DNA from: Caecibacteroides pullorum
GTDB taxonomy: Bacteria; Bacteroidota; Bacteroidia; Bacteroidales; Bacteroidaceae
Reading direction: 5' to 3'
Assembly (NCBI RefSeq): GCF_019239235.1
Contig: NZ_JAAZTS010000014.1
Coordinates: forward strand, 1-64,000
Length of the DNA: 64,000 bases
Part shown: in pieces, positions 1-64,000 of the stretch
How the letters are laid out: each line of letters starts with the position of its first letter
How positions within the stretch are numbered: the first letter of the stretch is position 1
Notes under the pieces: generated by a model
Databases searched by the model: none
Told to the model about the DNA's origin: nothing
What the model saw: the letters and a program-made list of their open reading frames with translations, nothing else
Position numbers and translations under genes: made by a program

Positions 1-120
1 TAAATTAATTTTATTAATATATATATATTTTTTTATTATATTCTTTTTATTTTTTTTTTTTGATTAATTAGATGTTGATATTCTTTGTTTTAAGTTTGTC
101 TCTTTTATGTTTTATAATTA

Positions 121-1851
121 TCAGTAGGCGAAACGTATAGTCATATTGGTAAATACTGGTAAACTGAATGGACGAGTTGCTTCTTTGTAAGTAGCACGCG
201 TGGTTGCTTCTGTTGGCATTGGGAGATGGGCCTGGTCGAATGCTACAAATTCTTCATAATTGTATTCCCATTCTTTTCCATATGCTGTGCTCATCACACG
301 CTTGTAGATTGCCTCACGTGAAGGAGCATTGAAGCCATGCATATTGCTTCGCATCATGCTTTCGGTTGTCGGTCGGTAAGCACCGCTCCAGTATGTACAA
401 GCCCCTTCGTAGATACCTAAAGTTTCACCGTAGTTATCCTTTCCTTGGTAACGTGAATCTTTCAGAAATTTACTCCAGAGTACAGCATTTCTATCATTGG
501 TGAAATCTACATTGGCTGCCCATCCCATTTCCTGCATCTTTTGTGTATCTGTTATTTCAGAGGTTGGTATTCTTCCCATTTCTTGATACGAATATTCATC
601 CATCAGTTTGCTGAAACCGTGTCCGATACATTCATGGCAAAGCACTCGGCGGAACATATCATCTTCCATTCCGTAAATCATAGGGCAATAACCAATGGCC
701 AGATTGATGGTTTTTACTCCATCGTTAAAGCCAAAATAGCAAGTTCCGGCATACTCTTCTGTATTTAGGATGACGATACAGGTCGCTTCATTGAACAGTT
801 CGGGATTTTCTTTGAGAGTAGGTACTTCCATGGCATATTCTTGTACTTTGGAATGGTTCCCTTCTATCAGTGTACTTCCGCCCCCTTCCAACCGGCAACT
901 GAACTTTGTATTGAATTGATTTCCAAAAGCATTGTTTAAAGAAACGGCTGTCACCATCCATATATCAAAATAACTGCGAAGAGATTTAATAGGCTCTTCA
1001 GTAAAGAAATTCTCTATACCTTTTTCCATGGCTTGCCGATAGTAACCATTGCTGATATCTGTATCAAGAAAACCATCTCCTAAAAATATGAGAGGAATTC
1101 CGTTTCCTTCGGTATGTTCTTGTATTAAAATTACTTTTTTATCTTGTGTGGTCAAGTCGGATGAAGTACCGACAGGCGCTTCTTTTTGGTTGATATTGAT
1201 GGTGGCTGATTCCATTAATATCTGATTCTCATCGTTTATGTTTACGACCTGTATCTTGAGTTTGGCATTTCTGGCCACACGCCTTTCGTTGGCTTGTATT
1301 TTTAGGGTGATTTCTCCTTCCTGTATTGCGCGGGTCAGGGTGTTTTCTTTGGGAGTAATCCACGAGTAATTGTCTTCAGCCTTTAAAGTGATTTTTCCAT
1401 TCTGTATATTGGTAGCGAATTTTATGCTGATTTCCTGTTCGTCAGCAGAAAGATCATAGACGGTCTGTTCTATATTTAGAACATCCATTGCCGCTTGTGT
1501 AAAAGTAACTTGAGCAGTTGCTTCTCCGCACGATAAAGTCAAAAGTCCTGTGCGTACTTCTCCCGTTCTGTTTTCTTCCTTAGCTAAAATTCCAATACTG
1601 GCTGTACCTGCTTTGCCAGATGTGGGAGTTATTACAGCCCAAGAAGCATCTGTAGACGCTTTCCAATCATGTGTACTGGTAAAGTCAATGGTAATTCTTG
1701 CATTGGTCTTGGAGTCTAATATTAATTGTTCTTCTGTAGTGATTATTTTAATCTCAGATTGTGTAGGATTGTCTTCATCTGAGCATGCCGTCAGGAAAAC
1801 GCTCCCCAATAATAATAGGAAAAATAGTATCTTATTTTTCATGGATTTCAT
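121..1851 (-). CDS. Surface lipoprotein with BACON domains and M64 (IgA-type) metallopeptidase domain
   Basis: Predicted surface-exposed zinc peptidase. The chosen start gives MKSMKNKILFFLLLLG, a signal peptide ending in a lipobox (LTAC); an in-frame start 57 bases upstream would put extra residues before the signal, so I reject it, while the Met at 1842 is also possible. Roughly the first 200 residues hold two BACON-like beta-sandwich modules (with phrases such as DASWAVITPTSG). The C-terminal part carries HECIGHGFSKLMDEY at about residue 406, which fits the extended zinc motif of Bacteroides M64 peptidases. It is the last gene of the left SusC/SusD operon, about 100 bases after the preceding lipoprotein, so it should be silent when that operon is off. 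M64 members include enzymes that cleave IgA or mucin-type glycoproteins; the substrate here is unknown. The first 120 bases of the window, downstream of it, are very AT-rich and hold nothing I recognise. Confidence 0.85.
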   Translation of the reverse strand: MKSMKNKILFFLLLLGSVFLTACSDEDNPTQSEIKIITTEEQLILDSKTNARITIDFTSTHDWKASTDASWAVITPTSGKAGTASIGILAKEENRTGEVRTGLLTLSCGEATAQVTFTQAAMDVLNIEQTVYDLSADEQEISIKFATNIQNGKITLKAEDNYSWITPKENTLTRAIQEGEITLKIQANERRVARNAKLKIQVVNINDENQILMESATININQKEAPVGTSSDLTTQDKKVILIQEHTEGNGIPLIFLGDGFLDTDISNGYYRQAMEKGIENFFTEEPIKSLRSYFDIWMVTAVSLNNAFGNQFNTKFSCRLEGGGSTLIEGNHSKVQEYAMEVPTLKENPELFNEATCIVILNTEEYAGTCYFGFNDGVKTINLAIGYCPMIYGMEDDMFRRVLCHECIGHGFSKLMDEYSYQEMGRIPTSEITDTQKMQEMGWAANVDFTNDRNAVLWSKFLKDSRYQGKDNYGETLGIYEGACTYWSGAYRPTTESMMRSNMHGFNAPSREAIYKRVMSTAYGKEWEYNYEEFVAFDQAHLPMPTEATTRATYKEATRPFSLPVFTNMTIRFAY

Positions 1852-1871
1852 AAGTAATTTAATTAATAAAT

Positions 1872-1929
1872 AAGGCTGCATCATTTGTCTATAAATGTAA
1901 TCTGACATTTACGACAAAGATGCAGCCTT
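1872..1929. terminator. Hairpin between lipoprotein and M64 peptidase genes
   Basis: AAGGCTGCATC at 1872 pairs with GATGCAGCCTT ending near 1929, and the stem continues inward (TTTGTC/GACAAA) with one bulged base. It lies in the 100-base gap between two genes on the minus strand. The T-run on the minus-strand side is weak, so it may be a partial terminator that lowers expression of the last gene, or an RNA-stabilising structure. Confidence 0.5.
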
Positions 1930-1951
1930 TCTTATTTTATAGATGATTTGT

Positions 1952-2842
1952 CTATTTCTTGGTTAATGTAATATTGCCGTAAGCTCCTGCCCAGCCAGCA
2001 TATTGTCCAGTACTACTATACAAACCAATTCCTAAAATGGCATCCTCATCGAATGTTATAGTTGTGTAACCTTCATCCCATGTTGCATCCCATGCTGTCG
2101 TAGGTTCAACATTATCGCCTGCTTCATTAAATTTCATGGGTGTAACACAACAATTTGCAAGGAATCCAAAATTGACATTCTTTGCATAATAGTCCCCTTT
2201 TACAGCAGTAAGTGATTCTGTTTCTGCATTGTATTCCAATGTCCAAAATTCTCTTTCTGTTACGCCAACTCCAAGTAAGTAACCATCAAATCCTTCTACA
2301 GTATAACTTCTTTGCGGTGCTCCTTGAGTTAATTCAACGTTAAATGTTACAGAACTACCGTCTGTCAAGTCAATAGCATTGAATGTATAGTTCCCTAATA
2401 ATTTTTCATATGGATCTATTAATTCTTCAATGTTCACTTTACAGCTAGCCGTCGAAATTGATGCTCCTTCAGCAGAAGTAATTTGTAATGTAAATGAACG
2501 ATCAAAGTCGTCCGTGGTTGTGTTCACTAACGTTCTAACTTCAGCATAAACAGTTTGTACATCGATTGGCATCACAATGTTACTTCCTGTGAGAATAACA
2601 CTTTCGTCTTTAGTTACTGACGTTCCTTTGGCATCAATCAGTTCTACATTTACTTTTATCAGTCCTGTATGTTCTCCCTCAACAACAATAGGAACATTAA
2701 TCATCGAGGTGTTTTCTGCAACAGACATTTCAGGAGATGCAAAGCCTACGGTAGCGTTTCCGCTATTCATTTCCTCATCATCGCTACAAGCGGCAAATGA
2801 TATCGGAAGTAAGCATAAAGCTAATAATTTGAGATATTTCAT
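1952..2842 (-). CDS. SusE/F-position lipoprotein, Calx-beta-like N-terminal domain
   Basis: 296 residues starting MKYLKLLALCLLPISFAAC, a signal peptide with lipobox FAAC followed by an acidic SDDEE stretch, which is typical of Bacteroides lipoproteins exported to the cell surface. Residues of about 30-135 look like a Calx-beta/DUF1735-type beta-sandwich (VGFASPEMSVAENTS at the start). The C-terminal half is a second beta-rich domain that I do not recognise. It sits 31 bases downstream of the SusD gene, in the SusE/SusF position, so a glycan- or ligand-binding accessory role on the outer membrane is the likely inference. No sequence similarity to the equivalent protein of the right-hand operon is obvious, which suggests different ligands. 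Confidence 0.75.
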   Translation of the reverse strand: MKYLKLLALCLLPISFAACSDDEEMNSGNATVGFASPEMSVAENTSMINVPIVVEGEHTGLIKVNVELIDAKGTSVTKDESVILTGSNIVMPIDVQTVYAEVRTLVNTTTDDFDRSFTLQITSAEGASISTASCKVNIEELIDPYEKLLGNYTFNAIDLTDGSSVTFNVELTQGAPQRSYTVEGFDGYLLGVGVTEREFWTLEYNAETESLTAVKGDYYAKNVNFGFLANCCVTPMKFNEAGDNVEPTTAWDATWDEGYTTITFDEDAILGIGLYSSTGQYAGWAGAYGNITLTKK

Positions 2843-2873
2843 ATGTTCTGTTCTTTTTAATTAAGTATATCAA

Positions 2874-4439
2874 TTAATAACCAGGATTCTGTTGGCCTTT
2901 CAGCTGAGGATTTGCATCATACTCTGCTTTGGGGATAGGCCATACGAAACGATTATCACCAGCTTGTTTGGACAATGCAGTGGTGTTCACTCCACCCGGC
3001 TGAAGAACCATGGTTGATTCTTGGTATGCATTAGCACGATCGATGCCAAGATTCCAACGCTTCAGGTCGATTAACTGGAAACCTTCACCCACCAATTCTT
3101 TGTGGCGTTCGTTCTGAATGGCTGTCAATATCGTGGCATTTGTATAGCTCTTGTCAGTATATTCTGCAATACGTGTACGACACAAATCGTTCAAGTATTT
3201 GCTGGCATTCGTTACATCATTCTTTGCGGCGTATGCTTCCGCTGCAATCAGATATTGCTCGGCAATACGGAATGGTTTCGGCTTGTTGATATAGTGATTA
3301 TCCACAATTGTTTGTGAATATATATCGGGGTTGCCGGGGTATTTGTCGAAAACATATACGTCTGCTTCCGAGCCGTTTGACAGAGCTAAATGATAGGGAG
3401 CAAAGAAAGATGTGAAACGAATATCTTTGTCTCCGTCCGTATAGAGGTCAATCAAGCTTTGAGAAGGAATAAAGTCCATTACTTGTGGATCTCCATTTTT
3501 GTATTGTCCCCAGAACATTGTACCGTTTGTAGAGCAGAGTTCATCTGGAGCGGCAGTATATATCTGCCAGATAACTTCTGTACCATAGTCTGTTACCCAC
3601 ATAGCACGGAATGCTTCACCGTCATTGATAAGAGGGTACTTGTTGCTACTTATCAGTCCTGTAGATGCGCTTATTGCTGTATCATAGTCTTTTGTCCATA
3701 ATGCAACGCGTGCGCGCAGAGCTGTTACCAAATCCTGGCTGATGTAGTTGTATTTGGCCTGAGTATCGGAATTAACAGTTTTGTTTTCATTTACCAATCT
3801 TTCAGCCTCTGTCAAATCTTTGTTGATCTGCTCAAATGTAGCTTGCAAAGATGAACGGCCCGGATATTTACTGTTGTCGGTAGCATTGGAAACGTATGTC
3901 AGCTGTAAGGGAAGTCCATAAACCTCAGCGGCAGTGCTGGGATCGTATGCCTCGCAGAAGAACGTTGCCAGATTGTAATAGGCAAATGCACGTGAGAAAT
4001 AAGCTTCTCCTGCCCAACAGTCAATTAAAGCACGGTCTGCTTCACTAATACCGGGTATTTCACCGTTTACCAATTTCTGATAAGAATCAATATAATAATT
4101 GCTACGTGCAATCAAAGTGTAGAAGTTACCCCAAATGGCTTCGATGTTACCATCAGAAGACTGGAAATCCCATCTGTATTGATTTCCATACGTGTTACTG
4201 TAGCTGGCGGTAGCATGAAAGTCTGCGCATTGGAATTCCGGTGTCAGAACGTGTCCACCCGAAGTCAGAGTCCTATATGGAGAATATAAGCCGATACGGG
4301 CACTTTTGAAGTCATTGGTTGTAGTCATGTACTGACTTTCTTCTACAGCATTGTAGGGATATTTCTCCATGTCACAGGAAGTCAATCCTACTGCTGCAAA
4401 CAAGACGGATAAAATAATATTTCTTTTTTTCATTTTCAT
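2874..4439 (-). CDS. SusD/RagB-family substrate-binding outer-membrane lipoprotein (left operon)
   Basis: 521 residues; the signal peptide ends in lipobox LTSC, then DMEKYP. TPR-like alpha-helical N-terminal part with the family's typical phrases (WAGEAYFSRAFAYYNLA around residue 140) and a C-terminal SusD domain (RIAEQYLIAAEAYA, LIDLKRWNLGID, VWPIPKAEYDANP). SusD proteins form a lid on the cognate SusC barrel and capture the substrate at the cell surface. It lies 21 bases after the left SusC gene and should be co-transcribed with it, so its expression depends on the inversion state described for 7239-10720. Start: Met at 4439, or the second Met two codons later. Confidence 0.93.
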   Translation of the reverse strand: MKMKKRNIILSVLFAAVGLTSCDMEKYPYNAVEESQYMTTTNDFKSARIGLYSPYRTLTSGGHVLTPEFQCADFHATASYSNTYGNQYRWDFQSSDGNIEAIWGNFYTLIARSNYYIDSYQKLVNGEIPGISEADRALIDCWAGEAYFSRAFAYYNLATFFCEAYDPSTAAEVYGLPLQLTYVSNATDNSKYPGRSSLQATFEQINKDLTEAERLVNENKTVNSDTQAKYNYISQDLVTALRARVALWTKDYDTAISASTGLISSNKYPLINDGEAFRAMWVTDYGTEVIWQIYTAAPDELCSTNGTMFWGQYKNGDPQVMDFIPSQSLIDLYTDGDKDIRFTSFFAPYHLALSNGSEADVYVFDKYPGNPDIYSQTIVDNHYINKPKPFRIAEQYLIAAEAYAAKNDVTNASKYLNDLCRTRIAEYTDKSYTNATILTAIQNERHKELVGEGFQLIDLKRWNLGIDRANAYQESTMVLQPGGVNTTALSKQAGDNRFVWPIPKAEYDANPQLKGQQNPGY

Positions 4440-4460
4440 AAATTCGTTAGTGGTTCATGT

Positions 4461-7280
4461 TTAGAAAGTGAGTTCAAGTCCAAACGTAAACTGCTTGGTA
4501 TTCGGATAGTTACCCAGCTGCATGTTACTGTCAATTTCCGGGTCATAACCTCTATACTTGGTAACAGTCCACAGATTACGGCCTACGAAGAATACACGAG
4601 CGCTTTCCATGAAACCTGTACGACGCATCCAGTTCTTCGGCAGATCATAGCTGACTGTCAGGTTTTTCAGACGCATGAACGATGCATTTTCCAACAAGTG
4701 GGTGTCAAATTGCATCGGAGAGTCGGGAGTTGAGATGTTGGTAATATCACCCGGTTTCTGCCACATAGTGAACATGTCAGCAGTCTGATTCATAGAGTTG
4801 GCAAATTGAGGATTCTCAGTAAACCAGCGCTCATTGTTCACCATATATTGTCCCAGCATGTATGCAAAATCTGCAGAAACCGTAATTCCCTTCCATTTGA
4901 GGTTTGTTCCGAAACCACCAGACCAAGGAGCATAACGTTGTTTGCCTGTAAATACAGCATCGTCTTCAGAGAAAGTCTTGGTCAAGTTGCCATTCTTGTC
5001 ATACCACATGTTATAACCATCACGAGGATCGACACCTGCCCAACGGTTATAGAAGTATTCACCATAAGGCTTGCCAACCTGAAGTTTCAGACCTGTATTT
5101 GCCAATACATATTCGTCCAGACCATTGAACAGTTTGGTTATTTCATTTTTGTTGTAGTTTACGTTTGCTGAAATACTCCAGTTAACACCTGCTACGTCTT
5201 TAAGAATGTCTACATTTGCTGTAATATCCACACCACGGTTGCGCATGCTGGCTACATTACCCCAACCTGCAGAGAAACCAGTTGTGTAGGAGAAAGGAAT
5301 CTGCATCAACATGTCTTCTGTCAGACGGTTGTAGAATTCTACATCCAAATTAACTCGGTCGAACAAACGGGTATTCAAAGCTACGTTGGCAGTTTTTACA
5401 ACTTCCCATGTCAGGTCTGGATTGGCAGGATTACCAATTGCTGTACCAGTTTCTCCACCGTACATGGAACCGGAGCTGATAAGACCATAAGCCATGTATG
5501 CAGAAAGAGCTGAAGAGTTACCTACTGTACCGTAGCTGGCTTTGAGTTGTAAGTCGTTAATCCATTCTACATCGCTCAGGAAGTTTTCTTTCTTCAAGTC
5601 CCACATAGCGCCTACAGACCAGAAGTTACCCCATTGGTTATTAAGACCGAAGAGTGAAGATCCGTCACGACGATAAGATGCATCGAAGAAGTATTTTTCG
5701 TCGTAATTGTAGCTCAATGTTGCAAAATAGGAGTTGAATACAGTTTCTGATTTGGAGTGTGAGGGCTTTTCTGTAGTAGCACCTGCACTCAGCAACATAA
5801 GACGAGTGTCTGTCAAGCCATTGACTCTAACACCAAATGACTGGTCTTTTGAGATGATGGATTCCTGACCACCCAGTAAGGTTACGTTGTGACTGTCAAT
5901 GTTGAATTTGTACTCAGCAGTATTCGTGTAGGTGAACGAGTAGTAACGTTGGAAACTTTCTGATGCAGTTCCTGCTCCAATGAAAGGTCCTTCCGGATAA
6001 GCGACCTGAGAATTTCGGTAATCAAAAGCTTCCACAGCTTGGGCTGCACGGATATTCAAACCTTTAATTGGGTTGATGTTAAGGTAAGTATTACCGTTGA
6101 TACGAATCAAATCACGGTTTGAAGGTTGTAATTCAGACAAGTAATAAGGATTGTATACACCGCCTTGTACTCTGTCGAAGAAATCCAGGCGTTCACCGAA
6201 TCCTGTGAAGTTTCCTTCCTCGTCGGTCAGAATCTCATAATAGCTCTGGTCAGGACGATATACACGGGCTGCAAAAGCTTTGTTGTAAAAACTATTGGCA
6301 GTATTTCCAAATGCGGCAGTATTGTATTTCTGGAAAGACAAGTTGAGGTTGACACCTGCTTTCATCCACTTGTTGATGTTAGCTTCGATGTTTGAACGGA
6401 GTGTTTCACGACGCAAGTCTGAATCGTCCATAATACCTTCCATGTCGTAATGTCCGAAAGAGAAGAAGTAGTTAATAGTTTCCGTACCGCCTGTTACACT
6501 CAAGTTGTATTCTTGCATCGGAGCAGTTCCTCCAAAGAATACATCAGACCAGTCGGTAGAAATACCATTATTAATATAGAAGTTCTTTTCTGCCTGGAAC
6601 TGGGCATTGTTTGCCAGTGACGGATCCAGAATTTCCTGGAAATTCAGCCACTGTTCGGCATTCATCATTGTTACGTTATCACCTGTCATTTTGGACAGAC
6701 CGTACTGGGCACTGATATTGATTTTGGCTTTTTCCCCTCTTTTACCTTTCTTGGAGGTCAAGATAACAACACCGTTGGCAGCACGCGAACCATAGATTGC
6801 TGTAGATGAAGCATCTTTCAGTACGGTCATATTCTCGATGTCGTTCGGGTTCAATGAGGTGAATGTACTGGCTGAGATAGGAGAACCGTCCAATATAAAC
6901 AAAGGTGCGGAGCTACCTTCGATGGAGCTGACACCACGCAGACGCATGCTGACGGTTTGGCTGGGCTCACCGGAAGGCGTGAAGACCTGCAAACCTGCTA
7001 CCTGACCTTGAAGAGCATCACCTACGTTGGCTACAGGAGCATTGGCCAGTTTTTCATTTCCTACTGCCGTTACAGAACCAACGACGCTTCCGAGTTTTTT
7101 GCCAGAACCATAACCGGTGATTACAACTTCATCCAAAAGTTCTGTATTCGGCTTCATCATAACCTTCAGATTGGGCCGGATTGTAACTTTTTGTTCTTCC
7201 ATACCAATGTAGGAAATTACCAAAGTCTTCGCGGAACTCCAACTAGCCTCTCCTGACTTCTGAATGTGGTAGCTATGCAC
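4461..7280 (-). CDS. SusC/RagA TonB-dependent transporter lacking its 5' head (phase-off body)
   Basis: Open frame of 939 codons encoding most of a SusC-type TonB-dependent barrel: the plug domain with LDEVVITGYGSGKK and SAPLFILDGSPIS, and a barrel ending in aromatic F (FTFGLELTF). The beginning is abnormal. The first 14 residues (MHSYHIQKSGEASW) match no SusC, and the usual signal peptide and first part of the carboxypeptidase-D-like domain are missing. Homology starts abruptly at SSAKTLVISYIGM, exactly where a 41-bp repeat shared with the right-hand susC begins (7198-7238). I see no TAnnTTTG promoter on the minus strand between 7239 and 7500. In this orientation the protein could not be exported. 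After inversion of 7239-10720 the frame would join to the intact head and give 992 residues. I therefore read it as a silent cassette, not a dead pseudogene; the ATG at 7280 is probably not a real start. Confidence 0.85.
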   Translation of the reverse strand: MHSYHIQKSGEASWSSAKTLVISYIGMEEQKVTIRPNLKVMMKPNTELLDEVVITGYGSGKKLGSVVGSVTAVGNEKLANAPVANVGDALQGQVAGLQVFTPSGEPSQTVSMRLRGVSSIEGSSAPLFILDGSPISASTFTSLNPNDIENMTVLKDASSTAIYGSRAANGVVILTSKKGKRGEKAKINISAQYGLSKMTGDNVTMMNAEQWLNFQEILDPSLANNAQFQAEKNFYINNGISTDWSDVFFGGTAPMQEYNLSVTGGTETINYFFSFGHYDMEGIMDDSDLRRETLRSNIEANINKWMKAGVNLNLSFQKYNTAAFGNTANSFYNKAFAARVYRPDQSYYEILTDEEGNFTGFGERLDFFDRVQGGVYNPYYLSELQPSNRDLIRINGNTYLNINPIKGLNIRAAQAVEAFDYRNSQVAYPEGPFIGAGTASESFQRYYSFTYTNTAEYKFNIDSHNVTLLGGQESIISKDQSFGVRVNGLTDTRLMLLSAGATTEKPSHSKSETVFNSYFATLSYNYDEKYFFDASYRRDGSSLFGLNNQWGNFWSVGAMWDLKKENFLSDVEWINDLQLKASYGTVGNSSALSAYMAYGLISSGSMYGGETGTAIGNPANPDLTWEVVKTANVALNTRLFDRVNLDVEFYNRLTEDMLMQIPFSYTTGFSAGWGNVASMRNRGVDITANVDILKDVAGVNWSISANVNYNKNEITKLFNGLDEYVLANTGLKLQVGKPYGEYFYNRWAGVDPRDGYNMWYDKNGNLTKTFSEDDAVFTGKQRYAPWSGGFGTNLKWKGITVSADFAYMLGQYMVNNERWFTENPQFANSMNQTADMFTMWQKPGDITNISTPDSPMQFDTHLLENASFMRLKNLTVSYDLPKNWMRRTGFMESARVFFVGRNLWTVTKYRGYDPEIDSNMQLGNYPNTKQFTFGLELTF
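7198..7238 (-). repeat. Left 41-bp inverted repeat (IR-L) inside susC
   Basis: Perfect 41/41 match, in opposite orientation, to 10721-10761. It encodes SSAKTLVISYIGM in the same codon frame in both susC genes. Immediately outside, both genes diverge (E-EQKVTIRP here, E-TVKVPVKP in the other). Together with the recombinase gene lying between the copies, this marks it as the likely recombination site of a DNA inversion. Confidence 0.88.
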
Positions 7281-7486
7281 TACTTGGATGGCGTAGCAGA
7301 TGTGTTCCTACTTCAGACGGGTATCTGAAGATGATTAAAGGAAAAATGAGGTACTTGTTTGCTACCGTATTTTATAGTATGGCGGGAGATCTTTAACAGA
7401 TGGAACCTGTTTTTAGGCAGATTTCTTGCTTATAGTGATACAACGTAAACATATTCGTTTTAAATTTGTTACTTGTACAAAACCTG

Positions 7487-8575
7487 ATGACAATGAAAAA
7501 GATTTTTATTACATGCATGGCTGTAGCCATGGTACTACTGACACAGCAAAAGGCCGATGCTTGCACAGGCATCACGCTAACCGCTAAGGACAGTGCGCGC
7601 ATAGTAGCTCGCACCATCGAATGGGGTGGAAGTGAACTGAACAGCCAATATGTGGTGGTTCCGCGGGGATACGTACAACATTCATACGTGCCTGGATACA
7701 CACTGAATGGAATGAAAATGGTGGCCCAATATGGTTATGTAGGCCTTTCCGTAGAGCAAAAAGAATTTGTAGTCGAAGGGCTGAATGAGGTCGGATTGTC
7801 TGCTGGACTCTTCTATTTCCCTGGTTACGGGCAGTATGAAGCTTATAATGAAGAAGTGAAGGAACAGAGTGTTACCGATTTGCAGCTCATCTCGTGGATT
7901 CTGGGTAGTTGTGCTACGATAGAGCAGGTGAAGGAAGCTGTAAGCAAAGTGCATATTATTGCAATAGATCCGCGGGCTTCTACCGTACATTGGAGGTTTG
8001 CTGATAAATCGGGTCAGCAGATTGTGCTGGAAATCGTAGGTGGAAAACCTTGTTTCTACGAGAACCGACTGGGAGTACTGACCAATTCACCCGGCTTTGA
8101 ATGGCAGATGACGAACCTGAACAACTATGTCAACCTTTACGCAGGTACGGCTGAAGCCCGAAAAATGGGTGATGTGCAGATTGCTTCTTTCGGTGCCGGA
8201 AGTGGCTCCTTAGGGATTCCAGGCGATGTCACACCCCCGTCTCGTTTCGTTCGTGCCGCTTTCTATCAGACAACAGCGCCATTGCAGGCCAAAGCGGAAG
8301 ACGCTGTACGTCAGGGGTTCCAGATACTGAATAATTTCGATATCCCCATTGGCGTGGAGTTTGCCGATGGCAAAATACCTGTCGACATTCCCAGTGCCAC
8401 ACAATGGACTACGGTTACAGACATCACAAACCGAGTTATCTATTATCGCACGATGTACAACAGTGCCATTCGTCGGATTGATCTTTCTGAAATTGATTTC
8501 ACACGTGTGAACTATCGGGCTGTTCCACTCGACGACGTGAAACAACAGCCTTTTGTGCCGGTAGTTATCCGATAA
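7487..8575 (+). CDS. Choloylglycine hydrolase / penicillin-V-acylase family protein (Ntn hydrolase)
   Basis: About 362 residues. The start MTMKKIFITCMAVAM gives a secretion signal ending ADA, directly followed by CTGITL, so signal cleavage would expose the catalytic N-terminal Cys of this family. Other family residues are visible: ARTIEWGG (Arg, with Glu where many members have Asp), VVEGLNEVGLSAG (Asn), VLTNSPGFEWQ (Asn) and PPSRFVRA (Arg). Members hydrolyse amide bonds of conjugated bile acids, penicillin V or N-acyl amines; which applies here cannot be told from sequence. It would act in the periplasm or at the envelope. TAAATTTG at 7461-7468 resembles a Bacteroides -7 box but has no good -33 partner. 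It lies wholly inside the predicted invertible segment and ends at a strong terminator, so it is cargo whose orientation flips. A Met two codons downstream (7493) is an equally good start. Confidence 0.88.
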   Translation: MTMKKIFITCMAVAMVLLTQQKADACTGITLTAKDSARIVARTIEWGGSELNSQYVVVPRGYVQHSYVPGYTLNGMKMVAQYGYVGLSVEQKEFVVEGLNEVGLSAGLFYFPGYGQYEAYNEEVKEQSVTDLQLISWILGSCATIEQVKEAVSKVHIIAIDPRASTVHWRFADKSGQQIVLEIVGGKPCFYENRLGVLTNSPGFEWQMTNLNNYVNLYAGTAEARKMGDVQIASFGAGSGSLGIPGDVTPPSRFVRAAFYQTTAPLQAKAEDAVRQGFQILNNFDIPIGVEFADGKIPVDIPSATQWTTVTDITNRVIYYRTMYNSAIRRIDLSEIDFTRVNYRAVPLDDVKQQPFVPVVIR

Positions 8576-8602
8576 AATAGGGTTTATAGAATGTATTTAT
8601 GT

Positions 8603-8657
8603 GAAGTTTCAACGTATCCAATTGTCTATAAGCGGATTACGTTGAAACTTCTTTTTT
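8603..8657 (+). terminator. Strong intrinsic terminator after the hydrolase gene
   Basis: Perfect 14-bp stem (GAAGTTTCAACGTA at 8603-8616 with its complement at 8638-8651), 21-base loop, then six T. It insulates the hydrolase gene from the convergent recombinase gene. Inside the invertible segment it would also limit read-through in either orientation. Confidence 0.9.
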
Positions 8658-8855
8658 AGGTGAAAGATCGTCTTTCTCGTTGATTTCAATCTATACAACT
8701 GAAAATCAATACGTATACGGATGAATGTGAAGGCGTGAAACATTGTTTTCTTAAAAGGAAAACAATGCTTTCTTTGAAGGAAAACATAGCTTTACATTAT
8801 CCGTTTCAAAGCTCTGTTTGGCTATCGTAAACACCGACTTTAGCTTTCTAAACAT
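8658..8855. repeat. Intergenic palindromic short repeats between convergent genes
   Basis: CATTGTTTTC at 8741-8750 pairs with GAAAACAATG at 8758-8767 (10-bp stem, 7-base loop). It is followed by degenerate copies of a roughly 22-base unit (GGAAAACATAGC, TTTCAAAGCTCTG, TAAACACCGACTTTAGC) up to the recombinase stop codon. No open frame of note. It belongs to the same style of intergenic repeat seen near 24276, 36733, 43229 and 59175. A role as the recombinase's transcription terminator is possible. Confidence 0.55.
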
Positions 8856-10067
8856 CTACTTTGGCTCTCTAAAGTGCCTCTTTCGTTTTCCGCTTGCCGA
8901 AACGGGTTGTTCTCGATGTTGTTCTAAATCATGAATGATGGTTTGATCCATGATGCTGGCATAGATTTGCGTTGTTTTTACACTCTTGTGCCCCAGTAGC
9001 TTTTGTACGGTTGTGATGTTGACACCACTATATATTAATAAGGTAGCGTTGGTGTGTCGGGCTGTGTGGAATGAAATATTCTTTGTAAGGCCTGCCTGTC
9101 TGGCTATATTCCTTAGGATCTTGTTGACGTTCGAATTGTCTTTTAGCTGGAAGAAGTTGGCCAAATCATCCTGATGCTCCTTTAGAATGGTCAGTGCCTT
9201 GCCCTCGAACAGCAAATACAGAGGCAAATGCACCTCTACACCCGTTTTCTCGGATTTGTATGCCAACCAGATTTCGTCACGTACACGAACCAAATTGTCG
9301 GGCCTCAGGCGGATGAAGTCGGAATAGCGCAGTCCGGCATAGCAGCAAAACAGAAATGCGTCCAATGTCTTTCGATAGCGTTGCAAGCCTTTCACCTTTC
9401 TTAGTTGTTCCAACCGATCCAGCTCTTCGGGTGTCAGGTGGGTATGTTTATGCTCTACTGTTTTTATCTTGTACTTTCTAAACGCGTAGAGCCGTTCGTC
9501 TATATAATCTTTGTTGATGGCGGTATTGATGTAGCGTTTCAAGTGTTTCATGTGTTTTGCTATCGTGTTGACATGATAACCTTTCTGGCGTAAGAAATGC
9601 TCAAATGAGCATAAGAATTCAAAGGTCAGTTCCGAGAAGTGGATATCAGGTCTGAAAGCAGCCAACAGTTTTAGTGTTGTAAGATGATTCTTCCTAGAGC
9701 TTTCTTTCAGAGCGGATCTTTGAACCTCGTCCCGATAAAAAGCGATGAATGACTGGAGGTCTTCCTTTTTCCGCAGTACCCCTTTAATTAGTTCCAACGA
9801 AATCTGTCTTCCTTGTTGCCAAAGTTCCAACTCCACCTTTTCGATATGGGCAACACACTCATGCAACCACCAGTTGAGCGCTTCACTGTTAGGATGATTT
9901 TTCACGATCAGTTTTTTATTGTCCCATTGTTCGGGTTTTAAGTAGACTTTGGTAGAGAAATATTTCTTTCTTTTGCCTTGATAAGCCTCTATTTGAACTA
10001 ATGCAGTTCCTTTCTTATTGAGGCTTCCTTTTCTGTTGTAGACTAAGTTGTAAACTATTTTATCCAT
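8856..10067 (-). CDS. Tyrosine site-specific recombinase, candidate invertase of the susC switch
   Basis: 403 residues with the layout of Bacteroidota tyrosine recombinases: N-terminal arm-binding domain (about 1-90), SAM-like core-binding domain (about 105-200), C-terminal catalytic domain. All catalytic positions are visible: Arg in AGLRYSD, Lys in YKSEKTG, His and Arg in HTARHTN, His in LLGHKSVKTT, and the nucleophile Tyr in TQIYASIMD. Full length and undamaged. It lies between the two 41-bp inverted repeats and is divergent from the susC promoter, so it would invert its own gene together with the segment. Family members act as phase-variation invertases of surface-protein genes or as integrases of mobile elements. 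I see no mobile-element genes or att-like direct repeats here, so the invertase role is preferred. Confidence 0.92.
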   Translation of the reverse strand: MDKIVYNLVYNRKGSLNKKGTALVQIEAYQGKRKKYFSTKVYLKPEQWDNKKLIVKNHPNSEALNWWLHECVAHIEKVELELWQQGRQISLELIKGVLRKKEDLQSFIAFYRDEVQRSALKESSRKNHLTTLKLLAAFRPDIHFSELTFEFLCSFEHFLRQKGYHVNTIAKHMKHLKRYINTAINKDYIDERLYAFRKYKIKTVEHKHTHLTPEELDRLEQLRKVKGLQRYRKTLDAFLFCCYAGLRYSDFIRLRPDNLVRVRDEIWLAYKSEKTGVEVHLPLYLLFEGKALTILKEHQDDLANFFQLKDNSNVNKILRNIARQAGLTKNISFHTARHTNATLLIYSGVNITTVQKLLGHKSVKTTQIYASIMDQTIIHDLEQHREQPVSASGKRKRHFREPK

Positions 10068-10519
10068 TTTCTATCTTTTATCAGTTGATTGTCATTGTGG
10101 CCGGTAATAAAGGTAGGAAATAAGTATAATTTGAGCCTGTTTTATTCCTTCAGACAGAAATTAACTTGTCGCCTAACCTGCCATTTTTGCTTTCTATTTA
10201 TAGGAAATATGTTCTTCAATATTGTTTTTTGCAATAAAATCGCCCCTCGTTTTTAACTATTTTACATAAAACAGCGCTGTTTATTTAGATATTTGCTTTT
10301 AAATCGAACTTCATATTGAAAGGAAATCGACTAAAAATAGAACGTCCGATGCCTGAAAATTATGCTACTAAACATATATTCACAGTAATAAATAGCATTT
10401 TGACAGATTTTGAAGCTTTTCTTATTAAAACAGTTGCACATTTCATAATTCTTAATAAATTTGCACTTCGTTAGAGTAAAGAAACAATTAATGTAAAGTT
10501 AAACTTTAAGAGAGAATTT
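10068..10519. promoter_or_regulatory. Divergent regulatory region between recombinase and intact susC
   Basis: A 452-base gene-free stretch. It contains the susC promoter (10434-10463) and a perfect 14-base palindrome AAACAGCGCTGTTT at 10269-10282, a possible operator. On the minus strand the sequence TACCTTTA near 10115 could be the recombinase -7 box, but no clear -33 partner is seen. No small open frame looks convincing. Confidence 0.5.
10434..10463 (+). promoter_or_regulatory. Promoter of the intact susC operon, inside the invertible segment
   Basis: TTG at 10434-10436, a 19-base spacer, and TAAATTTG at 10456-10463 match the Bacteroides -33/-7 pattern. Transcription would start near 10470, leaving a leader of about 50 bases before the ATG at 10520. 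It lies on the head side of the 41-bp repeat and would be relocated to drive the left operon after inversion. Confidence 0.72.
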
Positions 10520-13500
10520 ATGAAAAGAAAATTAATGCTGTTATTGGCCTGCCTTTTTGTGGGGATAGGCTTGGTAACTGCCCAAACTCAGACCGTCACG
10601 GGTGTTGTGATTTCTGAAGAAGACGGGCAGCCAGTTATTGGAGCGTCAGTACGAGTTGAAAATACTCAGCTCGGTGCAATTACTGATGTGGACGGTAAGT
10701 TCCAAATAGCGAACGTACCAAGTTCCGCGAAGACTTTGGTAATTTCCTACATTGGTATGGAGACAGTTAAAGTGCCTGTAAAACCCAGTGTGAAAGTCTT
10801 TTTGAAATCAAATACTGAGCTGTTGGATGAAGTGATGGTCGTGGCTTATGGTACAGCTAAAAAATCTGCTTTTACAGGTTCTGCTACGGTAGTAGGTTCG
10901 GAGGAGATTGGTAAGATTCAAAGCTCTAATGTTGCCAATGCATTGACTGGTAAAGTTGCAGGTGTGCAGCTGAACACATCTTCTGGTCAGCCGGGTACAA
11001 CAAAACCCTCTATCCGCGTACGTGGTATTAGTTCTATTAATGCGGGTAACGAACCGTTGATTATTTTGGATGGTGTGCCCTACGACGGTGATATGAACAA
11101 TATTTCCTCACAGGATATTGAATCAATGACCGTCTTGAAGGACGCTGCTTCCAATGCCTTGTATGGTGCTCGCGGTGCCAACGGTGTGATTATCATCACT
11201 ACGAAGAAGGGTACTTCCGGCCAGGCGCGCGTAACCTTGGATGCTAAATGGGGTAGCAACTCACGCGGTTCGAGAGACTACAATGTAGTGAAGAGCCCTG
11301 CACAGTATTATGAAATGTATTATGGTGCACTGAAGAACTACTTTGTGAATGCTGAAGGATATACTCCTTATCAAGCTCACATCCTCGCCAACCAGAACAT
11401 GGCAGACCCAAACAGTCAGAATGCTTTCTCTTTGGGATATAACGCTTACAATGTTCCTGAAGGCCAAATGCTGATTGGCGCCAACGGCAAGCTGAACCCC
11501 TATGCTACATTGGGTAATGTGGTAACCTATGGAGGTCAAGAATACATGATCCTGCCGGATAACTGGATGGACGAGGTATATAACCATGGTTTGCGCCAAG
11601 AATACAATCTCAATGTCACCGCAGGTACAGACAAGTCGTCATTTTATGCTTCCGTCAGCTACCTGAACAACGAAGGTATCACGGTGAATTCGGACTACGA
11701 GCGTCTGACCGGTCGTCTGAAAGCCGATTATCAGGTGAAAGACTGGTTGAAGGTGGGCGCCAACATGGCTTATACCTATTTCAATGCCAACTCATTGGGC
11801 GAGGACGGTTCTTCCGTTTCTTCCGGTAACGTGTTTGCCATCGCCAGCCAGATTGCCCCCATCTATCCGATGTACATGCGTGACGGTTCGGGCAGTATCA
11901 TGGTGGATCAGAACGGTTATAACAGATATGACTATGGTGACGGTACTAACGCCGGCATGGTACGTCCTTTCTTGCCGGGTTCTAATGCCTACTCCGCCAA
12001 TATGTTGGATGAAAACAATGCGGAAGGCAATGCCATTAATGCTAATGGTTTTGCGGAAATCCGTTTCTTGAAAGATTTCAAGTTTACTTGGACAAGCAGC
12101 GTAAACATGACTGAATCGCGTCAGACTGCATTTACCAATCCCTATTACGGACAATACGCCAGTCAAAACGGTATGCTGTACAAATATCATACCCGCAATT
12201 TGTCGTACAATCACCAGCAATTGCTGAACTGGAAACGCAGTTTCGGTCCGCACAACGTGGATGTGATGTTGGGTCACGAGTCTTATCGCTATAAAGACTA
12301 TTATCTGTATGCCGGCAAGACCAATATGTTCGACCCGGCTAACCACGAACTGGCGGGTGCCATCACGGAGAATGGCAGTGATTCATACACTACGGATTAC
12401 AATACGGAAGGTTACTTCGGTCGTGCACAGTATGACTTTGCGGAGAAATATTTTGTTTCCGGTTCTTACCGTCGTGACGCTTCCAGCCGCTTCCATCCGG
12501 ACAACCGTTGGGGTAACTTCTGGTCGGCAGGTGCCGCTTGGATTATCTCCAAGGAAGATTTCTTCGATGTGGCATGGATTGACCTGTTGAAGTTGAAAGC
12601 TTCTTATGGTTCGCAGGGTAACGACAAGATCGGGAACTACCTGTATGTGAATACATATAATATCATTAATTCTGCCGGACATCCTGCTGCTGTACCTGCT
12701 GCCATGGGTAACAAGGACATTACGTGGGAGACGAACGGTAACTTTAACGCCGGTGTGGAGTTCGAACTTTTTGACGCTCGCTTGAACGGTAGCGTGGAAT
12801 ATTTCTTCCGCAAAACTACGGACATGTTGTTCAGCTTCCCGTTGCCGACTTCTTTCGGTTATACATCTTACTATGACAACATCGGCGACATGCGCAATCA
12901 AGGCGTAGAAGTAGAATTGAACGCTACACCAATCAAAACAAGTGATTTGACTTGGGATATCCGTGTGAACTTGACGCATTACAAGAATAAAATTACGTTC
13001 CTGCCTGAAGAGAATAAGACTTCAGTCTTAGGTGGACACCGCGGTTACAGCAGTGGTGAATACTTTTATGGTGAAGGGTTGCCTCTCTACACATTCCGTA
13101 TGAAACAGTATGCTGGTGTGGCGGAAGACGGTCAACCTATGTACTATCAGGATGTGATGGACAGCGAAGGAAATATAACCGGTCGTGTAGCTACAACGGA
13201 CTATGAGCGCGCCACCTATTATGACTGTGGAACGGCACTGCCTGATGTTTATGGTGGTTTCGGAACCAGCTTGACCTACAAAGGTTTCGACCTGAGTGTA
13301 GACTTTAACTATCAGATTGGCGGTCAGGTATATGATAGCGACTATGCAACTCTGATGAGCGCACCTACCGGAACAGGGACAGGTACAGGTTTCCACGCGG
13401 ATTTGCTGAATGCATGGACTCCTAATAATACGAATACCAACATTCCGCGCTTGCAGTTTGACGACCAATACACGGCAAGTACTTCTGACCGTTTCTTGAC

Positions 13501-13732
13501 TAGTGCCTCTTACTTGAGCTTGCAGAACGTGAATTTTGGTTACACGCTTCCCGCCAGTTTGTCGCGTAAGGCAGGTATAGAGAAAATCCGTCTGTATTTC
13601 AGCGGAGAGAACCTCTTTGTATGGTCCAAACGCCAAGGATTGGATCCCCGTCAAAGTATTACCGGTAGCGTAACTTCTTCTTACTATGCACCGATGCGTA
13701 CACTTTCAGGTGGCGTAACTTTGACTTTCTAA
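10520..13732 (+). CDS. SusC/RagA TonB-dependent outer-membrane transporter (right operon, intact)
   Basis: 1070 residues and complete. MKRKLMLLLACLFVG begins a signal peptide ending at about residue 21 (VTAQ). A carboxypeptidase-D-regulatory-like domain follows (VTGVVISEEDGQPVIGASV, about 25-95), then the plug (LDEVMVVAYGTAKKSA; EPLIILDGVPYDG; NALYGARGANGVIIITTKKG) and a 22-strand-type barrel ending GVTLTF. There is no STN domain, so direct anti-sigma signalling is not indicated. It imports a ligand across the outer membrane with TonB energy and its SusD partner, 39 bases downstream. Codons 68-81 are the 41-bp repeat shared with the headless left susC. This gene holds the only head at the locus and is the 'on' copy here. 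The head (codons 1-67) and body (from codon 68) are thus separable modules. Confidence 0.95.
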   Translation: MKRKLMLLLACLFVGIGLVTAQTQTVTGVVISEEDGQPVIGASVRVENTQLGAITDVDGKFQIANVPSSAKTLVISYIGMETVKVPVKPSVKVFLKSNTELLDEVMVVAYGTAKKSAFTGSATVVGSEEIGKIQSSNVANALTGKVAGVQLNTSSGQPGTTKPSIRVRGISSINAGNEPLIILDGVPYDGDMNNISSQDIESMTVLKDAASNALYGARGANGVIIITTKKGTSGQARVTLDAKWGSNSRGSRDYNVVKSPAQYYEMYYGALKNYFVNAEGYTPYQAHILANQNMADPNSQNAFSLGYNAYNVPEGQMLIGANGKLNPYATLGNVVTYGGQEYMILPDNWMDEVYNHGLRQEYNLNVTAGTDKSSFYASVSYLNNEGITVNSDYERLTGRLKADYQVKDWLKVGANMAYTYFNANSLGEDGSSVSSGNVFAIASQIAPIYPMYMRDGSGSIMVDQNGYNRYDYGDGTNAGMVRPFLPGSNAYSANMLDENNAEGNAINANGFAEIRFLKDFKFTWTSSVNMTESRQTAFTNPYYGQYASQNGMLYKYHTRNLSYNHQQLLNWKRSFGPHNVDVMLGHESYRYKDYYLYAGKTNMFDPANHELAGAITENGSDSYTTDYNTEGYFGRAQYDFAEKYFVSGSYRRDASSRFHPDNRWGNFWSAGAAWIISKEDFFDVAWIDLLKLKASYGSQGNDKIGNYLYVNTYNIINSAGHPAAVPAAMGNKDITWETNGNFNAGVEFELFDARLNGSVEYFFRKTTDMLFSFPLPTSFGYTSYYDNIGDMRNQGVEVELNATPIKTSDLTWDIRVNLTHYKNKITFLPEENKTSVLGGHRGYSSGEYFYGEGLPLYTFRMKQYAGVAEDGQPMYYQDVMDSEGNITGRVATTDYERATYYDCGTALPDVYGGFGTSLTYKGFDLSVDFNYQIGGQVYDSDYATLMSAPTGTGTGTGFHADLLNAWTPNNTNTNIPRLQFDDQYTASTSDRFLTSASYLSLQNVNFGYTLPASLSRKAGIEKIRLYFSGENLFVWSKRQGLDPRQSITGSVTSSYYAPMRTLSGGVTLTF
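10721..10761 (+). repeat. Right 41-bp inverted repeat (IR-R) inside susC
   Basis: Identical over 41 bases to the reverse complement of 7198-7238, in the same codon frame. The flanking bases differ on both sides. Predicted crossover site for inversion of 7239-10720. Confidence 0.88.
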
Positions 13733-13771
13733 AACTCGTTAAAGAAACAATTAAGTAAGAAAGAATACATT

Positions 13772-15427
13772 ATGAAAATAACAATATCAAAATTATTTGC
13801 AGGAATCTGTCTTGCGTCATCCATGGTTTTCGCCACTGGATGTATTGAAGAAACATTTCCTACTAACGGTGCCACCGAAGAGCAGGTGACTTCGTCTGAG
13901 GAAGCAGCTACCGCCATGCTTTGGTCTATGCACAGTATTCTGAACGAGCAGGTCGTTGGCGCAAGAGCTCACTATGACTGGGGTTATGGCTCCGTAATGC
14001 ATGTCCGTGACGTGATGACAGGCGATATGCCTATCGTAAGTTCGGGTTACGACCACTATTCCGCATGGGAGCAGAACGTGGCTATCGGCGAAGGCTACTT
14101 GAGTACGCAATTCCTTTGGTACGTACATTGGAAAGCCATCCTTTCTGCCAACAAGCTGCTGGCTGCCTATCCGGAAGAAACTGCCAGCGATGTAGTGAAA
14201 GGCTATATTGGCGCAGCGCACGCCTATCGTGCCTTGATTTATTTGGACATGGCACGTATGTTCGAGTATCTGCCTACGGATGTTACTGACCCTGTTACCA
14301 GAGAAGGTAATGACGTGACCAATTATACGGTGCCTATTGTCACCGAGGAAACTACGCAGGAACAGTCTTATAACAATCCACGCGTAACTCGTGACGAAAT
14401 GGCCGCATTCATTCTTTCCGACCTTGACAAAGCGGAAGAGCTGATTTCTTATCTTACTATCAGTGACCGTACTATGCCTCACATTGATGCCGTCTATGGT
14501 TTGAAAGCCCGCCTCTACATGTGGATGGCGGAAGATGGCAAGACCACCGATGTCGAAGCTTACCGTAATGCACAGAGATATGCGCGTATGGCTATCGATG
14601 CTTCCAGACTGGCTCCCATGACCGAAGAAGAGTGCCTCAGCACCACCAAGGGTTTCAACGACATCAACTGCTGGATGTGGGGCTCGGAACTGGTGAAAGA
14701 AAATGAAGCAGTGCAGACTGGTATTGTCAATTGGGTATCTTGGATGTGTAATGAAAACACTTTTGGTTATACAGCACAAAACGGTGGCCCGACGTTAATG
14801 ATTGACGCCCGCATGTATGGCCAAATTAATGACAATGATTTCCGTAAACGTATGTGGGTACCCGCTTCGGCAAGTAGCCCGCTGTGGGATAAGATTGATT
14901 TTACCACTTCCGCTTATGTTGATATGAGGGCAAAATTCGCTTCGCTGCCTTTGGCGTCTTTGAAATTCCGTCCAGGTGAAGGCAATCCTGACGATGTGAA
15001 TCTGGCTGCTGCCATCGCTTACCCCATCATGCGTGTAGAAGAAATGTACTTCATTGAGGCTGAAGCCGCCGAGCATGTTACACCGGGTGAGGGCAAGAGA
15101 CTGCTGGAGGACTTTATGAACAACTACCGCATCGCTTCCGACGCTCCCGATGGCTACCGATATACCTGCACGGCTACGGATGTCATTCAGGAAATCGTGT
15201 TCCAAAAGCGTGTAGAGCTGTGGGGCGAAGGACAAAGCTTCTTTGACTACAAGCGTCTGAACATGTCTGTTGACCGTACTTACCAAGGCAGCAATTTCTA
15301 TTCGCAGGCACAATTCAGAACCACCGGACGTCCGGCATGGATGAACATCTGTATTGTACAGTTGGAAAAGGAAAGTAACCGAGCTTTGCTTGGTTGGGAA
15401 AATCCCGATCCGAGCGGCTTGTATTAA
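13772..15427 (+). CDS. SusD/RagB-family lipoprotein (right operon)
   Basis: 551 residues with a lipoprotein signal (KLFAGICLASSMVFATGC, then IEETFP). SusD-type features include AHAYRALIYLDMARMFEYL around residue 155, VYGLKARLYMWMA, and a C-terminal IMRVEEMYFIEAEAAEH, followed by KRVELWGEGQSFFDYKRLN. Pairs with the SusC immediately upstream to capture the substrate at the surface. It belongs to a different subfamily from the left SusD, with little visible identity outside the conserved motifs, so the two phase states probably favour different nutrients. Confidence 0.93.
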   Translation: MKITISKLFAGICLASSMVFATGCIEETFPTNGATEEQVTSSEEAATAMLWSMHSILNEQVVGARAHYDWGYGSVMHVRDVMTGDMPIVSSGYDHYSAWEQNVAIGEGYLSTQFLWYVHWKAILSANKLLAAYPEETASDVVKGYIGAAHAYRALIYLDMARMFEYLPTDVTDPVTREGNDVTNYTVPIVTEETTQEQSYNNPRVTRDEMAAFILSDLDKAEELISYLTISDRTMPHIDAVYGLKARLYMWMAEDGKTTDVEAYRNAQRYARMAIDASRLAPMTEEECLSTTKGFNDINCWMWGSELVKENEAVQTGIVNWVSWMCNENTFGYTAQNGGPTLMIDARMYGQINDNDFRKRMWVPASASSPLWDKIDFTTSAYVDMRAKFASLPLASLKFRPGEGNPDDVNLAAAIAYPIMRVEEMYFIEAEAAEHVTPGEGKRLLEDFMNNYRIASDAPDGYRYTCTATDVIQEIVFQKRVELWGEGQSFFDYKRLNMSVDRTYQGSNFYSQAQFRTTGRPAWMNICIVQLEKESNRALLGWENPDPSGLY

Positions 15428-15466
15428 TCAGTGTTCAGGTTTAACAAATTAACACAGAAAAGATTT

Positions 15467-16354
15467 ATGAAAAGAATAATGAAAAACAGCTTTATAGCTT
15501 TATCAACAGTACTTGCGGTGGGACTCACCGCTTGTACTGAGGAGGCTGATTATATGCCCGCTGATTTGGTAGCCTCCGACTGCATCAAGGCATCTTTTGG
15601 AACAGATGGCAATGCCTTGATTTTTGCTTCAACGGATGAGAATAAATTCAGCATACCACTGACCCGTGAGGTAACGAATGGTGAGAGTGTAGTATTGCTT
15701 AATCCGACTCACTTGAACAGCAGTATCTTCCAAATACCTGAAAGTGTGACTTTCGCCGCCGGTGCAAATGAAACTTTGGTTGATGTTACTTTTACTACAG
15801 AAGGTATGGAACTGGAAGAGGAATACACGTACAGCATCGAATTGGAAGAAGCTGCTTATGACCCTTATTCAGAGAACACGGTTTCTACGACTACGGGTAC
15901 TGTATTGAAGCAGGCTAATTGGGATAAAACATTAGGAATAGCCCAACCTAATTTTATGTATTTTGGAACCCAAAGCGACCTTTGGGGGCGCAATGTTAGA
16001 ACAGAGTGTGAAGTCTTGGGAACGAGTAGTGCCACCACATGGTATAAATTGGCAAGTCCGATAGAAGAGGGTTGTGACATCGTACTGAAAGTGAATGAAG
16101 ATGGCACCGTACGTGTACGTCAGCAACTGATTTACATGGCGGACATTAGCAATTTATTGGGATATAGTTATCCGCCGACACCGTGCTATGTTAGCTTGAA
16201 TGCAAGCTATACTGGAGCAAACTTGGGTAATGGTATATATGGAAATACATATAATCCGGAAAATGGTTTGATAGCTGTAGTTTTAGATTACACTTGCGCT
16301 GCCGGTACCATTACGACTGCCCTAACAAGTTTTTCTGTTCCCGCAGCCCAATAA
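15467..16354 (+). CDS. SusE/F-position surface lipoprotein (right operon)
   Basis: About 295 residues from MKRIMKNSF; a signal peptide with lipobox LTAC, then TEEADY. The N-terminal part (about 30-130) resembles Calx-beta/DUF1735-type beta-sandwich modules (FSIPLTREVTNGESV; FAAGANETLVDVTF). The C-terminal part is an unrecognised beta-rich domain. It follows the SusD gene by about 40 bases and precedes a terminator, so the right operon is a three-gene unit. It lacks the fourth gene (M64 peptidase) of the left operon. Likely a ligand-binding accessory of the transporter. The in-frame start at 15431 would add residues before the signal and is not favoured. Confidence 0.75.
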   Translation: MKRIMKNSFIALSTVLAVGLTACTEEADYMPADLVASDCIKASFGTDGNALIFASTDENKFSIPLTREVTNGESVVLLNPTHLNSSIFQIPESVTFAAGANETLVDVTFTTEGMELEEEYTYSIELEEAAYDPYSENTVSTTTGTVLKQANWDKTLGIAQPNFMYFGTQSDLWGRNVRTECEVLGTSSATTWYKLASPIEEGCDIVLKVNEDGTVRVRQQLIYMADISNLLGYSYPPTPCYVSLNASYTGANLGNGIYGNTYNPENGLIAVVLDYTCAAGTITTALTSFSVPAAQ

Positions 16355-16375
16355 ACACATAATTGTAACCGCAGA

Positions 16376-16405
16376 AGGGTGCGTCAAATCCGGCGTACCC
16401 TTTTT
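16376..16405 (+). terminator. Intrinsic terminator of the right SusC/SusD operon
   Basis: AGGGTGCG at 16376-16383 pairs with CGTACCCT at 16394-16401 (8 bp, one G-T wobble), then a T-run. It lies 21 bases after the last operon gene. Confidence 0.8.
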
Positions 16406-16407
16406 AT

Positions 16408-16605
16408 ATAACTACTTCTGCAACCTTCTGAGCCTTGATAACCGGCACGCATCAAATCCATGCAGACGACATTCTCCATCAGCTTGTTAATATCCCGTCT
16501 GTAATCGCTTCATAATTCCTTAATCTTTCCTTCTTTGCAAATGGCCATAAGTACTTCTTTCTGCTTGGCCGGTAATTGGAATAACAAAGAGGAATAGGTA
16601 AAGTC
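16408..16605 (-). pseudogene. Remnants of ATPase genes (minus strand)
   Basis: Two degraded reading-frame pieces on the minus strand. The first (16605-16510) reads DFTYSSLLFQLPAKQKEVLM then AICKEGKIKEL and stop, typical of the C-terminal region of prokaryotic ATP-binding proteins. The second, in another frame (16506-16408), reads DYRRDINKLMENVVCMDLMR then AGYQGSEG, which resembles the LENVVYxELxRRGYEV segment of DUF4143 ATPases. No start, Walker motif or continuous frame remains. The rest of the gap to 16740 holds nothing I recognise. Confidence 0.6.
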
Positions 16606-16740
16606 CAACTAGAAGTTTTATACAAAAAAATTATAATCTTATTATAAAACAAAAGTTCTTCATGGAATTCATGTCATACTCATACCTAAACCAACAGAAA
16701 GCCCGCCTCCAAAGGATTCACCTCCTTGCGGCGTTTTTTT

Positions 16741-16782
16741 CTTTGCCATAAAGAAAAAAAACGCTATTTTTGTCTTTCCAAG
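16741..16782 (+). promoter_or_regulatory. Promoter of the DUF4143 ATPase, first copy of a direct repeat
   Basis: TTTG at 16742-16745, a 19-base spacer and TATTTTTG at 16765-16772 form a good Bacteroides promoter about 30 bases before the ATPase start. The whole block recurs at 18117-18157 with 27 identical bases at its right end and two small indels in its left half. Confidence 0.72.
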
Positions 16783-16801
16783 AAAGAAACCTTATTTTAA
16801 A

Positions 16802-18127
16802 ATGCCCTTTATGGTAAAGAAGGAATTGATAAAACAGCTTATAGTAGACTTTCAACAAGAGCTTCCTGCGAAGGTCTTTTCGCGTGAGCTTTGTCTGCCT
16901 ACGGACAGTGACAAAATTATCACGGTGCCCGGAGTAAGACGGTGCGGCAAGTCAACCTTGCTCTTGCTGTCCATTAACCGTTTGTTGACCGAAGGAATTT
17001 CCCGTGAACACATCTTATTCTTGAATTTTGATGATGAACGCCTGCAATTTAATGCTGACAATTTGGATGAAATACTCCAGGCCTATCGGGAACTCTATCC
17101 GCATATACCCCTCAGAGACGCTTATCTGTTTTTCGATGAAATACAAATGGCGCAAGATTGGGAACAATTTGTCCGGCGTGTCTACGAGCGGGAATGCAAA
17201 CATATTTTCTTGACCGGCAGCAACTCACGGATGCTCTCATCCGAGTTATCGACTTCACTCCGCGGACGAACTTTGCAGTACGAAGAGTTTCCGCTCTCGT
17301 TTACGGAGTATTGTCGTTTCACCGGCACCGATGTCAACCCGCATTCTTCCACCGGCCAGGCGGCACTCATCAATGCGTTTCAATCCTATTTGGTGAACGG
17401 CGGTTTCCCGGAAGTCACGCTTTCGTCTTCTTTGTATAAAGAGCGCATCCTGCAAGAATACTTCTTTGTCATGCTCTACAAGGATTTGATAGAACGCTAC
17501 GAGATACGGAATCCAGAACCAATCCGCTATTTCATCAAACGGGTGATGGCCAACTTGACAAAACCCACGTCCGTCAACCGAATCTACAATGAACTGAAAT
17601 CGCAAGGTGTCAGTATCGGGAAAAACACACTCTATGAAGTCATAACCCAAACGGAATCAATTTATTTATTCTTCCCGCTTTGCAGGTATGAGAAATCTTT
17701 GGTCAAGGAAAATACTGGTGATAAGAAATATTATTGCATAGACAACGGATTGCGGCGTGTCCTGCTGAATCCCATTAGTGAAGATAAGGGAAAATTGCTG
17801 GAGAACTGTGTGTTCCTGCACCTGCGCCGTTCGCTCTCCCTCTTGGATAAACTTTACTACTTCAAACAACGGCAAGAATGTGACTTTGTCTTAGTGCGGG
17901 GAGATGAAACCGTTCAGTTGATACAAGTGTGTTACAGCTTGGAGGACAGACAGACACGAAGCCGGGAAATAGATGGGCTGATGGAAGCGGCCCAATACAC
18001 CGGATGCCGGCAGCTGCTCATACTGACCTATGCCGAAGAGGAAGAAATACTACAAGAAACACACACGATATCCGTGCGGCCTGTTTGGAAATGGATGTTG
18101 GAAACGCAGGCTCTTTCTTTGCCATGA
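16802..18127 (+). CDS. AAA-type ATPase with DUF4143 C-terminal domain
   Basis: 441 residues. Walker A is GVRRCGKST at about 44-52, Walker B YLFFDEIQ at about 108-115, and a sensor-like FLTGSNSRML follows at about 137-146. The C-terminal part has the DUF4143 features (GGFPEVTLS; FYLYKDLIERYEIRN-like segment; LENCVFLHLRR; FYYFKQ; ECDFVL) and ends PVWKWML, as these proteins usually do. Biochemical role unknown; such ATPases are numerous in Bacteroides and often sit among their own paralogues. The gene is flanked by remnants of similar ATPases and by a promoter repeat, and its stop codon lies inside the second copy of that repeat. An alternative start is the Met three codons on (MVKKEL). No nearby toxin, transposase or membrane partner is seen. 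Confidence 0.85.
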   Translation: MPFMVKKELIKQLIVDFQQELPAKVFSRELCLPTDSDKIITVPGVRRCGKSTLLLLSINRLLTEGISREHILFLNFDDERLQFNADNLDEILQAYRELYPHIPLRDAYLFFDEIQMAQDWEQFVRRVYERECKHIFLTGSNSRMLSSELSTSLRGRTLQYEEFPLSFTEYCRFTGTDVNPHSSTGQAALINAFQSYLVNGGFPEVTLSSSLYKERILQEYFFVMLYKDLIERYEIRNPEPIRYFIKRVMANLTKPTSVNRIYNELKSQGVSIGKNTLYEVITQTESIYLFFPLCRYEKSLVKENTGDKKYYCIDNGLRRVLLNPISEDKGKLLENCVFLHLRRSLSLLDKLYYFKQRQECDFVLVRGDETVQLIQVCYSLEDRQTRSREIDGLMEAAQYTGCRQLLILTYAEEEEILQETHTISVRPVWKWMLETQALSLP

Positions 18128-18157
18128 AAGAAAAAACGCTATTTTTGTCTTTCCAAG
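18117..18157 (+). repeat. Second copy of the ATPase promoter repeat
   Basis: Matches 16741-16782 with a G insertion and two fewer A. It keeps TTTG (18118-18121) and TATTTTTG (18140-18147) at an 18-base spacing. It overlaps the last four codons of the intact ATPase and precedes the broken ATPase gene, so each plus-strand member of the cluster has its own copy of the same promoter. Confidence 0.75.
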
Positions 18158-18186
18158 GGAAGAGACAAAAGTAAAACCTGTTAGTT

Positions 18187-18942
18187 ATGCAACAAGCAGC
18201 CATCACTATTCCGTATGCGATAGCGACTTCGCCATCCTGCGCGAACGGGGTTATTACTAGGTGTTGCGGCTGGATTTCTCCAAACTGGTGCTTGCGGATA
18301 ATCTAAAAGACTTGCAAGTTCTTTGAAAAGCGGTTCTATCCCGTCAGCCTCTACTATCTGGGCATGACGACACTTGCGGATGCCTATACCATGCGATTGC
18401 TCAACCTGACCATGCGCAGCATTTATATGGATTATTACAACAACCTGCATCAGGTTATGGACGACGCTCGCCGTTACGCCCGCGCCTACCAGCGTTTCAC
18501 GCAGGACCGGAAATTCGAGCCTTTGGTGAAGAACTATTTCAAGGAATATCTGAACCTGTTCCCCGCCCAAGTGTTCGACAAGATAAATGAGAACTTCATC
18601 CGCTGTTCATTCTACGAACTGATGAGCCGTTACTTGAGTCAGTGTTTCACGTTTGCTTTGGAAATGAACCTGCCTTCGGGACGGGCGGACTTTGTGATGA
18701 CGGGTATACCCGGATTGGACTTTCATAACGACTGCCGAGTGGTGGAATTCAAATATTATAAAGCAAAAGATGTCGGCATGGTAGAAAGCCTTGATGCTCC
18801 CCAAGCCGAAGACGTGGAACGGGTAGAGGCCTACGCACGTGATATTAACGCGTCTTTCCCTAATTATCGGATGCGCTCCCACGTGGTGTACTTAGCGGCA
18901 GCCAAGGCATGCAAAGTGTGGGAAACAACTTCGAACAGATGA
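18187..18942 (+). pseudogene. Broken AAA-ATPase / PD-(D/E)XK nuclease-domain gene
   Basis: Reading begins MQQAAITIPYAI, typical of the AAA-ATPase-like/DUF1703 family, then shifts frame into CDSDFAILRERGYY and stop. It jumps, apparently by internal deletion, to VLRLDFSKLVLADNLKDL, and shifts again into a 192-codon frame (FYPVSLYYLG onward). That last part holds the C-terminal PD-(D/E)XK-like domain with RADFVMTG and VVEFKYYKAKD. The Walker A region is gone, so the ATPase cannot work; the C-terminal piece alone is unlikely to be translated efficiently. It follows the second promoter repeat. Confidence 0.75.
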
Positions 18943-19004
18943 TTTCTCCCGATAAATTCTTATATTTGCCGCCGCTATTCAATATATATAATAGGTAGAG
19001 AAAG

Positions 19005-20273
19005 ATGGCAATGAAAGAATTTGTAATTTCCGAAGCGCAGGTAGAGACTGCGGTGCTGGTGGGACTCATTACGAAGACGCAGGACGAGCGGAAGACGAAT
19101 GAGTATCTGGACGAACTGGCTTTCCTGGCTGAGACAGCCGGGGCGGAAGTGGTGAAACGGTTTACACAGAAATTGGATCAAGCTAACTCGGTGACGTATG
19201 TCGGAAAGGGTAAGCTGGATGAAATCAAGCAATATATCAAGGGTGAAGAAGAGGCTGAACGGGAAATCGGTATGGTTATCTTCGATGATGAGCTTTCGGC
19301 TAAGCAAATCCGTAATATAGAAGCGGAACTGAAAGTGAAGATACTGGATCGTACGTCGCTCATTCTCGACATCTTCGCCATGCGTGCACAGACGGCTAAT
19401 GCTAAGACGCAGGTAGAGCTGGCGCAATACAAGTATATGTTACCGCGTCTGCAACGACTCTGGACGCACTTGGAACGCCAGGGTGGTGGTTCCGGTGCTG
19501 GCGGTGGTAAGGGTTCGGTAGGTCTTCGTGGTCCGGGTGAAACCCAGCTCGAAATGGACCGCCGTATCATCTTGAACCGTATGTCGCTGCTGAAGGAACG
19601 TCTGGCCGAGATTGACAAGCAGAAGGCTACACAACGTAAGAATCGCGGACGTCTGATCCGTGTGGCTTTGGTAGGGTATACTAACGTGGGTAAGTCTACG
19701 CTGATGAATCTGCTGGCCAAGAGCGAGGTGTTTGCTGAGAACAAGTTGTTTGCCACGCTCGACACAACGGTGCGTAAGGTGATTATCGACAACCTGCCCT
19801 TCCTGCTCAGCGATACGGTAGGGTTCATCCGCAAATTGCCTACCGACCTGGTGGACTCCTTCAAGTCGACGCTGGACGAGGTGCGTGAAGCCGACCTGTT
19901 GTTGCACATTGTGGATATCTCGCATCCCGACTTCGAGGAACAGATTGAGGTGGTGAACAAGACTTTGGCCGACATTGGAGCAGCAGGTAAACCTATGATT
20001 TTGGTATTTAATAAAATAGATGCCTATACGTATGTGAAGAAGGATGAAGACGATCTGACTCCGCGCACCAAGGAAAACTTGTCGTTGGAGGAACTGATGA
20101 AGACGTGGATGGCAAAGCTGGAGGATAACTGCATGTTCATTTCTGCTCGTGAGAAGACTAACATCGAGGAAATGAAAACAATGGTTTATCAGCGTGTGAA
20201 GGAGTTGCATGTGCAGAAATACCCGTATAATGACTTTCTCTATCAAACTTACGACGAGAACGGGGAATTATAA
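19005..20273 (+). CDS. hflX: GTPase HflX, ribosome-associated
   Basis: 422 residues with the HflX layout: N-terminal HflX domain (about 10-200) including YVGKGKLDEI, the glycine-rich GGGSGAGGGKG stretch and GLRGPGETQLEMDRR. The GTPase domain follows, with G1 GYTNVGKST (about 224-232), G3 DTVGF, and G4 NKID. HflX binds the 50S subunit and rescues or splits stalled 70S ribosomes, particularly under stress. ATG at 19005 follows a purine-rich GTAGAGAAAG. A possible -7 box TATATTTG lies at 18961-18968 without a clear -33. Probably transcribed alone or with the DUF4954 gene 130 bases downstream. Confidence 0.95.
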   Translation: MAMKEFVISEAQVETAVLVGLITKTQDERKTNEYLDELAFLAETAGAEVVKRFTQKLDQANSVTYVGKGKLDEIKQYIKGEEEAEREIGMVIFDDELSAKQIRNIEAELKVKILDRTSLILDIFAMRAQTANAKTQVELAQYKYMLPRLQRLWTHLERQGGGSGAGGGKGSVGLRGPGETQLEMDRRIILNRMSLLKERLAEIDKQKATQRKNRGRLIRVALVGYTNVGKSTLMNLLAKSEVFAENKLFATLDTTVRKVIIDNLPFLLSDTVGFIRKLPTDLVDSFKSTLDEVREADLLLHIVDISHPDFEEQIEVVNKTLADIGAAGKPMILVFNKIDAYTYVKKDEDDLTPRTKENLSLEELMKTWMAKLEDNCMFISAREKTNIEEMKTMVYQRVKELHVQKYPYNDFLYQTYDENGEL

Positions 20274-20323
20274 AAATAGTATATAATAAGACCTCTTCGG
20301 AGGATTTGCAGATAAGAATCTCT

Positions 20324-20375
20324 ATGAAACGTGGGTGAATGTGGCTGTTTGTCGGCTCGTTCACCTGCGTTTCAT
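20324..20375 (+). other. Hairpin in the hflX/DUF4954 intergenic region
   Basis: A 16-base arm (ATGAAACGTGGGTGAA, 20324-20339) pairs at 14 of 16 positions with 20360-20375 around a 20-base loop. It ends 28 bases before the DUF4954 start and has no T-run, so it is not a classic terminator. It could be a leader structure or a protein-binding site. Confidence 0.4.
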
Positions 20376-20402
20376 GCGTTTATACAAGGAACTACAATTT
20401 GT

Positions 20403-22394
20403 ATGGAAGATTACAGAAACCTGACCGGGGATGAGATTCTTCGGTTAAAGAGCCAGTCTTGTCAGGCAGATGACTGGGAGAACATTCGTGTATCAGAAAA
20501 CTTTTCAACGGAGTTTGTACACCACGCACGTTTTTCAGGGGAAGTTAAATTGGGCGTTTTTCAGACGGAGTTTACGCTGCCGGGAGGTATACGCAAGCAT
20601 TCCGGTCTGCGGCACGTGACGTTGCATAACGTGACGGTAGGAGATAACTGCTGTATCGAGAATATCCAAAATTATATTGCCAATTACGAAATCGGGCACG
20701 ATACGTTTATCGAAAATGTGGATATCCTGTTGGTGGACGGGGTATCGAAGTTCGGTAATGGAGTGGAGGTGTCTGTATTGAATGAGACGGGTGGTCGTGA
20801 GGTGGTTATCAATGACAAGCTGTCGGCTCACTTGGCTTACATCATGGCACTCTACCGCCACCGGCCCGAACTGACTGCCCGTCTGAAAGAGATTGCCGAT
20901 TATTATGCCGGCAAACATGCTTCGTCAGTAGGAACCATCGGTTGTCATGTAACCATCCTGAATACAGGATCGGTGAAGAACGTCCGTATTGGAGACTATG
21001 CCTATATTTCGGGTGCCTGCCGTCTGTCCAACGGTAGCATCAACAGCAATGAGGCGGCACCTGTACGAGTGGGCGACGGGGTCATCTGCGATGATTTTAT
21101 TCTTTCCAGCGGTTCACATGTGGACGATGGTGCCATGCTGACGCGCTGCTTCGTGGGGCAGGCCTGCAAGCTGGGGCATAATTATTCGGCTTCGGATTCC
21201 CTGTTCTTCAGTAATTGCCAGGGTGAGAATGGCGAGGCTTGTGCCATCTTTGCCGGTCCCTTCACCGTGACGCACCACAAGAGTACGCTGCTCATTGCGG
21301 GGATGTTCTCGTTCATGAACGCCGGTTCGGGTTCCAACCAAAGCAACCACATGTATAAGCTTGGTCCTATCCATCAGGGTACACTGGAACGTGGTGCCAA
21401 AACAACATCCGATTCCTACATCCTTTGGCCGGCCCGTGTGGGAGCCTTTTCGCTCGTCATGGGGCGTCACGTCAATCATTCCGATACATCAAACCTGCCG
21501 TTCTCTTATCTGATAGAGCAGAACAACACCACCTATCTGGTACCGGGTGTCAACCTGCGCAGTGTGGGAACCATACGCGATGCACAGAAGTGGCCCAAAC
21601 GCGACGGGCGCAAGGACCCCAACAAGCTGGATTTCATCAACTACAACCTGCTCAGTCCTTATACCGTGCAGAAGATGTTCAAGGGACGTGAGACACTGCT
21701 CAACTTGCGTCAGGCCAGCGGCGAGCTGTCCGACATCTACTCTTTCCACAGCGCCAAGATACGCAATTCGTCGTTGGTGAATGGTATCAGGTTCTACGAA
21801 ATCGCGATTCACAAGTTCTTGGGCAACTCCGTCATCAAGCGCCTCGAGGGTATCGATTTCCGCAACGACGACGAAATCCGTGCCCGTCTTCGTCCCGATA
21901 CGTCCATTGGCAGTGGCGAATGGGTGGACATCTCGGGTCTGATAGCACCGAAGAGCGAGGTGGATATGTTGATAGCCAATATTGAAAACGGAACGGTGAA
22001 TAGACTGAAAGAAATCAATGCGGAGTTCGAACGAATGCATCGCAATTACTATACTTATGAATGGACTTGGGCTTACGAGAAATTGGAAGAATATTATGGC
22101 GTGAAGCCCGAAGAGGTGACTGCTGCCGATATCATCCGTATTGTGGAGAAGTGGAAAGATGCAGTTATCGGCCTTGACCATATGGTCTATGAAGACGCCA
22201 AGAAGGAATTCTCTCTGGCTTCCATGACGGGTTTCGGTGCCGACGGCTCACGACTGGAGAAGGAAATGGATTTCGAGCAGGTGCGCGGCGACTTCGAGAG
22301 CAATCCGTTTGTCACCGCCGTGTTGAAGCACATCGAGGTGAAGAGCGCGCTGGGTGAGGAACTGATAGAACGGATGAAGAGGGTGGGCAACTAA
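20403..22394 (+). CDS. DUF4954 family protein with left-handed beta-helix repeats
   Basis: 663 residues from MEDYRNLTGDEIL (ATG at 20403). An in-frame ATG at 20331 lies inside the upstream hairpin and adds an untypical N-terminus. The middle (about 70-400) shows hexapeptide-type repeats of acyltransferase-like left-handed beta-helices (CCIENIQNYIANYEIG, NVRIGDYAYISGACRLSNG, VDDGAMLTRCFVGQACKLGH). The C-terminal 250 residues are helical. It matches my memory of the DUF4954 family of Bacteroidota, whose function is unknown; the fold suggests a sugar-nucleotide or acyl transferase relative. Cytoplasmic, no signal peptide. Lies between hflX and fumarase without obvious functional link. Confidence 0.8.
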   Translation: MEDYRNLTGDEILRLKSQSCQADDWENIRVSENFSTEFVHHARFSGEVKLGVFQTEFTLPGGIRKHSGLRHVTLHNVTVGDNCCIENIQNYIANYEIGHDTFIENVDILLVDGVSKFGNGVEVSVLNETGGREVVINDKLSAHLAYIMALYRHRPELTARLKEIADYYAGKHASSVGTIGCHVTILNTGSVKNVRIGDYAYISGACRLSNGSINSNEAAPVRVGDGVICDDFILSSGSHVDDGAMLTRCFVGQACKLGHNYSASDSLFFSNCQGENGEACAIFAGPFTVTHHKSTLLIAGMFSFMNAGSGSNQSNHMYKLGPIHQGTLERGAKTTSDSYILWPARVGAFSLVMGRHVNHSDTSNLPFSYLIEQNNTTYLVPGVNLRSVGTIRDAQKWPKRDGRKDPNKLDFINYNLLSPYTVQKMFKGRETLLNLRQASGELSDIYSFHSAKIRNSSLVNGIRFYEIAIHKFLGNSVIKRLEGIDFRNDDEIRARLRPDTSIGSGEWVDISGLIAPKSEVDMLIANIENGTVNRLKEINAEFERMHRNYYTYEWTWAYEKLEEYYGVKPEEVTAADIIRIVEKWKDAVIGLDHMVYEDAKKEFSLASMTGFGADGSRLEKEMDFEQVRGDFESNPFVTAVLKHIEVKSALGEELIERMKRVGN

Positions 22395-22516
22395 AATTAT
22401 TCCTAAAAACCTCCCTCCCCATGGAAGAAAAGGCTTTCAATTAAAGAAATATTTCGATAATACTTCTTACCTTTGCATCAATCAAGATAGAACAACCTTT
22501 TAAACAAATTGTAATT

Positions 22517-24154
22517 ATGGCAACAACACCTCCGTTCAAGTATCAGCCCATGTTCGAGAAGGGCAAGGATACGACTGAGTATTATCTGCTTACCAAGGAC
22601 TACGTGTCTGTAAGCGAGTTTGAAGGAAAACCCATCCTGAAGATTGAGAAGGAAGGATTGACCGCCATGGCCAACGCGGCCTTCCGCGACGTGTCGTTCA
22701 TGCTGCGCCGCTCGCACAACGAGCAGGTGGCCAAGATTCTGAGCGACCCCGAAGCCAGCGACAACGACAAGTACGTGGCACTGACCTTCCTGCGCAATGC
22801 CGAAGTGGCCGCCAAGGGACTGCTTCCCTTCTGCCAAGATACCGGTACGGCCATCATTCACGGCGAGAAAGGCCAGCAGGTATGGACGGGCTATTGCGAC
22901 GAAGAGGCCCTGTCGCTGGGTGTGTACAAGACTTATACCGAGGAGAACCTGCGCTACTCGCAGAACGCTCCGCTCACTATGTACGAGGAGGTGAACACCA
23001 AGTGCAACCTGCCCGCACAGATTGATATCGAGGCTACCGAAGGCATGGAATACGAGTTCCTCTGCGTGACCAAGGGCGGCGGTTCGGCCAACAAGACTTA
23101 CCTCTATCAGGAGACGAAAGCCATCCTGAACCCCGAGACGCTGGTTCCGTTCCTCGTAGAGAAGATGAAGACGCTGGGTACGGCGGCTTGTCCTCCCTAC
23201 CACATTGCCTTCGTCATCGGCGGTACGTCGGCCGAGAAGAACCTGCTGACCGTGAAGCTCGCTTCTACCCGCTTCTATGACAACCTGCCCACGACGGGTA
23301 ACGAATACGGCCGTGCCTTCCGCGACATCGAGCTGGAGAAGAAGGTGCTCGAAGAGGCTCACAACATCGGCCTCGGCGCACAGTTCGGCGGCAAGTACTA
23401 TGCACACGACGTGCGCATCATCCGTCTGCCGCGCCACGGCGCATCGTGTCCCGTAGGTCTGGGCGTATCGTGCTCGGCCGACCGCAACATCCGTTGCAAG
23501 ATCAACAAGGACGGTATCTGGATTGAGAAGCTGGATAGCCATCCGGGCGAACTGATTCCCGAAGCTTTGCGTCAGGCAGGCGAAGGCGACGCCGTACGCA
23601 TCGACCTGAACCAGCCGATGGCCGACATCCTGAAGGAGTTGACCAAGTATCCCGTGGCTACTCGTCTGAGCCTGAACGGTACTATCATCGTAGGCCGCGA
23701 CATCGCACACGCCAAGCTGAAAGAGCGTCTGGACCGTGGCGAAGACCTGCCCCAGTATATTAAGGATCATCCCATCTACTACGCCGGACCGGCCAAGACG
23801 CCGAAGGGTATGGCCTGCGGCTCTATGGGCCCCACGACAGCCGGCCGTATGGACCCGTACGTCGACCTGTTCCAAAGCCACGGCGGCAGCATGATTATGC
23901 TGGCCAAGGGGAACCGTAGCCAGGCCGTGACAGACGCCTGCAAGAAGCACGGCGGTTTCTACCTCGGCTCCATCGGTGGTCCTGCAGCCATCCTGGCACA
24001 GAACAACATCAAGAGCATCGAGTGCGTGGAATATCCCGAATTGGGTATGGAAGCCATCTGGAAGATTGAGGTGGAAGACTTCCCCGCCTTCATCCTCGTG
24101 GACGACAAGGGCAATGATTTCTTCAAGCAACTGAAGCCTCGTTGCTGCAAGTAA
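22517..24154 (+). CDS. Fumarate hydratase, class I (iron-sulfur)
   Basis: 545 residues, the usual length of single-chain class I fumarases. Catalyses reversible hydration of fumarate to malate; in Bacteroides it serves the reductive branch that leads to succinate. Cysteines likely to ligate the [4Fe-4S] cluster are in [18 protein letters not shown] and VSCSADRN. The C-terminal beta domain has [16 protein letters not shown] and the conserved [13 protein letters not shown]. Start at 22517 is ATGGCAACAACA. A -7-like TTACCTTTGC is present upstream near 22467-22476. A strong terminator follows. Codon use is strongly GC-biased compared with flanking DNA, as expected for a highly expressed gene. Confidence 0.95.
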
Positions 24155-24176
24155 CCTCTGCGCGGCATAAACATAG

Positions 24177-24219
24177 AAAAGGATGCGCTCCTCATTGCGG
24201 GGATGCGCATCCTTTTTTT
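24177..24219 (+). terminator. Intrinsic terminator of the fumarase gene
   Basis: AAGGATGCGC (ending 24188) pairs with GCGCATCCTT starting at 24205, 16-base loop, followed by seven T or more. Confidence 0.9.
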
Positions 24220-24275
24220 GTCTGTATCCGTTTGTCTCGGAAGCCTGAAGTTGGGAATGTCGTGCGTTCCCTTGA

Positions 24276-24418
24276 GGGAAACAGCAGTTCCCATATAGGG
24301 AAACGCTCGTTCCCTTATAAGGAAACTGTCGTTCCCATACGCAGGAAACGTCCGTTTCCTGTGGAGGGAACAGGCGTATCCGAGCTTTGGAAACAAGCGT
24401 TTCCTGCGGAGGGAACGG
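24276..24418. repeat. Tandem palindromic 22-23-base units between convergent genes
   Basis: About six degenerate units, each of the form GGGAAAC-N4-GTTCCC or GGAAAC-N4-GTTTCC, each itself a small hairpin. They fill the gap between the fumarase terminator and the convergent peptidase stop. An open frame across them is not credible as a gene. Confidence 0.75.
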
Positions 24419-24488
24419 ATGCAAGGTCGCAGAACGATTGCTGTTAAGGCGGATTCTGTCGTTGGGTAGGCAGGTGAGATGGGGCGGT

Positions 24489-26747
24489 TTACTTGGTGCG
24501 TACCTGATCCCACGACGGTGGTGTCACACCCAGCAGATGGCGAACGAAGAAGTCATACCGCTTGTGTTCGCCGAAGTCCTCGCCCATCGTATGGCGGGCA
24601 CCGGGGATGACCACCAGGTCGAAGTCCTTGCCGGCCTTGATGAGGGCATTGACTACTTGCATGGTCGAAGCCGGATCGACATTGTCGTCCATCTCGCCTA
24701 CGACCAGCATCAGGGGACGCGTCAACCGATGGGCGTTGTCAACGTTGGAGCAGGCGCTGTAGGACTCGTCCACGGGGTAGCCCATCCACAGTTCGTTCCA
24801 CCAGATTTTGTCCATCCGATTGTCGTGGCATCCGCAGGCCGAGTAAGCGGCTTTGTAGAATTCGGGATGGAAGAGTACGGCGCCTGTAGACTCCTGTCCG
24901 CCGGCCGAGCAGCCGAAGATGCCTACGCGGTCGATGTCCATGTAGGGATACTTCTCGGCGGCGGCCTTGATCCAGGCGATGTGGTCGGGCAGGCCGGCGT
25001 CTTTCAGATTCTTGTAGCATACTTCTTCGAACTCTTTGGAGCGGAAGGAGGTAGTCATGCCGTCCACTTGTACCACGATGAAGCCCAGTTCGGCCAGTGA
25101 GGTCATCCACCAGTTGTAGGGAGTGAAGGTTTTGGGTACGTATTGGTCGCCCGGGCCGGAGTAGATGTACTCGATGACGGGGTATTTCTTGTTCGGGTCG
25201 AGGGTGGTGGGGCGGTAAATGAGTCCCCACATGTCGGTCTTTCCGTCGCGCCCTTTGGCCGTGAACACCTCGGGGGCTTTCCAGCCGTTCTGTACCAGTG
25301 CCGATATGTCGGCCTGCTCCAGCGTCATGCGTATGCTGCCGTCGGTCGCGTTGCGCAGAACGGCCACGGGTGCCTGGTCCACCTTGCTATATACATCGAC
25401 CAGATATTGATGGTCGGACGAATACCAGGCCTTGTGCATTCCCTCTTCAGGGGTCAGGCAGGTCAGACCGGAGCCGTCGAAGCCGATGCGGTAGTAATGG
25501 ATAAGGTACGGATCTTCGTCCTTGTTCATGCCGTTGGCCGAGAAGTAGATGATCTCGTTCTGCTCGTCCACGTACTGTACTTCGCGTACGTACCATTCGC
25601 CACGGGTGATTTGGTGAGTCGGCTTTCCTGTCGTGCGGTCGTACAGGTAGAGGTGGTTGTAGTTGTCGCGTTCGCTCGACCAGAGGATGTGTTTTCCGTC
25701 TGCGAGGTAGTGGCGGTAGATGCGGGGGTAGTTGACGTACTTCTCCTCGCGTTCCTCAATGAGCGTGCGTACTTGGCCGTCGGTTGCCGACATTTCCAAC
25801 ACCCGATAGACTTTGTGGCCCCGTTCGTTGTACTCAAACGTGATGGCCTTGCTGTCGGCGTTCCAAGTGGGGCCGTACAGGTCGTACTGGTGGCTGAAGA
25901 GTTCGGTGGAGGGAATCAGTCGACGTCCGCTCTCCACTTCGAAGATGCAGGGTACCTTGAAGCGCAGTTCGTCGCCAGGTTTGGCATACTCCTGCTTGTG
26001 GAGCTTGGGTTGGAGTTGGTCGGCGGGTGACGATTCTACGTAATAGACATAGCGTTTCTCGGCGGGACGGATGCGGCAGGCAGCCAGTGCTTTCGAGTCG
26101 GGCGACCATTGGATGTAGGATGAATAGTAGTTGCCTTTTGTACCGTCGATACTCAGTTGTTTTTCTTTTCCGCTGGCGACGTCGCGCACGTAAATATTGT
26201 CATTCTTGATGAAAGCGGTATATTTTCCGTCGGGCGAGGTGACAGGCCCACGGCCTTTCTCGTCGTCCACCTCCATCCAGTGGGGCTGCGGTCCGCGGGG
26301 CTGTACTTCGCCTTCCGTCACGAGCGTGTTCTTTTTGATGGCGTATGCCCAATACTGGCCTGCTGACTCGAAGCGCAGGGTGTCAGCCTGTCTGTTCAAG
26401 TGGCATTGGTTCAGGGGCAGGTTGTAGGCATCAGTATGTTTTCCTGTTTGTTCGGAAAGCAGCGTGGCCAGTTTCTCCTGGCTGAACAAGGCGGAGCGTT
26501 TGGATTGTTTGGCGTCAATCTTGACGTATTCCTTGCCTCGGGTTGTGTTACGGATGTACCAGAAAACATCGGTGTTTTCCACCCAATGGGGGACGACGTT
26601 GCTGTATAGCACGTGTCTCGGGTTGTATTTTTCGCGAAGGCTATAAGCCCGGTTATAGTCTTCTACTGTGCCCTGCGGATAGGCGGGCAGGCTGAACAGT
26701 CCTCCTATGCAAAAGAGGAAAAGGGTACTTTTTAATGAGTTAAGCAT
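24489..26747 (-). CDS. Dipeptidyl-peptidase IV-like serine peptidase (S9 family)
   Basis: 752 residues from MLNSLKSTLFLFCIGG, a signal peptide ending near PAYPQG. The longer upstream frame (to 26924) lies in AT-rich leader and is not used. The N-terminal DPP-IV beta-propeller spans about 60-480 (DGKYTAFIKNDNIYVRD; QWSPDSKALAACR). The C-terminal alpha/beta-hydrolase has Ser in GCSAGGQE, Asp in VVGEMDDNVDP, and His in IPGARHTMGED. It would remove dipeptides, classically X-Pro, from peptides in the periplasm, feeding peptide uptake. A possible -7 box (TAACTTTG on the minus strand, 26822-26829) precedes it. Not evidently in an operon. Confidence 0.92.
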   Translation of the reverse strand: MLNSLKSTLFLFCIGGLFSLPAYPQGTVEDYNRAYSLREKYNPRHVLYSNVVPHWVENTDVFWYIRNTTRGKEYVKIDAKQSKRSALFSQEKLATLLSEQTGKHTDAYNLPLNQCHLNRQADTLRFESAGQYWAYAIKKNTLVTEGEVQPRGPQPHWMEVDDEKGRGPVTSPDGKYTAFIKNDNIYVRDVASGKEKQLSIDGTKGNYYSSYIQWSPDSKALAACRIRPAEKRYVYYVESSPADQLQPKLHKQEYAKPGDELRFKVPCIFEVESGRRLIPSTELFSHQYDLYGPTWNADSKAITFEYNERGHKVYRVLEMSATDGQVRTLIEEREEKYVNYPRIYRHYLADGKHILWSSERDNYNHLYLYDRTTGKPTHQITRGEWYVREVQYVDEQNEIIYFSANGMNKDEDPYLIHYYRIGFDGSGLTCLTPEEGMHKAWYSSDHQYLVDVYSKVDQAPVAVLRNATDGSIRMTLEQADISALVQNGWKAPEVFTAKGRDGKTDMWGLIYRPTTLDPNKKYPVIEYIYSGPGDQYVPKTFTPYNWWMTSLAELGFIVVQVDGMTTSFRSKEFEEVCYKNLKDAGLPDHIAWIKAAAEKYPYMDIDRVGIFGCSAGGQESTGAVLFHPEFYKAAYSACGCHDNRMDKIWWNELWMGYPVDESYSACSNVDNAHRLTRPLMLVVGEMDDNVDPASTMQVVNALIKAGKDFDLVVIPGARHTMGEDFGEHKRYDFFVRHLLGVTPPSWDQVRTK

Positions 26748-26967
26748 CGTTTTACCTGTCTTTATTTGTTGTTTCTTTATTGGAAGTATATGTCTTAGTG
26801 TGGAGTAGTATGTTGTATAGGCAAAGTTAAAAAGGAATGTTGAAAAGGACGATGATATGACCAATAAATTTGTTGTGTTATGAAAGAAACTTTTATATCT
26901 TCTTTTTTTAGGAAATACCACCATCCTTTTCTATCTTTATGCCCTCAAATCTTGAAGAATAGACTTT

Positions 26968-28122
26968 ATGGAAAAAACGGTTTCGAAGCAGAAGTCCGGA
27001 CACATCGTGTGGCTGGACATTGTCCGTTTGGCAGCTATGTTTATGGTGGTGTGCTGTCATTGTACGGATCCTTTTAATTTTTATCCGGGTACATCGCCCG
27101 AAATCGGTGAGATCAAGTTCTGGGGAGCAGCCTACGGAGCTTTATTGCGTCCTTGTGTTCCGCTATTTGTTATGATTACAGGAGCCTTGTTATTGCCGGT
27201 TCGTGAGAGTAGCAGGTTTTTTTACAAGAAACGTATCACACGTGTATTCTTTCCTTTCCTTATTTGGTCGGTACTTTATAACCTGTTTCCATGGGTAACA
27301 GGATTGTTGGGGGTAGAGCCGCGGGTTATTCTCGATTTCTTTCCCTATTCAGGTGAAGACGTGATGCGTCAGTCGCTGGAGGTAAGCTTGGGCTATATTG
27401 CCGGTATACCGTTTAATTTCTCTATTTTAGCTGTGCATATGTGGTATATCTATCTGTTGATAGGACTTTATCTCTATTTACCAGTCTTTTCAGCATGGGT
27501 AGCTCAGGCTTCGGATCGAGCCAAGCTGTGGTTCCTGGCTTTGTGGGGAGTGACCTTGTTGCTTCCTTATTATAATGAGTTTGTGTCCGAATACTTGTGG
27601 GGATCTTGTTCGTGGAACTCGTTCGGTATGCTTTACTATTTTGCAGGATTTAATGGTTATCTGCTATTAGGTCATGTCTTGCGTCAGCGGGAGTGGAGTA
27701 GACGGATGCTGTTACTGGTAGGTGTGCCGATGTTTATCGTTGGGTATGCAGTGACTTATTTGGGTTTTCGTCATATGACAGCTCTGCCAGATTGTACAGA
27801 CGAAATGTTGGAACTGTTCTTCACTTATTGTTCACTGAATGTAGTCTTGATGACCGTTCCCGTATTCATGTGCTGTAAGAAGATAGAGGTACACTCAGAA
27901 CGGCTTCGTCGGATGCTGGCCAACTTGACACTTTGTGGTTTTGGAGTTTACATGATCCACTATTTCTTTACAGGGCCTTCTGTCGTATTGATGCGTATGT
28001 TGGATGTACCTATCTGCATTCAAATACCTTGCGCTTCGGTTGTGGCATTTGGAGTGTCGTGGTTGTTGGTAGCATTAGCCTATCGGGTGTTCGGCCGAAA
28101 GACGCGTTGGGTATTGGGTTAG
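26968..28122 (+). CDS. Membrane acyltransferase, acyltransferase-3 family
   Basis: 384 residues with about ten hydrophobic segments and the family's N-terminal signature WLDIVRLAAMFMVVCCHC, including the conserved His after the first helix. Members transfer O-acetyl or other acyl groups onto cell-surface or exported sugars (for example O-antigen, peptidoglycan or capsule). No glycan biosynthesis genes are nearby, so the acceptor is unknown. The last four bases overlap the stop of the convergent pectate lyase gene. Confidence 0.85.
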   Translation: MEKTVSKQKSGHIVWLDIVRLAAMFMVVCCHCTDPFNFYPGTSPEIGEIKFWGAAYGALLRPCVPLFVMITGALLLPVRESSRFFYKKRITRVFFPFLIWSVLYNLFPWVTGLLGVEPRVILDFFPYSGEDVMRQSLEVSLGYIAGIPFNFSILAVHMWYIYLLIGLYLYLPVFSAWVAQASDRAKLWFLALWGVTLLLPYYNEFVSEYLWGSCSWNSFGMLYYFAGFNGYLLLGHVLRQREWSRRMLLLVGVPMFIVGYAVTYLGFRHMTALPDCTDEMLELFFTYCSLNVVLMTVPVFMCCKKIEVHSERLRRMLANLTLCGFGVYMIHYFFTGPSVVLMRMLDVPICIQIPCASVVAFGVSWLLVALAYRVFGRKTRWVLG

Positions 28123-29228
28123 TTTTTCAACTTTTTCTTCCACTGCTCGTATTTCTTGAATACTTTCAGACCGCCATTGTTATACCAGCTGTACCCGTTG
28201 CGCCGTTCATGACCAATTTCTGACAGGTCATAGCGCTTGATACCATCGCGGTCGCAGAAGAAGGGGCGGTTGTCTTCGAGTGTGTAGAAGCGGGCCCATA
28301 GCGGGTCACACGCTTCGCCTTCTTGACAGGGTATCATGCGATAGTCTTTCTGGCCTTCGTCATTGGTGAAATATTCACGCTTCAGGCCGTTGATTTGTAC
28401 TTGTTTGAACCAGTTGACAGCTCCTTCTATGCTGGCGATAATCTCGGGCGAAGGGTGAGGAAGATTCATCAAGAAAAGCACGATGTTGTCCGACTCAGCT
28501 CCGCTGAGTGAGGGCAGTTCGTAGGCGCGGGCCTTGGCAGGGGCTAAAGTGTGCTCGTCGTGTTGGGCACACCACACAGTTAGTTTCCCGTTCTGTTTTA
28601 CTTGCGTATGGAGGATACACTCTATACCTTTGTCTACTGCGGCCTGTGCCTGTTTGCGGATATCTTCGGGCAAATATGTGTAGGGTGCCTTGTCGTTGGC
28701 TATGTCCTGTAGTAATTCCATGACATTGATCATGGCATCGTCGTTGTAGGTGATGTGGGTGTAGTAGCCTGTAGGACGTGGATAAAATTGGGGCCATCCA
28801 CCGTTATCGTATTGTGCTTCGAATAGGTATCGGATACCTTTAATGGCGGCTTTCTTGTACTTCTCGATGCCTGTGGCGTTATAGAGGCGAGACAAATAGG
28901 TAATTTCAGTTGTAGTAGCTGTATTGTCAATCGTGCTTTGATTGACATCGTCTTTTTCAGACAGTACTTCTTCCCGCTCTTTTTCATCCAGTTCGGCAGG
29001 TATGTAAATATTCTTCGGCCATCCTCCTGTTGTCTGTTGGTAGAGTAGGACATTGTCACCGATACGAATGGCTTCTTTAGTTTTAAAAAAGTCATCGTTC
29101 AGTTTTGGAGCCATTTTTACCCAACTCTTATAGGGTTGTTTACTTTTATACGTTACTTCTGACTTTTGTGCATGTGTCAGGGTAGAACTAAGTAATGCAG
29201 CGATGCAGGCCAAGACAATTTTTCTCAT
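28119..29228 (-). CDS. pelA: Pectate lyase, PL10-like
   Basis: 369 residues with a cleavable signal (MRKIVLACIAALLSSTLTHA). The (alpha/alpha)-toroid type pectate lyase features of PelA/PL10 are visible: QQTTGGWPKNIY, NTATTTEITYLSRLY, QYDNGGWPQFYP, THITYNDDAMINVM, and a late RRNGYSWYNNGG. Cleaves polygalacturonate by beta-elimination, needing calcium; acts in the periplasm or on the cell surface. No SusC/SusD or other pectin genes adjoin it, so it may be a stand-alone relic of a utilisation locus. Convergent and 4-base overlapping with the acyltransferase gene. Confidence 0.85.
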   Translation of the reverse strand: MRKIVLACIAALLSSTLTHAQKSEVTYKSKQPYKSWVKMAPKLNDDFFKTKEAIRIGDNVLLYQQTTGGWPKNIYIPAELDEKEREEVLSEKDDVNQSTIDNTATTTEITYLSRLYNATGIEKYKKAAIKGIRYLFEAQYDNGGWPQFYPRPTGYYTHITYNDDAMINVMELLQDIANDKAPYTYLPEDIRKQAQAAVDKGIECILHTQVKQNGKLTVWCAQHDEHTLAPAKARAYELPSLSGAESDNIVLFLMNLPHPSPEIIASIEGAVNWFKQVQINGLKREYFTNDEGQKDYRMIPCQEGEACDPLWARFYTLEDNRPFFCDRDGIKRYDLSEIGHERRNGYSWYNNGGLKVFKKYEQWKKKLKN

Positions 29229-29307
29229 GATAGAATTCCTGTTTTCGTTTCTGTTTGATTGTCACAAAAGTAGCGTAATATTTGGATTCGGATGGCGAAA
29301 AACTGTT

Positions 29308-30633
29308 TTATTCCAGGTACTTTGTCACTTTTCCACTGATTTGTAGGAGCGATATTTCGCAAAGTTTAGTGTTATATTCAGCTGTCAGGATGCGTTCCTC
29401 TGCGTCAAGGAGGCTCTTTTGTGCTTCGCGCATTTCGATACCCGAAAGGTTGCCCAACATGTAACGTTCCATGGCGATGTCGTGGTTGTCCTTGGCGGCG
29501 ATGAGGTTCTGCCGTTCCAGGTTCAGCATCTCCAGGTTGTTGCGGTAGGCTTGCCACAAGTTACTCAGGTCGGCCCGCAGTGCCAGTTCCAGCTCGTCGC
29601 GTTGCAGGCGTGCGTTCTTCACGGCGATGCTGGCATTGCGCCGCTCGCGCTTGCGGTTGCCGTCGAAGAGGTTGAACCCTACGGTGATGCCTCCGTTGAA
29701 TCCGAAGTTGTTGCGGCGGCTGTAGCTGTTGATGTCATACTTGTTGAACGTATAGCCGTATCCGGCGTTCAGGCGCACGTAGGGATAGTTGCGTGAATTC
29801 ACTTTCTTGTAGTCCATCTGTGCCAGCTGGGTGTTCTGGTCGGCCTTCAGCAGGGAGGAGTTCACGCTCAGGGTGGCTTTCCACAGCTCTTCGAAGTCGA
29901 GCGACTGGTTCACGTCGATGATGCTGTCAGGCGTCTGGATGAGCTGGTCCACGTCTTCGTTGCCCATCAGCTCGTTCAGGTTGATGCGCGAGGTGTGCAG
30001 CAGCTCCTGCTGCTTCATGTACTGGGCGCTGTCGGCGTTGAAGTCCACCTTGGCCTGCTGGTAGTCAAGGCGCGAGAAGTCTCCCACATGGTAGCGTGCC
30101 TCCACGATACGCAGTCGCTCCTTGGAGAGCTGTACGGCATAGAGCAGGTTCTTCATGCGGATTTTCTGCTGGATGAAGTTGTAGTATTCGGCGGCCAGCG
30201 AGGCGATGAAGTCTTCCAGTGCGATGCGTGTATTGGTCTCTCCCTGTTCGCGGAGCAGCTTCAGCTGCTGGTAGGTGGTAGAGATGTTGAAGCCGTCGAA
30301 GATGGTCCAGTTTAGGTCGATGCCGGCATCGACGGTCTGGTCGAACACGTTATGCTGCTTCTCCGTAACGCCTGTGCTCCGCACGGTGCTGTTGGTGTTG
30401 TCTAACGTGGCCCGGTAGCCGCCTGTCAAGTCGATAGTGGGCAGGGCGCCTGCGTTGGCCAGGGTGGCATTGTTTTTACTGATCTGCTCCTCGTTGTGCG
30501 TGATGCGCAGGGAGTAGTTGTTGAGCAGCCCCTGTTCGAGGCACGACTTCAGGGTATAGGTGGCCGCTTGTTGTGCCTGCAAGGAACAAAGGGTACAGAA
30601 TGCGGCTATCATAGACAAGGCGATTCGTTTCAT
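29308..30633 (-). CDS. TolC-family outer-membrane efflux channel (first RND system)
   Basis: 441 residues; signal peptide MKRIALSMIAAFCTLCS ending LQAQ. Two OEP-type repeats with long alpha-helical stretches (LYAVQLSKERLRIVEARYHV; ALRADLSNLWQAYRNNLEML). Forms the outer-membrane tunnel of the tripartite pump encoded with it. Start ATG overlaps the RND pump stop by four bases, so translational coupling is likely. Order on the minus strand is adaptor, pump, channel. Confidence 0.92.
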   Translation of the reverse strand: MKRIALSMIAAFCTLCSLQAQQAATYTLKSCLEQGLLNNYSLRITHNEEQISKNNATLANAGALPTIDLTGGYRATLDNTNSTVRSTGVTEKQHNVFDQTVDAGIDLNWTIFDGFNISTTYQQLKLLREQGETNTRIALEDFIASLAAEYYNFIQQKIRMKNLLYAVQLSKERLRIVEARYHVGDFSRLDYQQAKVDFNADSAQYMKQQELLHTSRINLNELMGNEDVDQLIQTPDSIIDVNQSLDFEELWKATLSVNSSLLKADQNTQLAQMDYKKVNSRNYPYVRLNAGYGYTFNKYDINSYSRRNNFGFNGGITVGFNLFDGNRKRERRNASIAVKNARLQRDELELALRADLSNLWQAYRNNLEMLNLERQNLIAAKDNHDIAMERYMLGNLSGIEMREAQKSLLDAEERILTAEYNTKLCEISLLQISGKVTKYLE

Positions 30634-33600
30634 ATCTTTCTTACTTTACTTCGGTTGGTTGACACATAGCTGTAGATGGCGGGCACGATGTACATGGTGA
30701 GCAGTGTGGATACCAGCATGCCGCCTACCACAGCCGTACCCATGGCGATGCGCTGGTTGGCACCTTCGCCCGTGGCGAAAGCCAGCGGGATGAGGCCGAT
30801 AACGGTCGAGGCGCTGGTCATCAGGATGGGGCGCAGACGCTGGAGGGCGGCGTCCTTGATGGCCTGCAACTTGTCTTCGCCCGCTTCCTGCTTCTGGTTG
30901 GCAAACTCCACAATGAGGATACCGTTCTTGGCTACCAGACCGATGAGCATAATAATGCCGATCTGGCTGAAGATGTTCATCGTGATGTCACCGAAATACA
31001 TGAATATCAGGGCTCCGGCAATGGCCAGCGGCACGGTGAGCATGATGATGAGCGGGTCCTTGAAGCTCTCGAACTGGGCGGCCAGAATCAGATAGATGAG
31101 GAAGATGGCCAGGATGAAGGCAAACATCAGGCTGGATGCACTCTCACTATAGTCCTTCGAGTCGCCTGCCAGAGCCGTACGGAAGGTTTCGTCCAGCACT
31201 TCGTCGGCTATCTTGTCCATTTCTTCCAGTCCCTGTCCGATGGTCTTGCCCTCGGCCAGACCTGCCGAAACGGTGGCCGATACGAAACGGTTGTAGCGGT
31301 ACAGCTTCGGAGGAGCCGTGCCGTAGACCAGTTCCACGAGGTTGTCGAGCTGGATCATGTCGCCTGCATCGTTACGGATGTACAGACCGACGAGGTAGGC
31401 CGGCTTGTTGCGTTGCTGGCGGTTGATTTCTCCCAATATCTCGTATTGCTTGCCGTTCATGTAGAAGTAGCCCATACGCTGGCCGCTCAAGCCGTATTGC
31501 AGGGTCTGGGCGATGTTCTTGGTGCTGACGCCCATGGCGCCGGCCTTGTCGCGGTTGATGCTGATGCGGGCTTCAGGCTTGCTGAACTTCAGGTCGACGT
31601 CGGCCATCTGGAAAACATCGTTTTCGTAGACGCGTTCCATAAATTTCGGCAGCACTTCCTGCAGCTTTTCAAGGTTGGTGGCCTGCAATACATATTGCAC
31701 GGGCATGCTGGCACGGCGTCCGCCGAACGAGGACTGCTGGCGCAGGAAGGCGCGGGCTTCTGTTTCAGACTTCAGGGCGCGGGTCAGTTTGGCGGCCACA
31801 TCCATCTGGCTGTAGTCGCGTTCGCGGATATCTTTCAGCGTGATTTGCACGTTACCGCTTCCGCTCGATACACGTGCCGTGACGGCTTCGGCATCGGGGA
31901 TGATGGAGTCGACCACGTCGTTGATGCGTTCGGTATAGTCGCGGATGTATTCGTAGCTCACACCTTCGGCACCGATGGTGCTGATGGTGATCTGCGAGCG
32001 GTCTTCCAGTGGAGCCATCTCGGCGGGTATGCTGTTCCACAGAACGAAGATGATGCAGAACGTAATCAAGGTGAACACCAGGGCTATCCACCGCTTGTGT
32101 AGGAAAGCGGCTAGTGAACGGCTGTACAGGCGGTTCATCCCCTCGAAGAAGGGTTCCGTCTTGCGATAGAACCAGTTCTTCTGTTCCTGTCGTTTCAGCA
32201 GCTTGGTGGCCAGCATCGGCGTGAAGGTAAGGGCTGCAAATGAGGATATGATGATGGAGCCCGAGATGACGAAGCTGAACTCGCGGAAGAGTCGGCCTGT
32301 GGTACCTTCCATGAAGACGATGGGGAAGAACACGGCTACCAGCGTGATGGTGGTGGAGATGACGGCAAAGAAGATTTCCTTAGCTCCCTCGATGCCTGCT
32401 TCCTTGGGCGGCATGCCTTTTTCGATGCGGACGTAGATGTTCTCGGTCATCACGATGGCGTCGTCCACCACCAGACCTACGGAGAGAACGACGGCCAGCA
32501 TCGTCAGTACGTTGATGGAGAAACCTGCCACGTACATCACGAAGAAGGCACCGATGAGCGACACGGGAATTACGATACAGGGTACCAATGTGACGCGCCA
32601 GTCGCGCAAGAAGAGGAAGATAATGATGATAACCAGCACGAAGGCTTCATACACGGTGCTTTCCACTTCGCTGATGGAGGCGCGGATGAACTTTGTGTTG
32701 TCGAATCCGTAGCTGTAGGTTACGTCTTCGGGCAGGTCTTTCTTCATGCGTTCCATGCGTTCGTACACGGCGTCGGCAATCTGGATGTGGTTGGCACCCG
32801 GCTGGGGAACGACGACTACACCTACCATCGGCACGCCGTTCATCTTCATGTAGCTCTTGATGTCGGCGGCTCCCAGTTCGGCACGGCCGATATCGCTGAA
32901 GCGGATGATGCGGTTGGCATCTTCCTTGATGATGAGGTTGTTGAACTCTTCGGGTGTATGCATCAGACCTAGGGTGCGGATGGTAAGCTCGGTCATATTC
33001 CCTTCGATACTGCCCGACGGGAGCTCGATGTTTTCCTGATCGATGGCATTCTTTACGTCGACTGGGGTGATGCCGTAGCCCGACATCTTGGTGGGGTCGA
33101 GCCAAAGACGCATGGAGTACTTCTTTTCACCCCAGATGCTCACGCTACTTACGTCGGAGATAGTCTGAAGCTGTTCCTTTACGGTGAGGTCAGCTATCTC
33201 GCTCAGCTCCAGCAGCGAGCGCTTGTTGCTCTGCAGGGCTACCATCAGGATAGGCACGGCGTCGGCATCGGCTTTCGATACGGTAGGCGGGTCGCAGTCG
33301 CGGGGCAGGTAACGCTGGGCACGCGATACCTTGTCGCGCACGTCGTTGGCGGCTGTTTCCAGGTCGACAGACAGCTCGAATTCGACAGTAATTCGGCTTT
33401 GCCCCTGCTGGCTGACACTGGTCAGTGAGCGGATACCGGGGATGCCGTTGATGTTCTGTTCCAGCGGTTCGGTTATCTGGTTTTCGATAACGTCGGCGTT
33501 GGCACCCGTGTACGAACAGGACACGGAGATAATGGGGTTGTCCACCGACGGATATTCGCGCACGCCAAGGTAGGTATAGCCAATGAGTCCAAAGAGTAGG

Positions 33601-33662
33601 ATGATGATGGTCAATACCGTTGACAATACGGGGCGGCGTATGCTTAGTTCGGATATATTCAT
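30630..33662 (-). CDS. RND-family inner-membrane efflux pump, HAE1 type
   Basis: 1010 residues, the usual RND length. N-terminal MNISELSIRRPVLSTVLTII leads into the first helix. Two large periplasmic loops and twelve membrane helices are recognisable. The TM4 proton-relay pair Asp-Asp is visible in VGLVVDDAIVMTENIYVR, and the late GLVAKNGILIVEFANQ and QRLRPILMTSA are typical of AcrB/MexB-like HAE1 exporters. Proton-driven export of drugs, bile acids or other amphiphiles; substrate unknown. 131 bases separate it from the upstream adaptor gene; that gap has short GAATTAC/AAATTAC repeats. Confidence 0.94.
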   Translation of the reverse strand: MNISELSIRRPVLSTVLTIIILLFGLIGYTYLGVREYPSVDNPIISVSCSYTGANADVIENQITEPLEQNINGIPGIRSLTSVSQQGQSRITVEFELSVDLETAANDVRDKVSRAQRYLPRDCDPPTVSKADADAVPILMVALQSNKRSLLELSEIADLTVKEQLQTISDVSSVSIWGEKKYSMRLWLDPTKMSGYGITPVDVKNAIDQENIELPSGSIEGNMTELTIRTLGLMHTPEEFNNLIIKEDANRIIRFSDIGRAELGAADIKSYMKMNGVPMVGVVVVPQPGANHIQIADAVYERMERMKKDLPEDVTYSYGFDNTKFIRASISEVESTVYEAFVLVIIIIFLFLRDWRVTLVPCIVIPVSLIGAFFVMYVAGFSINVLTMLAVVLSVGLVVDDAIVMTENIYVRIEKGMPPKEAGIEGAKEIFFAVISTTITLVAVFFPIVFMEGTTGRLFREFSFVISGSIIISSFAALTFTPMLATKLLKRQEQKNWFYRKTEPFFEGMNRLYSRSLAAFLHKRWIALVFTLITFCIIFVLWNSIPAEMAPLEDRSQITISTIGAEGVSYEYIRDYTERINDVVDSIIPDAEAVTARVSSGSGNVQITLKDIRERDYSQMDVAAKLTRALKSETEARAFLRQQSSFGGRRASMPVQYVLQATNLEKLQEVLPKFMERVYENDVFQMADVDLKFSKPEARISINRDKAGAMGVSTKNIAQTLQYGLSGQRMGYFYMNGKQYEILGEINRQQRNKPAYLVGLYIRNDAGDMIQLDNLVELVYGTAPPKLYRYNRFVSATVSAGLAEGKTIGQGLEEMDKIADEVLDETFRTALAGDSKDYSESASSLMFAFILAIFLIYLILAAQFESFKDPLIIMLTVPLAIAGALIFMYFGDITMNIFSQIGIIMLIGLVAKNGILIVEFANQKQEAGEDKLQAIKDAALQRLRPILMTSASTVIGLIPLAFATGEGANQRIAMGTAVVGGMLVSTLLTMYIVPAIYSYVSTNRSKVRKI

Positions 33663-33794
33663 TTAAATGAAGAATTAGATATTAGGAATTACAAATTACG
33701 AATTACAAATGAACTCAAGCGAGGGGAAGAGAGGACGGTTGATTTATAAAATCTACACGTAAAGACTCTTCACCCTTTGTTTCTCATTTTTAAT

Positions 33795-34874
33795 TTATTC
33801 GATATGATCGATGGTAACGTCCATTCCTGTGCGGAGTTGTTGAGTACCTGATATGATAACCGTGTCTCCAGTAGCCAAACCTTTGACTACCTGTACTTGT
33901 GCATCGGTGCGGATACCAGTGATTATCTCTGTTGGTTCAGCCTTTCCCGAGCGATAGACAAATACTTTGTCTTTACCCATTTCGGGTACAATGGCTTGAG
34001 AAGGAATGGCCAATGCATCCTTGTATTCCTGCTTCTTCAACGTGATGGAGGCGTAACGGCCTGGCATGATGCCGCTGGGGTTGGGATAGAGGGCACGTAC
34101 GGTCAGTGTGTGTGTGTTGATATCAAGACTCGACTCTCGAGCATAGACTTGTGCGTGGTAGGTGTCCAGCGAGCCTTCCAGCGTGAAGCTCAGGTTGGTG
34201 CCCACCTTGATATCGCGGGCATAGCGCTCGGACACGGCAAACTCCAGCTTCAAGGGAGAAATCTTGGTGAGCTTGGCTACGATGGTAGTAGGCGAAGCGT
34301 AGGTACCCACACTCACCTGGCGCAAACCGATGATGCCGTCGAAGGGGGCGCGCAGCTCGGTTTGTGCTATCTGCGCCTCGACGCTTTCGATGTCGGCATT
34401 CAGCGTGGCGAGTTCGGTCTTGACCTGCTCGTAGGCTTCCTGGCTGACAGCATCACGTTTCAGCAGGGCGTCCTGACGGAATACGCGGTCTTCGGCCAGT
34501 TTCAGTTGCGAAACCAGTCGTTGCAGCTGTGCCTGCAGCGGGCGGTCGTTTACTTTGGCTAGCAGCTGGCCTTTTTTTACAGTAGTTCCTTCTTCGAAAT
34601 TGATTTCAACGATTTTGCCTGATGTCTCGAACGAAAGGTTCACTTCTTCGTCGGGTATCAGGCTGCCGATGATCGGAATTTCGTCGGTCAACACTTGTGG
34701 CTTTACAATGATAGCATTGATATTTAGCGCTTTTTTCCCTTGTTTTTGATTGGCCATTACTTTGTCGGCTTCGGCCAATTCTTCATTTGGTTTGGGCATT
34801 TGTGAATAGACACCCCAACCTATAAGCCCAGCACCAACGATGGCGACGAGCCCCCATTTTACTCTCTTCTTCAT
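33795..34874 (-). CDS. RND periplasmic adaptor (membrane fusion protein, first system)
   Basis: 359 residues with an N-terminal membrane anchor (KWGLVAIVGAGLIGWGVYS). Lipoyl/barrel-sandwich halves flank a helical hairpin (VKKGQLLAKVND; LAEDRVFRQDALLKRDAVSQ; TELRAPFDGIIGLRQVSVG), then the beta-barrel and membrane-proximal domains. Links the pump at 30630-33662 with the TolC-like channel. First gene of its operon. No regulator gene adjoins; the upstream neighbour is rsgA reading in the same direction, 141 bases away, and the gap holds nothing clear. Confidence 0.92.
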   Translation of the reverse strand: MKKRVKWGLVAIVGAGLIGWGVYSQMPKPNEELAEADKVMANQKQGKKALNINAIIVKPQVLTDEIPIIGSLIPDEEVNLSFETSGKIVEINFEEGTTVKKGQLLAKVNDRPLQAQLQRLVSQLKLAEDRVFRQDALLKRDAVSQEAYEQVKTELATLNADIESVEAQIAQTELRAPFDGIIGLRQVSVGTYASPTTIVAKLTKISPLKLEFAVSERYARDIKVGTNLSFTLEGSLDTYHAQVYARESSLDINTHTLTVRALYPNPSGIMPGRYASITLKKQEYKDALAIPSQAIVPEMGKDKVFVYRSGKAEPTEIITGIRTDAQVQVVKGLATGDTVIISGTQQLRTGMDVTIDHIE

Positions 34875-35015
34875 TCTTTCAGTTGTTCGTGGTATTAGTA
34901 TATAAAATCAACCTTTTGATTTGGAGAGCTAAGATAGGGAATAGTTTAATGTCGAACGGAAAGATTATGCTTTATTAACAGAAGAATCTTAGTTGGAGAT
35001 GCAGGGGATATGGAA

Positions 35016-35948
35016 TCAATATCCTGTCCGATACTTCCCTTCCTCCTTGTCTTCGAGCATGCTGAGATAAGATTGGTAGCGCGATTCGCTAATGTAGTGC
35101 TCTTCGACAGCTTGGCGCACAGCACAGCCAGGTTCGTGGCGATGGGTACAATTGCCATAGCGGCATTCGGCCGAGATCTTGAAAATTTCAGGGAAGTAGT
35201 GGCCGATTTCCTCTTCTTCCATGTCGAAGGTACCGAAACCTTTGATGCCTGGAGTGTCGATGAGGTAGCCGCCTCCTTCGAGAGCGAACATCTCGGAGAA
35301 AGTGGTGGTGTGCATACCTTTGTTGTGGGCAGCAGATATTTCGCCCGTTCGTGCTGAGGCATCAGGTAGGATGGCATTGATCAGAGTGGATTTGCCAACG
35401 CCTGAATGACCTGAAAGCAGGGTGATGCGGTCGCAAAGTTCGGACTTGAGGAGGTCGATGCCTGTGCCCTGTGTGGCCGATACCTTGAAGCAGGGGTAAC
35501 CGATGGTGGTATAAAGGTGGATGAGGCTGTCCAAGTAGTGGAGGTCATCTTCGTCGTAAGCATCTATCTTGTTGAAGATGAGCTTTACAGGAATGCGATA
35601 GGCCTCGGCTGTAGCCAGAAAACGGTCAATGAAGGTAGTCGAGGTTTCTGGGTAGTTGACGGTGACGATGAGCATGCACTGGTCGAGGTTGGAGGCGATG
35701 ATGTGCGATTGCTTTGACAGATTAGAGGCGCGGCGGATGATGTAGTTCCGTCGGTCTTCAATTTCGCTGATGAAGGCAGTGCCTTCTTGGTTGAGGATGA
35801 TCTGTACGTAGTCGCCCACAGCTACAGGGTTAGTGCTGCGGATACCCTTCAGGCGGAAGTTGCCTTTGATCTTGCACTCGATGCAGCGCCCGTCTTCCGT
35901 CTTGACGAGATACCAGCTGCCTGTATTCTTGATGACAAGCCCTTTCAT
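35016..35948 (-). CDS. rsgA: Ribosome small-subunit-dependent GTPase A
   Basis: 310 residues. N-terminal OB fold ([19 protein letters not shown]), then the circularly permuted GTPase order typical of RsgA/YjeQ: G4 NKIDAYD precedes G1 [10 protein letters not shown] and G3 DTPG. C-terminal zinc motif with Cys and His in [18 protein letters not shown]. It assists late maturation of the 30S subunit. Lies last in a pyrH-frr-rsgA series on the minus strand, separated from frr by a 100-base palindromic repeat element. Confidence 0.96.
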
Positions 35949-36047
35949 TGAATTGAGAATTGAAAATAGATAATGGAGAATTGATAATTAAGAATAGAAT
36001 GTTGCCAGTGAATCTCTTTATCCATTCTCCATTATCAATTATCAATT
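35949..36047. repeat. Imperfect palindromic GAGAATTGA-type repeat element
   Basis: The left half holds repeats such as GAATTGAGAATTGA and GATAATGGAGAAT; the right half holds ATTCTCCATTATC and further ATCAATTATCAATTG copies in opposite orientation, around a short unrelated centre. The class resembles the element inside the copper ATPase gene at 46743-46837 in architecture. It fills the frr/rsgA gap. Confidence 0.7.
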
Positions 36048-36048
36048 G

Positions 36049-36609
36049 TTATACGGTCATGATTTCCTTATCCTTGGCGGTCAGCATGTCGTCGATCTGC
36101 TTGATGTACTTGTCGTGTACTTTCTGCAGCTTTTCTTCTCCACCTTTCTGGGCATCTTCGGCAAGGCCTTCCTTGACGGCTTTCTTCAGCTGGTCGATAG
36201 CGTCGCGACGGGCGTTGCGCACGCTTACCTTGGCTGTTTCACCTTCGCCCTTGCATTGCTTGGCCAGTTGCTTACGACGCTCTTCTGTCAGAGGCGGAAT
36301 GCCAATACGGATGATTTCGCCGTTGTTTTCGGGCATGATGCCCAGTGAGGAGTCGATGATGGCCTTTTCGATCACGCGGAACATGGATTTGTCCCACGGC
36401 TTGATGGCGATGCTGCGTGCGTCGGGAGTCGTCACGGCGGCTACGTTATTGATGGGCACCATGCTGCCGTAGGAGTCTACGCGGATGCCGTCCAGCAGGC
36501 GTACGTCGGCCTTGCCGGCGCGGATGTGTGCCAATGCTTCGTCCAGATACATGATGGCCATGTCCATTTTCTCCTGCGCTTCGTTCAGGATGTCTTTTAC
36601 GTCTTTCAT
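36049..36609 (-). CDS. frr: Ribosome recycling factor
   Basis: 186 residues, the standard length. Typical sequence: EALAHIRAGKADVRLLDGI, YGSMVPINNVAAVTTPDAR, PPLTEERRKQLAKQCKGEGE, and a helical C-terminus. With EF-G it splits post-termination ribosomes. Its promoter is at 36660-36690 on the minus strand, and pyrH lies upstream in the same direction. Confidence 0.97.
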   Translation of the reverse strand: MKDVKDILNEAQEKMDMAIMYLDEALAHIRAGKADVRLLDGIRVDSYGSMVPINNVAAVTTPDARSIAIKPWDKSMFRVIEKAIIDSSLGIMPENNGEIIRIGIPPLTEERRKQLAKQCKGEGETAKVSVRNARRDAIDQLKKAVKEGLAEDAQKGGEEKLQKVHDKYIKQIDDMLTAKDKEIMTV

Positions 36610-36659
36610 ATCGCTTCGTTCTTTATTATATAGAATGGTTGTTTTTTTATTTAGTAGAG

Positions 36660-36690
36660 CAAATGTAGCGTATTATTTCTTCTTTTGCAA
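36660..36690 (-). promoter_or_regulatory. Promoter of frr
   Basis: On the minus strand: TTG (36690-36688), 20-base spacer, TACATTTG (36667-36660), about 50 bases before the frr ATG. Good match to the Bacteroides -33/-7 pattern. Confidence 0.7.
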
Positions 36691-36732
36691 CATTGCAAGT
36701 TTTTTTTGCTTCGGAAGATATTGGCTCGATTA

Positions 36733-36794
36733 GAGGAAAACAGTGTTTTCTTGGGTGTAAAGCACTGTTTTCTTCGATGGAAAGCAATGCTTTT
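36733..36794. repeat. Intergenic palindromic units downstream of pyrH
   Basis: Three degenerate units of 22-25 bases: GGAAAACAGTGTTTTC, AAAGCACTGTTTTC and AAAGCAATGCTTTTTT, each a small palindrome. The last, read on the minus strand directly after the pyrH stop, is a hairpin without a following T-run. Confidence 0.65.
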
Positions 36795-37505
36795 TTAGTT
36801 GTGTACCAATGTGCCGATGTCTTCGCCGTCGATAACCTTCTTGAGGTTGCCCACGGTATCCATATCAAAGACGATGATGGGCAGGTTGTTTTCCTTACAC
36901 ATGCACGTGGCGGTGAGGTCCATCACCTTCAGGCCGCGGCGCAGCACTTCGTCGTAAGTGATATCGTGGAATTTCGTGGCTGTCGGGTCTTTTTCAGGAT
37001 CGGCCGTATAGATGCCGTCCACGCGGGTACCTTTCAGCATGACGTCAGCTTCGATTTCAATGCCACGTAGGCTGGAACCTGTGTCGGTGGTGAAGAACGG
37101 ATTGCCCGTGCCGGCCGACATGATGACCACTTCGCCTGCTTCCATGCATTCGATGGCGCGCCATTTGTTGTAGAATTCGCCGATGGGCTCCATGCGTACG
37201 GCTGTCAGCACACGCGCCTTGACGCCTGCGGCCGTCAGTGCCGAGCTGAGCGCAAGGCTATTGATGACCGTGGCCAGCATGCCCATCTGGTCGCCTTTCA
37301 CGCGGTCGAAGCCTTTTGAGGCTCCACTTAAGCCGCGGAAGATGTTTCCGCCGCCGATGACGATGCCTATCTGTACGCCTGTGGCGTGTATTTCCTTGAT
37401 CTGTGCTGCATATTCGGCCAGACGTTTTTCGTCGATGCCATACTGCTTTTCGCCCATGAGGCTCTCGCCGCTGAGCTTCAGTAAGATTCTCTTGTATGTT
37501 GCCAT
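36795..37505 (-). CDS. pyrH: UMP kinase
   Basis: 236 residues. Amino-acid-kinase fold with [18 protein letters not shown] at the start, [11 protein letters not shown], and [12 protein letters not shown]. Phosphorylates UMP to UDP in pyrimidine synthesis. Own promoter at 37531-37561. Confidence 0.97.
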
Positions 37506-37530
37506 AAATGGTTTGTTTTGAGGTTTTCGG

Positions 37531-37561
37531 CAAAGATATAAAAAGGTATTGGAGCGACAAA
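37531..37561 (-). promoter_or_regulatory. Promoter of pyrH
   Basis: On the minus strand: TTTG (37561-37558), 19-base spacer, TATCTTTG (37538-37531), about 25 bases before the pyrH ATG. Confidence 0.72.
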
Positions 37562-37743
37562 CGATAGGCGAGTTTTTCTGTCCGTTTCTTTCTGAGTCGT
37601 TGTATATGGCTTTGTGAGTTTCATCTTTCTTTTTTCGTGTTTCAGTGGCCTTATTTTGCGGTTGGGTAAGTTTTACTCACGAGGAGTAGCAGCCTCCGCT
37701 AATTTTGCGGACGATATTTGTAAACCGAAGTGTAAAAAGAGAT

Positions 37744-38826
37744 ATGAAGCAGAATTTATTTGGAAACGCATTTTTCATGGTGTGTCTGTCTGCCTTGCTG
37801 GCCGCATGTGGCAAGCAGGAGCAGCCAGTCAGGCCTCAGCCGGTCGTGCGGGTGGCCCGTGCTGAAACTATTACGAGTGAAGCTGCCCGCAGTTATACAT
37901 TTATTTCTGAGCCTGTGCGTGTCACTCAGCTCGCTTTTCGTGTAGGCGGGCCGGTGGACAACTTTACAGTGCAGGCAGGTCAGTTTTTTCGTCAAGGACA
38001 GCCGATAGCCGCTATCGATCGTCGTGATTTCCTCATACGTCGCGATCGTGCCGAAGCTCTTTGTCGTCAGGCTGAGGCTGACTATCGTCGTACAGCCAAT
38101 CTTTATGAAAAAAACAGCGTATCGGCTACTGCCTATGAGAAGGCTCGTGCTGACTACGCTCGTGCTCGTGCAGATTTCGATATGGCCGTGAACGAATTGG
38201 ATGACATGCGTCTCTTGGCTCCTTTTGATGGTTTTGTACAGCAGACGCACATCGAACGCCATCAGGAAGTGAAGCCTTCGCAGGCGGTTGTGACTTTTAT
38301 TGATCTTTCACAAGTGAAGGTCGAAGTCTATGTGCCCGAAGACATGGCTGTGGCTTTGCGGGGTGGTGTGCCCGATTCACTCGTTCATGTACATTTCGAT
38401 CGTTTGCCAGGCCGTGTCTTCACGCCCTCGGCCACGTATTTAACGCAGACAGCAGCCGACAATAATCTCTCTTATTGCCTAACGGCGCTTCTTGACAATT
38501 CAGATAACAGCTTGCTTGGAGGAATGGCAGGAAACCTCTCGGTGTCCTTACCTTCAACTTCTACTTATGTCTCTTCCTTAGCTATTCCTCAAGCGGCTGT
38601 TTGTCAAGACGATCGTTCGGATGCTTACGTTTGGACTGTAGATGCGGACGGACATGTATCCAAGTCGCTCGTGACCTTAGGGCGTTTGCTCAAAGGTAGT
38701 AAGATAGAAGTTATTTCAGGTCTTGTCGAAGGTCAGACAGTGGCTTTGACACGTCTTGCTTTCCTGTCCGAAGGTCAGACTGTCCAAGTAGAAGGATTGA
38801 CGATTGAAAAAGGAGGCCGCCCATGA
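37744..38826 (+). CDS. RND periplasmic adaptor lipoprotein (second system)
   Basis: 360 residues from MKQNLFGNAFFMV, with lipobox LAAC followed by GKQEQP; the upstream in-frame start at 37705 would precede the signal and is rejected. HlyD-type adaptor: FRVGGPVDNFTVQAGQFFRQ, a helical hairpin, LLAPFDGFVQQTHIE, and a beta-barrel. The stop overlaps the pump ATG by four bases. Codon use is noticeably less GC-rich at third positions than in the pump downstream. Works with 38823-41864 and 41900-43198. Confidence 0.9.
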   Translation: MKQNLFGNAFFMVCLSALLAACGKQEQPVRPQPVVRVARAETITSEAARSYTFISEPVRVTQLAFRVGGPVDNFTVQAGQFFRQGQPIAAIDRRDFLIRRDRAEALCRQAEADYRRTANLYEKNSVSATAYEKARADYARARADFDMAVNELDDMRLLAPFDGFVQQTHIERHQEVKPSQAVVTFIDLSQVKVEVYVPEDMAVALRGGVPDSLVHVHFDRLPGRVFTPSATYLTQTAADNNLSYCLTALLDNSDNSLLGGMAGNLSVSLPSTSTYVSSLAIPQAAVCQDDRSDAYVWTVDADGHVSKSLVTLGRLLKGSKIEVISGLVEGQTVALTRLAFLSEGQTVQVEGLTIEKGGRP

Positions 38827-41800
38827 AGACGCTTGCCAAATTCTTTCTGAAGAATTGCGCCCTGAGTTGGCTCCTGTTGGCGCTAATTCTGCTGGGCGGC
38901 GTCGTGGCCTACGTCGGCATGGGTAAGCTCGAAGATGCCCCGTTCACCATCAAACAGGCCGTGGTGACCACTACTTATCCGGGCGCATCGCCTCTCGAAG
39001 TGCAGCAGCAGGTGACGGACGTACTCGAGGAGGCTATCCAATCGCTGGGCGAACTCTATTACCTCAAGACCGAGAACCGTGCCGGCCTCTCCAAGATAAC
39101 CGTCTACGTCAAGAAGGAAATTCGCGCCGATGCCATGCAGCAGCTGTGGGACAAGCTCCGGCGCAAGGTGAGCGATGCGCAGGGTAAGCTTCCAGCTGGT
39201 GCAAGTACGTCGGTGGTTAACGATGATTTTGGCGATGTACTCGGCGTGTTTTATGGCTTGAGTAGCGCCGTGCACACCTATCGCGAACTTGAGGAGCAGG
39301 CCGAACGCCTCAAAAACGAGTTGCTGGCCGTGCCCGATGTGGCCCGCGTCGAGCTCTATGGCGTGCAAAACCGCACCATCGAGGTAGAGGCTGACCCTTC
39401 ACTGCTAGCTGCCAGCGGGCTGACGATGGCCGACATCGCCGCCGCCTTCGACCGCCAGAACCGCATCGTTGATGCCGGCGCCGTCGAGACGGCCCATAAC
39501 CGCCTGCGCATTGATGCGGCAGGAAGCTTCACGACGCCCGAAGAACTCGAGAACCTGACCGTCACCTCGCGCGACGGCTCTTATTTCCGCCTGGGTGAGC
39601 TGGCTGCTGTCAGCGAGAGCTATGTCCGTCCGGCCCGCAGCCGCATGGAGATGGACGGTCTCCCTACCATCGGCATCGCCATATCGACGGTGGCCGACGG
39701 CAACGTAGTCGACATGGCCGAACGCGTAGCCGCCCGCCTCTCGCAGCTGGAGCAGACGATGCCCGAGGGATACCGTCTCCGTACCGTCTACGACCAGGGG
39801 CATGAGTCGTCTGTTACCAACGACGGTTTTGTGCTCAACCTCATCATCTCTGTTGTGACCGTTATCGCCGTGCTGCTGTTCTTTATCGGCATGAAGAACG
39901 GAATACTGATTGGCAGCGGACTGGTCTTTTCCATTTTCGGTACCCTTATCTATATGTATGGCACGGGCATCGCCCTGCAACGCATGTCGCTGGCGGCCAT
40001 CATCATTGCCATGGGCATGCTGGTGGACAACGCCATCGTGGTCTACGACGCTACGCTGGTCAACATGCAGCGCGGCATGCGCAAGCGTACGGCCATCCTT
40101 GCCGCCGTAGGCACGACGGCTATGCCGCTGCTGGGCGCTACGCTCATTGCCGTGCTCACCTTTCTGCCTGTCTATCTGTCGCCCCACATTACGGGTGAGC
40201 TGTTGTCGTCGCTCTTCATCGTCATTGCCGTGTCACTCCTTCTGAGCTGGGTGCTGGCCGTTTCGCAAAACGTCTTCTTCGTGCAGGAATTCGTCCGTCG
40301 TCCGCGTCCCGACGAGTTGAAGGGCGAGCTCTTCCAGGGCCGCATGTACGACCGCTTCCGCCGTGCCCTGCGCTGGACCATCCGCCGCCGCTGGTTCGTA
40401 CTGGCCTCGATGGTGGTGCTGCTGGCCGCCAGCGCGTTGGGCTTCCGCTGCATTCCGCAGCAGTTCATGCCGTTGCTCGACAAGCAATACTTCTCCGTCG
40501 ACGTTTGGCTGCCCGAGGGCACCCGCGTGGAGGAGACCTCACGTCAGGCCGAAGCCCTGGCCGAGAAGCTGATGCAGCATGAGGGCGTCCGCCACGTGTC
40601 GACCTTTGTCGGCCAGACACCCCCGCGCTACTACCTGGCCAATGCTGCCTACGGACCTCAGAGCAACTACGCACAGTGTCTGGTCGAGGCCGTAAGCCCG
40701 TCTGTGGCGCGCAGCATGCAGGTGGGACTGCAAGAGGAGCTGTCGCAGACTTTCTCCGATGCCCTGATCCGCGTCAACCGCTTCGAGCTGAACAGCATTC
40801 CGCAGGCGCTCATCGAAGCCCGCTTTTGCGGTGACGATCCCCGGGTGCTCGATTCGCTGACGAGTATGGCCATCGACATCATGCGCCGCAATCCGAAGGT
40901 GATGAACGCCCGCAACGAGTGGGGTAACAAGGCCATGCTGGTGCGTGCCGCCTACGACCCCGTGAAAGCCGGCCGCCTGAACCTGGGCAAAGCCGACCTG
41001 ATGACGGCCGTGAAGAGTACCAACGACGGCACGCCGGTAGGCATCTATCGCGACGGTGACAAGCAGGTGCCTGTCCTGTTGCGTACGGTAGGCGGCGGGC
41101 AGCTGTCGCAGGCTGCACTCGAAGACCTGCCTGTGTGGAATGGACGCAACTCTGTCCCCTTGGCTCAGGTGACCGACAGCATCGGGATCGGTTGGGAATG
41201 GCCGTTGGTAAAGACCTATAACCGGCGTCTGTCTATGGCAGCACAATGCGACGTACAGCCCGGCCATACCATGAAGGAAGTACATAGTGAAATCCGTGAC
41301 GAGATAGAGCGCATCGGGCTTCCCGCCGGATACAGTTTCTTCTGGGATTCGCAGTATAAGGACCAGAAAGAGGCTATGGAGGCGCTTATCAAGTATTTCC
41401 CGCTGGCCATCGTCTTCTTGGTGCTCATACTGGTAGCCTTGTTCGGCAATTTCCGCCAGCCTTCCATTATCTTCCTCATCCTGCCTCTGTCGGTCATCGG
41501 CGTGGTCGTGGGGATGCTGGTCACAGGTTTCCAGTTCGGCTTCTTCTGCATAGCCGGATGGCTGGGCCTGCTGGGCATGATCATCAAGAACGTCATCGTG
41601 CTGCTCGACGAGGTGAACATTCAGCGGCGGGCAGGTGTCGCGCCCGGTGAGGCCATCGTTGAGGCTACCGTTTCGCGTACGAGGCCTGTACTGATGGCAG
41701 CCATTACGACCATCTTCGGCAGCATTCCCCTGCTGTTCGACGTCGTGTTCGGCGGCATGGCGGCTACGATTGTCTTCGGCCTGTCGTTTGCTACGCTGCT

Positions 41801-41864
41801 GACGCTCTTCGTAACTCCTGCCCTCTACGCCGTGTTCTATCCCGAAGCGGCAAAGAGAGCGTGA
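38823..41864 (+). CDS. RND-family efflux pump (second system, non-HAE1-like)
   Basis: 1013 residues with twelve predicted helices and two periplasmic loops. It starts MKTLAKFFLKNCALSWLLLA. TM4 carries IAMGMLVDNAIVVYDATLVN, so it has Asp-Asn where the HAE1 pump upstream in the window has Asp-Asp. The late GLLGMIIKNVIVLLDEVN also has a different pattern from AcrB. This is a separate RND subfamily, probably of different substrate range. Its operon partners are the lipoprotein adaptor and TolC-like channel, and a LytS-type kinase follows. Confidence 0.92.
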   Translation: MKTLAKFFLKNCALSWLLLALILLGGVVAYVGMGKLEDAPFTIKQAVVTTTYPGASPLEVQQQVTDVLEEAIQSLGELYYLKTENRAGLSKITVYVKKEIRADAMQQLWDKLRRKVSDAQGKLPAGASTSVVNDDFGDVLGVFYGLSSAVHTYRELEEQAERLKNELLAVPDVARVELYGVQNRTIEVEADPSLLAASGLTMADIAAAFDRQNRIVDAGAVETAHNRLRIDAAGSFTTPEELENLTVTSRDGSYFRLGELAAVSESYVRPARSRMEMDGLPTIGIAISTVADGNVVDMAERVAARLSQLEQTMPEGYRLRTVYDQGHESSVTNDGFVLNLIISVVTVIAVLLFFIGMKNGILIGSGLVFSIFGTLIYMYGTGIALQRMSLAAIIIAMGMLVDNAIVVYDATLVNMQRGMRKRTAILAAVGTTAMPLLGATLIAVLTFLPVYLSPHITGELLSSLFIVIAVSLLLSWVLAVSQNVFFVQEFVRRPRPDELKGELFQGRMYDRFRRALRWTIRRRWFVLASMVVLLAASALGFRCIPQQFMPLLDKQYFSVDVWLPEGTRVEETSRQAEALAEKLMQHEGVRHVSTFVGQTPPRYYLANAAYGPQSNYAQCLVEAVSPSVARSMQVGLQEELSQTFSDALIRVNRFELNSIPQALIEARFCGDDPRVLDSLTSMAIDIMRRNPKVMNARNEWGNKAMLVRAAYDPVKAGRLNLGKADLMTAVKSTNDGTPVGIYRDGDKQVPVLLRTVGGGQLSQAALEDLPVWNGRNSVPLAQVTDSIGIGWEWPLVKTYNRRLSMAAQCDVQPGHTMKEVHSEIRDEIERIGLPAGYSFFWDSQYKDQKEAMEALIKYFPLAIVFLVLILVALFGNFRQPSIIFLILPLSVIGVVVGMLVTGFQFGFFCIAGWLGLLGMIIKNVIVLLDEVNIQRRAGVAPGEAIVEATVSRTRPVLMAAITTIFGSIPLLFDVVFGGMAATIVFGLSFATLLTLFVTPALYAVFYPEAAKRA

Positions 41865-41899
41865 ACACTGTCCATTCAATGAAATAAAAACGAAAAGAC

Positions 41900-43198
41900 A
41901 TGAAACAACTATATCTCATTATGACGGCCTCTGCACTCCTGACGGCCGCATCGGGACGGGCACAGGACAACCCGCTGCTCGACGCCTATCGCGCACAGGT
42001 AGAGGCCTATAGCCCCGACCTGCGTGCTGCCGAATATGCGGCAGGCGCGAGCGGGGAAGCAAGACAATCGGCACGGGCCGACTTCCTCCCCAAGCTTTCG
42101 GGCGGAGCCAACTTCAACTATACGGGCCATCCGTTGCGTAAGGACATTGCTTTGCCTGGCACGGATGACGTTTACACCTTCGAGGGACGCAATACGAAAT
42201 ACGGCGCTTCGGTCAGCCTGGCGCAACCGCTTTATGCGGGCGGTGCGCTTCGGGCGGGCTATGACAAGGCGCAGGCCGAGGACGAGATGGCCCGTCAGGA
42301 AATCAGACGTGTGACGAATGACCTTCGCCACGAAGCCGATGTCCGTTATTGGAACCACGTGGCTCAGTGCGAATTGGTCAGCGTGGCCGACGGTTACCGC
42401 CAGTCGGTGGGCCGGCTGGTGGAAGTCGTCCGCCAGCGGGTGGAGGCGGAATATACCGACCGCAACGACCTGCTCATGGCCGAAGTGCGACTGAACGATG
42501 CCGATTATCAGGTGCAACGCGCTCGCAATGATGCCGAAGTGGCCCGCCTGTCGCTCAATGCGTTGGCCGGCATCCCTTCCGATCAGCACATTGCCACCGA
42601 TACGCTGGTAGTGCCCCTCACCGTCGTCCAGCCCTTGACTGATGAGGTGGACGACCTGCTGATGCGCCGCCCCGAGATGGGAATGGCCGAAAGCAATGTA
42701 CGCGTACAGCAGTCGGCTGCCCGCCAGGCCAACGCCCGCTATCTGCCTACGCTTTCCATCGGCGTGGACGGCAGCTACTCGTCGCCCGGCTATGACTTCC
42801 GTGCCGACCTCGATCCCAATTATGCCATCTATGCCAAGCTCAGCGTACCCATCTTCGAGTGGGGCAAACGCCGTCGCACGAAGAACATGGGGCGCTATCA
42901 GGTAGATATTGCCCGCGAACGGTGTACACAGGTGGGCGATGGCCTGCGGCTGGAAGTGGAGACGGCTCAGTGCAACTATGCACAGGCCGTGGAGCAGGTG
43001 CGGCTTACCGAAAGTTCGTTGCGCAAGGCGGCCGAGAGCGAGGAGCTGGCCATGGACAAATACCGTGAGGGAAGCATTTCGATTGTCGAGGTCATCAATG
43101 CGCAGCTTTTCCATCTGGAAGCCCGCCAGAACCATATCCGTTCGAAGCTGAATGCCTGCGTGGCAAAAAGTGCCTTGCAGAGGGCTTGCGGCGAATGA
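41900..43198 (+). CDS. TolC-family outer-membrane efflux channel (second system)
   Basis: 432 residues with a signal peptide (MKQLYLIMTASALLTAASG, cut near GRAQD). OEP-type helices: LVEVVRQRVEAEYTDRNDLL; LRKAAESEELAMDKYREGSI. It lies 35 bases after the pump gene. Completes an adaptor-pump-channel operon. Confidence 0.92.
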   Translation: MKQLYLIMTASALLTAASGRAQDNPLLDAYRAQVEAYSPDLRAAEYAAGASGEARQSARADFLPKLSGGANFNYTGHPLRKDIALPGTDDVYTFEGRNTKYGASVSLAQPLYAGGALRAGYDKAQAEDEMARQEIRRVTNDLRHEADVRYWNHVAQCELVSVADGYRQSVGRLVEVVRQRVEAEYTDRNDLLMAEVRLNDADYQVQRARNDAEVARLSLNALAGIPSDQHIATDTLVVPLTVVQPLTDEVDDLLMRRPEMGMAESNVRVQQSAARQANARYLPTLSIGVDGSYSSPGYDFRADLDPNYAIYAKLSVPIFEWGKRRRTKNMGRYQVDIARERCTQVGDGLRLEVETAQCNYAQAVEQVRLTESSLRKAAESEELAMDKYREGSISIVEVINAQLFHLEARQNHIRSKLNACVAKSALQRACGE

Positions 43199-43228
43199 TA
43201 AATTCTGTATCTTTGTGGAAGTACAGCG

Positions 43229-43310
43229 TAAAGCATTGCTTTGTCGTCTTTAAAACATCGTTTTACGGAGGCGAAAGCACTGCTTTGTCGATGACAAGCC
43301 ATCGCCTTGT
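43229..43310. repeat. Intergenic palindromic units between channel and kinase genes
   Basis: Four degenerate units of about 22-23 bases: AAAGCATTGCTTTGTCG, AAAACATCGTTTTACGG, AAAGCACTGCTTTGTCG, AAGCCATCGCCTTG. Same style as 36733-36794 and 59175-59275. Confidence 0.7.
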
Positions 43311-43357
43311 ATCCGATAAAGGGAAAGGATTTAGGAATATAGCTGATTTTTAATGTT

Positions 43358-44410
43358 ATGCAACCGAACAGCCGACAATACCTTGGGGACATCCTGCTCT
43401 ACTCGGGGCTGGGATGTTTCTCCTATTTCTTCCTGGTACGCTTTGCCGATATTCCCTTGCGCTATCAGGACCGCCTGCTCACGCCCGAAGCCTTCGTGGC
43501 CGTGATGCTCCTGTTCAACGGCGTGGGGCTGGGCATGCGCTACATTCAGTTGAGGCTTCGGCGCAGCTATCCGACGTTCCTCGGCAGCCGTCGGCAGATG
43601 GTACTATTCTTTGTCTTGTCGGGCGCCTTTCTTTTCCTGCTCAATTACCTGTTGCTGGTATCTGTAAAGCTCTTGCTTGACATGCCGCATCCTTTCCAGC
43701 TGGTTTATAAGGGGACGCGTCTGCTGCTCATCACGTGGTTGACGGAGCTAGTCATTGTCAGCCAGTCGGTCAGCAACCGCTTCTACAAAGACCTGCTTGC
43801 CGCCTACCGCCGTACGCGCCAGCTGGAAGAAACAGCCTTGCGGGCCCGCTACATGGCCTTGCAGACCCAGCTCAATCCGCACTTTCTGTTCAACAGCCTC
43901 AATACGCTGGTGGCTGAGATTGAATACAATCCGCAGGGAGCCGTCAGCTTTACGCGCAACCTTTCCGATGTCTACCGTTACATCCTGGCCTGTCAGGACA
44001 AGCGGCTGGTGGGCTTGCGCGAGGAGACGGAATTTGTCGATACCTACGTGGAGCTTCATCGGGTGCGTCTGGGCGATTGTCTGACGGTAGCTTGGCAAGT
44101 GGATGAGGCTGTGCGCGAGGATGCGCAGCTGCCTCCGCTCACCCTGCAGGTGCTGGTGGAGAACATCGTGAAGCACAACGTCATCAGCCCTTCACGACCG
44201 ATGGCGGTGGAAGTGGAGGTCGTGTCGGACGAGGAAGGATTCCCTTGGCTGCGTGTGTCCAATCCTTTGCGTCCCAAGCTGGGAGCCGTTTCGGGCGGGC
44301 ATGGGCTGGACAACCTGACGCAACGCTATCGCCTGCTTTGCGGCAAGGAGATTCGTGTGCAGAAGGGAGAAGATTGTTTTACTGTAAAAGTTCCGTTGTT
44401 GTATGAATGA
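43358..44410 (+). CDS. LytS/YehU-type sensor histidine kinase
   Basis: 350 residues: about four N-terminal membrane helices (FFVLSGAFLFLLNYLLLVSV among them), then a His_kinase (PF06580-type) domain with the phospho-acceptor His in LQTQLNPHFLFNSLNTL (about residue 173) and an ATPase region with VENIVKHNVI and GGHGLDNL. No large extracellular sensor. Overlaps the response-regulator start by eight bases, so it was a translationally coupled two-component pair. Its partner is now broken, leaving the kinase an orphan at this locus. Proximity to the second RND operon suggests the pair once controlled that pump (inference). Confidence 0.9.
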   Translation: MQPNSRQYLGDILLYSGLGCFSYFFLVRFADIPLRYQDRLLTPEAFVAVMLLFNGVGLGMRYIQLRLRRSYPTFLGSRRQMVLFFVLSGAFLFLLNYLLLVSVKLLLDMPHPFQLVYKGTRLLLITWLTELVIVSQSVSNRFYKDLLAAYRRTRQLEETALRARYMALQTQLNPHFLFNSLNTLVAEIEYNPQGAVSFTRNLSDVYRYILACQDKRLVGLREETEFVDTYVELHRVRLGDCLTVAWQVDEAVREDAQLPPLTLQVLVENIVKHNVISPSRPMAVEVEVVSDEEGFPWLRVSNPLRPKLGAVSGGHGLDNLTQRYRLLCGKEIRVQKGEDCFTVKVPLLYE

Positions 44411-45216
44411 TGTTCAGACAGACGCCTGGAGCGGAAAGAAGATACGGGCCGCCATCATCGAAGACGAGTTGCCTGCCGCCCGCCTGTTGCAGGGGATGCT
44501 GGCCGAGTTGCGCCCCCCAGTGGGATATCCTGCTCCTGCCGGGTACGGTAGAGGAGGCCGTACAATGGTTTGCCACCCATCCGCATCCCGACATCCTTTT
44601 TCTCGACATTCAGCTGGCCGACGGCCTCTCGTTCTACTTCATCGAGCAGGCCCGCCCCGAGAGCATGATTGTTTTTACTACTGCCTACGACGAATATGCC
44701 GTCCGTGCCTTTACCGTCAACAGCATCGATTATCTGCTGAAGCCTGTCCGTCGTGAGCGCCTGGCCGATTCGCTTGAGAAGTTCGAACGCCTGACCGCTC
44801 CCCGCATTCGTGAACAGAATGAGCGGATGGATATGTAGGAGCTGCTTCGGATGCTGGCCGACCGCAACGCCTGTCCTTATCGAAAGCGTTTCCTCGTCAA
44901 CGGTGCACGGAGTCTCTATACCTTGGCTGTGGATGACGTGTGCTACTTCTATTCGGAAGAGAAAGTGACCTTTGCCGTGACGGCCGACCGCCGCACACAC
45001 ATCATCGACCTGCCGCTCACGAAGCTGGAAGAACAGCTCGACCCGCGTCGCTTCTTTCGTGTCAGCCGCCAGTTCATCCTTTCGGCCGATTGTATCCGCG
45101 ACATCGAGCCTTACTTCAACGGCAAGATGGTCGTGCACGTCACGCCTCCCTTCGACGGCAGCGTTCAGGTGAGCCGCGAACGGGTGGCGGCGCTGAAGGT
45201 GTGGCTCAACAGTTGA
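44403..45216 (+). pseudogene. LytTR-family response regulator, frameshifted and with an in-frame stop
   Basis: Starts MNDVQTDAWSGKKIRAAIIE with receiver residues EDE. The frame breaks at a run of six C (44513-44518); with five C it would continue WDILLLPGTVEEAVQWF and on through the receiver domain (Asp in ILFLDIQLADG, Lys in DYLLKPVRRE). A TAG at 44836-44838 then interrupts the linker, after which the same frame gives a full LytTR DNA-binding domain (KRFLVNGARSLYTLAVDDV to AALKVWLNS). Two independent lesions point to a real pseudogene; sequencing error at the C-run could explain only the first. In-frame ATG at 44851 could still express the LytTR domain alone. Confidence 0.85.
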
Positions 45217-45223
45217 TTTCTTT

Positions 45224-47548
45224 TTACAGCCGGCATCGTTTCAACCGCAGGCTGTTTGTCACCACGCTGACGCTGCTGAACGCCATGGCCGCCCCGGCTA
45301 TCATGGGGTTGAGCAGGAAGCCGCAGACGGGGTAGAGCACACCGGCGGCGACGGGCACACCTATTATATTATAGATGAAGGCCCAGAACAGATTCTGCCG
45401 GATGGTGCGCACGGTGAGGTGGGAGAGGCGCAGGGCTTCAGAGAGCTTGCCGAGGTCGCCCTTCAGCAAGGTGATGCCAGCTACGTCCATGGCGATGTCG
45501 CTGCCCGTACCCATGGCGATGCTCAGGTCAGCCTGTGCCAGGGCAGCGCTGTCGTTGATGCCGTCGCCCACCATTGCGACGGTTTTCCCCTCTTGTTGAA
45601 GGCGGCTGATGTAGGCTGCTTTTTCTTGTGGCAGCACGTTTGCGCGGTAGTGGCGGATGCCCGTTTGCGCGGCGATGGCGCGGGCAGTGGCTTCGTTGTC
45701 GCCCGTCAGCAGATGGACGTCGATGCCTTGGCGTTGCAGGCGGTGGATAGCTTGGGCTGAGGTGGGCTTCACGCGATCAGCGATGGCAGCTACGGCCAGG
45801 GCTTCGTGTTCATCGGCCAGCCAGATGACGGTTTGCGCTTCGGCTTCCAGGCGGTTGGCCTCCTGCGCTAGTTGCGGGTCAATGGTAATTCTCTGTTCTT
45901 CCAGCAGGCGACGGTTTCCGATGTAGTAGCGTGTACCGCCGACGCGACCGCGGATGCCTCGTCCCGTGAGGCTTTCAAATTCTTCAGTTGGAGAAATATT
46001 TTTTTCTAACTGGGGAAAAATATTTTCCCAGTAGCGGACAATAGCCTCGGCCAGCGGATGTTCGGAACGCTTCTCCAGTGCATGGAAGGCGGCGGCGTGG
46101 CGCTCGTCTTCGTGTCGCCAGCGGAGGATGGTCACCTGCGGACAGCCTTCGGTCACGGTGCCCGTCTTGTCCAGCACGACGGTGTCCACCCGGCGGGCGC
46201 GCTCCAGGCTCTCGGCGTCCTTGATGAGGATGCCCTGCTCGGCCCCCTTGCCGATGCCCACCATGATGGCCGTCGGTGTGGCCAGCCCCAGGGCGCAGGG
46301 GCAGGCGATGATGAGTACCGTCACCAGTGCCAGCAGGCCGTGGGTGAAGCCGTCGGTTGGAGCCAGCAGCACCCAACCGAGGAAGCTCAGCAGGGCAATG
46401 GCCATGATGGTGGGGACGAAGATACCTGCAATACGGTCCGCCAGCTTCTGCACAGGGGCTTTGCTGCCCTGTGCATCCTGTACGGCACAGATGATGTGGG
46501 CCAACAATGTATCGTGTCCCACCTGCTCGGCGCGGAAGACGAAGCTGCCCTTCTGGTTGATGGTGCCCGCCAGTACGCGGTCGCCTGCGCGCTTGCCCAC
46601 GGCCAGCGGTTCGCCGCTCAGCATGCTTTCGTCTACGTACGACTCGCCGCTTACCACCGTGCCGTCTACGGGCACGCGTTCGCCGGGCTTCACCAGAAGC
46701 AGATTGCCGACGGTGACCTTCTCCAATGGATAAGATTCTTTTAATGAAGAATGAGGAATGAAGAATGAAGAATTTCCTTGCGGACTGTCAGGTGCAGCGC
46801 AGCCTGATTCTTCATTCTTCATTCTTAATTCTTCATTTACCAGCGTTACCGTCTGTGGTTGTAGCCCCATCAGCTTCTTGATGGCATCGGCTGTCCGGCT
46901 CTTGGCGCGAGCCTCGAGCAAGCGGCCCAGTAGGATGAAGGCGATGATGACGGCCGAAGCTTCGAAATAGACGTGCGGTTCGATGCCCCGCGACCGCCAG
47001 AAGTCGGGGAAGAAGAGGTTGAATACGCTGAACAAGTAGGCGATGCCGGTGCTGACGGCCACCAGCGTGTCCATGTTGGCCGAGCGGTGCTTCAGCAGGC
47101 GCCAGGCGTTGGCGTAGAAGCCGCGGCCCAGGCCGAAGACTACGGGTGTGGCGAGCAGCCACATGGCGTAGTTGGCATAGGGCAGGTCCATGAAAGCCAT
47201 GCCGATGACGGCCACGGGCAGGGCGAGGGCGATGGCCCACACGGTGCGCCGTTTCAGCGCGCGGTATTGGCGCAGTTGTTCCGCTTCCTTGTCTTCCGCC
47301 TCCGAGGGTGCGGGTGTTTCCTGTTGGGGAGTCAGGCCGAATCCCACGGCCTCTACGGCCTGTTGCAGGGCTGCGGCATTGCAGGCCGACGGGTCGTAGG
47401 TCACCGTGGCTGTTGCTGTGGCCAGGTTGACAGCGGCCTGGACCACGCCCGGCTGCCGGCTCAAGGTCTTTTCCACGCGGGCGGAGCAGGCGGCGCAGCT
47501 CATGCCCTGTACATCGAAGTTCTGTTGGATGGTATGTTCGTTTTCCAT
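45224..47548 (-). CDS. copA: Copper-translocating P1B-type ATPase
   Basis: 774 residues. N-terminal HMA domain with [12 protein letters not shown] (about 14-25), eight membrane helices, the actuator loop ([12 protein letters not shown]), [10 protein letters not shown] ion-binding helix motif, DKTGTVTEG phosphorylation site, SEHPLAEAI (the P1B HP motif), and [14 protein letters not shown]. Exports Cu(I) from the cytoplasm. The actuator region carries an unusual in-frame insertion at residues about 238-269 that is encoded by a palindromic repeat element (46743-46837). Downstream of and codirectional with an HMA/AraC regulator. A -7-like TACCTTTG lies on the minus strand at 47588-47581 but I find no clear -33. 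Convergent with the response-regulator pseudogene, seven bases apart. Confidence 0.95.
46743..46837. repeat. 95-bp palindromic repeat element inserted in frame in copA
   Basis: 31-base arms (46743-46773 and 46807-46837) pair at 29 of 31 positions around a 33-base centre. The arms are built of AATGAAG/GAATGAAGAAT units, the type of sequence otherwise found between genes. Read in the copA frame it encodes [20 protein letters not shown] and [10 protein letters not shown], residues that are absent from the usual CopA alignment between [11 protein letters not shown] and [10 protein letters not shown]. Confidence 0.85.
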
Positions 47549-47651
47549 TGCTGACGGTTGGTTTTGGTGTTTACGTCTGCAAAGGTATGGCGGACTTCCC
47601 AGTCGGTTGTTATGGAATTCGGGGAATAAGTTATAAGATTGTGTCTTTATC

Positions 47652-48230
47652 TCAGATTTCGTCCAGCGGCCTGCGACGTTTCTCTTTCTGTTGCCTGAAT
47701 TGCGTGGGGGTGAGGCCTGTCACGCTCTTGAACTGCGCGCTCAGGTAAGCGGTGCTCGAGTAGCCCAAGCGGTCGGCTATCTCGTTCAACGTCAGTTCGC
47801 CATAGGTCAGCAGCTCTTTGGCTCGCTCTATTTTCTGGGCGATGACATACTTCTCGACGGTGGTGCCTGTGGCTTCGGAGAACAGCTTGCTCAGTGTGCC
47901 GTAGTCTTTGCCGAGGGCGTGGGCCAAGTAGTCGGACAGGTTGGTCTGAAGGGGCGCATCCGTGGGCTGGTGAATGAGGCCGACGATGAGGTCCTTCATC
48001 TGTTGCACCGTCTGCATCCGGCGATCGTCTATCAGTTCGAATTCTAAGGTTTCCAACGTTTCCTTTACCCGCAGACGGAGGTCGGGTGTCAGCTCTTCGG
48101 CGGTGACGGCGATACCCAGCTCCACAGACAGCGGATGCAGGCCCAGCGTGCGCAGGGCGTTGTCCACGGCCAGGATGCAGCGGTGGCATACCATGTTCTT
48201 GATGTGTAGCGTATGGCTTTCGTCTGTCAT
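47652..48230 (-). CDS. AraC-type regulator with HMA-like metal-binding N-terminus
   Basis: 192 residues from [15 protein letters not shown] (ATG at 48230); the longer upstream frame runs through the promoter and is rejected. The first about 75 residues look like an HMA ferredoxin-like fold with a CxxC ([17 protein letters not shown]) and [12 protein letters not shown] linker follows, then an AraC helix-turn-helix pair at about 110-190 ([13 protein letters not shown]-like segment; [28 protein letters not shown]). No sugar-binding AraC domain. It lies just upstream of copA on the same strand. I infer a copper- or thiophilic-metal-sensing activator of copA. Its own promoter is at 48254-48285. 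Confidence 0.82.
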
Positions 48231-48253
48231 CGGGATGCAATACTTTGTTGTTG

Positions 48254-48285
48254 CAAAGGTAGTGAAAGGTGAGCGCAGAAACAAA
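48254..48285 (-). promoter_or_regulatory. Composite promoter of the HMA/AraC regulator
   Basis: On the minus strand: TTTG (48285-48282), 20-base spacer, TACCTTTG (48261-48254). Just upstream lies an inverted repeat TTGAAAAC/GTTTTCA. The spacer agrees at 18 of 20 positions with that of the trxA promoter (58270-58301), and the layout recurs at 61305-61335. Confidence 0.75.
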
Positions 48286-48459
48286 TTGAAAACGTGGTTT
48301 TCATTTGTTTTTGCCGAACCGCCTCCTGCCTTTGCAAAAGGTGAATGCAATAGACGGCTGAGTTGGCAATGAAAATGAAAGTTAAATGTCCGAGAAACTT
48401 CGGGAAACGTTTCATCCTTTCACCACAAATCCTTTCCTTTGTAGGAAAAACATCCCGAC

Positions 48460-49341
48460 ATGAAAAAACTGTTTCCTTTTGTCTTGCTCTGCTTGGCGTT
48501 GCTGTCGCTCGGGCTGGGTGCCTGTTCCGATAAAGATGACAGTGTTCCACGTATCCAACTGGCGTATGAAAACCCGAATGAAGTTTTCGATAACGAAAAC
48601 CCTTGTATCTCTCTGTGGGCTTTTGAGACGACCGACCGTGTGTATCTCATACAGGGTGGTGACGGGAATTTCCGTTTGGAGATTAGCAACGACGAGGTAG
48701 TGCAGGCCCGTTGCGAAGGAAGCAAGCTCTTTATCCGTCCGCTGAAGGCCGGAAAGGCGGAAGTCCTTATCCGTGACGGTTACGGATGGGATTATCTTTT
48801 GTCGGTCACAGTGGGTTTTCCCTATTATCTCTATGGCGTGATAGACAACCGCGTGATGTTGCAGGGCGCAGGGCTGACCGATGAAGAGAAGAGCGCGCTG
48901 GAGCAGGAGATGCTGGGGGCTTCTTCGGGGCCTGCCGTCGTCAAGGGTTATACGTTGGTCTATCAGAACGAAGCGATGAATGCGGGACAGCTGGTTATCG
49001 GTTCTTCGCGCTATGTCTTCGATGCTTCGGCCGAGCCCATCGGACTCGAAGACCCTCTGGAGCTCAATGTGCGGACGACTGACGGTTTTGCACGCAAGTT
49101 TTTCTTCGAACGCTTCACGCCCGTCCGTCTGTCGTCGGGCAACCATTCGGACGAACTGTTTTTGAGCGAGTCCAATGGCGGCGTTTCGCCTGATACGCGT
49201 CATTTCAATTCGGCTCCCCACTTCCGTTGTGTGGTTTCGGACCGTACTTCTCTCTATCGGGAACGTTATCCGGCGTTGGAGCATGCCTATCATGTGCAGG
49301 TGGTCATTGAACAATATGAAGGATTGACCTCCGAAGAATAA
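48460..49341 (+). CDS. Lipoprotein of unknown function
   Basis: 293 residues. Signal peptide MKKLFPFVLLCLALLSLG with lipobox LGAC, followed by SDKDDS. The N-terminal third is beta-rich (VYLIQGGDGNFRLEISND; LKAGKAEVLIRDGYGWDYLL), similar in feel to Ig-like or BACON-like modules but not assigned. I do not recognise the C-terminal two thirds. Not in an evident operon: the regulator upstream is divergent and biotin ligase downstream is convergent, with a tandem repeat array between. Confidence 0.7.
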   Translation: MKKLFPFVLLCLALLSLGLGACSDKDDSVPRIQLAYENPNEVFDNENPCISLWAFETTDRVYLIQGGDGNFRLEISNDEVVQARCEGSKLFIRPLKAGKAEVLIRDGYGWDYLLSVTVGFPYYLYGVIDNRVMLQGAGLTDEEKSALEQEMLGASSGPAVVKGYTLVYQNEAMNAGQLVIGSSRYVFDASAEPIGLEDPLELNVRTTDGFARKFFFERFTPVRLSSGNHSDELFLSESNGGVSPDTRHFNSAPHFRCVVSDRTSLYRERYPALEHAYHVQVVIEQYEGLTSEE

Positions 49342-49388
49342 AGTCTCCGGCCTCGGGCCGAAGGGATTGTATGGAAGAATTTCGGGCC

Positions 49389-49593
49389 GTCGGACATTCC
49401 GCCGGGCTGTCCCAACGCTCGGAGAAGCCGTCGGACATTCCGCCGGACTGTCCTAACGCTCGGAGAAGCCGTCGGACTTTCCGCCTGGCTGTCCCAACGC
49501 TCGGAGAAGCCGTCGGACATTCCACCTGGCTGTCCCAACGCTCGGAGAAGCCGTCGGACATTCCGCCGGACTGTCCGAACGCTCGGAGACCCC
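49389..49593. repeat. Five-copy 41-bp tandem repeat
   Basis: Units start at 49389, 49430, 49471, 49512 and 49553, each beginning GTCGGACATTCC (one copy GTCGGACTTTCC) and ending CTCGGAGAAGCC (last copy GAGACCCC). They differ at a few positions, mostly in the middle (CCGGGCTG / CCGGACTG / CCTGGCTG). There are no spacers. The gap between the lipoprotein and the convergent biotin ligase gene is filled by it. Confidence 0.95.
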
Positions 49594-49622
49594 GGAGAAC
49601 AGTTTTCTTGACATTTCCGGTA

Positions 49623-50420
49623 TCAGAGGATGTATTGCACCTCCTTGAAGAGGTAGCGGCGCAAGCGTCCCGCCTCGTCTTGCAGGACGAAGCGTCCGTC
49701 CGGCTCCACGTCGGCCAGGCGGGCTAGGAAGCGTCCGTCGGCATCTTCGTAGGGGTGCAGACCCTCGCGGCGGAAGAGGGCGTCGGCGTATCGGCGGGCA
49801 ATGGAGGCGGCAAAGCGTCCGTCGGTGTCGCGGCGCAGGGCTTCGTAATAGGTGTGCAGGCGGCGCAGGAAGCCGTCGAGGACGGTCGGCGCGTCGTAAT
49901 CACGGCCCGTAATCTGCTTCAGCGAAACGGGGTTGGGCGCGGGGCTGCGGAAGACGGTCTGGTTCAGGTTGATGCCGATGCCGGGGATGCAGCGGCCGAT
50001 GCGGTTGCCCTCCAGTACATTCTCGATGAGCATGCCGCAAATCTTTTTCTCGTGCCAGTAGATGTCGTTGGGCCATTTGATGGAGATGCCTTCCGTGTAG
50101 GTGTCCAGCTCTTCCTTGACGGCCAGCGAGACAATCTGCGACAGGACGAACTGGCGGCGTGCCTCGACGAAACGGGGATAGAGCATGGTGCTGAACAGGA
50201 GGTTCTGCCCGGCTTCGGACTCCCACGAGTTGCCGCGTTGGCCCTTGCCCGACGTCTGGAAGCGGGCGGTGACGGTAGTATATTCGGCAGGGGCGGATGG
50301 GGCGTTGTCGCACAGGTCGCTCAAGTAACGGTTGGTCGAGTCGGTTTCTTCCAGCCCGATGATTGGGAAGGAGGGTTGTTCGGAAGTTGCTGTCATTTTG
50401 GTCTTGTACGTAAAATTCAT
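49623..50420 (-). CDS. birA: Biotin--[acetyl-CoA-carboxylase] ligase, monofunctional
   Basis: About 265 residues from MNFTYKTKMTATSEQ (Met at 50396 is an alternative; the longer frame overlaps yraN and is rejected). Catalytic-domain motifs: DSTNRYL, TSGKGQRGNSWES (biotinyl-AMP loop), ISIKWPNDIYW, and GIGINLNQ. No N-terminal HTH, so it modifies biotin-dependent carboxylases without acting as a repressor. Starts six bases after the yraN stop. Confidence 0.93.
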   Translation of the reverse strand: MNFTYKTKMTATSEQPSFPIIGLEETDSTNRYLSDLCDNAPSAPAEYTTVTARFQTSGKGQRGNSWESEAGQNLLFSTMLYPRFVEARRQFVLSQIVSLAVKEELDTYTEGISIKWPNDIYWHEKKICGMLIENVLEGNRIGRCIPGIGINLNQTVFRSPAPNPVSLKQITGRDYDAPTVLDGFLRRLHTYYEALRRDTDGRFAASIARRYADALFRREGLHPYEDADGRFLARLADVEPDGRFVLQDEAGRLRRYLFKEVQYIL

Positions 50421-50425
50421 TAATT

Positions 50426-50791
50426 TCAGAATTGTGGCGGATAGAAAGCATTCTCCAGATGCTCGATCTGGAACGGAGGCCGGTCGCCGACGGCCGTGAC
50501 GATGTCGAAGCGGACGGGCAGATCGATACCAAAATGCTTGATATAGGCATCGGCTGCCACGACAATGTGGCGCACCTTTCGCCAATCCACGGCCTCCTGC
50601 GGCTCCTTGTACTCGGTGTTGGTGCGGGTCTTCACCTCGACCACCACCAGCTCGCCTTCGTGCATGGCCACGATGTCCAGCTCCAGGCGGTTCTTGCGCC
50701 AGTTGCGGTGGAGTATCGTGTAGCCCTGGCGCTCCAGATAGGCTGCTACAGCGTCTTCGCCTTCCTTACCCAGTCTGTTGTGTGCTGCCAT
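50426..50791 (-). CDS. YraN family (UPF0102) endonuclease-like protein
   Basis: 121 residues from MAAHNRLGKEGEDAV; an ATG 30 bases upstream would add a lysine-rich leader. PD-(D/E)XK-type fold: Glu in GKEGEDAVAAYLE, Asp in RLELDIVAMHEG, Glu and Lys in VVVEVKTRTN. Function in the cell is unsettled; it may act on branched DNA. Operon with birA. Confidence 0.9.
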   Translation of the reverse strand: MAAHNRLGKEGEDAVAAYLERQGYTILHRNWRKNRLELDIVAMHEGELVVVEVKTRTNTEYKEPQEAVDWRKVRHIVVAADAYIKHFGIDLPVRFDIVTAVGDRPPFQIEHLENAFYPPQF

Positions 50792-50876
50792 ATTGCCTTC
50801 TTTTTTCTTCTTGGGAGACAAATTTACGCTTTTTCTGCTTTGAAATTACAGCAGGAACACTAATTTTGCAGGAAAT

Positions 50877-51110
50877 ATGAGAAAGAGAGACAAAACGTGT
50901 GCGAAAGCAACGCCCGACGAGCCCAAACGCGAACAGCGCATCGTGTGCCTGATGAGCGAAGAGGAACTGCGGATTGTAGACCGTTATCTGGAGAAGTACA
51001 AGATAACCAACAAATCGCGCTGGTTCAGGGAAACTATTCTCATGTTCATCCACAAGAATATGGAGGAAGACTATCCGACCCTCTTCGGCGAGCACGACAT
51101 GAGACGGTAA
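50877..51110 (+). CDS. Small ribbon-helix-helix-like protein
   Basis: 77 residues. REQRIVCLMSEEELRIVDRY followed by NKSRWFRETILMFIH has the strand-helix-helix pattern of CopG/MobB-type RHH DNA-binding proteins. The N-terminus is basic. I have no specific name for it. It may autoregulate or be a conserved Bacteroidales orphan. It lies 70 bases before tadA; the gap contains repeated TTAACTTCTT units. Divergent from yraN. Confidence 0.7.
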   Translation: MRKRDKTCAKATPDEPKREQRIVCLMSEEELRIVDRYLEKYKITNKSRWFRETILMFIHKNMEEDYPTLFGEHDMRR

Positions 51111-51179
51111 TTTGTCAGCAAGCAAATGTATCGGCTTTAACTTCTTTAACTTCCCTAACTTCTTTAACTCCTGACCAAT

Positions 51180-51611
51180 ATGGACGACCAATTCTACATG
51201 AAGCAGGCTTTGGCCGAAGCACGGAAGGCGGCTGAGCGCGACGAAGTGCCCGTCGGTGCAGTCGTGGTATGCAAGGACCGCATCATTGCTCGTGCCCACA
51301 ATCTGACCGAAACCCTGACAGACGTGACAGCCCATGCGGAGATGCAGGCTATTACAGCCGCGGCGTCGGCTCTCGGCGGCAAGTATCTGAACGAATGTAC
51401 GCTCTATGTAACGGTGGAACCGTGTGTGATGTGTGCCGGTGCCATCGCTTGGGCGCAGACAGGCCGTCTCGTCTTTGGCACTGCGGACGAAAAGCGGGGC
51501 TATCAGCGCTATGCGCCGCAAGCCCTCCATCCTAAAACGGTGGTAGTGAAAGGCGTGATGGCCGACGAGTGTGCCGCCCTGATGAAAGAATTCTTCCAAC
51601 GGAAACGGTGA
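51180..51611 (+). CDS. tadA: tRNA-specific adenosine deaminase
   Basis: 143 residues. Cytidine-deaminase fold with zinc ligands in AHAEMQAI (His, and catalytic Glu) and EPCVMCAGAI (two Cys). N-terminal MDDQFYMKQALAEARKAA is the usual TadA start. Deaminates A34 to inosine in tRNA-Arg(ACG). Confidence 0.95.
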   Translation: MDDQFYMKQALAEARKAAERDEVPVGAVVVCKDRIIARAHNLTETLTDVTAHAEMQAITAAASALGGKYLNECTLYVTVEPCVMCAGAIAWAQTGRLVFGTADEKRGYQRYAPQALHPKTVVVKGVMADECAALMKEFFQRKR

Positions 51612-51685
51612 AGTGGGGGGATAGTTGGCGTTAACGGTTAGTGTTAGCTTCTAATTTTCCGGTCTGTTAAATGGAAAAGCATCAA

Positions 51686-52381
51686 TTAAAAGTGGGGAAA
51701 CGAATAGCCGATTGACAGGAATACGCTCTGACTTAACTCTCTCTTTGGCACATAGAATTTCTGTCCATTGGCCAACGTAATATTTCTGCGCCCGGAATAG
51801 TAGTCAAGATTGGAGAGGTAATATCCTCCTCTGAGTATGAAACGGCCAATGGCAAAGTTGACGGAAGCTCTTGCGTTCCAGTAGAACCACTGGAGCCCTT
51901 TATTGGGAAATCGTCGGTAATCTACGGTTTGACTGACTGACCCAGCAAATTCCTTGATTTCATACGTTAAAGAGTTTCGAAATGGGCATGCCAGACTGAG
52001 GCCAGGCTCTATCTGGAAGCAAAGGCGATAATCGTTGTCCGTACTTTCCCAGACGGTGGGAGATTTCAAAACTACAGACGGCTTGAATATGATCCATCGG
52101 ATGTTCCTTTCATTGTCTGTGAGTTCAGCCTTCTGTCCGTCAATGGTGGTCTGACGACTCGGTTGGTTGTATTGGCTGGTTAATTCCAATCCAAATGCCA
52201 CCCCGAGATACTTATGGAAAAGCCAGCTTACGGATGGCTCAAGTTGCCATGCTGGTTCGTTATTGAGATAGAGTCCTCCGTATAGGTCTGCTGTGAAGGT
52301 CGGTTTATCGTCTTGGGCATGTACGGCAGTTCCGCAGCACAATAATAGTAGAGCAGTTAAAATTATCGAATGTTTAGTCAT
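51686..52381 (-). CDS. Predicted outer-membrane beta-barrel protein
   Basis: 231 residues. Signal peptide MTKHSIILTALLLLCCGTAV ending HAQDD. The remainder alternates hydrophobic and polar residues as in a small beta-barrel (TADLYGGLYLNNEP; RFILRGGYYLSNLDYY) and ends with aromatic F (SIGYSFPHF), which suits barrel-assembly recognition. Function unknown. Downstream of the DUF4834 gene by 16 bases, thus likely the last gene of the psd operon, though its codon use is more AT-rich. Confidence 0.75.
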   Translation of the reverse strand: MTKHSIILTALLLLCCGTAVHAQDDKPTFTADLYGGLYLNNEPAWQLEPSVSWLFHKYLGVAFGLELTSQYNQPSRQTTIDGQKAELTDNERNIRWIIFKPSVVLKSPTVWESTDNDYRLCFQIEPGLSLACPFRNSLTYEIKEFAGSVSQTVDYRRFPNKGLQWFYWNARASVNFAIGRFILRGGYYLSNLDYYSGRRNITLANGQKFYVPKRELSQSVFLSIGYSFPHF

Positions 52382-52397
52382 TCCCGTCTTTTCAGTA

Positions 52398-52691
52398 TTA
52401 TTCCTTTATCTCTTCAAAGTCTACATACTCTCCGTCATCCTTGGAGAAGATACGTTCCTTATGTTTGATGTGTATTTCACCTTCTTCGGGGCGGATGCCG
52501 TCGGTCGTGTCGGTCGAGGTACGTGATGATTGCCGGTTGTCTCCGTAAAATGTATAGCTTCGGAAGTCCTGCGAAGACGTTTTTTTCCGTCCGAGTCCGA
52601 AGATGCCGCGTACAATACTACCGATAATACTGAGACCGATAATCAGTATTGCTATAATGAGTATAAACAGAAATCCTAAGAAATGTAACAT
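52398..52691 (-). CDS. DUF4834-like small membrane protein
   Basis: 97 residues: one strongly hydrophobic N-terminal segment (FLFILIIAILIIGLSIIGSI) then a basic/polar tail ending in acidic EEGEIHIKHKERIF. It resembles the DUF4834 family conserved next to pssA in Bacteroides; function unknown. Lies between pssA and the barrel protein on the same strand. Confidence 0.7.
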   Translation of the reverse strand: MLHFLGFLFILIIAILIIGLSIIGSIVRGIFGLGRKKTSSQDFRSYTFYGDNRQSSRTSTDTTDGIRPEEGEIHIKHKERIFSKDDGEYVDFEEIKE

Positions 52692-52754
52692 GTGTATTGA
52701 GTGTTTAAGTTGGTTCTGATAACACTACTACAACAATCGTGCCAGACGGAAAGT

Positions 52755-53462
52755 TTATTTCTTCCGGCCGGTAAACCATGACAGCAGGATGTACCAGACA
52801 ATGCAGGTGGCAAAACCGCGCACTTGCAAGGTCGCTAGGAAGTAGATGCAGAGCAGCAGGAAGATGAAGCTCACTTTGTTGTCCTTCCACGACAGGTTCT
52901 TGAACTTCAGTGAGAACATCGGAATCTCCGATACCAGCAGCCAAGAGAAGAGGCAGACCAGTGCCAGCAGTCCGAGCGGATGAACACTGCCGCCGGTCAG
53001 TATCGGATGGTAGCCCGCTACGAGCGAGGCCCAGAACAACGCGTTGGCAGGCACAGGCAGACCGATGAAAGAAGTCGTCTGGCGCGTATCGTTGTTAAAC
53101 TTCGCCAGGCGCAGGGCCGAGAATACGGAGATGAGGAAAGCCGAGTAGGGAAGCCAGGTCGCCGTGCCTTCCATATAAGCGGGGTAAGGCATCTCCTTAA
53201 ACAGGGAGAAGACGATGAGCGACGGTGCCACGCCGAAGCTGATGTCGTCGGCCAACGAATCCAAATCTTTGCCGATAGGGGAATGTGCATCCAGCGCACG
53301 TGCGGCCAATCCGTCGAAAAAGTCGAACACGGCACTGATGATGATAAACAGCAGCGCCAGTTCGTAGCGGCTTTCGAAGGCCATCACGCCGGCGATGCAG
53401 CCCGAAAACAAGTTCAGGCAGGTCAGTGCGTTAGGAATATGTCGGGTGATGCAGTTAGCCAT
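52755..53462 (-). CDS. pssA: CDP-diacylglycerol--serine O-phosphatidyltransferase
   Basis: 235 residues with about seven helices. The CDP-alcohol phosphatidyltransferase signature is complete: FDFFDGLAARALDA, then GKDLDSLADD (D-G-AAR-G-D-D pattern). Makes phosphatidylserine at the inner membrane, the substrate for the decarboxylase encoded ten bases upstream. Confidence 0.94.
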   Translation of the reverse strand: MANCITRHIPNALTCLNLFSGCIAGVMAFESRYELALLFIIISAVFDFFDGLAARALDAHSPIGKDLDSLADDISFGVAPSLIVFSLFKEMPYPAYMEGTATWLPYSAFLISVFSALRLAKFNNDTRQTTSFIGLPVPANALFWASLVAGYHPILTGGSVHPLGLLALVCLFSWLLVSEIPMFSLKFKNLSWKDNKVSFIFLLLCIYFLATLQVRGFATCIVWYILLSWFTGRKK

Positions 53463-53472
53463 AACTTGGATA

Positions 53473-54159
53473 TTATTTTAGTTTGGCAATGACAGTTTGG
53501 TTACCCGTTGTCAATTGCCCCAGTTTGACAAGTACTTCTGTTCCTAAAGGCAGGTAAACATCTACACGAGAACCAAACTTGATGAAGCCCATATGTTCAT
53601 CGATGTAGCATTCTTCGCCCGTCTCGGCATAGGTGACGATACGGCGTGCCATGGCTCCAGCTATCTGGCGTGCCATTACTTCTATGCCTTCGGGAGTTTC
53701 GATGACTACCATCGAGCGCTCGTTGTCCGTACTGGCTTTGGGCAGCCACGCTTTCATGAATTTGCCGTTTTGGTGTCCCACTTTCTTGATGGTGCCGTCT
53801 ACGGGATACCAGTTAGCGTGTACGTTGACCAGACTCATGAAGATAGAAATCATCAGACGACGGTCGTGAAAATATTCGTTTTCCTCGACTTCTTCAATAA
53901 CTACAATTTTCCCGTCGGCAGGGGCTACTACGACCTTTTCAGTGTCTTGACCGAAAAGGCGAATTGGGCAGCGGAAGAAATTTACCAATATGCCGTATAC
54001 GATAAGACTGATGGCTCCGACAATATAAAATGGAACTTTGTTATTTAGTCCGAAATATAAGGCGGAGTTGACTACCAATAGCAGCAACAGGCTTCCGATC
54101 AGTGTGTGAGTCCCCTCACGGTGTATACGTATTTTTTTTAGTCTTTTTAGTCTGCCCAT
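53473..54159 (-). CDS. psd: Phosphatidylserine decarboxylase, short (archaeal-like) type
   Basis: 228 residues. N-terminal membrane segments ([29 protein letters not shown]). [13 protein letters not shown], the His-containing [19 protein letters not shown], and the self-cleavage site Gly-Ser in [12 protein letters not shown], where Ser becomes the pyruvoyl group. Converts phosphatidylserine to phosphatidylethanolamine. First gene of the psd-pssA operon; promoter at 54205-54235. Confidence 0.94.
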
Positions 54160-54204
54160 GTAAACCCGCGTTTATAGAGTTGTTTTGGAATTAGTAATTA
54201 CTTG

Positions 54205-54235
54205 CAAAAATAGGGCTATTTTAAAAATCTAACAA
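54205..54235 (-). promoter_or_regulatory. Promoter of the psd-pssA operon
   Basis: On the minus strand: TTG (54235-54233), 20-base spacer, TATTTTTG (54212-54205), about 45 bases before the psd start. Confidence 0.7.
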
Positions 54236-54281
54236 GAATTTGGGAAAGAAATGCGTCTACAAGTAATTTTTTGAGGATTAT

Positions 54282-54313
54282 TTTGGCTGAAAAATGGATA
54301 GATTGTACCTTTA
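54282..54313 (+). promoter_or_regulatory. Promoter of dnaE
   Basis: TTTG at 54282-54285, 20-base spacer, TACCTTTA at 54306-54313, with a strong ribosome binding site AAAGGAGA (54326-54333) before the ATG at 54338. The purine-rich site decides the start against the in-frame TTG at 54323. Confidence 0.72.
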
Positions 54314-54337
54314 TGCTCCAATTTGAAAGGAGATTTT

Positions 54338-57300
54338 ATGCAAGATTTTGTTCATCTACATGTACATACTCAGTATTCGTTGCTGGATGGCCAGGCCAGT
54401 GTCAGCCGCCTGGTGGACAAGGCTATGAAGGACGGTATGCGAGGCATCGCGGTGACCGACCATGGCAACATGTTCGGCATCAAAGAATTCACCAACTACG
54501 TTAATAAGAAGAACGGTGGTCCGAAGGGAGAAATCAAGGACCTGAAGAAGAAGATGGCCGACATCGAGAGTGGTAAGGAGGAATGCGAGGACAAGGAAGC
54601 CGCACTGGCAGATTGCCGGGAGAAAATCGCAGCGGCGGAAGCTCGTATCTTTAAACCTATTATCGGTTGTGAGATGTACGTAGCACGTCGTACGATGGAC
54701 AAGAAAGAAGGTAAACCCGACCAAAGCGGCTATCACCTGGTGGTGTTGGCTAAAAATGAGAAAGGCTACCACAACCTTATCAAGTTGGTGTCGCATGCTT
54801 GGACGCAGGGTTATTATATGCGTCCGCGTACCGACCGAAACGAACTGGAGAAGTATCACGAAGGGCTGATTGTCTGCTCCGCCTGCCTGGGTGGTGAAAT
54901 TCCCAAGAAGATTACCAACGACCTGTATGAGGAGGCCGAAGAAGCCATCCGCTGGTATAAGAACCTCTTTGGCGACGACTTTTATCTGGAGTTGCAACGC
55001 CACAAGGCTACCGTGCCGCGGGCCAATCACGAGGCCTATCCCATGCAGCAGAAAGTGAATGCCAAGCTGCTGGAGTACAGCAAGAAGTTTGGTGTCAAGC
55101 TGATTTGTACGAACGACGTCCATTTCGTAGACGAAGAGAACGCTGAGGCACATGACCGTCTCATCTGCCTCAGTACGGGCAAGGACCTTGATGACCCTAC
55201 CCGCATGCTTTACACTAAGCAAGAATGGATGAAGACCAAGGCTGAGATGAACGAACTTTTTGCCGATGTGCCTGAAGCCCTGGCAAATACGCTTGAGATT
55301 CTCGATAAAGTGGAGTTCTATTCCATTGACCATGCGCCCATCATGCCTACCTTTGCCATCCCCGAAGACTTCGGTACGGAGGAGGAATACCGCAAGAAAT
55401 ATACCGAACAGGACTTGTTCAACGAGTTCACCCGCAATGAGAACGGCGAAGTGGTGCTTGACGAGGAGGCTGCTAACGCCAAGATCAAGCGTTTGGGAGG
55501 CTATGAGAAGCTGTATCGTATCAAGTTGGAGGCCGACTACCTGGCCAAGCTGGCATTCGATGGTGCCAAACGTCTTTATGGCGATCCGTTGAGTGAAGAA
55601 GTGAAGGAGCGTCTAGTGTTTGAGCTCTATATTATGAAGACGATGGGTTTCCCGGGTTACTTCCTTATCGTGCAGGACTTTATCAATGCCGCCCGCACCC
55701 AGCTCGGCGTATCCGTGGGGCCGGGACGTGGTTCGGCGGCCGGTTCGGCGGTGGCCTACTGCTTGGGCATCACGAAGATAGACCCCATCCAGTACGACTT
55801 GCTGTTCGAGCGTTTCCTGAATCCTGACCGTATCTCCCTTCCCGATATCGATGTGGACTTCGATGACGACGGCCGCGGCGAGGTGCTCCGCTGGGTGACC
55901 GAGAAATACGGACAGGAGAAGGTGGCGCATATCATTACTTACGGTACCATGGCTACCAAGTTGGCCATCAAGGATGTAGCACGTGTGCAGAAGTTGCCTT
56001 TGTCTGAGTCCGACCGCTTGTGCAAGCTGATTCCCGACAAGATTCCCGACAAGAAGCTGAACCTGCCCAATGCCATCGAATATGTACCCGAACTTCAGGC
56101 GGCCGAAGCTTCGCCCGACCCGTTGGTGCGCGATACCATCAAATATGCCAAGATGCTCGAAGGCAACGTGCGTGGTACGGGTGTGCATGCCTGTGGTACC
56201 ATCATCTGCCGCGACGACATTACCGACTGGGTGCCCGTCAGTACCGCCGACGACAAAGAAACGGGCGAGAAGATGCTCGTCACCCAGTACGAAGGTTCGG
56301 TCATCGAAGATACCGGCCTGATCAAAATGGACTTCCTGGGACTGAAAACCCTGTCTATTATAAAGGAAGCGGTGGAGAACGTTCGTCTGCACCGCGGTAT
56401 CAATATTGATATCGACAAGATATCTATCAACGACCCTGCCACTTACAAACTCTATTGCGATGGCCGCACCATCGGAACCTTCCAGTTCGAGTCGGCCGGC
56501 ATGCAGAAGTACCTGCGCGAGCTTCAGCCCAGCACGTTCGAGGACCTCATCGCCATGAACGCCCTCTACCGTCCGGGTCCTATGGACTATATCCCCGACT
56601 TCATCGACCGTAAATGGGGACGCAAGCCAATTGAATACGATATTCCCATCATGGAGAAGTACCTGAAGGATACGTATGGCATTACCGTCTATCAGGAGCA
56701 GGTGATGTTGCTTTCCCGTCTGCTGGCCGACTTTACCCGTGGTGAGTCCGATGCTCTTCGTAAGGCGATGGGTAAGAAGTTGCGCGATAAGTTGGATCAC
56801 ATGAAGCCGAAGTTCATCTCCGGCGGGCAGAAGAATGGCCACGATCCCAAGGTATTGGAGAAAATCTGGGCCGACTGGGAGAAGTTTGCCTCCTACGCCT
56901 TCAACAAATCGCATGCCACATGCTATTCGTGGGTAGCCTATCAGACAGCCTATCTGAAAGCTAACTATCCTGCCGAGTACATGGCAGCCGTCATGAGCCG
57001 AAGCCTCTCGGACATCACTACCATCACCAAGCTGATGGACGAATGCAAGTCGATGGGCATCAAGGTGCTGGGACCCGATGTAAACGAGAGTAACCTGAAG
57101 TTCACCGTCAACCCCGAAGGCAACATCCGTTTCGGGCTGGGTGCCGTGAAGGGAGTGGGCGAGGGCGCCGTGCAGAGCATCATGGAAGAACGTGAGAAAA
57201 ACGGCCCTTATACCGGTATATTTGACTTCGTGCAGCGTGTCAACCTCAATGCCTGCAATAAGAAGAACCTCGAGTGTCTGGCTTTGGCCGGAGGTTTCGA

Positions 57301-58135
57301 CAGTTTCCCTGAACTGCGCCGCGAACAGTATTTTGCTCTCAACTCCAAGGGAGAAGTCTTCTTGGAATCACTCGTACGCTATGGTAACCGTTATCAGGCT
57401 GACAAGGCGGCAGCTGCCAATTCGCTTTTCGGTGGCGAGAACGTGGTGGATATTGCTACGCCTGAAGTGCCCGATGCCGAACGGTGGAGCGACCTCGATC
57501 GTCTGAACAAAGAACGCGATTTGGTGGGTATTTACCTCTCTGCCCATCCGCTGGACGAGTATGCCGTCGTGCTGGAGCATGTGTGCAATACTCATATGGC
57601 CGAACTCGAAAATAAGGAGTCACTTGTGGGACGCGAAATTACCATGGGTGGTATCGTCACTGCCCTGCGCCGTGGTACCAGCAAGAATGGTAACCCTTAT
57701 GGCATTGCTAAGATAGAAGATTATTCAGGTGCGGCCGAGATACCCTTTTTCGGTAATGACTGGGTTACTTATCAGGGTTACTTAGGTGAACGTACCTTCC
57801 TCTATATAAAGGCACGTTGCCAGCCCAAGCAGTGGAGGCAGAATGAGCTTGAGCTGAAGATTACGTCCATTGAGCTGTTGCCCGATGTCAAGGAGAAGCT
57901 GATTAGCAAGATCACTATCCTCATTCCTCTTACGGTGCTCAACACGGAATTGGTGAACGAACTGGTGGATCTCACGAAAGAGCATCCTGGTTCTACGGAA
58001 CTCTATGTCAAGGTTTCCGATCCTGAGACGAAGATGACGCTCGATATGGTATCACGTCCGGTGAAGCTCTCTGTGGGGCGTGAGTTGATTTCTTATTTAA
58101 AAGAACGTCCGGAACTGGATTTCCGAATAAATTAG
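54338..58135 (+). CDS. dnaE: DNA polymerase III alpha subunit
   Basis: 1265 residues from MQDFVHLHVHTQYSLLDG. PHP domain at the N-terminus (His-rich HLHVHT, VTDHGNMFG). Polymerase palm with GPGRGSAAGSAVAYCLGI and the catalytic aspartates in LPDIDVDFDDDGR (about residue 505), a fingers region YRPGPMDYIPDF, a helix-hairpin-helix segment, and a C-terminal OB fold (ITMGGIVTALRRGTSKNG). Chromosome replicase. An insertion of about 50 charged residues (about 60-105, DLKKKMADIESGKEE) interrupts the PHP domain, which I recall as common in Bacteroidota DnaE. Followed by a terminator and trxA. Confidence 0.97.
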   Translation: MQDFVHLHVHTQYSLLDGQASVSRLVDKAMKDGMRGIAVTDHGNMFGIKEFTNYVNKKNGGPKGEIKDLKKKMADIESGKEECEDKEAALADCREKIAAAEARIFKPIIGCEMYVARRTMDKKEGKPDQSGYHLVVLAKNEKGYHNLIKLVSHAWTQGYYMRPRTDRNELEKYHEGLIVCSACLGGEIPKKITNDLYEEAEEAIRWYKNLFGDDFYLELQRHKATVPRANHEAYPMQQKVNAKLLEYSKKFGVKLICTNDVHFVDEENAEAHDRLICLSTGKDLDDPTRMLYTKQEWMKTKAEMNELFADVPEALANTLEILDKVEFYSIDHAPIMPTFAIPEDFGTEEEYRKKYTEQDLFNEFTRNENGEVVLDEEAANAKIKRLGGYEKLYRIKLEADYLAKLAFDGAKRLYGDPLSEEVKERLVFELYIMKTMGFPGYFLIVQDFINAARTQLGVSVGPGRGSAAGSAVAYCLGITKIDPIQYDLLFERFLNPDRISLPDIDVDFDDDGRGEVLRWVTEKYGQEKVAHIITYGTMATKLAIKDVARVQKLPLSESDRLCKLIPDKIPDKKLNLPNAIEYVPELQAAEASPDPLVRDTIKYAKMLEGNVRGTGVHACGTIICRDDITDWVPVSTADDKETGEKMLVTQYEGSVIEDTGLIKMDFLGLKTLSIIKEAVENVRLHRGINIDIDKISINDPATYKLYCDGRTIGTFQFESAGMQKYLRELQPSTFEDLIAMNALYRPGPMDYIPDFIDRKWGRKPIEYDIPIMEKYLKDTYGITVYQEQVMLLSRLLADFTRGESDALRKAMGKKLRDKLDHMKPKFISGGQKNGHDPKVLEKIWADWEKFASYAFNKSHATCYSWVAYQTAYLKANYPAEYMAAVMSRSLSDITTITKLMDECKSMGIKVLGPDVNESNLKFTVNPEGNIRFGLGAVKGVGEGAVQSIMEEREKNGPYTGIFDFVQRVNLNACNKKNLECLALAGGFDSFPELRREQYFALNSKGEVFLESLVRYGNRYQADKAAAANSLFGGENVVDIATPEVPDAERWSDLDRLNKERDLVGIYLSAHPLDEYAVVLEHVCNTHMAELENKESLVGREITMGGIVTALRRGTSKNGNPYGIAKIEDYSGAAEIPFFGNDWVTYQGYLGERTFLYIKARCQPKQWRQNELELKITSIELLPDVKEKLISKITILIPLTVLNTELVNELVDLTKEHPGSTELYVKVSDPETKMTLDMVSRPVKLSVGRELISYLKERPELDFRIN

Positions 58136-58165
58136 TTCTCTTTACATAAGATAGGATGCGTCTCA

Positions 58166-58198
58166 GCAAAAAAAATTAAGCAAGCTTATTTTTTTTGC
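58166..58198. terminator. Bidirectional-type terminator after dnaE
   Basis: GCAAAAAAAATTAAGC and GCTTATTTTTTTTGC form a stem of about 15 bp with one bulge, the A8 and T8 tracts pairing. It lies 30 bases after the dnaE stop. Confidence 0.8.
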
Positions 58199-58269
58199 TT
58201 TCGACTTTCACTATCTTTAGATAAGATAGGATACGGTTCGGCATAACCAAATTGAAAATTACATTTTCA

Positions 58270-58301
58270 TTTGTTTATGCTCTCACCTTTCACTATCTTT
58301 G
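58270..58301 (+). promoter_or_regulatory. Composite promoter of trxA
   Basis: TTTG (58270-58273), 20-base spacer, TATCTTTG (58294-58301). Immediately upstream is the inverted repeat TGAAAAT-TAC-ATTTTCA. A partial second copy of the module (GATAAGATAGGAT ... CTTTCACTATCTTTA) lies 70-80 bases upstream, overlapping the dnaE terminator. It leaves a leader of about 65 bases before trxA. Confidence 0.78.
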
Positions 58302-58371
58302 CCCATGCAATCGGTTAAGAAATGATTGGATAATAAATTAATAATAATCAATAAATTAAAAGCTTAAGACA

Positions 58372-58686
58372 ATGGCATTGGAGATTACTGACAGCAATTA
58401 TCAGGCAACGCTCGCAGAGGGAAAGCCTGTAGTGATAGATTTTTGGGCACCGTGGTGCGGACCTTGTAAGATGGTAGCTCCCATCATCGAGGAGCTGGCA
58501 GCCGAATACGAAGGTAAGGTACTCATTGGTAAGTGCGATGTAGACGAGAACGGTGATGTAGCTGCCGAATTCGGTATCCGCAACATCCCTACCGTGCTGT
58601 TCTTCAAGGACGGCAAGCTGGTGGACAAACAGGTGGGCTCCGCTCCCAAATCGGCATACGCTGCCAAGATTGACGCTTTGTTGTAA
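58372..58686 (+). CDS. trxA: Thioredoxin
   Basis: 104 residues with the classic fold and the active site WCGPC (Cys29 and Cys32). The conserved cis-proline lies in IRNIPTVLFF. Cytoplasmic dithiol reductant for ribonucleotide reductase and stress repair. Own strong promoter. Confidence 0.97.
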   Translation: MALEITDSNYQATLAEGKPVVIDFWAPWCGPCKMVAPIIEELAAEYEGKVLIGKCDVDENGDVAAEFGIRNIPTVLFFKDGKLVDKQVGSAPKSAYAAKIDALL

Positions 58687-58776
58687 ATCATAGTCAGAAG
58701 GCTGCAAATGTGGACGCATCCCGTACAGGGGGCGGTTGCATTTGTGGCCTTTGTCACTTTAAAATCATTCAATAAT

Positions 58777-59112
58777 ATGGGAACAGTAGACGAATTCTTG
58801 CAGGATGATCTGGATGACGAGAAGACCATCGAGTTCATCAAAAACTATTTGCCGCAGGATCTGAAGGAGAAGTTTTCCGACGACGAACTGTATTACTTCC
58901 TCGACGTGATAGACGAGTATTATGTAGAGAGTGGAATCCTCGATGCACAGCCCGATAAAGATGGCTATATCGATATCGATCTGGAGAAGATTGTGGACTA
59001 CATCATCAAGGAAGCCCGTAAGGACGAAATGGGTGAGTATGACCCCGAAGAACTGCTTTTTGTCGTTCAGGGTGAGATGGAATATACCGACTCATTGGGC
59101 GGCAACGAATAA
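58777..59112 (+). CDS. Small acidic protein, function unknown
   Basis: 111 residues from MGTVDEFLQDDLDDEKTIEF; the upstream in-frame start at 58708 adds an untypical stretch. Very acidic (DDLDDEKT, SDDELYYFLDVIDEYY, GYIDIDLEKIVDYII) and predicted helical. It matches my memory of a conserved Bacteroidales hypothetical found next to trxA; no function can be given. Probably co-transcribed with trxA, 90 bases upstream, and ends at a strong hairpin. Confidence 0.75.
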   Translation: MGTVDEFLQDDLDDEKTIEFIKNYLPQDLKEKFSDDELYYFLDVIDEYYVESGILDAQPDKDGYIDIDLEKIVDYIIKEARKDEMGEYDPEELLFVVQGEMEYTDSLGGNE

Positions 59113-59135
59113 GCCGACATTTTCCCTTTTCCGTT

Positions 59136-59174
59136 CATGCCGTGCTTCGTCGCTTTCTGACGAAGCACGGCATG
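59136..59174. terminator. Perfect 16-bp hairpin between convergent genes
   Basis: CATGCCGTGCTTCGTC (59136-59151) is perfectly complementary to 59159-59174, with a 7-base loop. There is no long T-run in either direction. Its position after the trxA unit and before convergent genes suggests a bidirectional transcription barrier. Confidence 0.7.
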
Positions 59175-59275
59175 ACGTTTTCATGAAGCACTTCCTTAGG
59201 TAGTCATAAAGCACTTCCTGAGAGGGTGAGAAAGCACTTCGTCAGAGGGTGACGAAGCACTGTCTCAGCAGGCCT
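59175..59275. repeat. Four 22-24-base units with AAGCACTTC core
   Basis: Copies of GAAGCACTTCCTTAGG, AAGCACTTCCTGAGAGGG, AAGCACTTCGTCAGAGGG, GAAGCACTGTCTCAGC. The core equals part of the adjacent 16-bp hairpin (GACGAAGCACG), so hairpin and array seem to derive from the same unit. Confidence 0.75.
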
Positions 59276-59278
59276 GTC

Positions 59279-59497
59279 TTATGCTGGTGGTGTGTTCAGT
59301 ACGAAGAACACAGCCGTAGCTATCAGAATCAGTCCCAGTATGCCGTAGAACAGGCGGGCCTGGCGACGTCCCACGTTACGCACGACGAACTGTGTGTTGC
59401 GCGCCGTGAAGAACCAGTCCCAGTCCAGCAGGGCTGCCAGCAGACTGACGATGCCTGCCGTGGCAAAGATGCCTTGTATCAGATATTGGCTGGCCAT
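59279..59497 (-). CDS. Small two-helix membrane protein, Imm17-like
   Basis: 72 residues: helix one IQGIFATAGIVSLLAALLDW, a polar middle with ARNTQFVVRNVGRRQARLFY, helix two GILGLILIATAVFFVL. The layout fits small proteins annotated as immunity protein 17 in Bacteroidota. No secretion system or toxin is nearby, so a true immunity role is doubtful here. It starts eight bases after the tsaE stop and is likely the last gene of that operon. Confidence 0.6.
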   Translation of the reverse strand: MASQYLIQGIFATAGIVSLLAALLDWDWFFTARNTQFVVRNVGRRQARLFYGILGLILIATAVFFVLNTPPA

Positions 59498-59505
59498 GGC
59501 GACGG

Positions 59506-59931
59506 TCAGGCTAATTCTTCCAGTGTCAGGCGGCGTGCGCCGTTCTCTACCTCTTCGATGGTTACTTTCACCGTATTGCCCGGCAGCAGCTCTTCAATCA
59601 GTTCAGGCCATTCGATGAAGCACACGGCACCGCTGTAGAAGTAGTCCTCGTATCCCATATCGTACACTTCTTCGAGCTTTTTGATGCGGTAGAAATCGAA
59701 GTGGTAGATAAGCTCTCCGGCAAGGTCGGAACGATATTCGTTGACGATGGCGAAAGTGGGTGATGTGATGACATCGCTCACGCCCAGCTCCTCGCAGACG
59801 GCTTTGATGAAGGTGGTCTTTCCGGCACCCATCTTGCCATAGAAAGCAAAGACGGTATTGTCGCCCATGGCCTCGACAAATTGGCGGGCGGCTTCGTGAA
59901 TCTGGTCTAATGATTGGATGTTGATTTCCAT
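59506..59931 (-). CDS. tsaE: tRNA threonylcarbamoyladenosine biosynthesis ATPase TsaE
   Basis: 141 residues. Walker A in [25 protein letters not shown] and the conserved YHFDFYRIK follow. It drives turnover of the TsaB-TsaD complex that makes t6A in ANN-decoding tRNAs. Sits between a metal-ion permease and the Imm17-like gene. Confidence 0.95.
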
Positions 59932-59957
59932 TGTATGATTCTTATTTTAATGTATGG

Positions 59958-60785
59958 TTATAATCTGTTTTGCTTCTTCAGGTTGGCGATGTAGAGGCTT
60001 TTCCCCGTCTTGCATACGGCATAGATAAGGATGGAGAAGAAGATGATGGACGCTCCCGAAGGCACGTTCAGGTAGAACGACAGCAGCAGTCCTCCCAGGC
60101 AGCTGAGGTAGCCGATGCCGATGGATAGCCAGATGATGCGGTGGAAACGGTGTGAAAAGAGATTGGCCGTCATCTGCGGGATAGTGAGCAGTGAGATGAC
60201 CAACACGATACCTACCATGCGCAGGCAGGCCACGATGGTCAGGGCGATGAACAGCATCAGGGCATATTCGAAGAACTCTACGGGCAGTCCTTGTGAACGG
60301 GCGAACTCGCGGTCGAACGCGATGCTGACAATAGGGCGCAGGTAGAGGCCAAAGAATACAGCTAAAACAACCGATAGGACACCTAATAATGCGATATCAC
60401 TGGCTGTAATGGTCAGGATGTTACCGAAGAGGTAGGCCGAAAGGTCGGGTGCAAAGCCGGGCGACAGGAAAGTGAACATGATACCCAGCGCCATTCCCAG
60501 TGTCCAAAATACCGCAATGGCCGAATCTTCGCGCATGTCTTTGCGCTTGCTGAGCCATTCCACGCCGAAGGCCGACAAAACGGCAAACAGGGCAGCGGAT
60601 AGAATGGGCGAGATCCCCGTGTACAGCCCCAGTCCGATACCGCCGAACGAGGCATGTGTCAGTCCACCACTAATAAATACCAGCCGCCTCGTCACGATGT
60701 ACGTACCCACCAGTCCGCAGGCAATACTTGCCAGCAGGCTGCCCAGCAGGGCGTGTTGGAAAAATGTATATTGTAACAGGTCCAT
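59958..60785 (-). CDS. Metal-ion ABC transporter permease (ABC-3 family)
   Basis: 275 residues with about eight helices. ABC-3/ZnuB-type sequence: TRRLVFISGGLTHASFGGIG near the N-terminus and MRMVGIVLVISLLTIPQM. Would import zinc, manganese or iron with an ATPase and a binding protein, neither of which is in the window. First gene of a likely permease-tsaE-Imm17-like operon. Confidence 0.9.
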   Translation of the reverse strand: MDLLQYTFFQHALLGSLLASIACGLVGTYIVTRRLVFISGGLTHASFGGIGLGLYTGISPILSAALFAVLSAFGVEWLSKRKDMREDSAIAVFWTLGMALGIMFTFLSPGFAPDLSAYLFGNILTITASDIALLGVLSVVLAVFFGLYLRPIVSIAFDREFARSQGLPVEFFEYALMLFIALTIVACLRMVGIVLVISLLTIPQMTANLFSHRFHRIIWLSIGIGYLSCLGGLLLSFYLNVPSGASIIFFSILIYAVCKTGKSLYIANLKKQNRL

Positions 60786-60850
60786 GTTTTTAGCAGCTTT
60801 TTTTAGTGGTTAATAATAACTATCGGCCTTTATCTTCTCTACCTCCTTTA

Positions 60851-61282
60851 CTACTTCTTATGCGGATTGGCTCTCAGTTCTCCGACAACGAGAAAGACTT
60901 CGTCCTTCAGGTTGTCCGGCAGAGCAATCCCGCGGAGCTGCAGGCTGCGTACCCATCCGGCTACGTCTTCGGCCTGCATGGTGTAGAATACGTCGCGGAA
61001 CTCCTCCTCCTGTTCAGCTGTATAGGAGTCGCCGGGCGTGCCGATGTATTGGTCCAGTTCTTCGTCGTCGTAGTATTCTATTTTCTTGCTGACGGCAGCC
61101 AGGAGGCTTTCCTTTTCGCACACTTCGTGCTGTCCGCAACATTCCGAGTCCACTTGCACGGTTTCGGGCATAGCTTCCAGTTCGCCGCTTTCCACTTGTT
61201 TGCGTAAGCGGCGGTTGCGTATTACTCCGGCTACAGCTGCTACCACAGCCAGGACTATCAGACTAACGATCAGTATCCACAT
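60851..61282 (-). CDS. Membrane-anchored conserved protein of unknown function
   Basis: 143 residues. One N-terminal helix (ILIVSLIVLAVVAAVAGVI), a basic stop-transfer RNRRLRKQ, then an acidic cytoplasmic part with a Cys pair and further Cys (DSECCGQHEVC) and a helical C-terminus (AEDVAGWVRSLQLRGIALPD). The Cys/His cluster may bind metal, and the next gene downstream is a metal permease, but no function is known to me. Promoter at 61305-61335. Confidence 0.7.
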   Translation of the reverse strand: MWILIVSLIVLAVVAAVAGVIRNRRLRKQVESGELEAMPETVQVDSECCGQHEVCEKESLLAAVSKKIEYYDDEELDQYIGTPGDSYTAEQEEEFRDVFYTMQAEDVAGWVRSLQLRGIALPDNLKDEVFLVVGELRANPHKK

Positions 61283-61304
61283 ACCTTATTTATATATAGC
61301 TTTG

Positions 61305-61335
61305 CAAAGGTAGTGCAAACTTAGAGAAGCACAAA
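61305..61335 (-). promoter_or_regulatory. Composite promoter of the 60851-61282 gene
   Basis: On the minus strand: TTTG (61335-61332), 19-base spacer, TACCTTTG (61312-61305). Inverted repeat GAAAAC/GTTTTC sits directly upstream of the TTTG. Same architecture as the trxA and HMA/AraC promoters. Confidence 0.75.
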
Positions 61336-61438
61336 GCGAAAACGAAGTTTTCAAGCTTTTGATTCCGAAGTGAAGTAAAGATACACAGATTTGGGGCACG
61401 ACGAGGCCGGATGTTCTAAAATAGCGGAAACCTGTTGT

Positions 61439-62680
61439 TTATCTGCTTTCGGGATATGCCGTAATGCCGAATCCTGCTGCCTGCAAGTCGTCCCAGTAGC
61501 GGGGATAGGACTTGCTCACCACCTGCGGCTCGTTGATGCGGATGCTGGGGCAGACGAGACAGGCAGGAGCGAAAGCCATGGCCATGCGATGGTCTTCGTA
61601 GGTATCTATGCCGGGTTGTTCGTCGGCAGGGCACCGTTCGCCGTCCCACCACAGGATACTGTCTTGTTCGGCGTGTATCACGTAGCCCAGTTTCCTCAGT
61701 TCGGTGATAAGGGCACAGATACGGTCAGTTTCCTTGATTTTAAGGCTTTGTAGACCTGTAAAGCGGAAAGGAACGTCCAGCAGACAGCAGGTTACGACGA
61801 ATGTTTGGGCCAAGTCGGGGATATCCACCAGGTCTTCATCCAGACGTACGACGGGATGTCCTTGCTTGCGGAGCTTCACGCCTTGTGGAATATATTCCGT
61901 CTGTACACCCAGTCGGGCAAAGAGTTCGGCACCACGGCTGTCGCCTTGCGCGCTGTTGGCAAAGAGTCCCAACAATTCTACCTCAGGAGAACCGGTCGCC
62001 AAGGCTGTCATTTGGTACCAGTAGGAGGCTGCGCTCCAATCGCTTTCCACACGGAAAGGCGTGTCGCGGTAGCCGCCGGGTGTCACGTCGATGCTGCTTT
62101 CCGATGTCCATCCGGCTTGTGCGCCGAAGTCGTGCATCAGTTGCAGCGTCAGGTTGATGTAGGGACGTGAGATGATATTGCCCGTTAGCCGCAGTTTCAG
62201 TCCCACGGGTAGCACGGCGCCTATCATCAGCAGTGCCGAGATGTATTGCGAACTCACGTTGCCCGCCAGTTCGATTTCGCTGCCCGTCAGCTGGGTGCCG
62301 TTGATGCACAGGGGCGGAAAGCCTTCATTGCCAGCATAGTCGATGCGAGCTCCCAGTGTACGCAGGGCGTCTACCAAGATGCGGATGGGGCGCTGCTGCA
62401 TGCGTTCAGTGCCGGTGATGGTGTGCGTGCCCGGTGTCACGCAGAGGTAGGCGGTGAGGAAGCGCATGGCTGTGCCGGCGGCGTGGATGTCTATCACGTC
62501 GGGCATGTGGTCCAGGGCACGTATCATTACTTGTGTATCGTTGCAGTCGCTCAGATTCTCAGGACGTGTGCTACCTCCCGATAGAGCATGCAGGATCAGT
62601 GCGCGGTTGCTGATGCTCTTCGAGGCGGGCAGCTGCACGGTGGCGTACAGCGAGGCGGGGGCGTTGAGTAGGTATTGCAT
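61439..62680 (-). CDS. aroA: 3-phosphoshikimate 1-carboxyvinyltransferase (EPSP synthase)
   Basis: 413 residues from MQYLLNAPASLYATVQ. Motifs: LPASKSISNRALIL, GTAMRFLTAY, and YEDHRMAMAF near the C-terminus. Joins shikimate-3-phosphate and PEP in the aromatic pathway. The usual LPGSKS and AGTAMR forms are altered to LPASKS and AAGTAMR, as in many Bacteroidota. The in-frame ATG 33 bases upstream lies inside the leader. Single gene with its own promoter. Confidence 0.95.
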   Translation of the reverse strand: MQYLLNAPASLYATVQLPASKSISNRALILHALSGGSTRPENLSDCNDTQVMIRALDHMPDVIDIHAAGTAMRFLTAYLCVTPGTHTITGTERMQQRPIRILVDALRTLGARIDYAGNEGFPPLCINGTQLTGSEIELAGNVSSQYISALLMIGAVLPVGLKLRLTGNIISRPYINLTLQLMHDFGAQAGWTSESSIDVTPGGYRDTPFRVESDWSAASYWYQMTALATGSPEVELLGLFANSAQGDSRGAELFARLGVQTEYIPQGVKLRKQGHPVVRLDEDLVDIPDLAQTFVVTCCLLDVPFRFTGLQSLKIKETDRICALITELRKLGYVIHAEQDSILWWDGERCPADEQPGIDTYEDHRMAMAFAPACLVCPSIRINEPQVVSKSYPRYWDDLQAAGFGITAYPESR

Positions 62681-62711
62681 GTTGTGGTTCTTGCTTTGGT
62701 TTGATGGATGC

Positions 62712-62757
62712 AAAAATAAGAAAAGTAGAAAGTTGAGACAAATAAATCTGTCTCAAT
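62712..62757 (-). promoter_or_regulatory. aroA promoter with overlapping inverted repeat
   Basis: On the minus strand: TTTG (62743-62740), 20-base spacer, TATTTTTG (62719-62712), about 30 bases before aroA. A perfect inverted repeat TTGAGACA-N8-TGTCTCAA (62734-62757) overlaps the -33 element and could be an operator. Confidence 0.65.
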
Positions 62758-62914
62758 CTGCATGATTCCTGGTGCTCACTCGGACGGAAATGCCCTTGGC
62801 TTGTTAACTTCTGAAAATGTTTTCCAAAAAGGGTGATAGGCAGTGGTACGTGGTGTTACAGGTTGCAGGAATTCATGGTAACTTTGCCACGCTTTTCTAA
62901 GAGATTATAGATAT

Positions 62915-64000
62915 ATGGTAAAAGAAAATTCCAAAGTATTCTTGTTGATATTGCTGGGTATGCTGACCGCTTTCGGTCCGTTTGTCACCGATATGTACCT
63001 GCCCAGCCTGCCCTCGATGGGTGATTATTTCAGTACCACGTCCTCGATGGTACAATTGGGTCTGACGACCAGTATGATTGGCTTGGCTGTGGGGCAAGTG
63101 TTTTTCGGTCCTTTGAGCGACCGTTATGGACGTCGTTTGCCGTTGCTGGTAGCCATGTGGTTGTTTATCATTTCTACTTTATTGTGTCTGTTTTCGCAGA
63201 GTATCGAACAGTTTGTTGCTTTTCGCCTGCTACAGGGTATTGCGGGTGCGGGTGGCATTGTTATTTCGCGTTCTGTAGCGACGGACAAGTTCTCCGGTCG
63301 CGAACTGGCCAAGATGTTGGCGGTTATCGGGGCGATCAATGGGGTAGCTCCTGTGGCAGCTCCTATCGTGGGCGGGCTATTGACTGACCTAATAGGTTGG
63401 CAGGGTATCTTTTGGATTTTGTTCGGATTGGGCATTCTGCTACTGGCTGGTTGTTGCCATTTTCGGGAATCGTTGTCCCACGACCAACGTTCGGCGGAGC
63501 AGTGGACTGATACGTTCCGTAGTTTCGGTATTGTCCTGCGCGACCGGCGCTACGTCTGTTACGTCCTTCAGATGGCCTTCGCTCAGGGCGTACTGTTTGC
63601 CAACATCGCTTCCTCGCCTTTCATTGTACAGCAGCATTATGGGTTTTCGGCTTTTGCTTTCAGCCTTTGTTTTGGTGTCAATGCGTTGGCTATTGGAATC
63701 GCAGCCGCTTTGTCGGTCAAGTTCCACCGACCTGAAAGCTGCACGTTGGTGGGTTGTTGTGGTATGGCCGTCATATCGGTACTCCAGTGCGCAGCTCTTA
63801 TGTCGGGTTGCAGTTTTTGGGTTTACGAGATGCTGATGTTGGGCTTACTGTTCAGTATGGGTATGACGTTCACCTCGAGCACAGCTTTGGCCATGGAGAG
63901 TCAGCGCGAGAATTCAGGTACGGCTTCGGCACTGCTCGGTGCCGTATGTTTTGCTGCGGGCGGTATTGTTTCGCCTTTGGTTGGCATGGGCAATATCCTT
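62915..64000 (+). CDS. Bcr/CflA-type MFS drug exporter, partial
   Basis: Starts MVKENSKVFLLILLGMLTAF and stays open to the end of the window (about 362 codons, 3' part missing). Features of the Bcr/CflA subfamily of major facilitator transporters: FVTDMYLPSLPSM in helix one, GPLSDRYGRRLPLL after helix two, RLLQGIAGAGG in helix four, VAPVAAPIVGGLL in helix five. Proton-driven export of small molecules such as drugs or sulfonamides. Divergent from aroA with 230 bases between them; apart from the aroA promoter I see nothing distinctive there. Confidence 0.9.
   Translation, partial: MVKENSKVFLLILLGMLTAFGPFVTDMYLPSLPSMGDYFSTTSSMVQLGLTTSMIGLAVGQVFFGPLSDRYGRRLPLLVAMWLFIISTLLCLFSQSIEQFVAFRLLQGIAGAGGIVISRSVATDKFSGRELAKMLAVIGAINGVAPVAAPIVGGLLTDLIGWQGIFWILFGLGILLLAGCCHFRESLSHDQRSAEQWTDTFRSFGIVLRDRRYVCYVLQMAFAQGVLFANIASSPFIVQQHYGFSAFAFSLCFGVNALAIGIAAALSVKFHRPESCTLVGCCGMAVISVLQCAALMSGCSFWVYEMLMLGLLFSMGMTFTSSTALAMESQRENSGTASALLGAVCFAAGGIVSPLVGMGNIL

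Follow-up and report, generated by a model that had tools for sequence, protein, structure and literature searches.

The locus described here, which lies in a 64,000-nucleotide stretch of Caecibacteroides pullorum DNA (hereafter the window), is, judging by its sequence, very probably an inversion switch with two states that governs surface nutrient transporters. SusC/SusD inversion is already known in B. fragilis, and the locus thus adds a member with two bodies to a known kind of switch. What goes beyond the known switch is a hydrolase gene carried as a passenger, together with indications that SusC/SusD bodies are traded between species. The SusC/SusD pair displayed by a gut bacterium affects uptake and may affect visibility to phages and antibodies. 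The locus has the following features, and this anatomy is observed directly.

121-1908, minus strand: protein with BACON and Peptidase M64 domains, last gene of the left operon (43-nt gap)
1952-2842, minus strand: left putative lipoprotein, no Pfam family (31-nt gap)
2874-4439, minus strand: left SusD (21-nt gap to susC)
4461-7238, minus strand: left SusC body, headless here (the listed reading frame reaches 7280)
7198-7238, minus strand: left inverted repeat, putative recombination site, within the headless left susC
7239-10720, no strand: predicted invertible segment, between the inner repeat ends; its inverted junction is present in M. massiliensis
7493-8575, plus strand: choloylglycine-hydrolase-family gene (CBAH), within the segment
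8856-10067, minus strand: tyrosine recombinase of 403 aa, predicted invertase
10456-10463, plus strand: Bacteroides-type -7 element TAAATTTG, a consensus match only
10520-10720, plus strand: mobile head of 67 codons, comprising the start codon, the signal peptide and the beginning of the N-terminal extension; the M. massiliensis head also has 67 codons
10520-13732, plus strand: right SusC, intact in the sequenced state (head and body)
10721-10761, plus strand: right inverted repeat, putative recombination site, beginning at codon 68 of the intact susC
13772-15427, plus strand: right SusD (39-nt gap)
15431-16354, plus strand: right putative lipoprotein with an uncertain start codon and without a Pfam family
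19005-20273, plus strand: HflX, which marks the chromosomal flank of the locus

The segment 7239-10720 contains the only SusC head and, before it, the promoter-like sequence. According to the proposed mechanism, the recombinase encoded by the segment would cut at the two 41-bp sites, each in frame within its susC gene, and invert the DNA between them. In the sequenced state the head would drive the right SusC together with its SusD and lipoprotein; the left operon, with neither head nor recognisable promoter, would presumably be silent. In the inverted state the head would be read in frame through the site into the left SusC body, and it would instead drive the left SusC with its SusD, lipoprotein and M64 peptidase. 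Cells would alternate between the two states.

Both a signal peptide and a CarboxypepD_reg match are present in the right susC (10520-13732) and absent from the left reading frame (4461-7280), which agrees with the earlier note, where the left gene was described as headless and the right one as intact. The same note predicted that the flip of the segment would give an uninterrupted left SusC of 992 residues with a head. This fusion was reproduced in silico: after inversion the left open frame runs through in frame for 1007 codons, of which 992 are counted from the ATG. A single head and a promoter, the latter recognised by consensus only, are common to the alternative SusC/SusD pairs, and the other susC is headless but intact. 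A TTG is found about 22 nt upstream of the -7 element, and no TAnnTTTG occurs on the minus strand of the invertible segment. The promoter presumably lies where it is marked; the Bacteroides -7 consensus was taken as quoted in PMC6927303.

The inverted repeats AGTTCCGCGAAGACTTTGGTAATTTCCTACATTGGTATGGA are exact copies of 41 bp located in the 5' part of the alternative susC genes, in frame in both. Their identity drops to 73% across wider arms of 144 nt, and the perfect repeat with differing flanks, as claimed from the first reading of the sequence, is thereby borne out. Only these two copies occur in the whole 3.61-Mb genome with up to 3 mismatches, and a looser site pattern matched the same genome just once in forward and once in reverse orientation. 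No additional sites belonging to a third or further SusC body were found in the genome by either search. With two sites (at up to 3 mismatches), the locus is not a shufflon in the strict sense, for which at least three are needed. In an Mpi-type invertible promoter, the repeats flank the promoter only and lie outside the coding sequence; here they are inside the coding sequence and the signal peptide would move as well. Synonymous identity of the 13-codon core of the repeat is 0.887 within loci versus 0.562 downstream and 0.527 between loci. Conservation of the SusC protein alone is insufficient to account for the repeat, because the core synonymous identity peaks within loci only. The family comparison points to strand exchange probably within or close to the nine bases with which the site begins, AGTTCYGCR.

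The other state has a natural example in Mediterranea massiliensis Marseille-P2645, which carries the left SusC body of the window (98.9% aa identity) with the head attached. The predicted 161-nt flipped junction differs from the M. massiliensis sequence by 5 mismatches, all on the head side, versus 47 for the left and 31 for the right unflipped arm of the same length. The flipped junction was present in one of 158 genomes of the genus when up to 3 mismatches were allowed. When inverted, the window aligns continuously with M. massiliensis over 5.4 kb (94.5%); uninverted, the alignment breaks at 7238. The earlier note had proposed a search for the flipped state in assemblies of relatives, with a left susC headless in all of them as the outcome that would speak against switching; the M. 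massiliensis copy is headed and joined at the predicted place. Both loci share the left SusC body, left SusD, M64 peptidase and recombinase, and in M. massiliensis CBAH also sits between the recombinase and the nearest headless body. Unlike in the window, the left body is headed there and two other headless SusC bodies, 36-45% identical to the right SusC of the window, are found on the far side. The mechanism known from B. fragilis and B. thetaiotaomicron is extended by the locus to a relative of M. massiliensis with a clean two-state layout and the exact predicted junction.

Both the left susD and the left susC body show low dS against M. massiliensis (0.02 and 0.11, respectively). For hflX, DUF4954 and fumarase the values are 0.65, 0.97 and 0.21, and for the recombinase (69% identical) dS is saturated. 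The left body has probably been exchanged between species, and the M. massiliensis copy consequently demonstrates the headed form rather than a flip within one lineage.

Headed and headless SusC were found together in 53 of the 81 recombinase loci compared, and 61 of the 64 headless bodies ending inside their own locus are full length. Among the 61 headed loci, 37 have 82 open codons before the site and 15 have two headless sites. The 28 loci in which the motif did not reveal both a headed and a headless site comprise 8 headed only, 9 headless only and 11 with neither; some are contig ends, in some the repeats were missed by the motif, and some have no SusC at the integrase. Locus L105 (H24) was the source of the flanking-gene queries and L104 (H1) was outside the analysis. 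Orthologous bodies were in opposite head states in six of nine genome pairs and in the same state in three; dN/dS for the bodies of the six opposite pairs was 0.01-0.10, i.e., under strong purifying selection. Both states are present in the records of B. fragilis Q1F2 and of Bacteroides sp. CACC 737. The alternative orientation therefore exists in nature in the flipped junction of the relative and in the records of two other strains.

The switch could be frozen in this strain, with the recombinase inactive or no longer expressed and the right operon permanently on, which is unlikely. This would fit the single assembly of the strain, which contains no flipped copy, as well as loci L038, L041, L045 and L049, where the integrase is retained between the flanking genes and no SusC site was seen. 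However, the recombinase reading frame is complete, as the first reading had held, with Arm, SAM-like and catalytic domains and readable residues R247, H334-x-x-R337, H360 and Y369; moreover, the two sites match perfectly and the left body remains intact. A tyrosine recombinase gene is thus present at the locus, as in Bacteroidales SusC/SusD inversion switches, and is 66% identical to the recombinases at the SusC loci of B. fragilis Q1F2.

It is very improbable that the repeats are served by a recombinase encoded elsewhere, the local one being a passenger, even if B. fragilis invertases are reported to act on distant regions (PMC4747536). In 29 of the 61 headed loci the site and the recombinase are spaced 654 or 655 bp apart, and repeats that enclose the recombinase are found again in different species. 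Under the switch reading, the local recombinase presumably acts here. The view of the left susC as a decaying pseudogene without its 5' end, and of the repeat as conserved SusC coding sequence, has next to no plausibility: the left frame does lack a start with a signal peptide, and the two arms do code for a conserved SusC motif, but 925 codons are intact from the site onward, dN/dS against the headed M. massiliensis copy of the same body is 0.046, and the synonymous peak at the site is confined to comparisons within loci.

The inversion of SusC/SusD genes in B. fragilis under Tsr0667 (Nakayama-Imaohji 2009, as described in PMC4747536 and PMC11852207) also involves a DNA invertase and SusC/SusD outer-membrane pairs, the expressed pair being set by inversion. 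As described there, that system performs multiple shufflon-type inversions in three clusters and nine other regions, whereas the window has two bodies, two sites only and a hydrolase gene within the segment. 'Region EE' of B. fragilis, a shufflon located where ragA/susC genes begin (PMC5729914), is likewise characterised by inverted repeats over the starts of susC homologues and by alternative SusC/SusD pairs that come under a single promoter; a further likeness is that the shufflon can be replaced through chromosomal transfer. It comprises three gene pairs in 638R, and the set in HMW615 is more complex, with six genes, compared with two pairs in the window. The nutrient-receptor shufflons of B. 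thetaiotaomicron are similar, by description only, in phase-variable receptor choice (PMC12548429). The same paper relates that receptors shifted under phage ARB25 and that deletion did not support a role as the ARB25 receptor. Viral contigs gave no exact matches to the flipped junction of the window.

The family comparison also hints that transporter bodies can pass from one species to another, with the switching machinery left in place. It is tentatively proposed, with somewhat more doubt than confidence, that the locus is an exchange port at which Bacteroides-group species swap entire SusC/SusD body cassettes at a conserved place behind a shared head and site, the segment of one group of relatives also carrying a secreted N-acyl-amide or bile-salt hydrolase. 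A new transporter would then arrive already phase-variable.

The CBAH gene at 7493-8575 was absent from the earlier note. Its product scores 226.5 bits against the Pfam CBAH family (cut-off 20.4), but only 206.7 versus 350 bits for the NCBIfam choloylglycine hydrolase and 211.7 versus 600 for penicillin V amidase, and it is not classed as a bile salt hydrolase by these cut-offs. Among the literature-search matches listed, there was no published account of a hydrolase inside a SusC switch.

A phage origin of the recombinase was rejected, as its best relative in a phage record is 53.5% identical. A plasmid origin was rejected too: the best of the plasmid matches listed reaches 69.7%, and the top three records among them, all from Bacteroides sp. 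CACC 737, look chromosomal. One contains parts of hflX, DUF4954 and fumarase, and a second carries MarC, YjjG and rsmI; the three records thus resemble pieces of a single chromosomal locus left by the assembly more than they do plasmids. MarC, expected beside M64 from M. massiliensis, is on another contig of the window's genome, 41.7 kb from the contig end and with other genes as neighbours, and the left chromosomal flank of the locus may therefore have been rearranged.

The window covers the initial 64 kb of contig C5 in a genome of 3.61 Mb and holds two divergently oriented susC genes with two further genes between them:

4461-7280, minus strand: left susC, without a start carrying a signal peptide
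7493-8575, plus strand: choloylglycine-hydrolase-family gene, between the repeats
8856-10067, minus strand: tyrosine recombinase of 403 aa, between the repeats
10520-13732, plus strand: right susC, complete, with signal peptide, CarboxypepD_reg-like domain, plug and barrel

Both susC genes contain a perfect 41-bp inverted repeat, SSAKTLVISYIGM, in an identical codon frame (7198-7238, minus; 10721-10761, plus). The arrangement described in the earlier note, with a headless left susC, an intact right susC, the same-frame repeat and a recombinase in between, was confirmed in the sequence; so was the difference beyond the repeats, the region upstream of the site being unlike on the two sides. The enclosed segment consists of the head (start codon, signal peptide and first part of the N-terminal extension), promoter-like sequence, the recombinase and the hydrolase gene, which the earlier note leaves unmentioned. 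With up to three mismatches, no further copy of the repeat was found in the genome, and among 100 genomes searched the window genome and three relatives matched. The left susC is followed by susD, a lipoprotein-like gene and a BACON/M64 peptidase gene (gaps of 21, 31 and 43 nt), and the right one by susD and a lipoprotein-like gene (39 and 3 nt). Since these genes closely trail each susC, entire operons, not only susC, should switch.

Inversion of 7239-10720 in silico reproduced the claimed outcome: an uninterrupted left SusC of 992 residues, counted from the ATG of the head, and a headless right body, preceded by the 23-residue open stretch that now lies upstream of the left body. The segment was also searched for the -7 element TAnnTTTG, a consensus quoted in PMC6927303, where a hit is a consensus match and not a mapped promoter. 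Matches occur on the plus strand only, at 7461 (before the hydrolase), 8962 (inside the recombinase gene) and 10456 (before the head); none within the segment faces the headless left body.

The flipped state, which the earlier note proposed to seek in related assemblies, was found in Mediterranea massiliensis Marseille-P2645 (locus L007; L-numbers denote recombinase-related loci in other genomes or records). Here the left SusC body of the window (98.9% amino acid identity; SusD, 99.8%) is headed and joined at the predicted junction. The inverted window aligns with this locus unbroken over positions 2376-7758 (94.5%), and without inversion the alignment is interrupted at the repeat boundary (7238). 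Over 161 nt, the predicted junction differs from L007 by 5 mismatches, all on the head side and none in repeat or body, against 47 for the unflipped left arm, every one head-side, and 31 for the unflipped right arm. A 73-nt version of the junction is present, with up to three mismatches, in one of 158 genus genomes (G007) and is absent at the same tolerance from the window's own assembly. The switch interpretation is supported by this passed prediction.

Opposite states also occur between other genomes. Orthologous bodies (at least 88% identity over at least 1 kb, different genomes; L019/L020 and L032/L033, from one record each, excluded) gave nine genome pairs. In six, only one of the two genomes has the head on the body (window/L007, L034/L035, L030/L035, L046/L048, L071/L079 and L057/L059); three share the same state (L029/L031, headed; L040/L044 and L017 versus L019/L020 of Bacteroides fragilis Q1F2, headless). 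The dN/dS ratio is 0.01-0.10 across the six opposite-state pairs, 0.04 for L029/L031 and 0.11 for L040/L044; headless copies are therefore maintained as functional genes.

For two single strains, the records hold both states. In the Q1F2 chromosome record (NZ_CP018937.1; G113:C1) the initial 47.2 kb recur at the record end (99.6-99.7% identity); within this repeated stretch, a block of 9.16 kb bounded by two sites is inverted, at 99.98% identity. The simplest reading is an untrimmed circular overlap holding the SusC locus (L095-L100) in both orientations; a real duplication, with each copy in its own state, would look identical. In Bacteroides sp. CACC 737, three PLSDB 'plasmids', pCACC737_6 (L101), pCACC737_2 (L102) and pCACC737_5 (L103), share long stretches at 98.9-99.9% and carry three different headed bodies. 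A body of 1023 codons has the head in pCACC737_6 and lacks it in pCACC737_5, the alignment of the two switching direction at the site; in pCACC737_2 the site of this body is headless and followed by just 123 open codons. The three records appear to be pieces of a single chromosomal SusC switch, assembled in different states.

The best 80 of 177 recombinase relatives in the genome collection, together with the window, gave 81 loci, not all independent (L019/L020 share a genome, and L032/L033 overlap within a contig). By motif scan, a headed site pointing away from the recombinase is present in 61, a far-side headless site in 62 and both in 53; 8 have the headed site only, 9 the headless only and 11 neither, misses being due partly to contig ends and partly to repeats outside the motif (e.g. 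L027). The scan found no SusC site in L038, L041, L045 and L049, though the integrase sits there between the flanking genes hflX and MarC/YjjG; these may be remnants of the switch. Headless sites number 79; 64 of them end within their locus, and 61 of these 64 stay open for at least 870 codons, the short ones being L006, L032 and L033. The open frame ahead of the site measures 82 codons in 37 of the 61 headed loci, and the distance from site to recombinase start is 654 or 655 bp in 29. With a degenerate site pattern, 77 of the 158 genus genomes gave matches; the reversed control gave zero among the matches listed.

Codons for the same residue were compared in 59 within-locus head/headless pairs. 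Identity within loci is 615/693 (0.887) in the 13-codon core and 619/1102 (0.562) downstream, against 0.527 and 0.421 between loci. Site codons 1-3 are each identical in all 59 pairs; between loci codon 1 is constant, and codons 2 and 3 agree in just 0.35 and 0.59 of comparisons. The pattern fits a probable strand-exchange region at or near AGTTCYGCR. L036 and L050 are among the loci whose repeat extends about nine bases further upstream.

Published work describes related systems: shufflon-type inversions by Tsr0667 at three SusC/SusD clusters (PMC4747536); region EE, covering the start of ragA/susC, where a three-pair shufflon was replaced by a more complex one via chromosomal transfer (PMC5729914); nutrient-receptor shufflons of B. 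thetaiotaomicron, including one that shifted under phage, its deletion not supporting a direct receptor role (PMC12548429); and inversions near susC/susD that differ in IBD (PMC10939037). Prior knowledge was also drawn from parts of PMC11852207 and PMC12632263; the available part of PMC13114119 holds nothing on this SusC switch. The mechanism is thus already known from published SusC/SusD inversions, and the locus in the window represents it with two bodies.

In 48 of the 80 loci, the retrieved sequence includes one or more of hflX, DUF4954, fumarase, MarC, YjjG and rsmI. In the window, hflX-DUF4954-fumarase stand on the right; on the left the contig ends past M64, positions 1-120 being very A+T-rich. 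MarC/YjjG/rsmI, which adjoin the locus in M. massiliensis, are on contig C55 of the window genome beside other genes, which argues against the full common gene order there. Between the right operon and hflX, 16802-18942 hold a DUF4143/AAA_14 ATPase gene and a PD-(D/E)XK ORF; a DUF4143-annotated ATPase is likewise present among the SusC bodies of pCACC737_5.

Across 7 kb the right flank shares 88% identity with M. massiliensis, with dS of 0.65 (hflX), 0.97 (DUF4954) and 0.21 (fumarase). In the left cassette dS is 0.02 for susD and 0.11 for the susC body; it is 0.32 for the head, 1.65 for the hydrolase and 1.12 for the left lipoprotein, and saturated for the recombinase. M64 is mixed, with 98-100% identity over 1.4 kb and a divergent N-terminal end. 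Positions 121-7238 thus form a mosaic against L007 2314-9347, in which M64 core, susD and susC body are near-identical and the neighbours and recombinase diverged; a recent exchange of the left body cassette is the likely explanation.

Seven of the 80 loci (L004, L006, L007, L008, L012, L014, L015), and the window, carry a choloylglycine-hydrolase-family gene in the interval from the recombinase to the nearest headless body; in L005 it adjoins hflX instead. Relatives were found in 60 of the 158 genus genomes, including the window genome (E up to 1e-100), in some far from SusC sites (e.g. G113, G103). The protein falls below the NCBIfam cut-offs for bile salt hydrolase and for penicillin V amidase. 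Its best solved relative is penicillin V acylase 2oqc; in its RTIEWG motif, Glu aligns to the Asp of 2oqc (RTMDF). Hydrolase expression is predicted to be unchanged by inversion, because the gene's own upstream region stays attached in both orientations.
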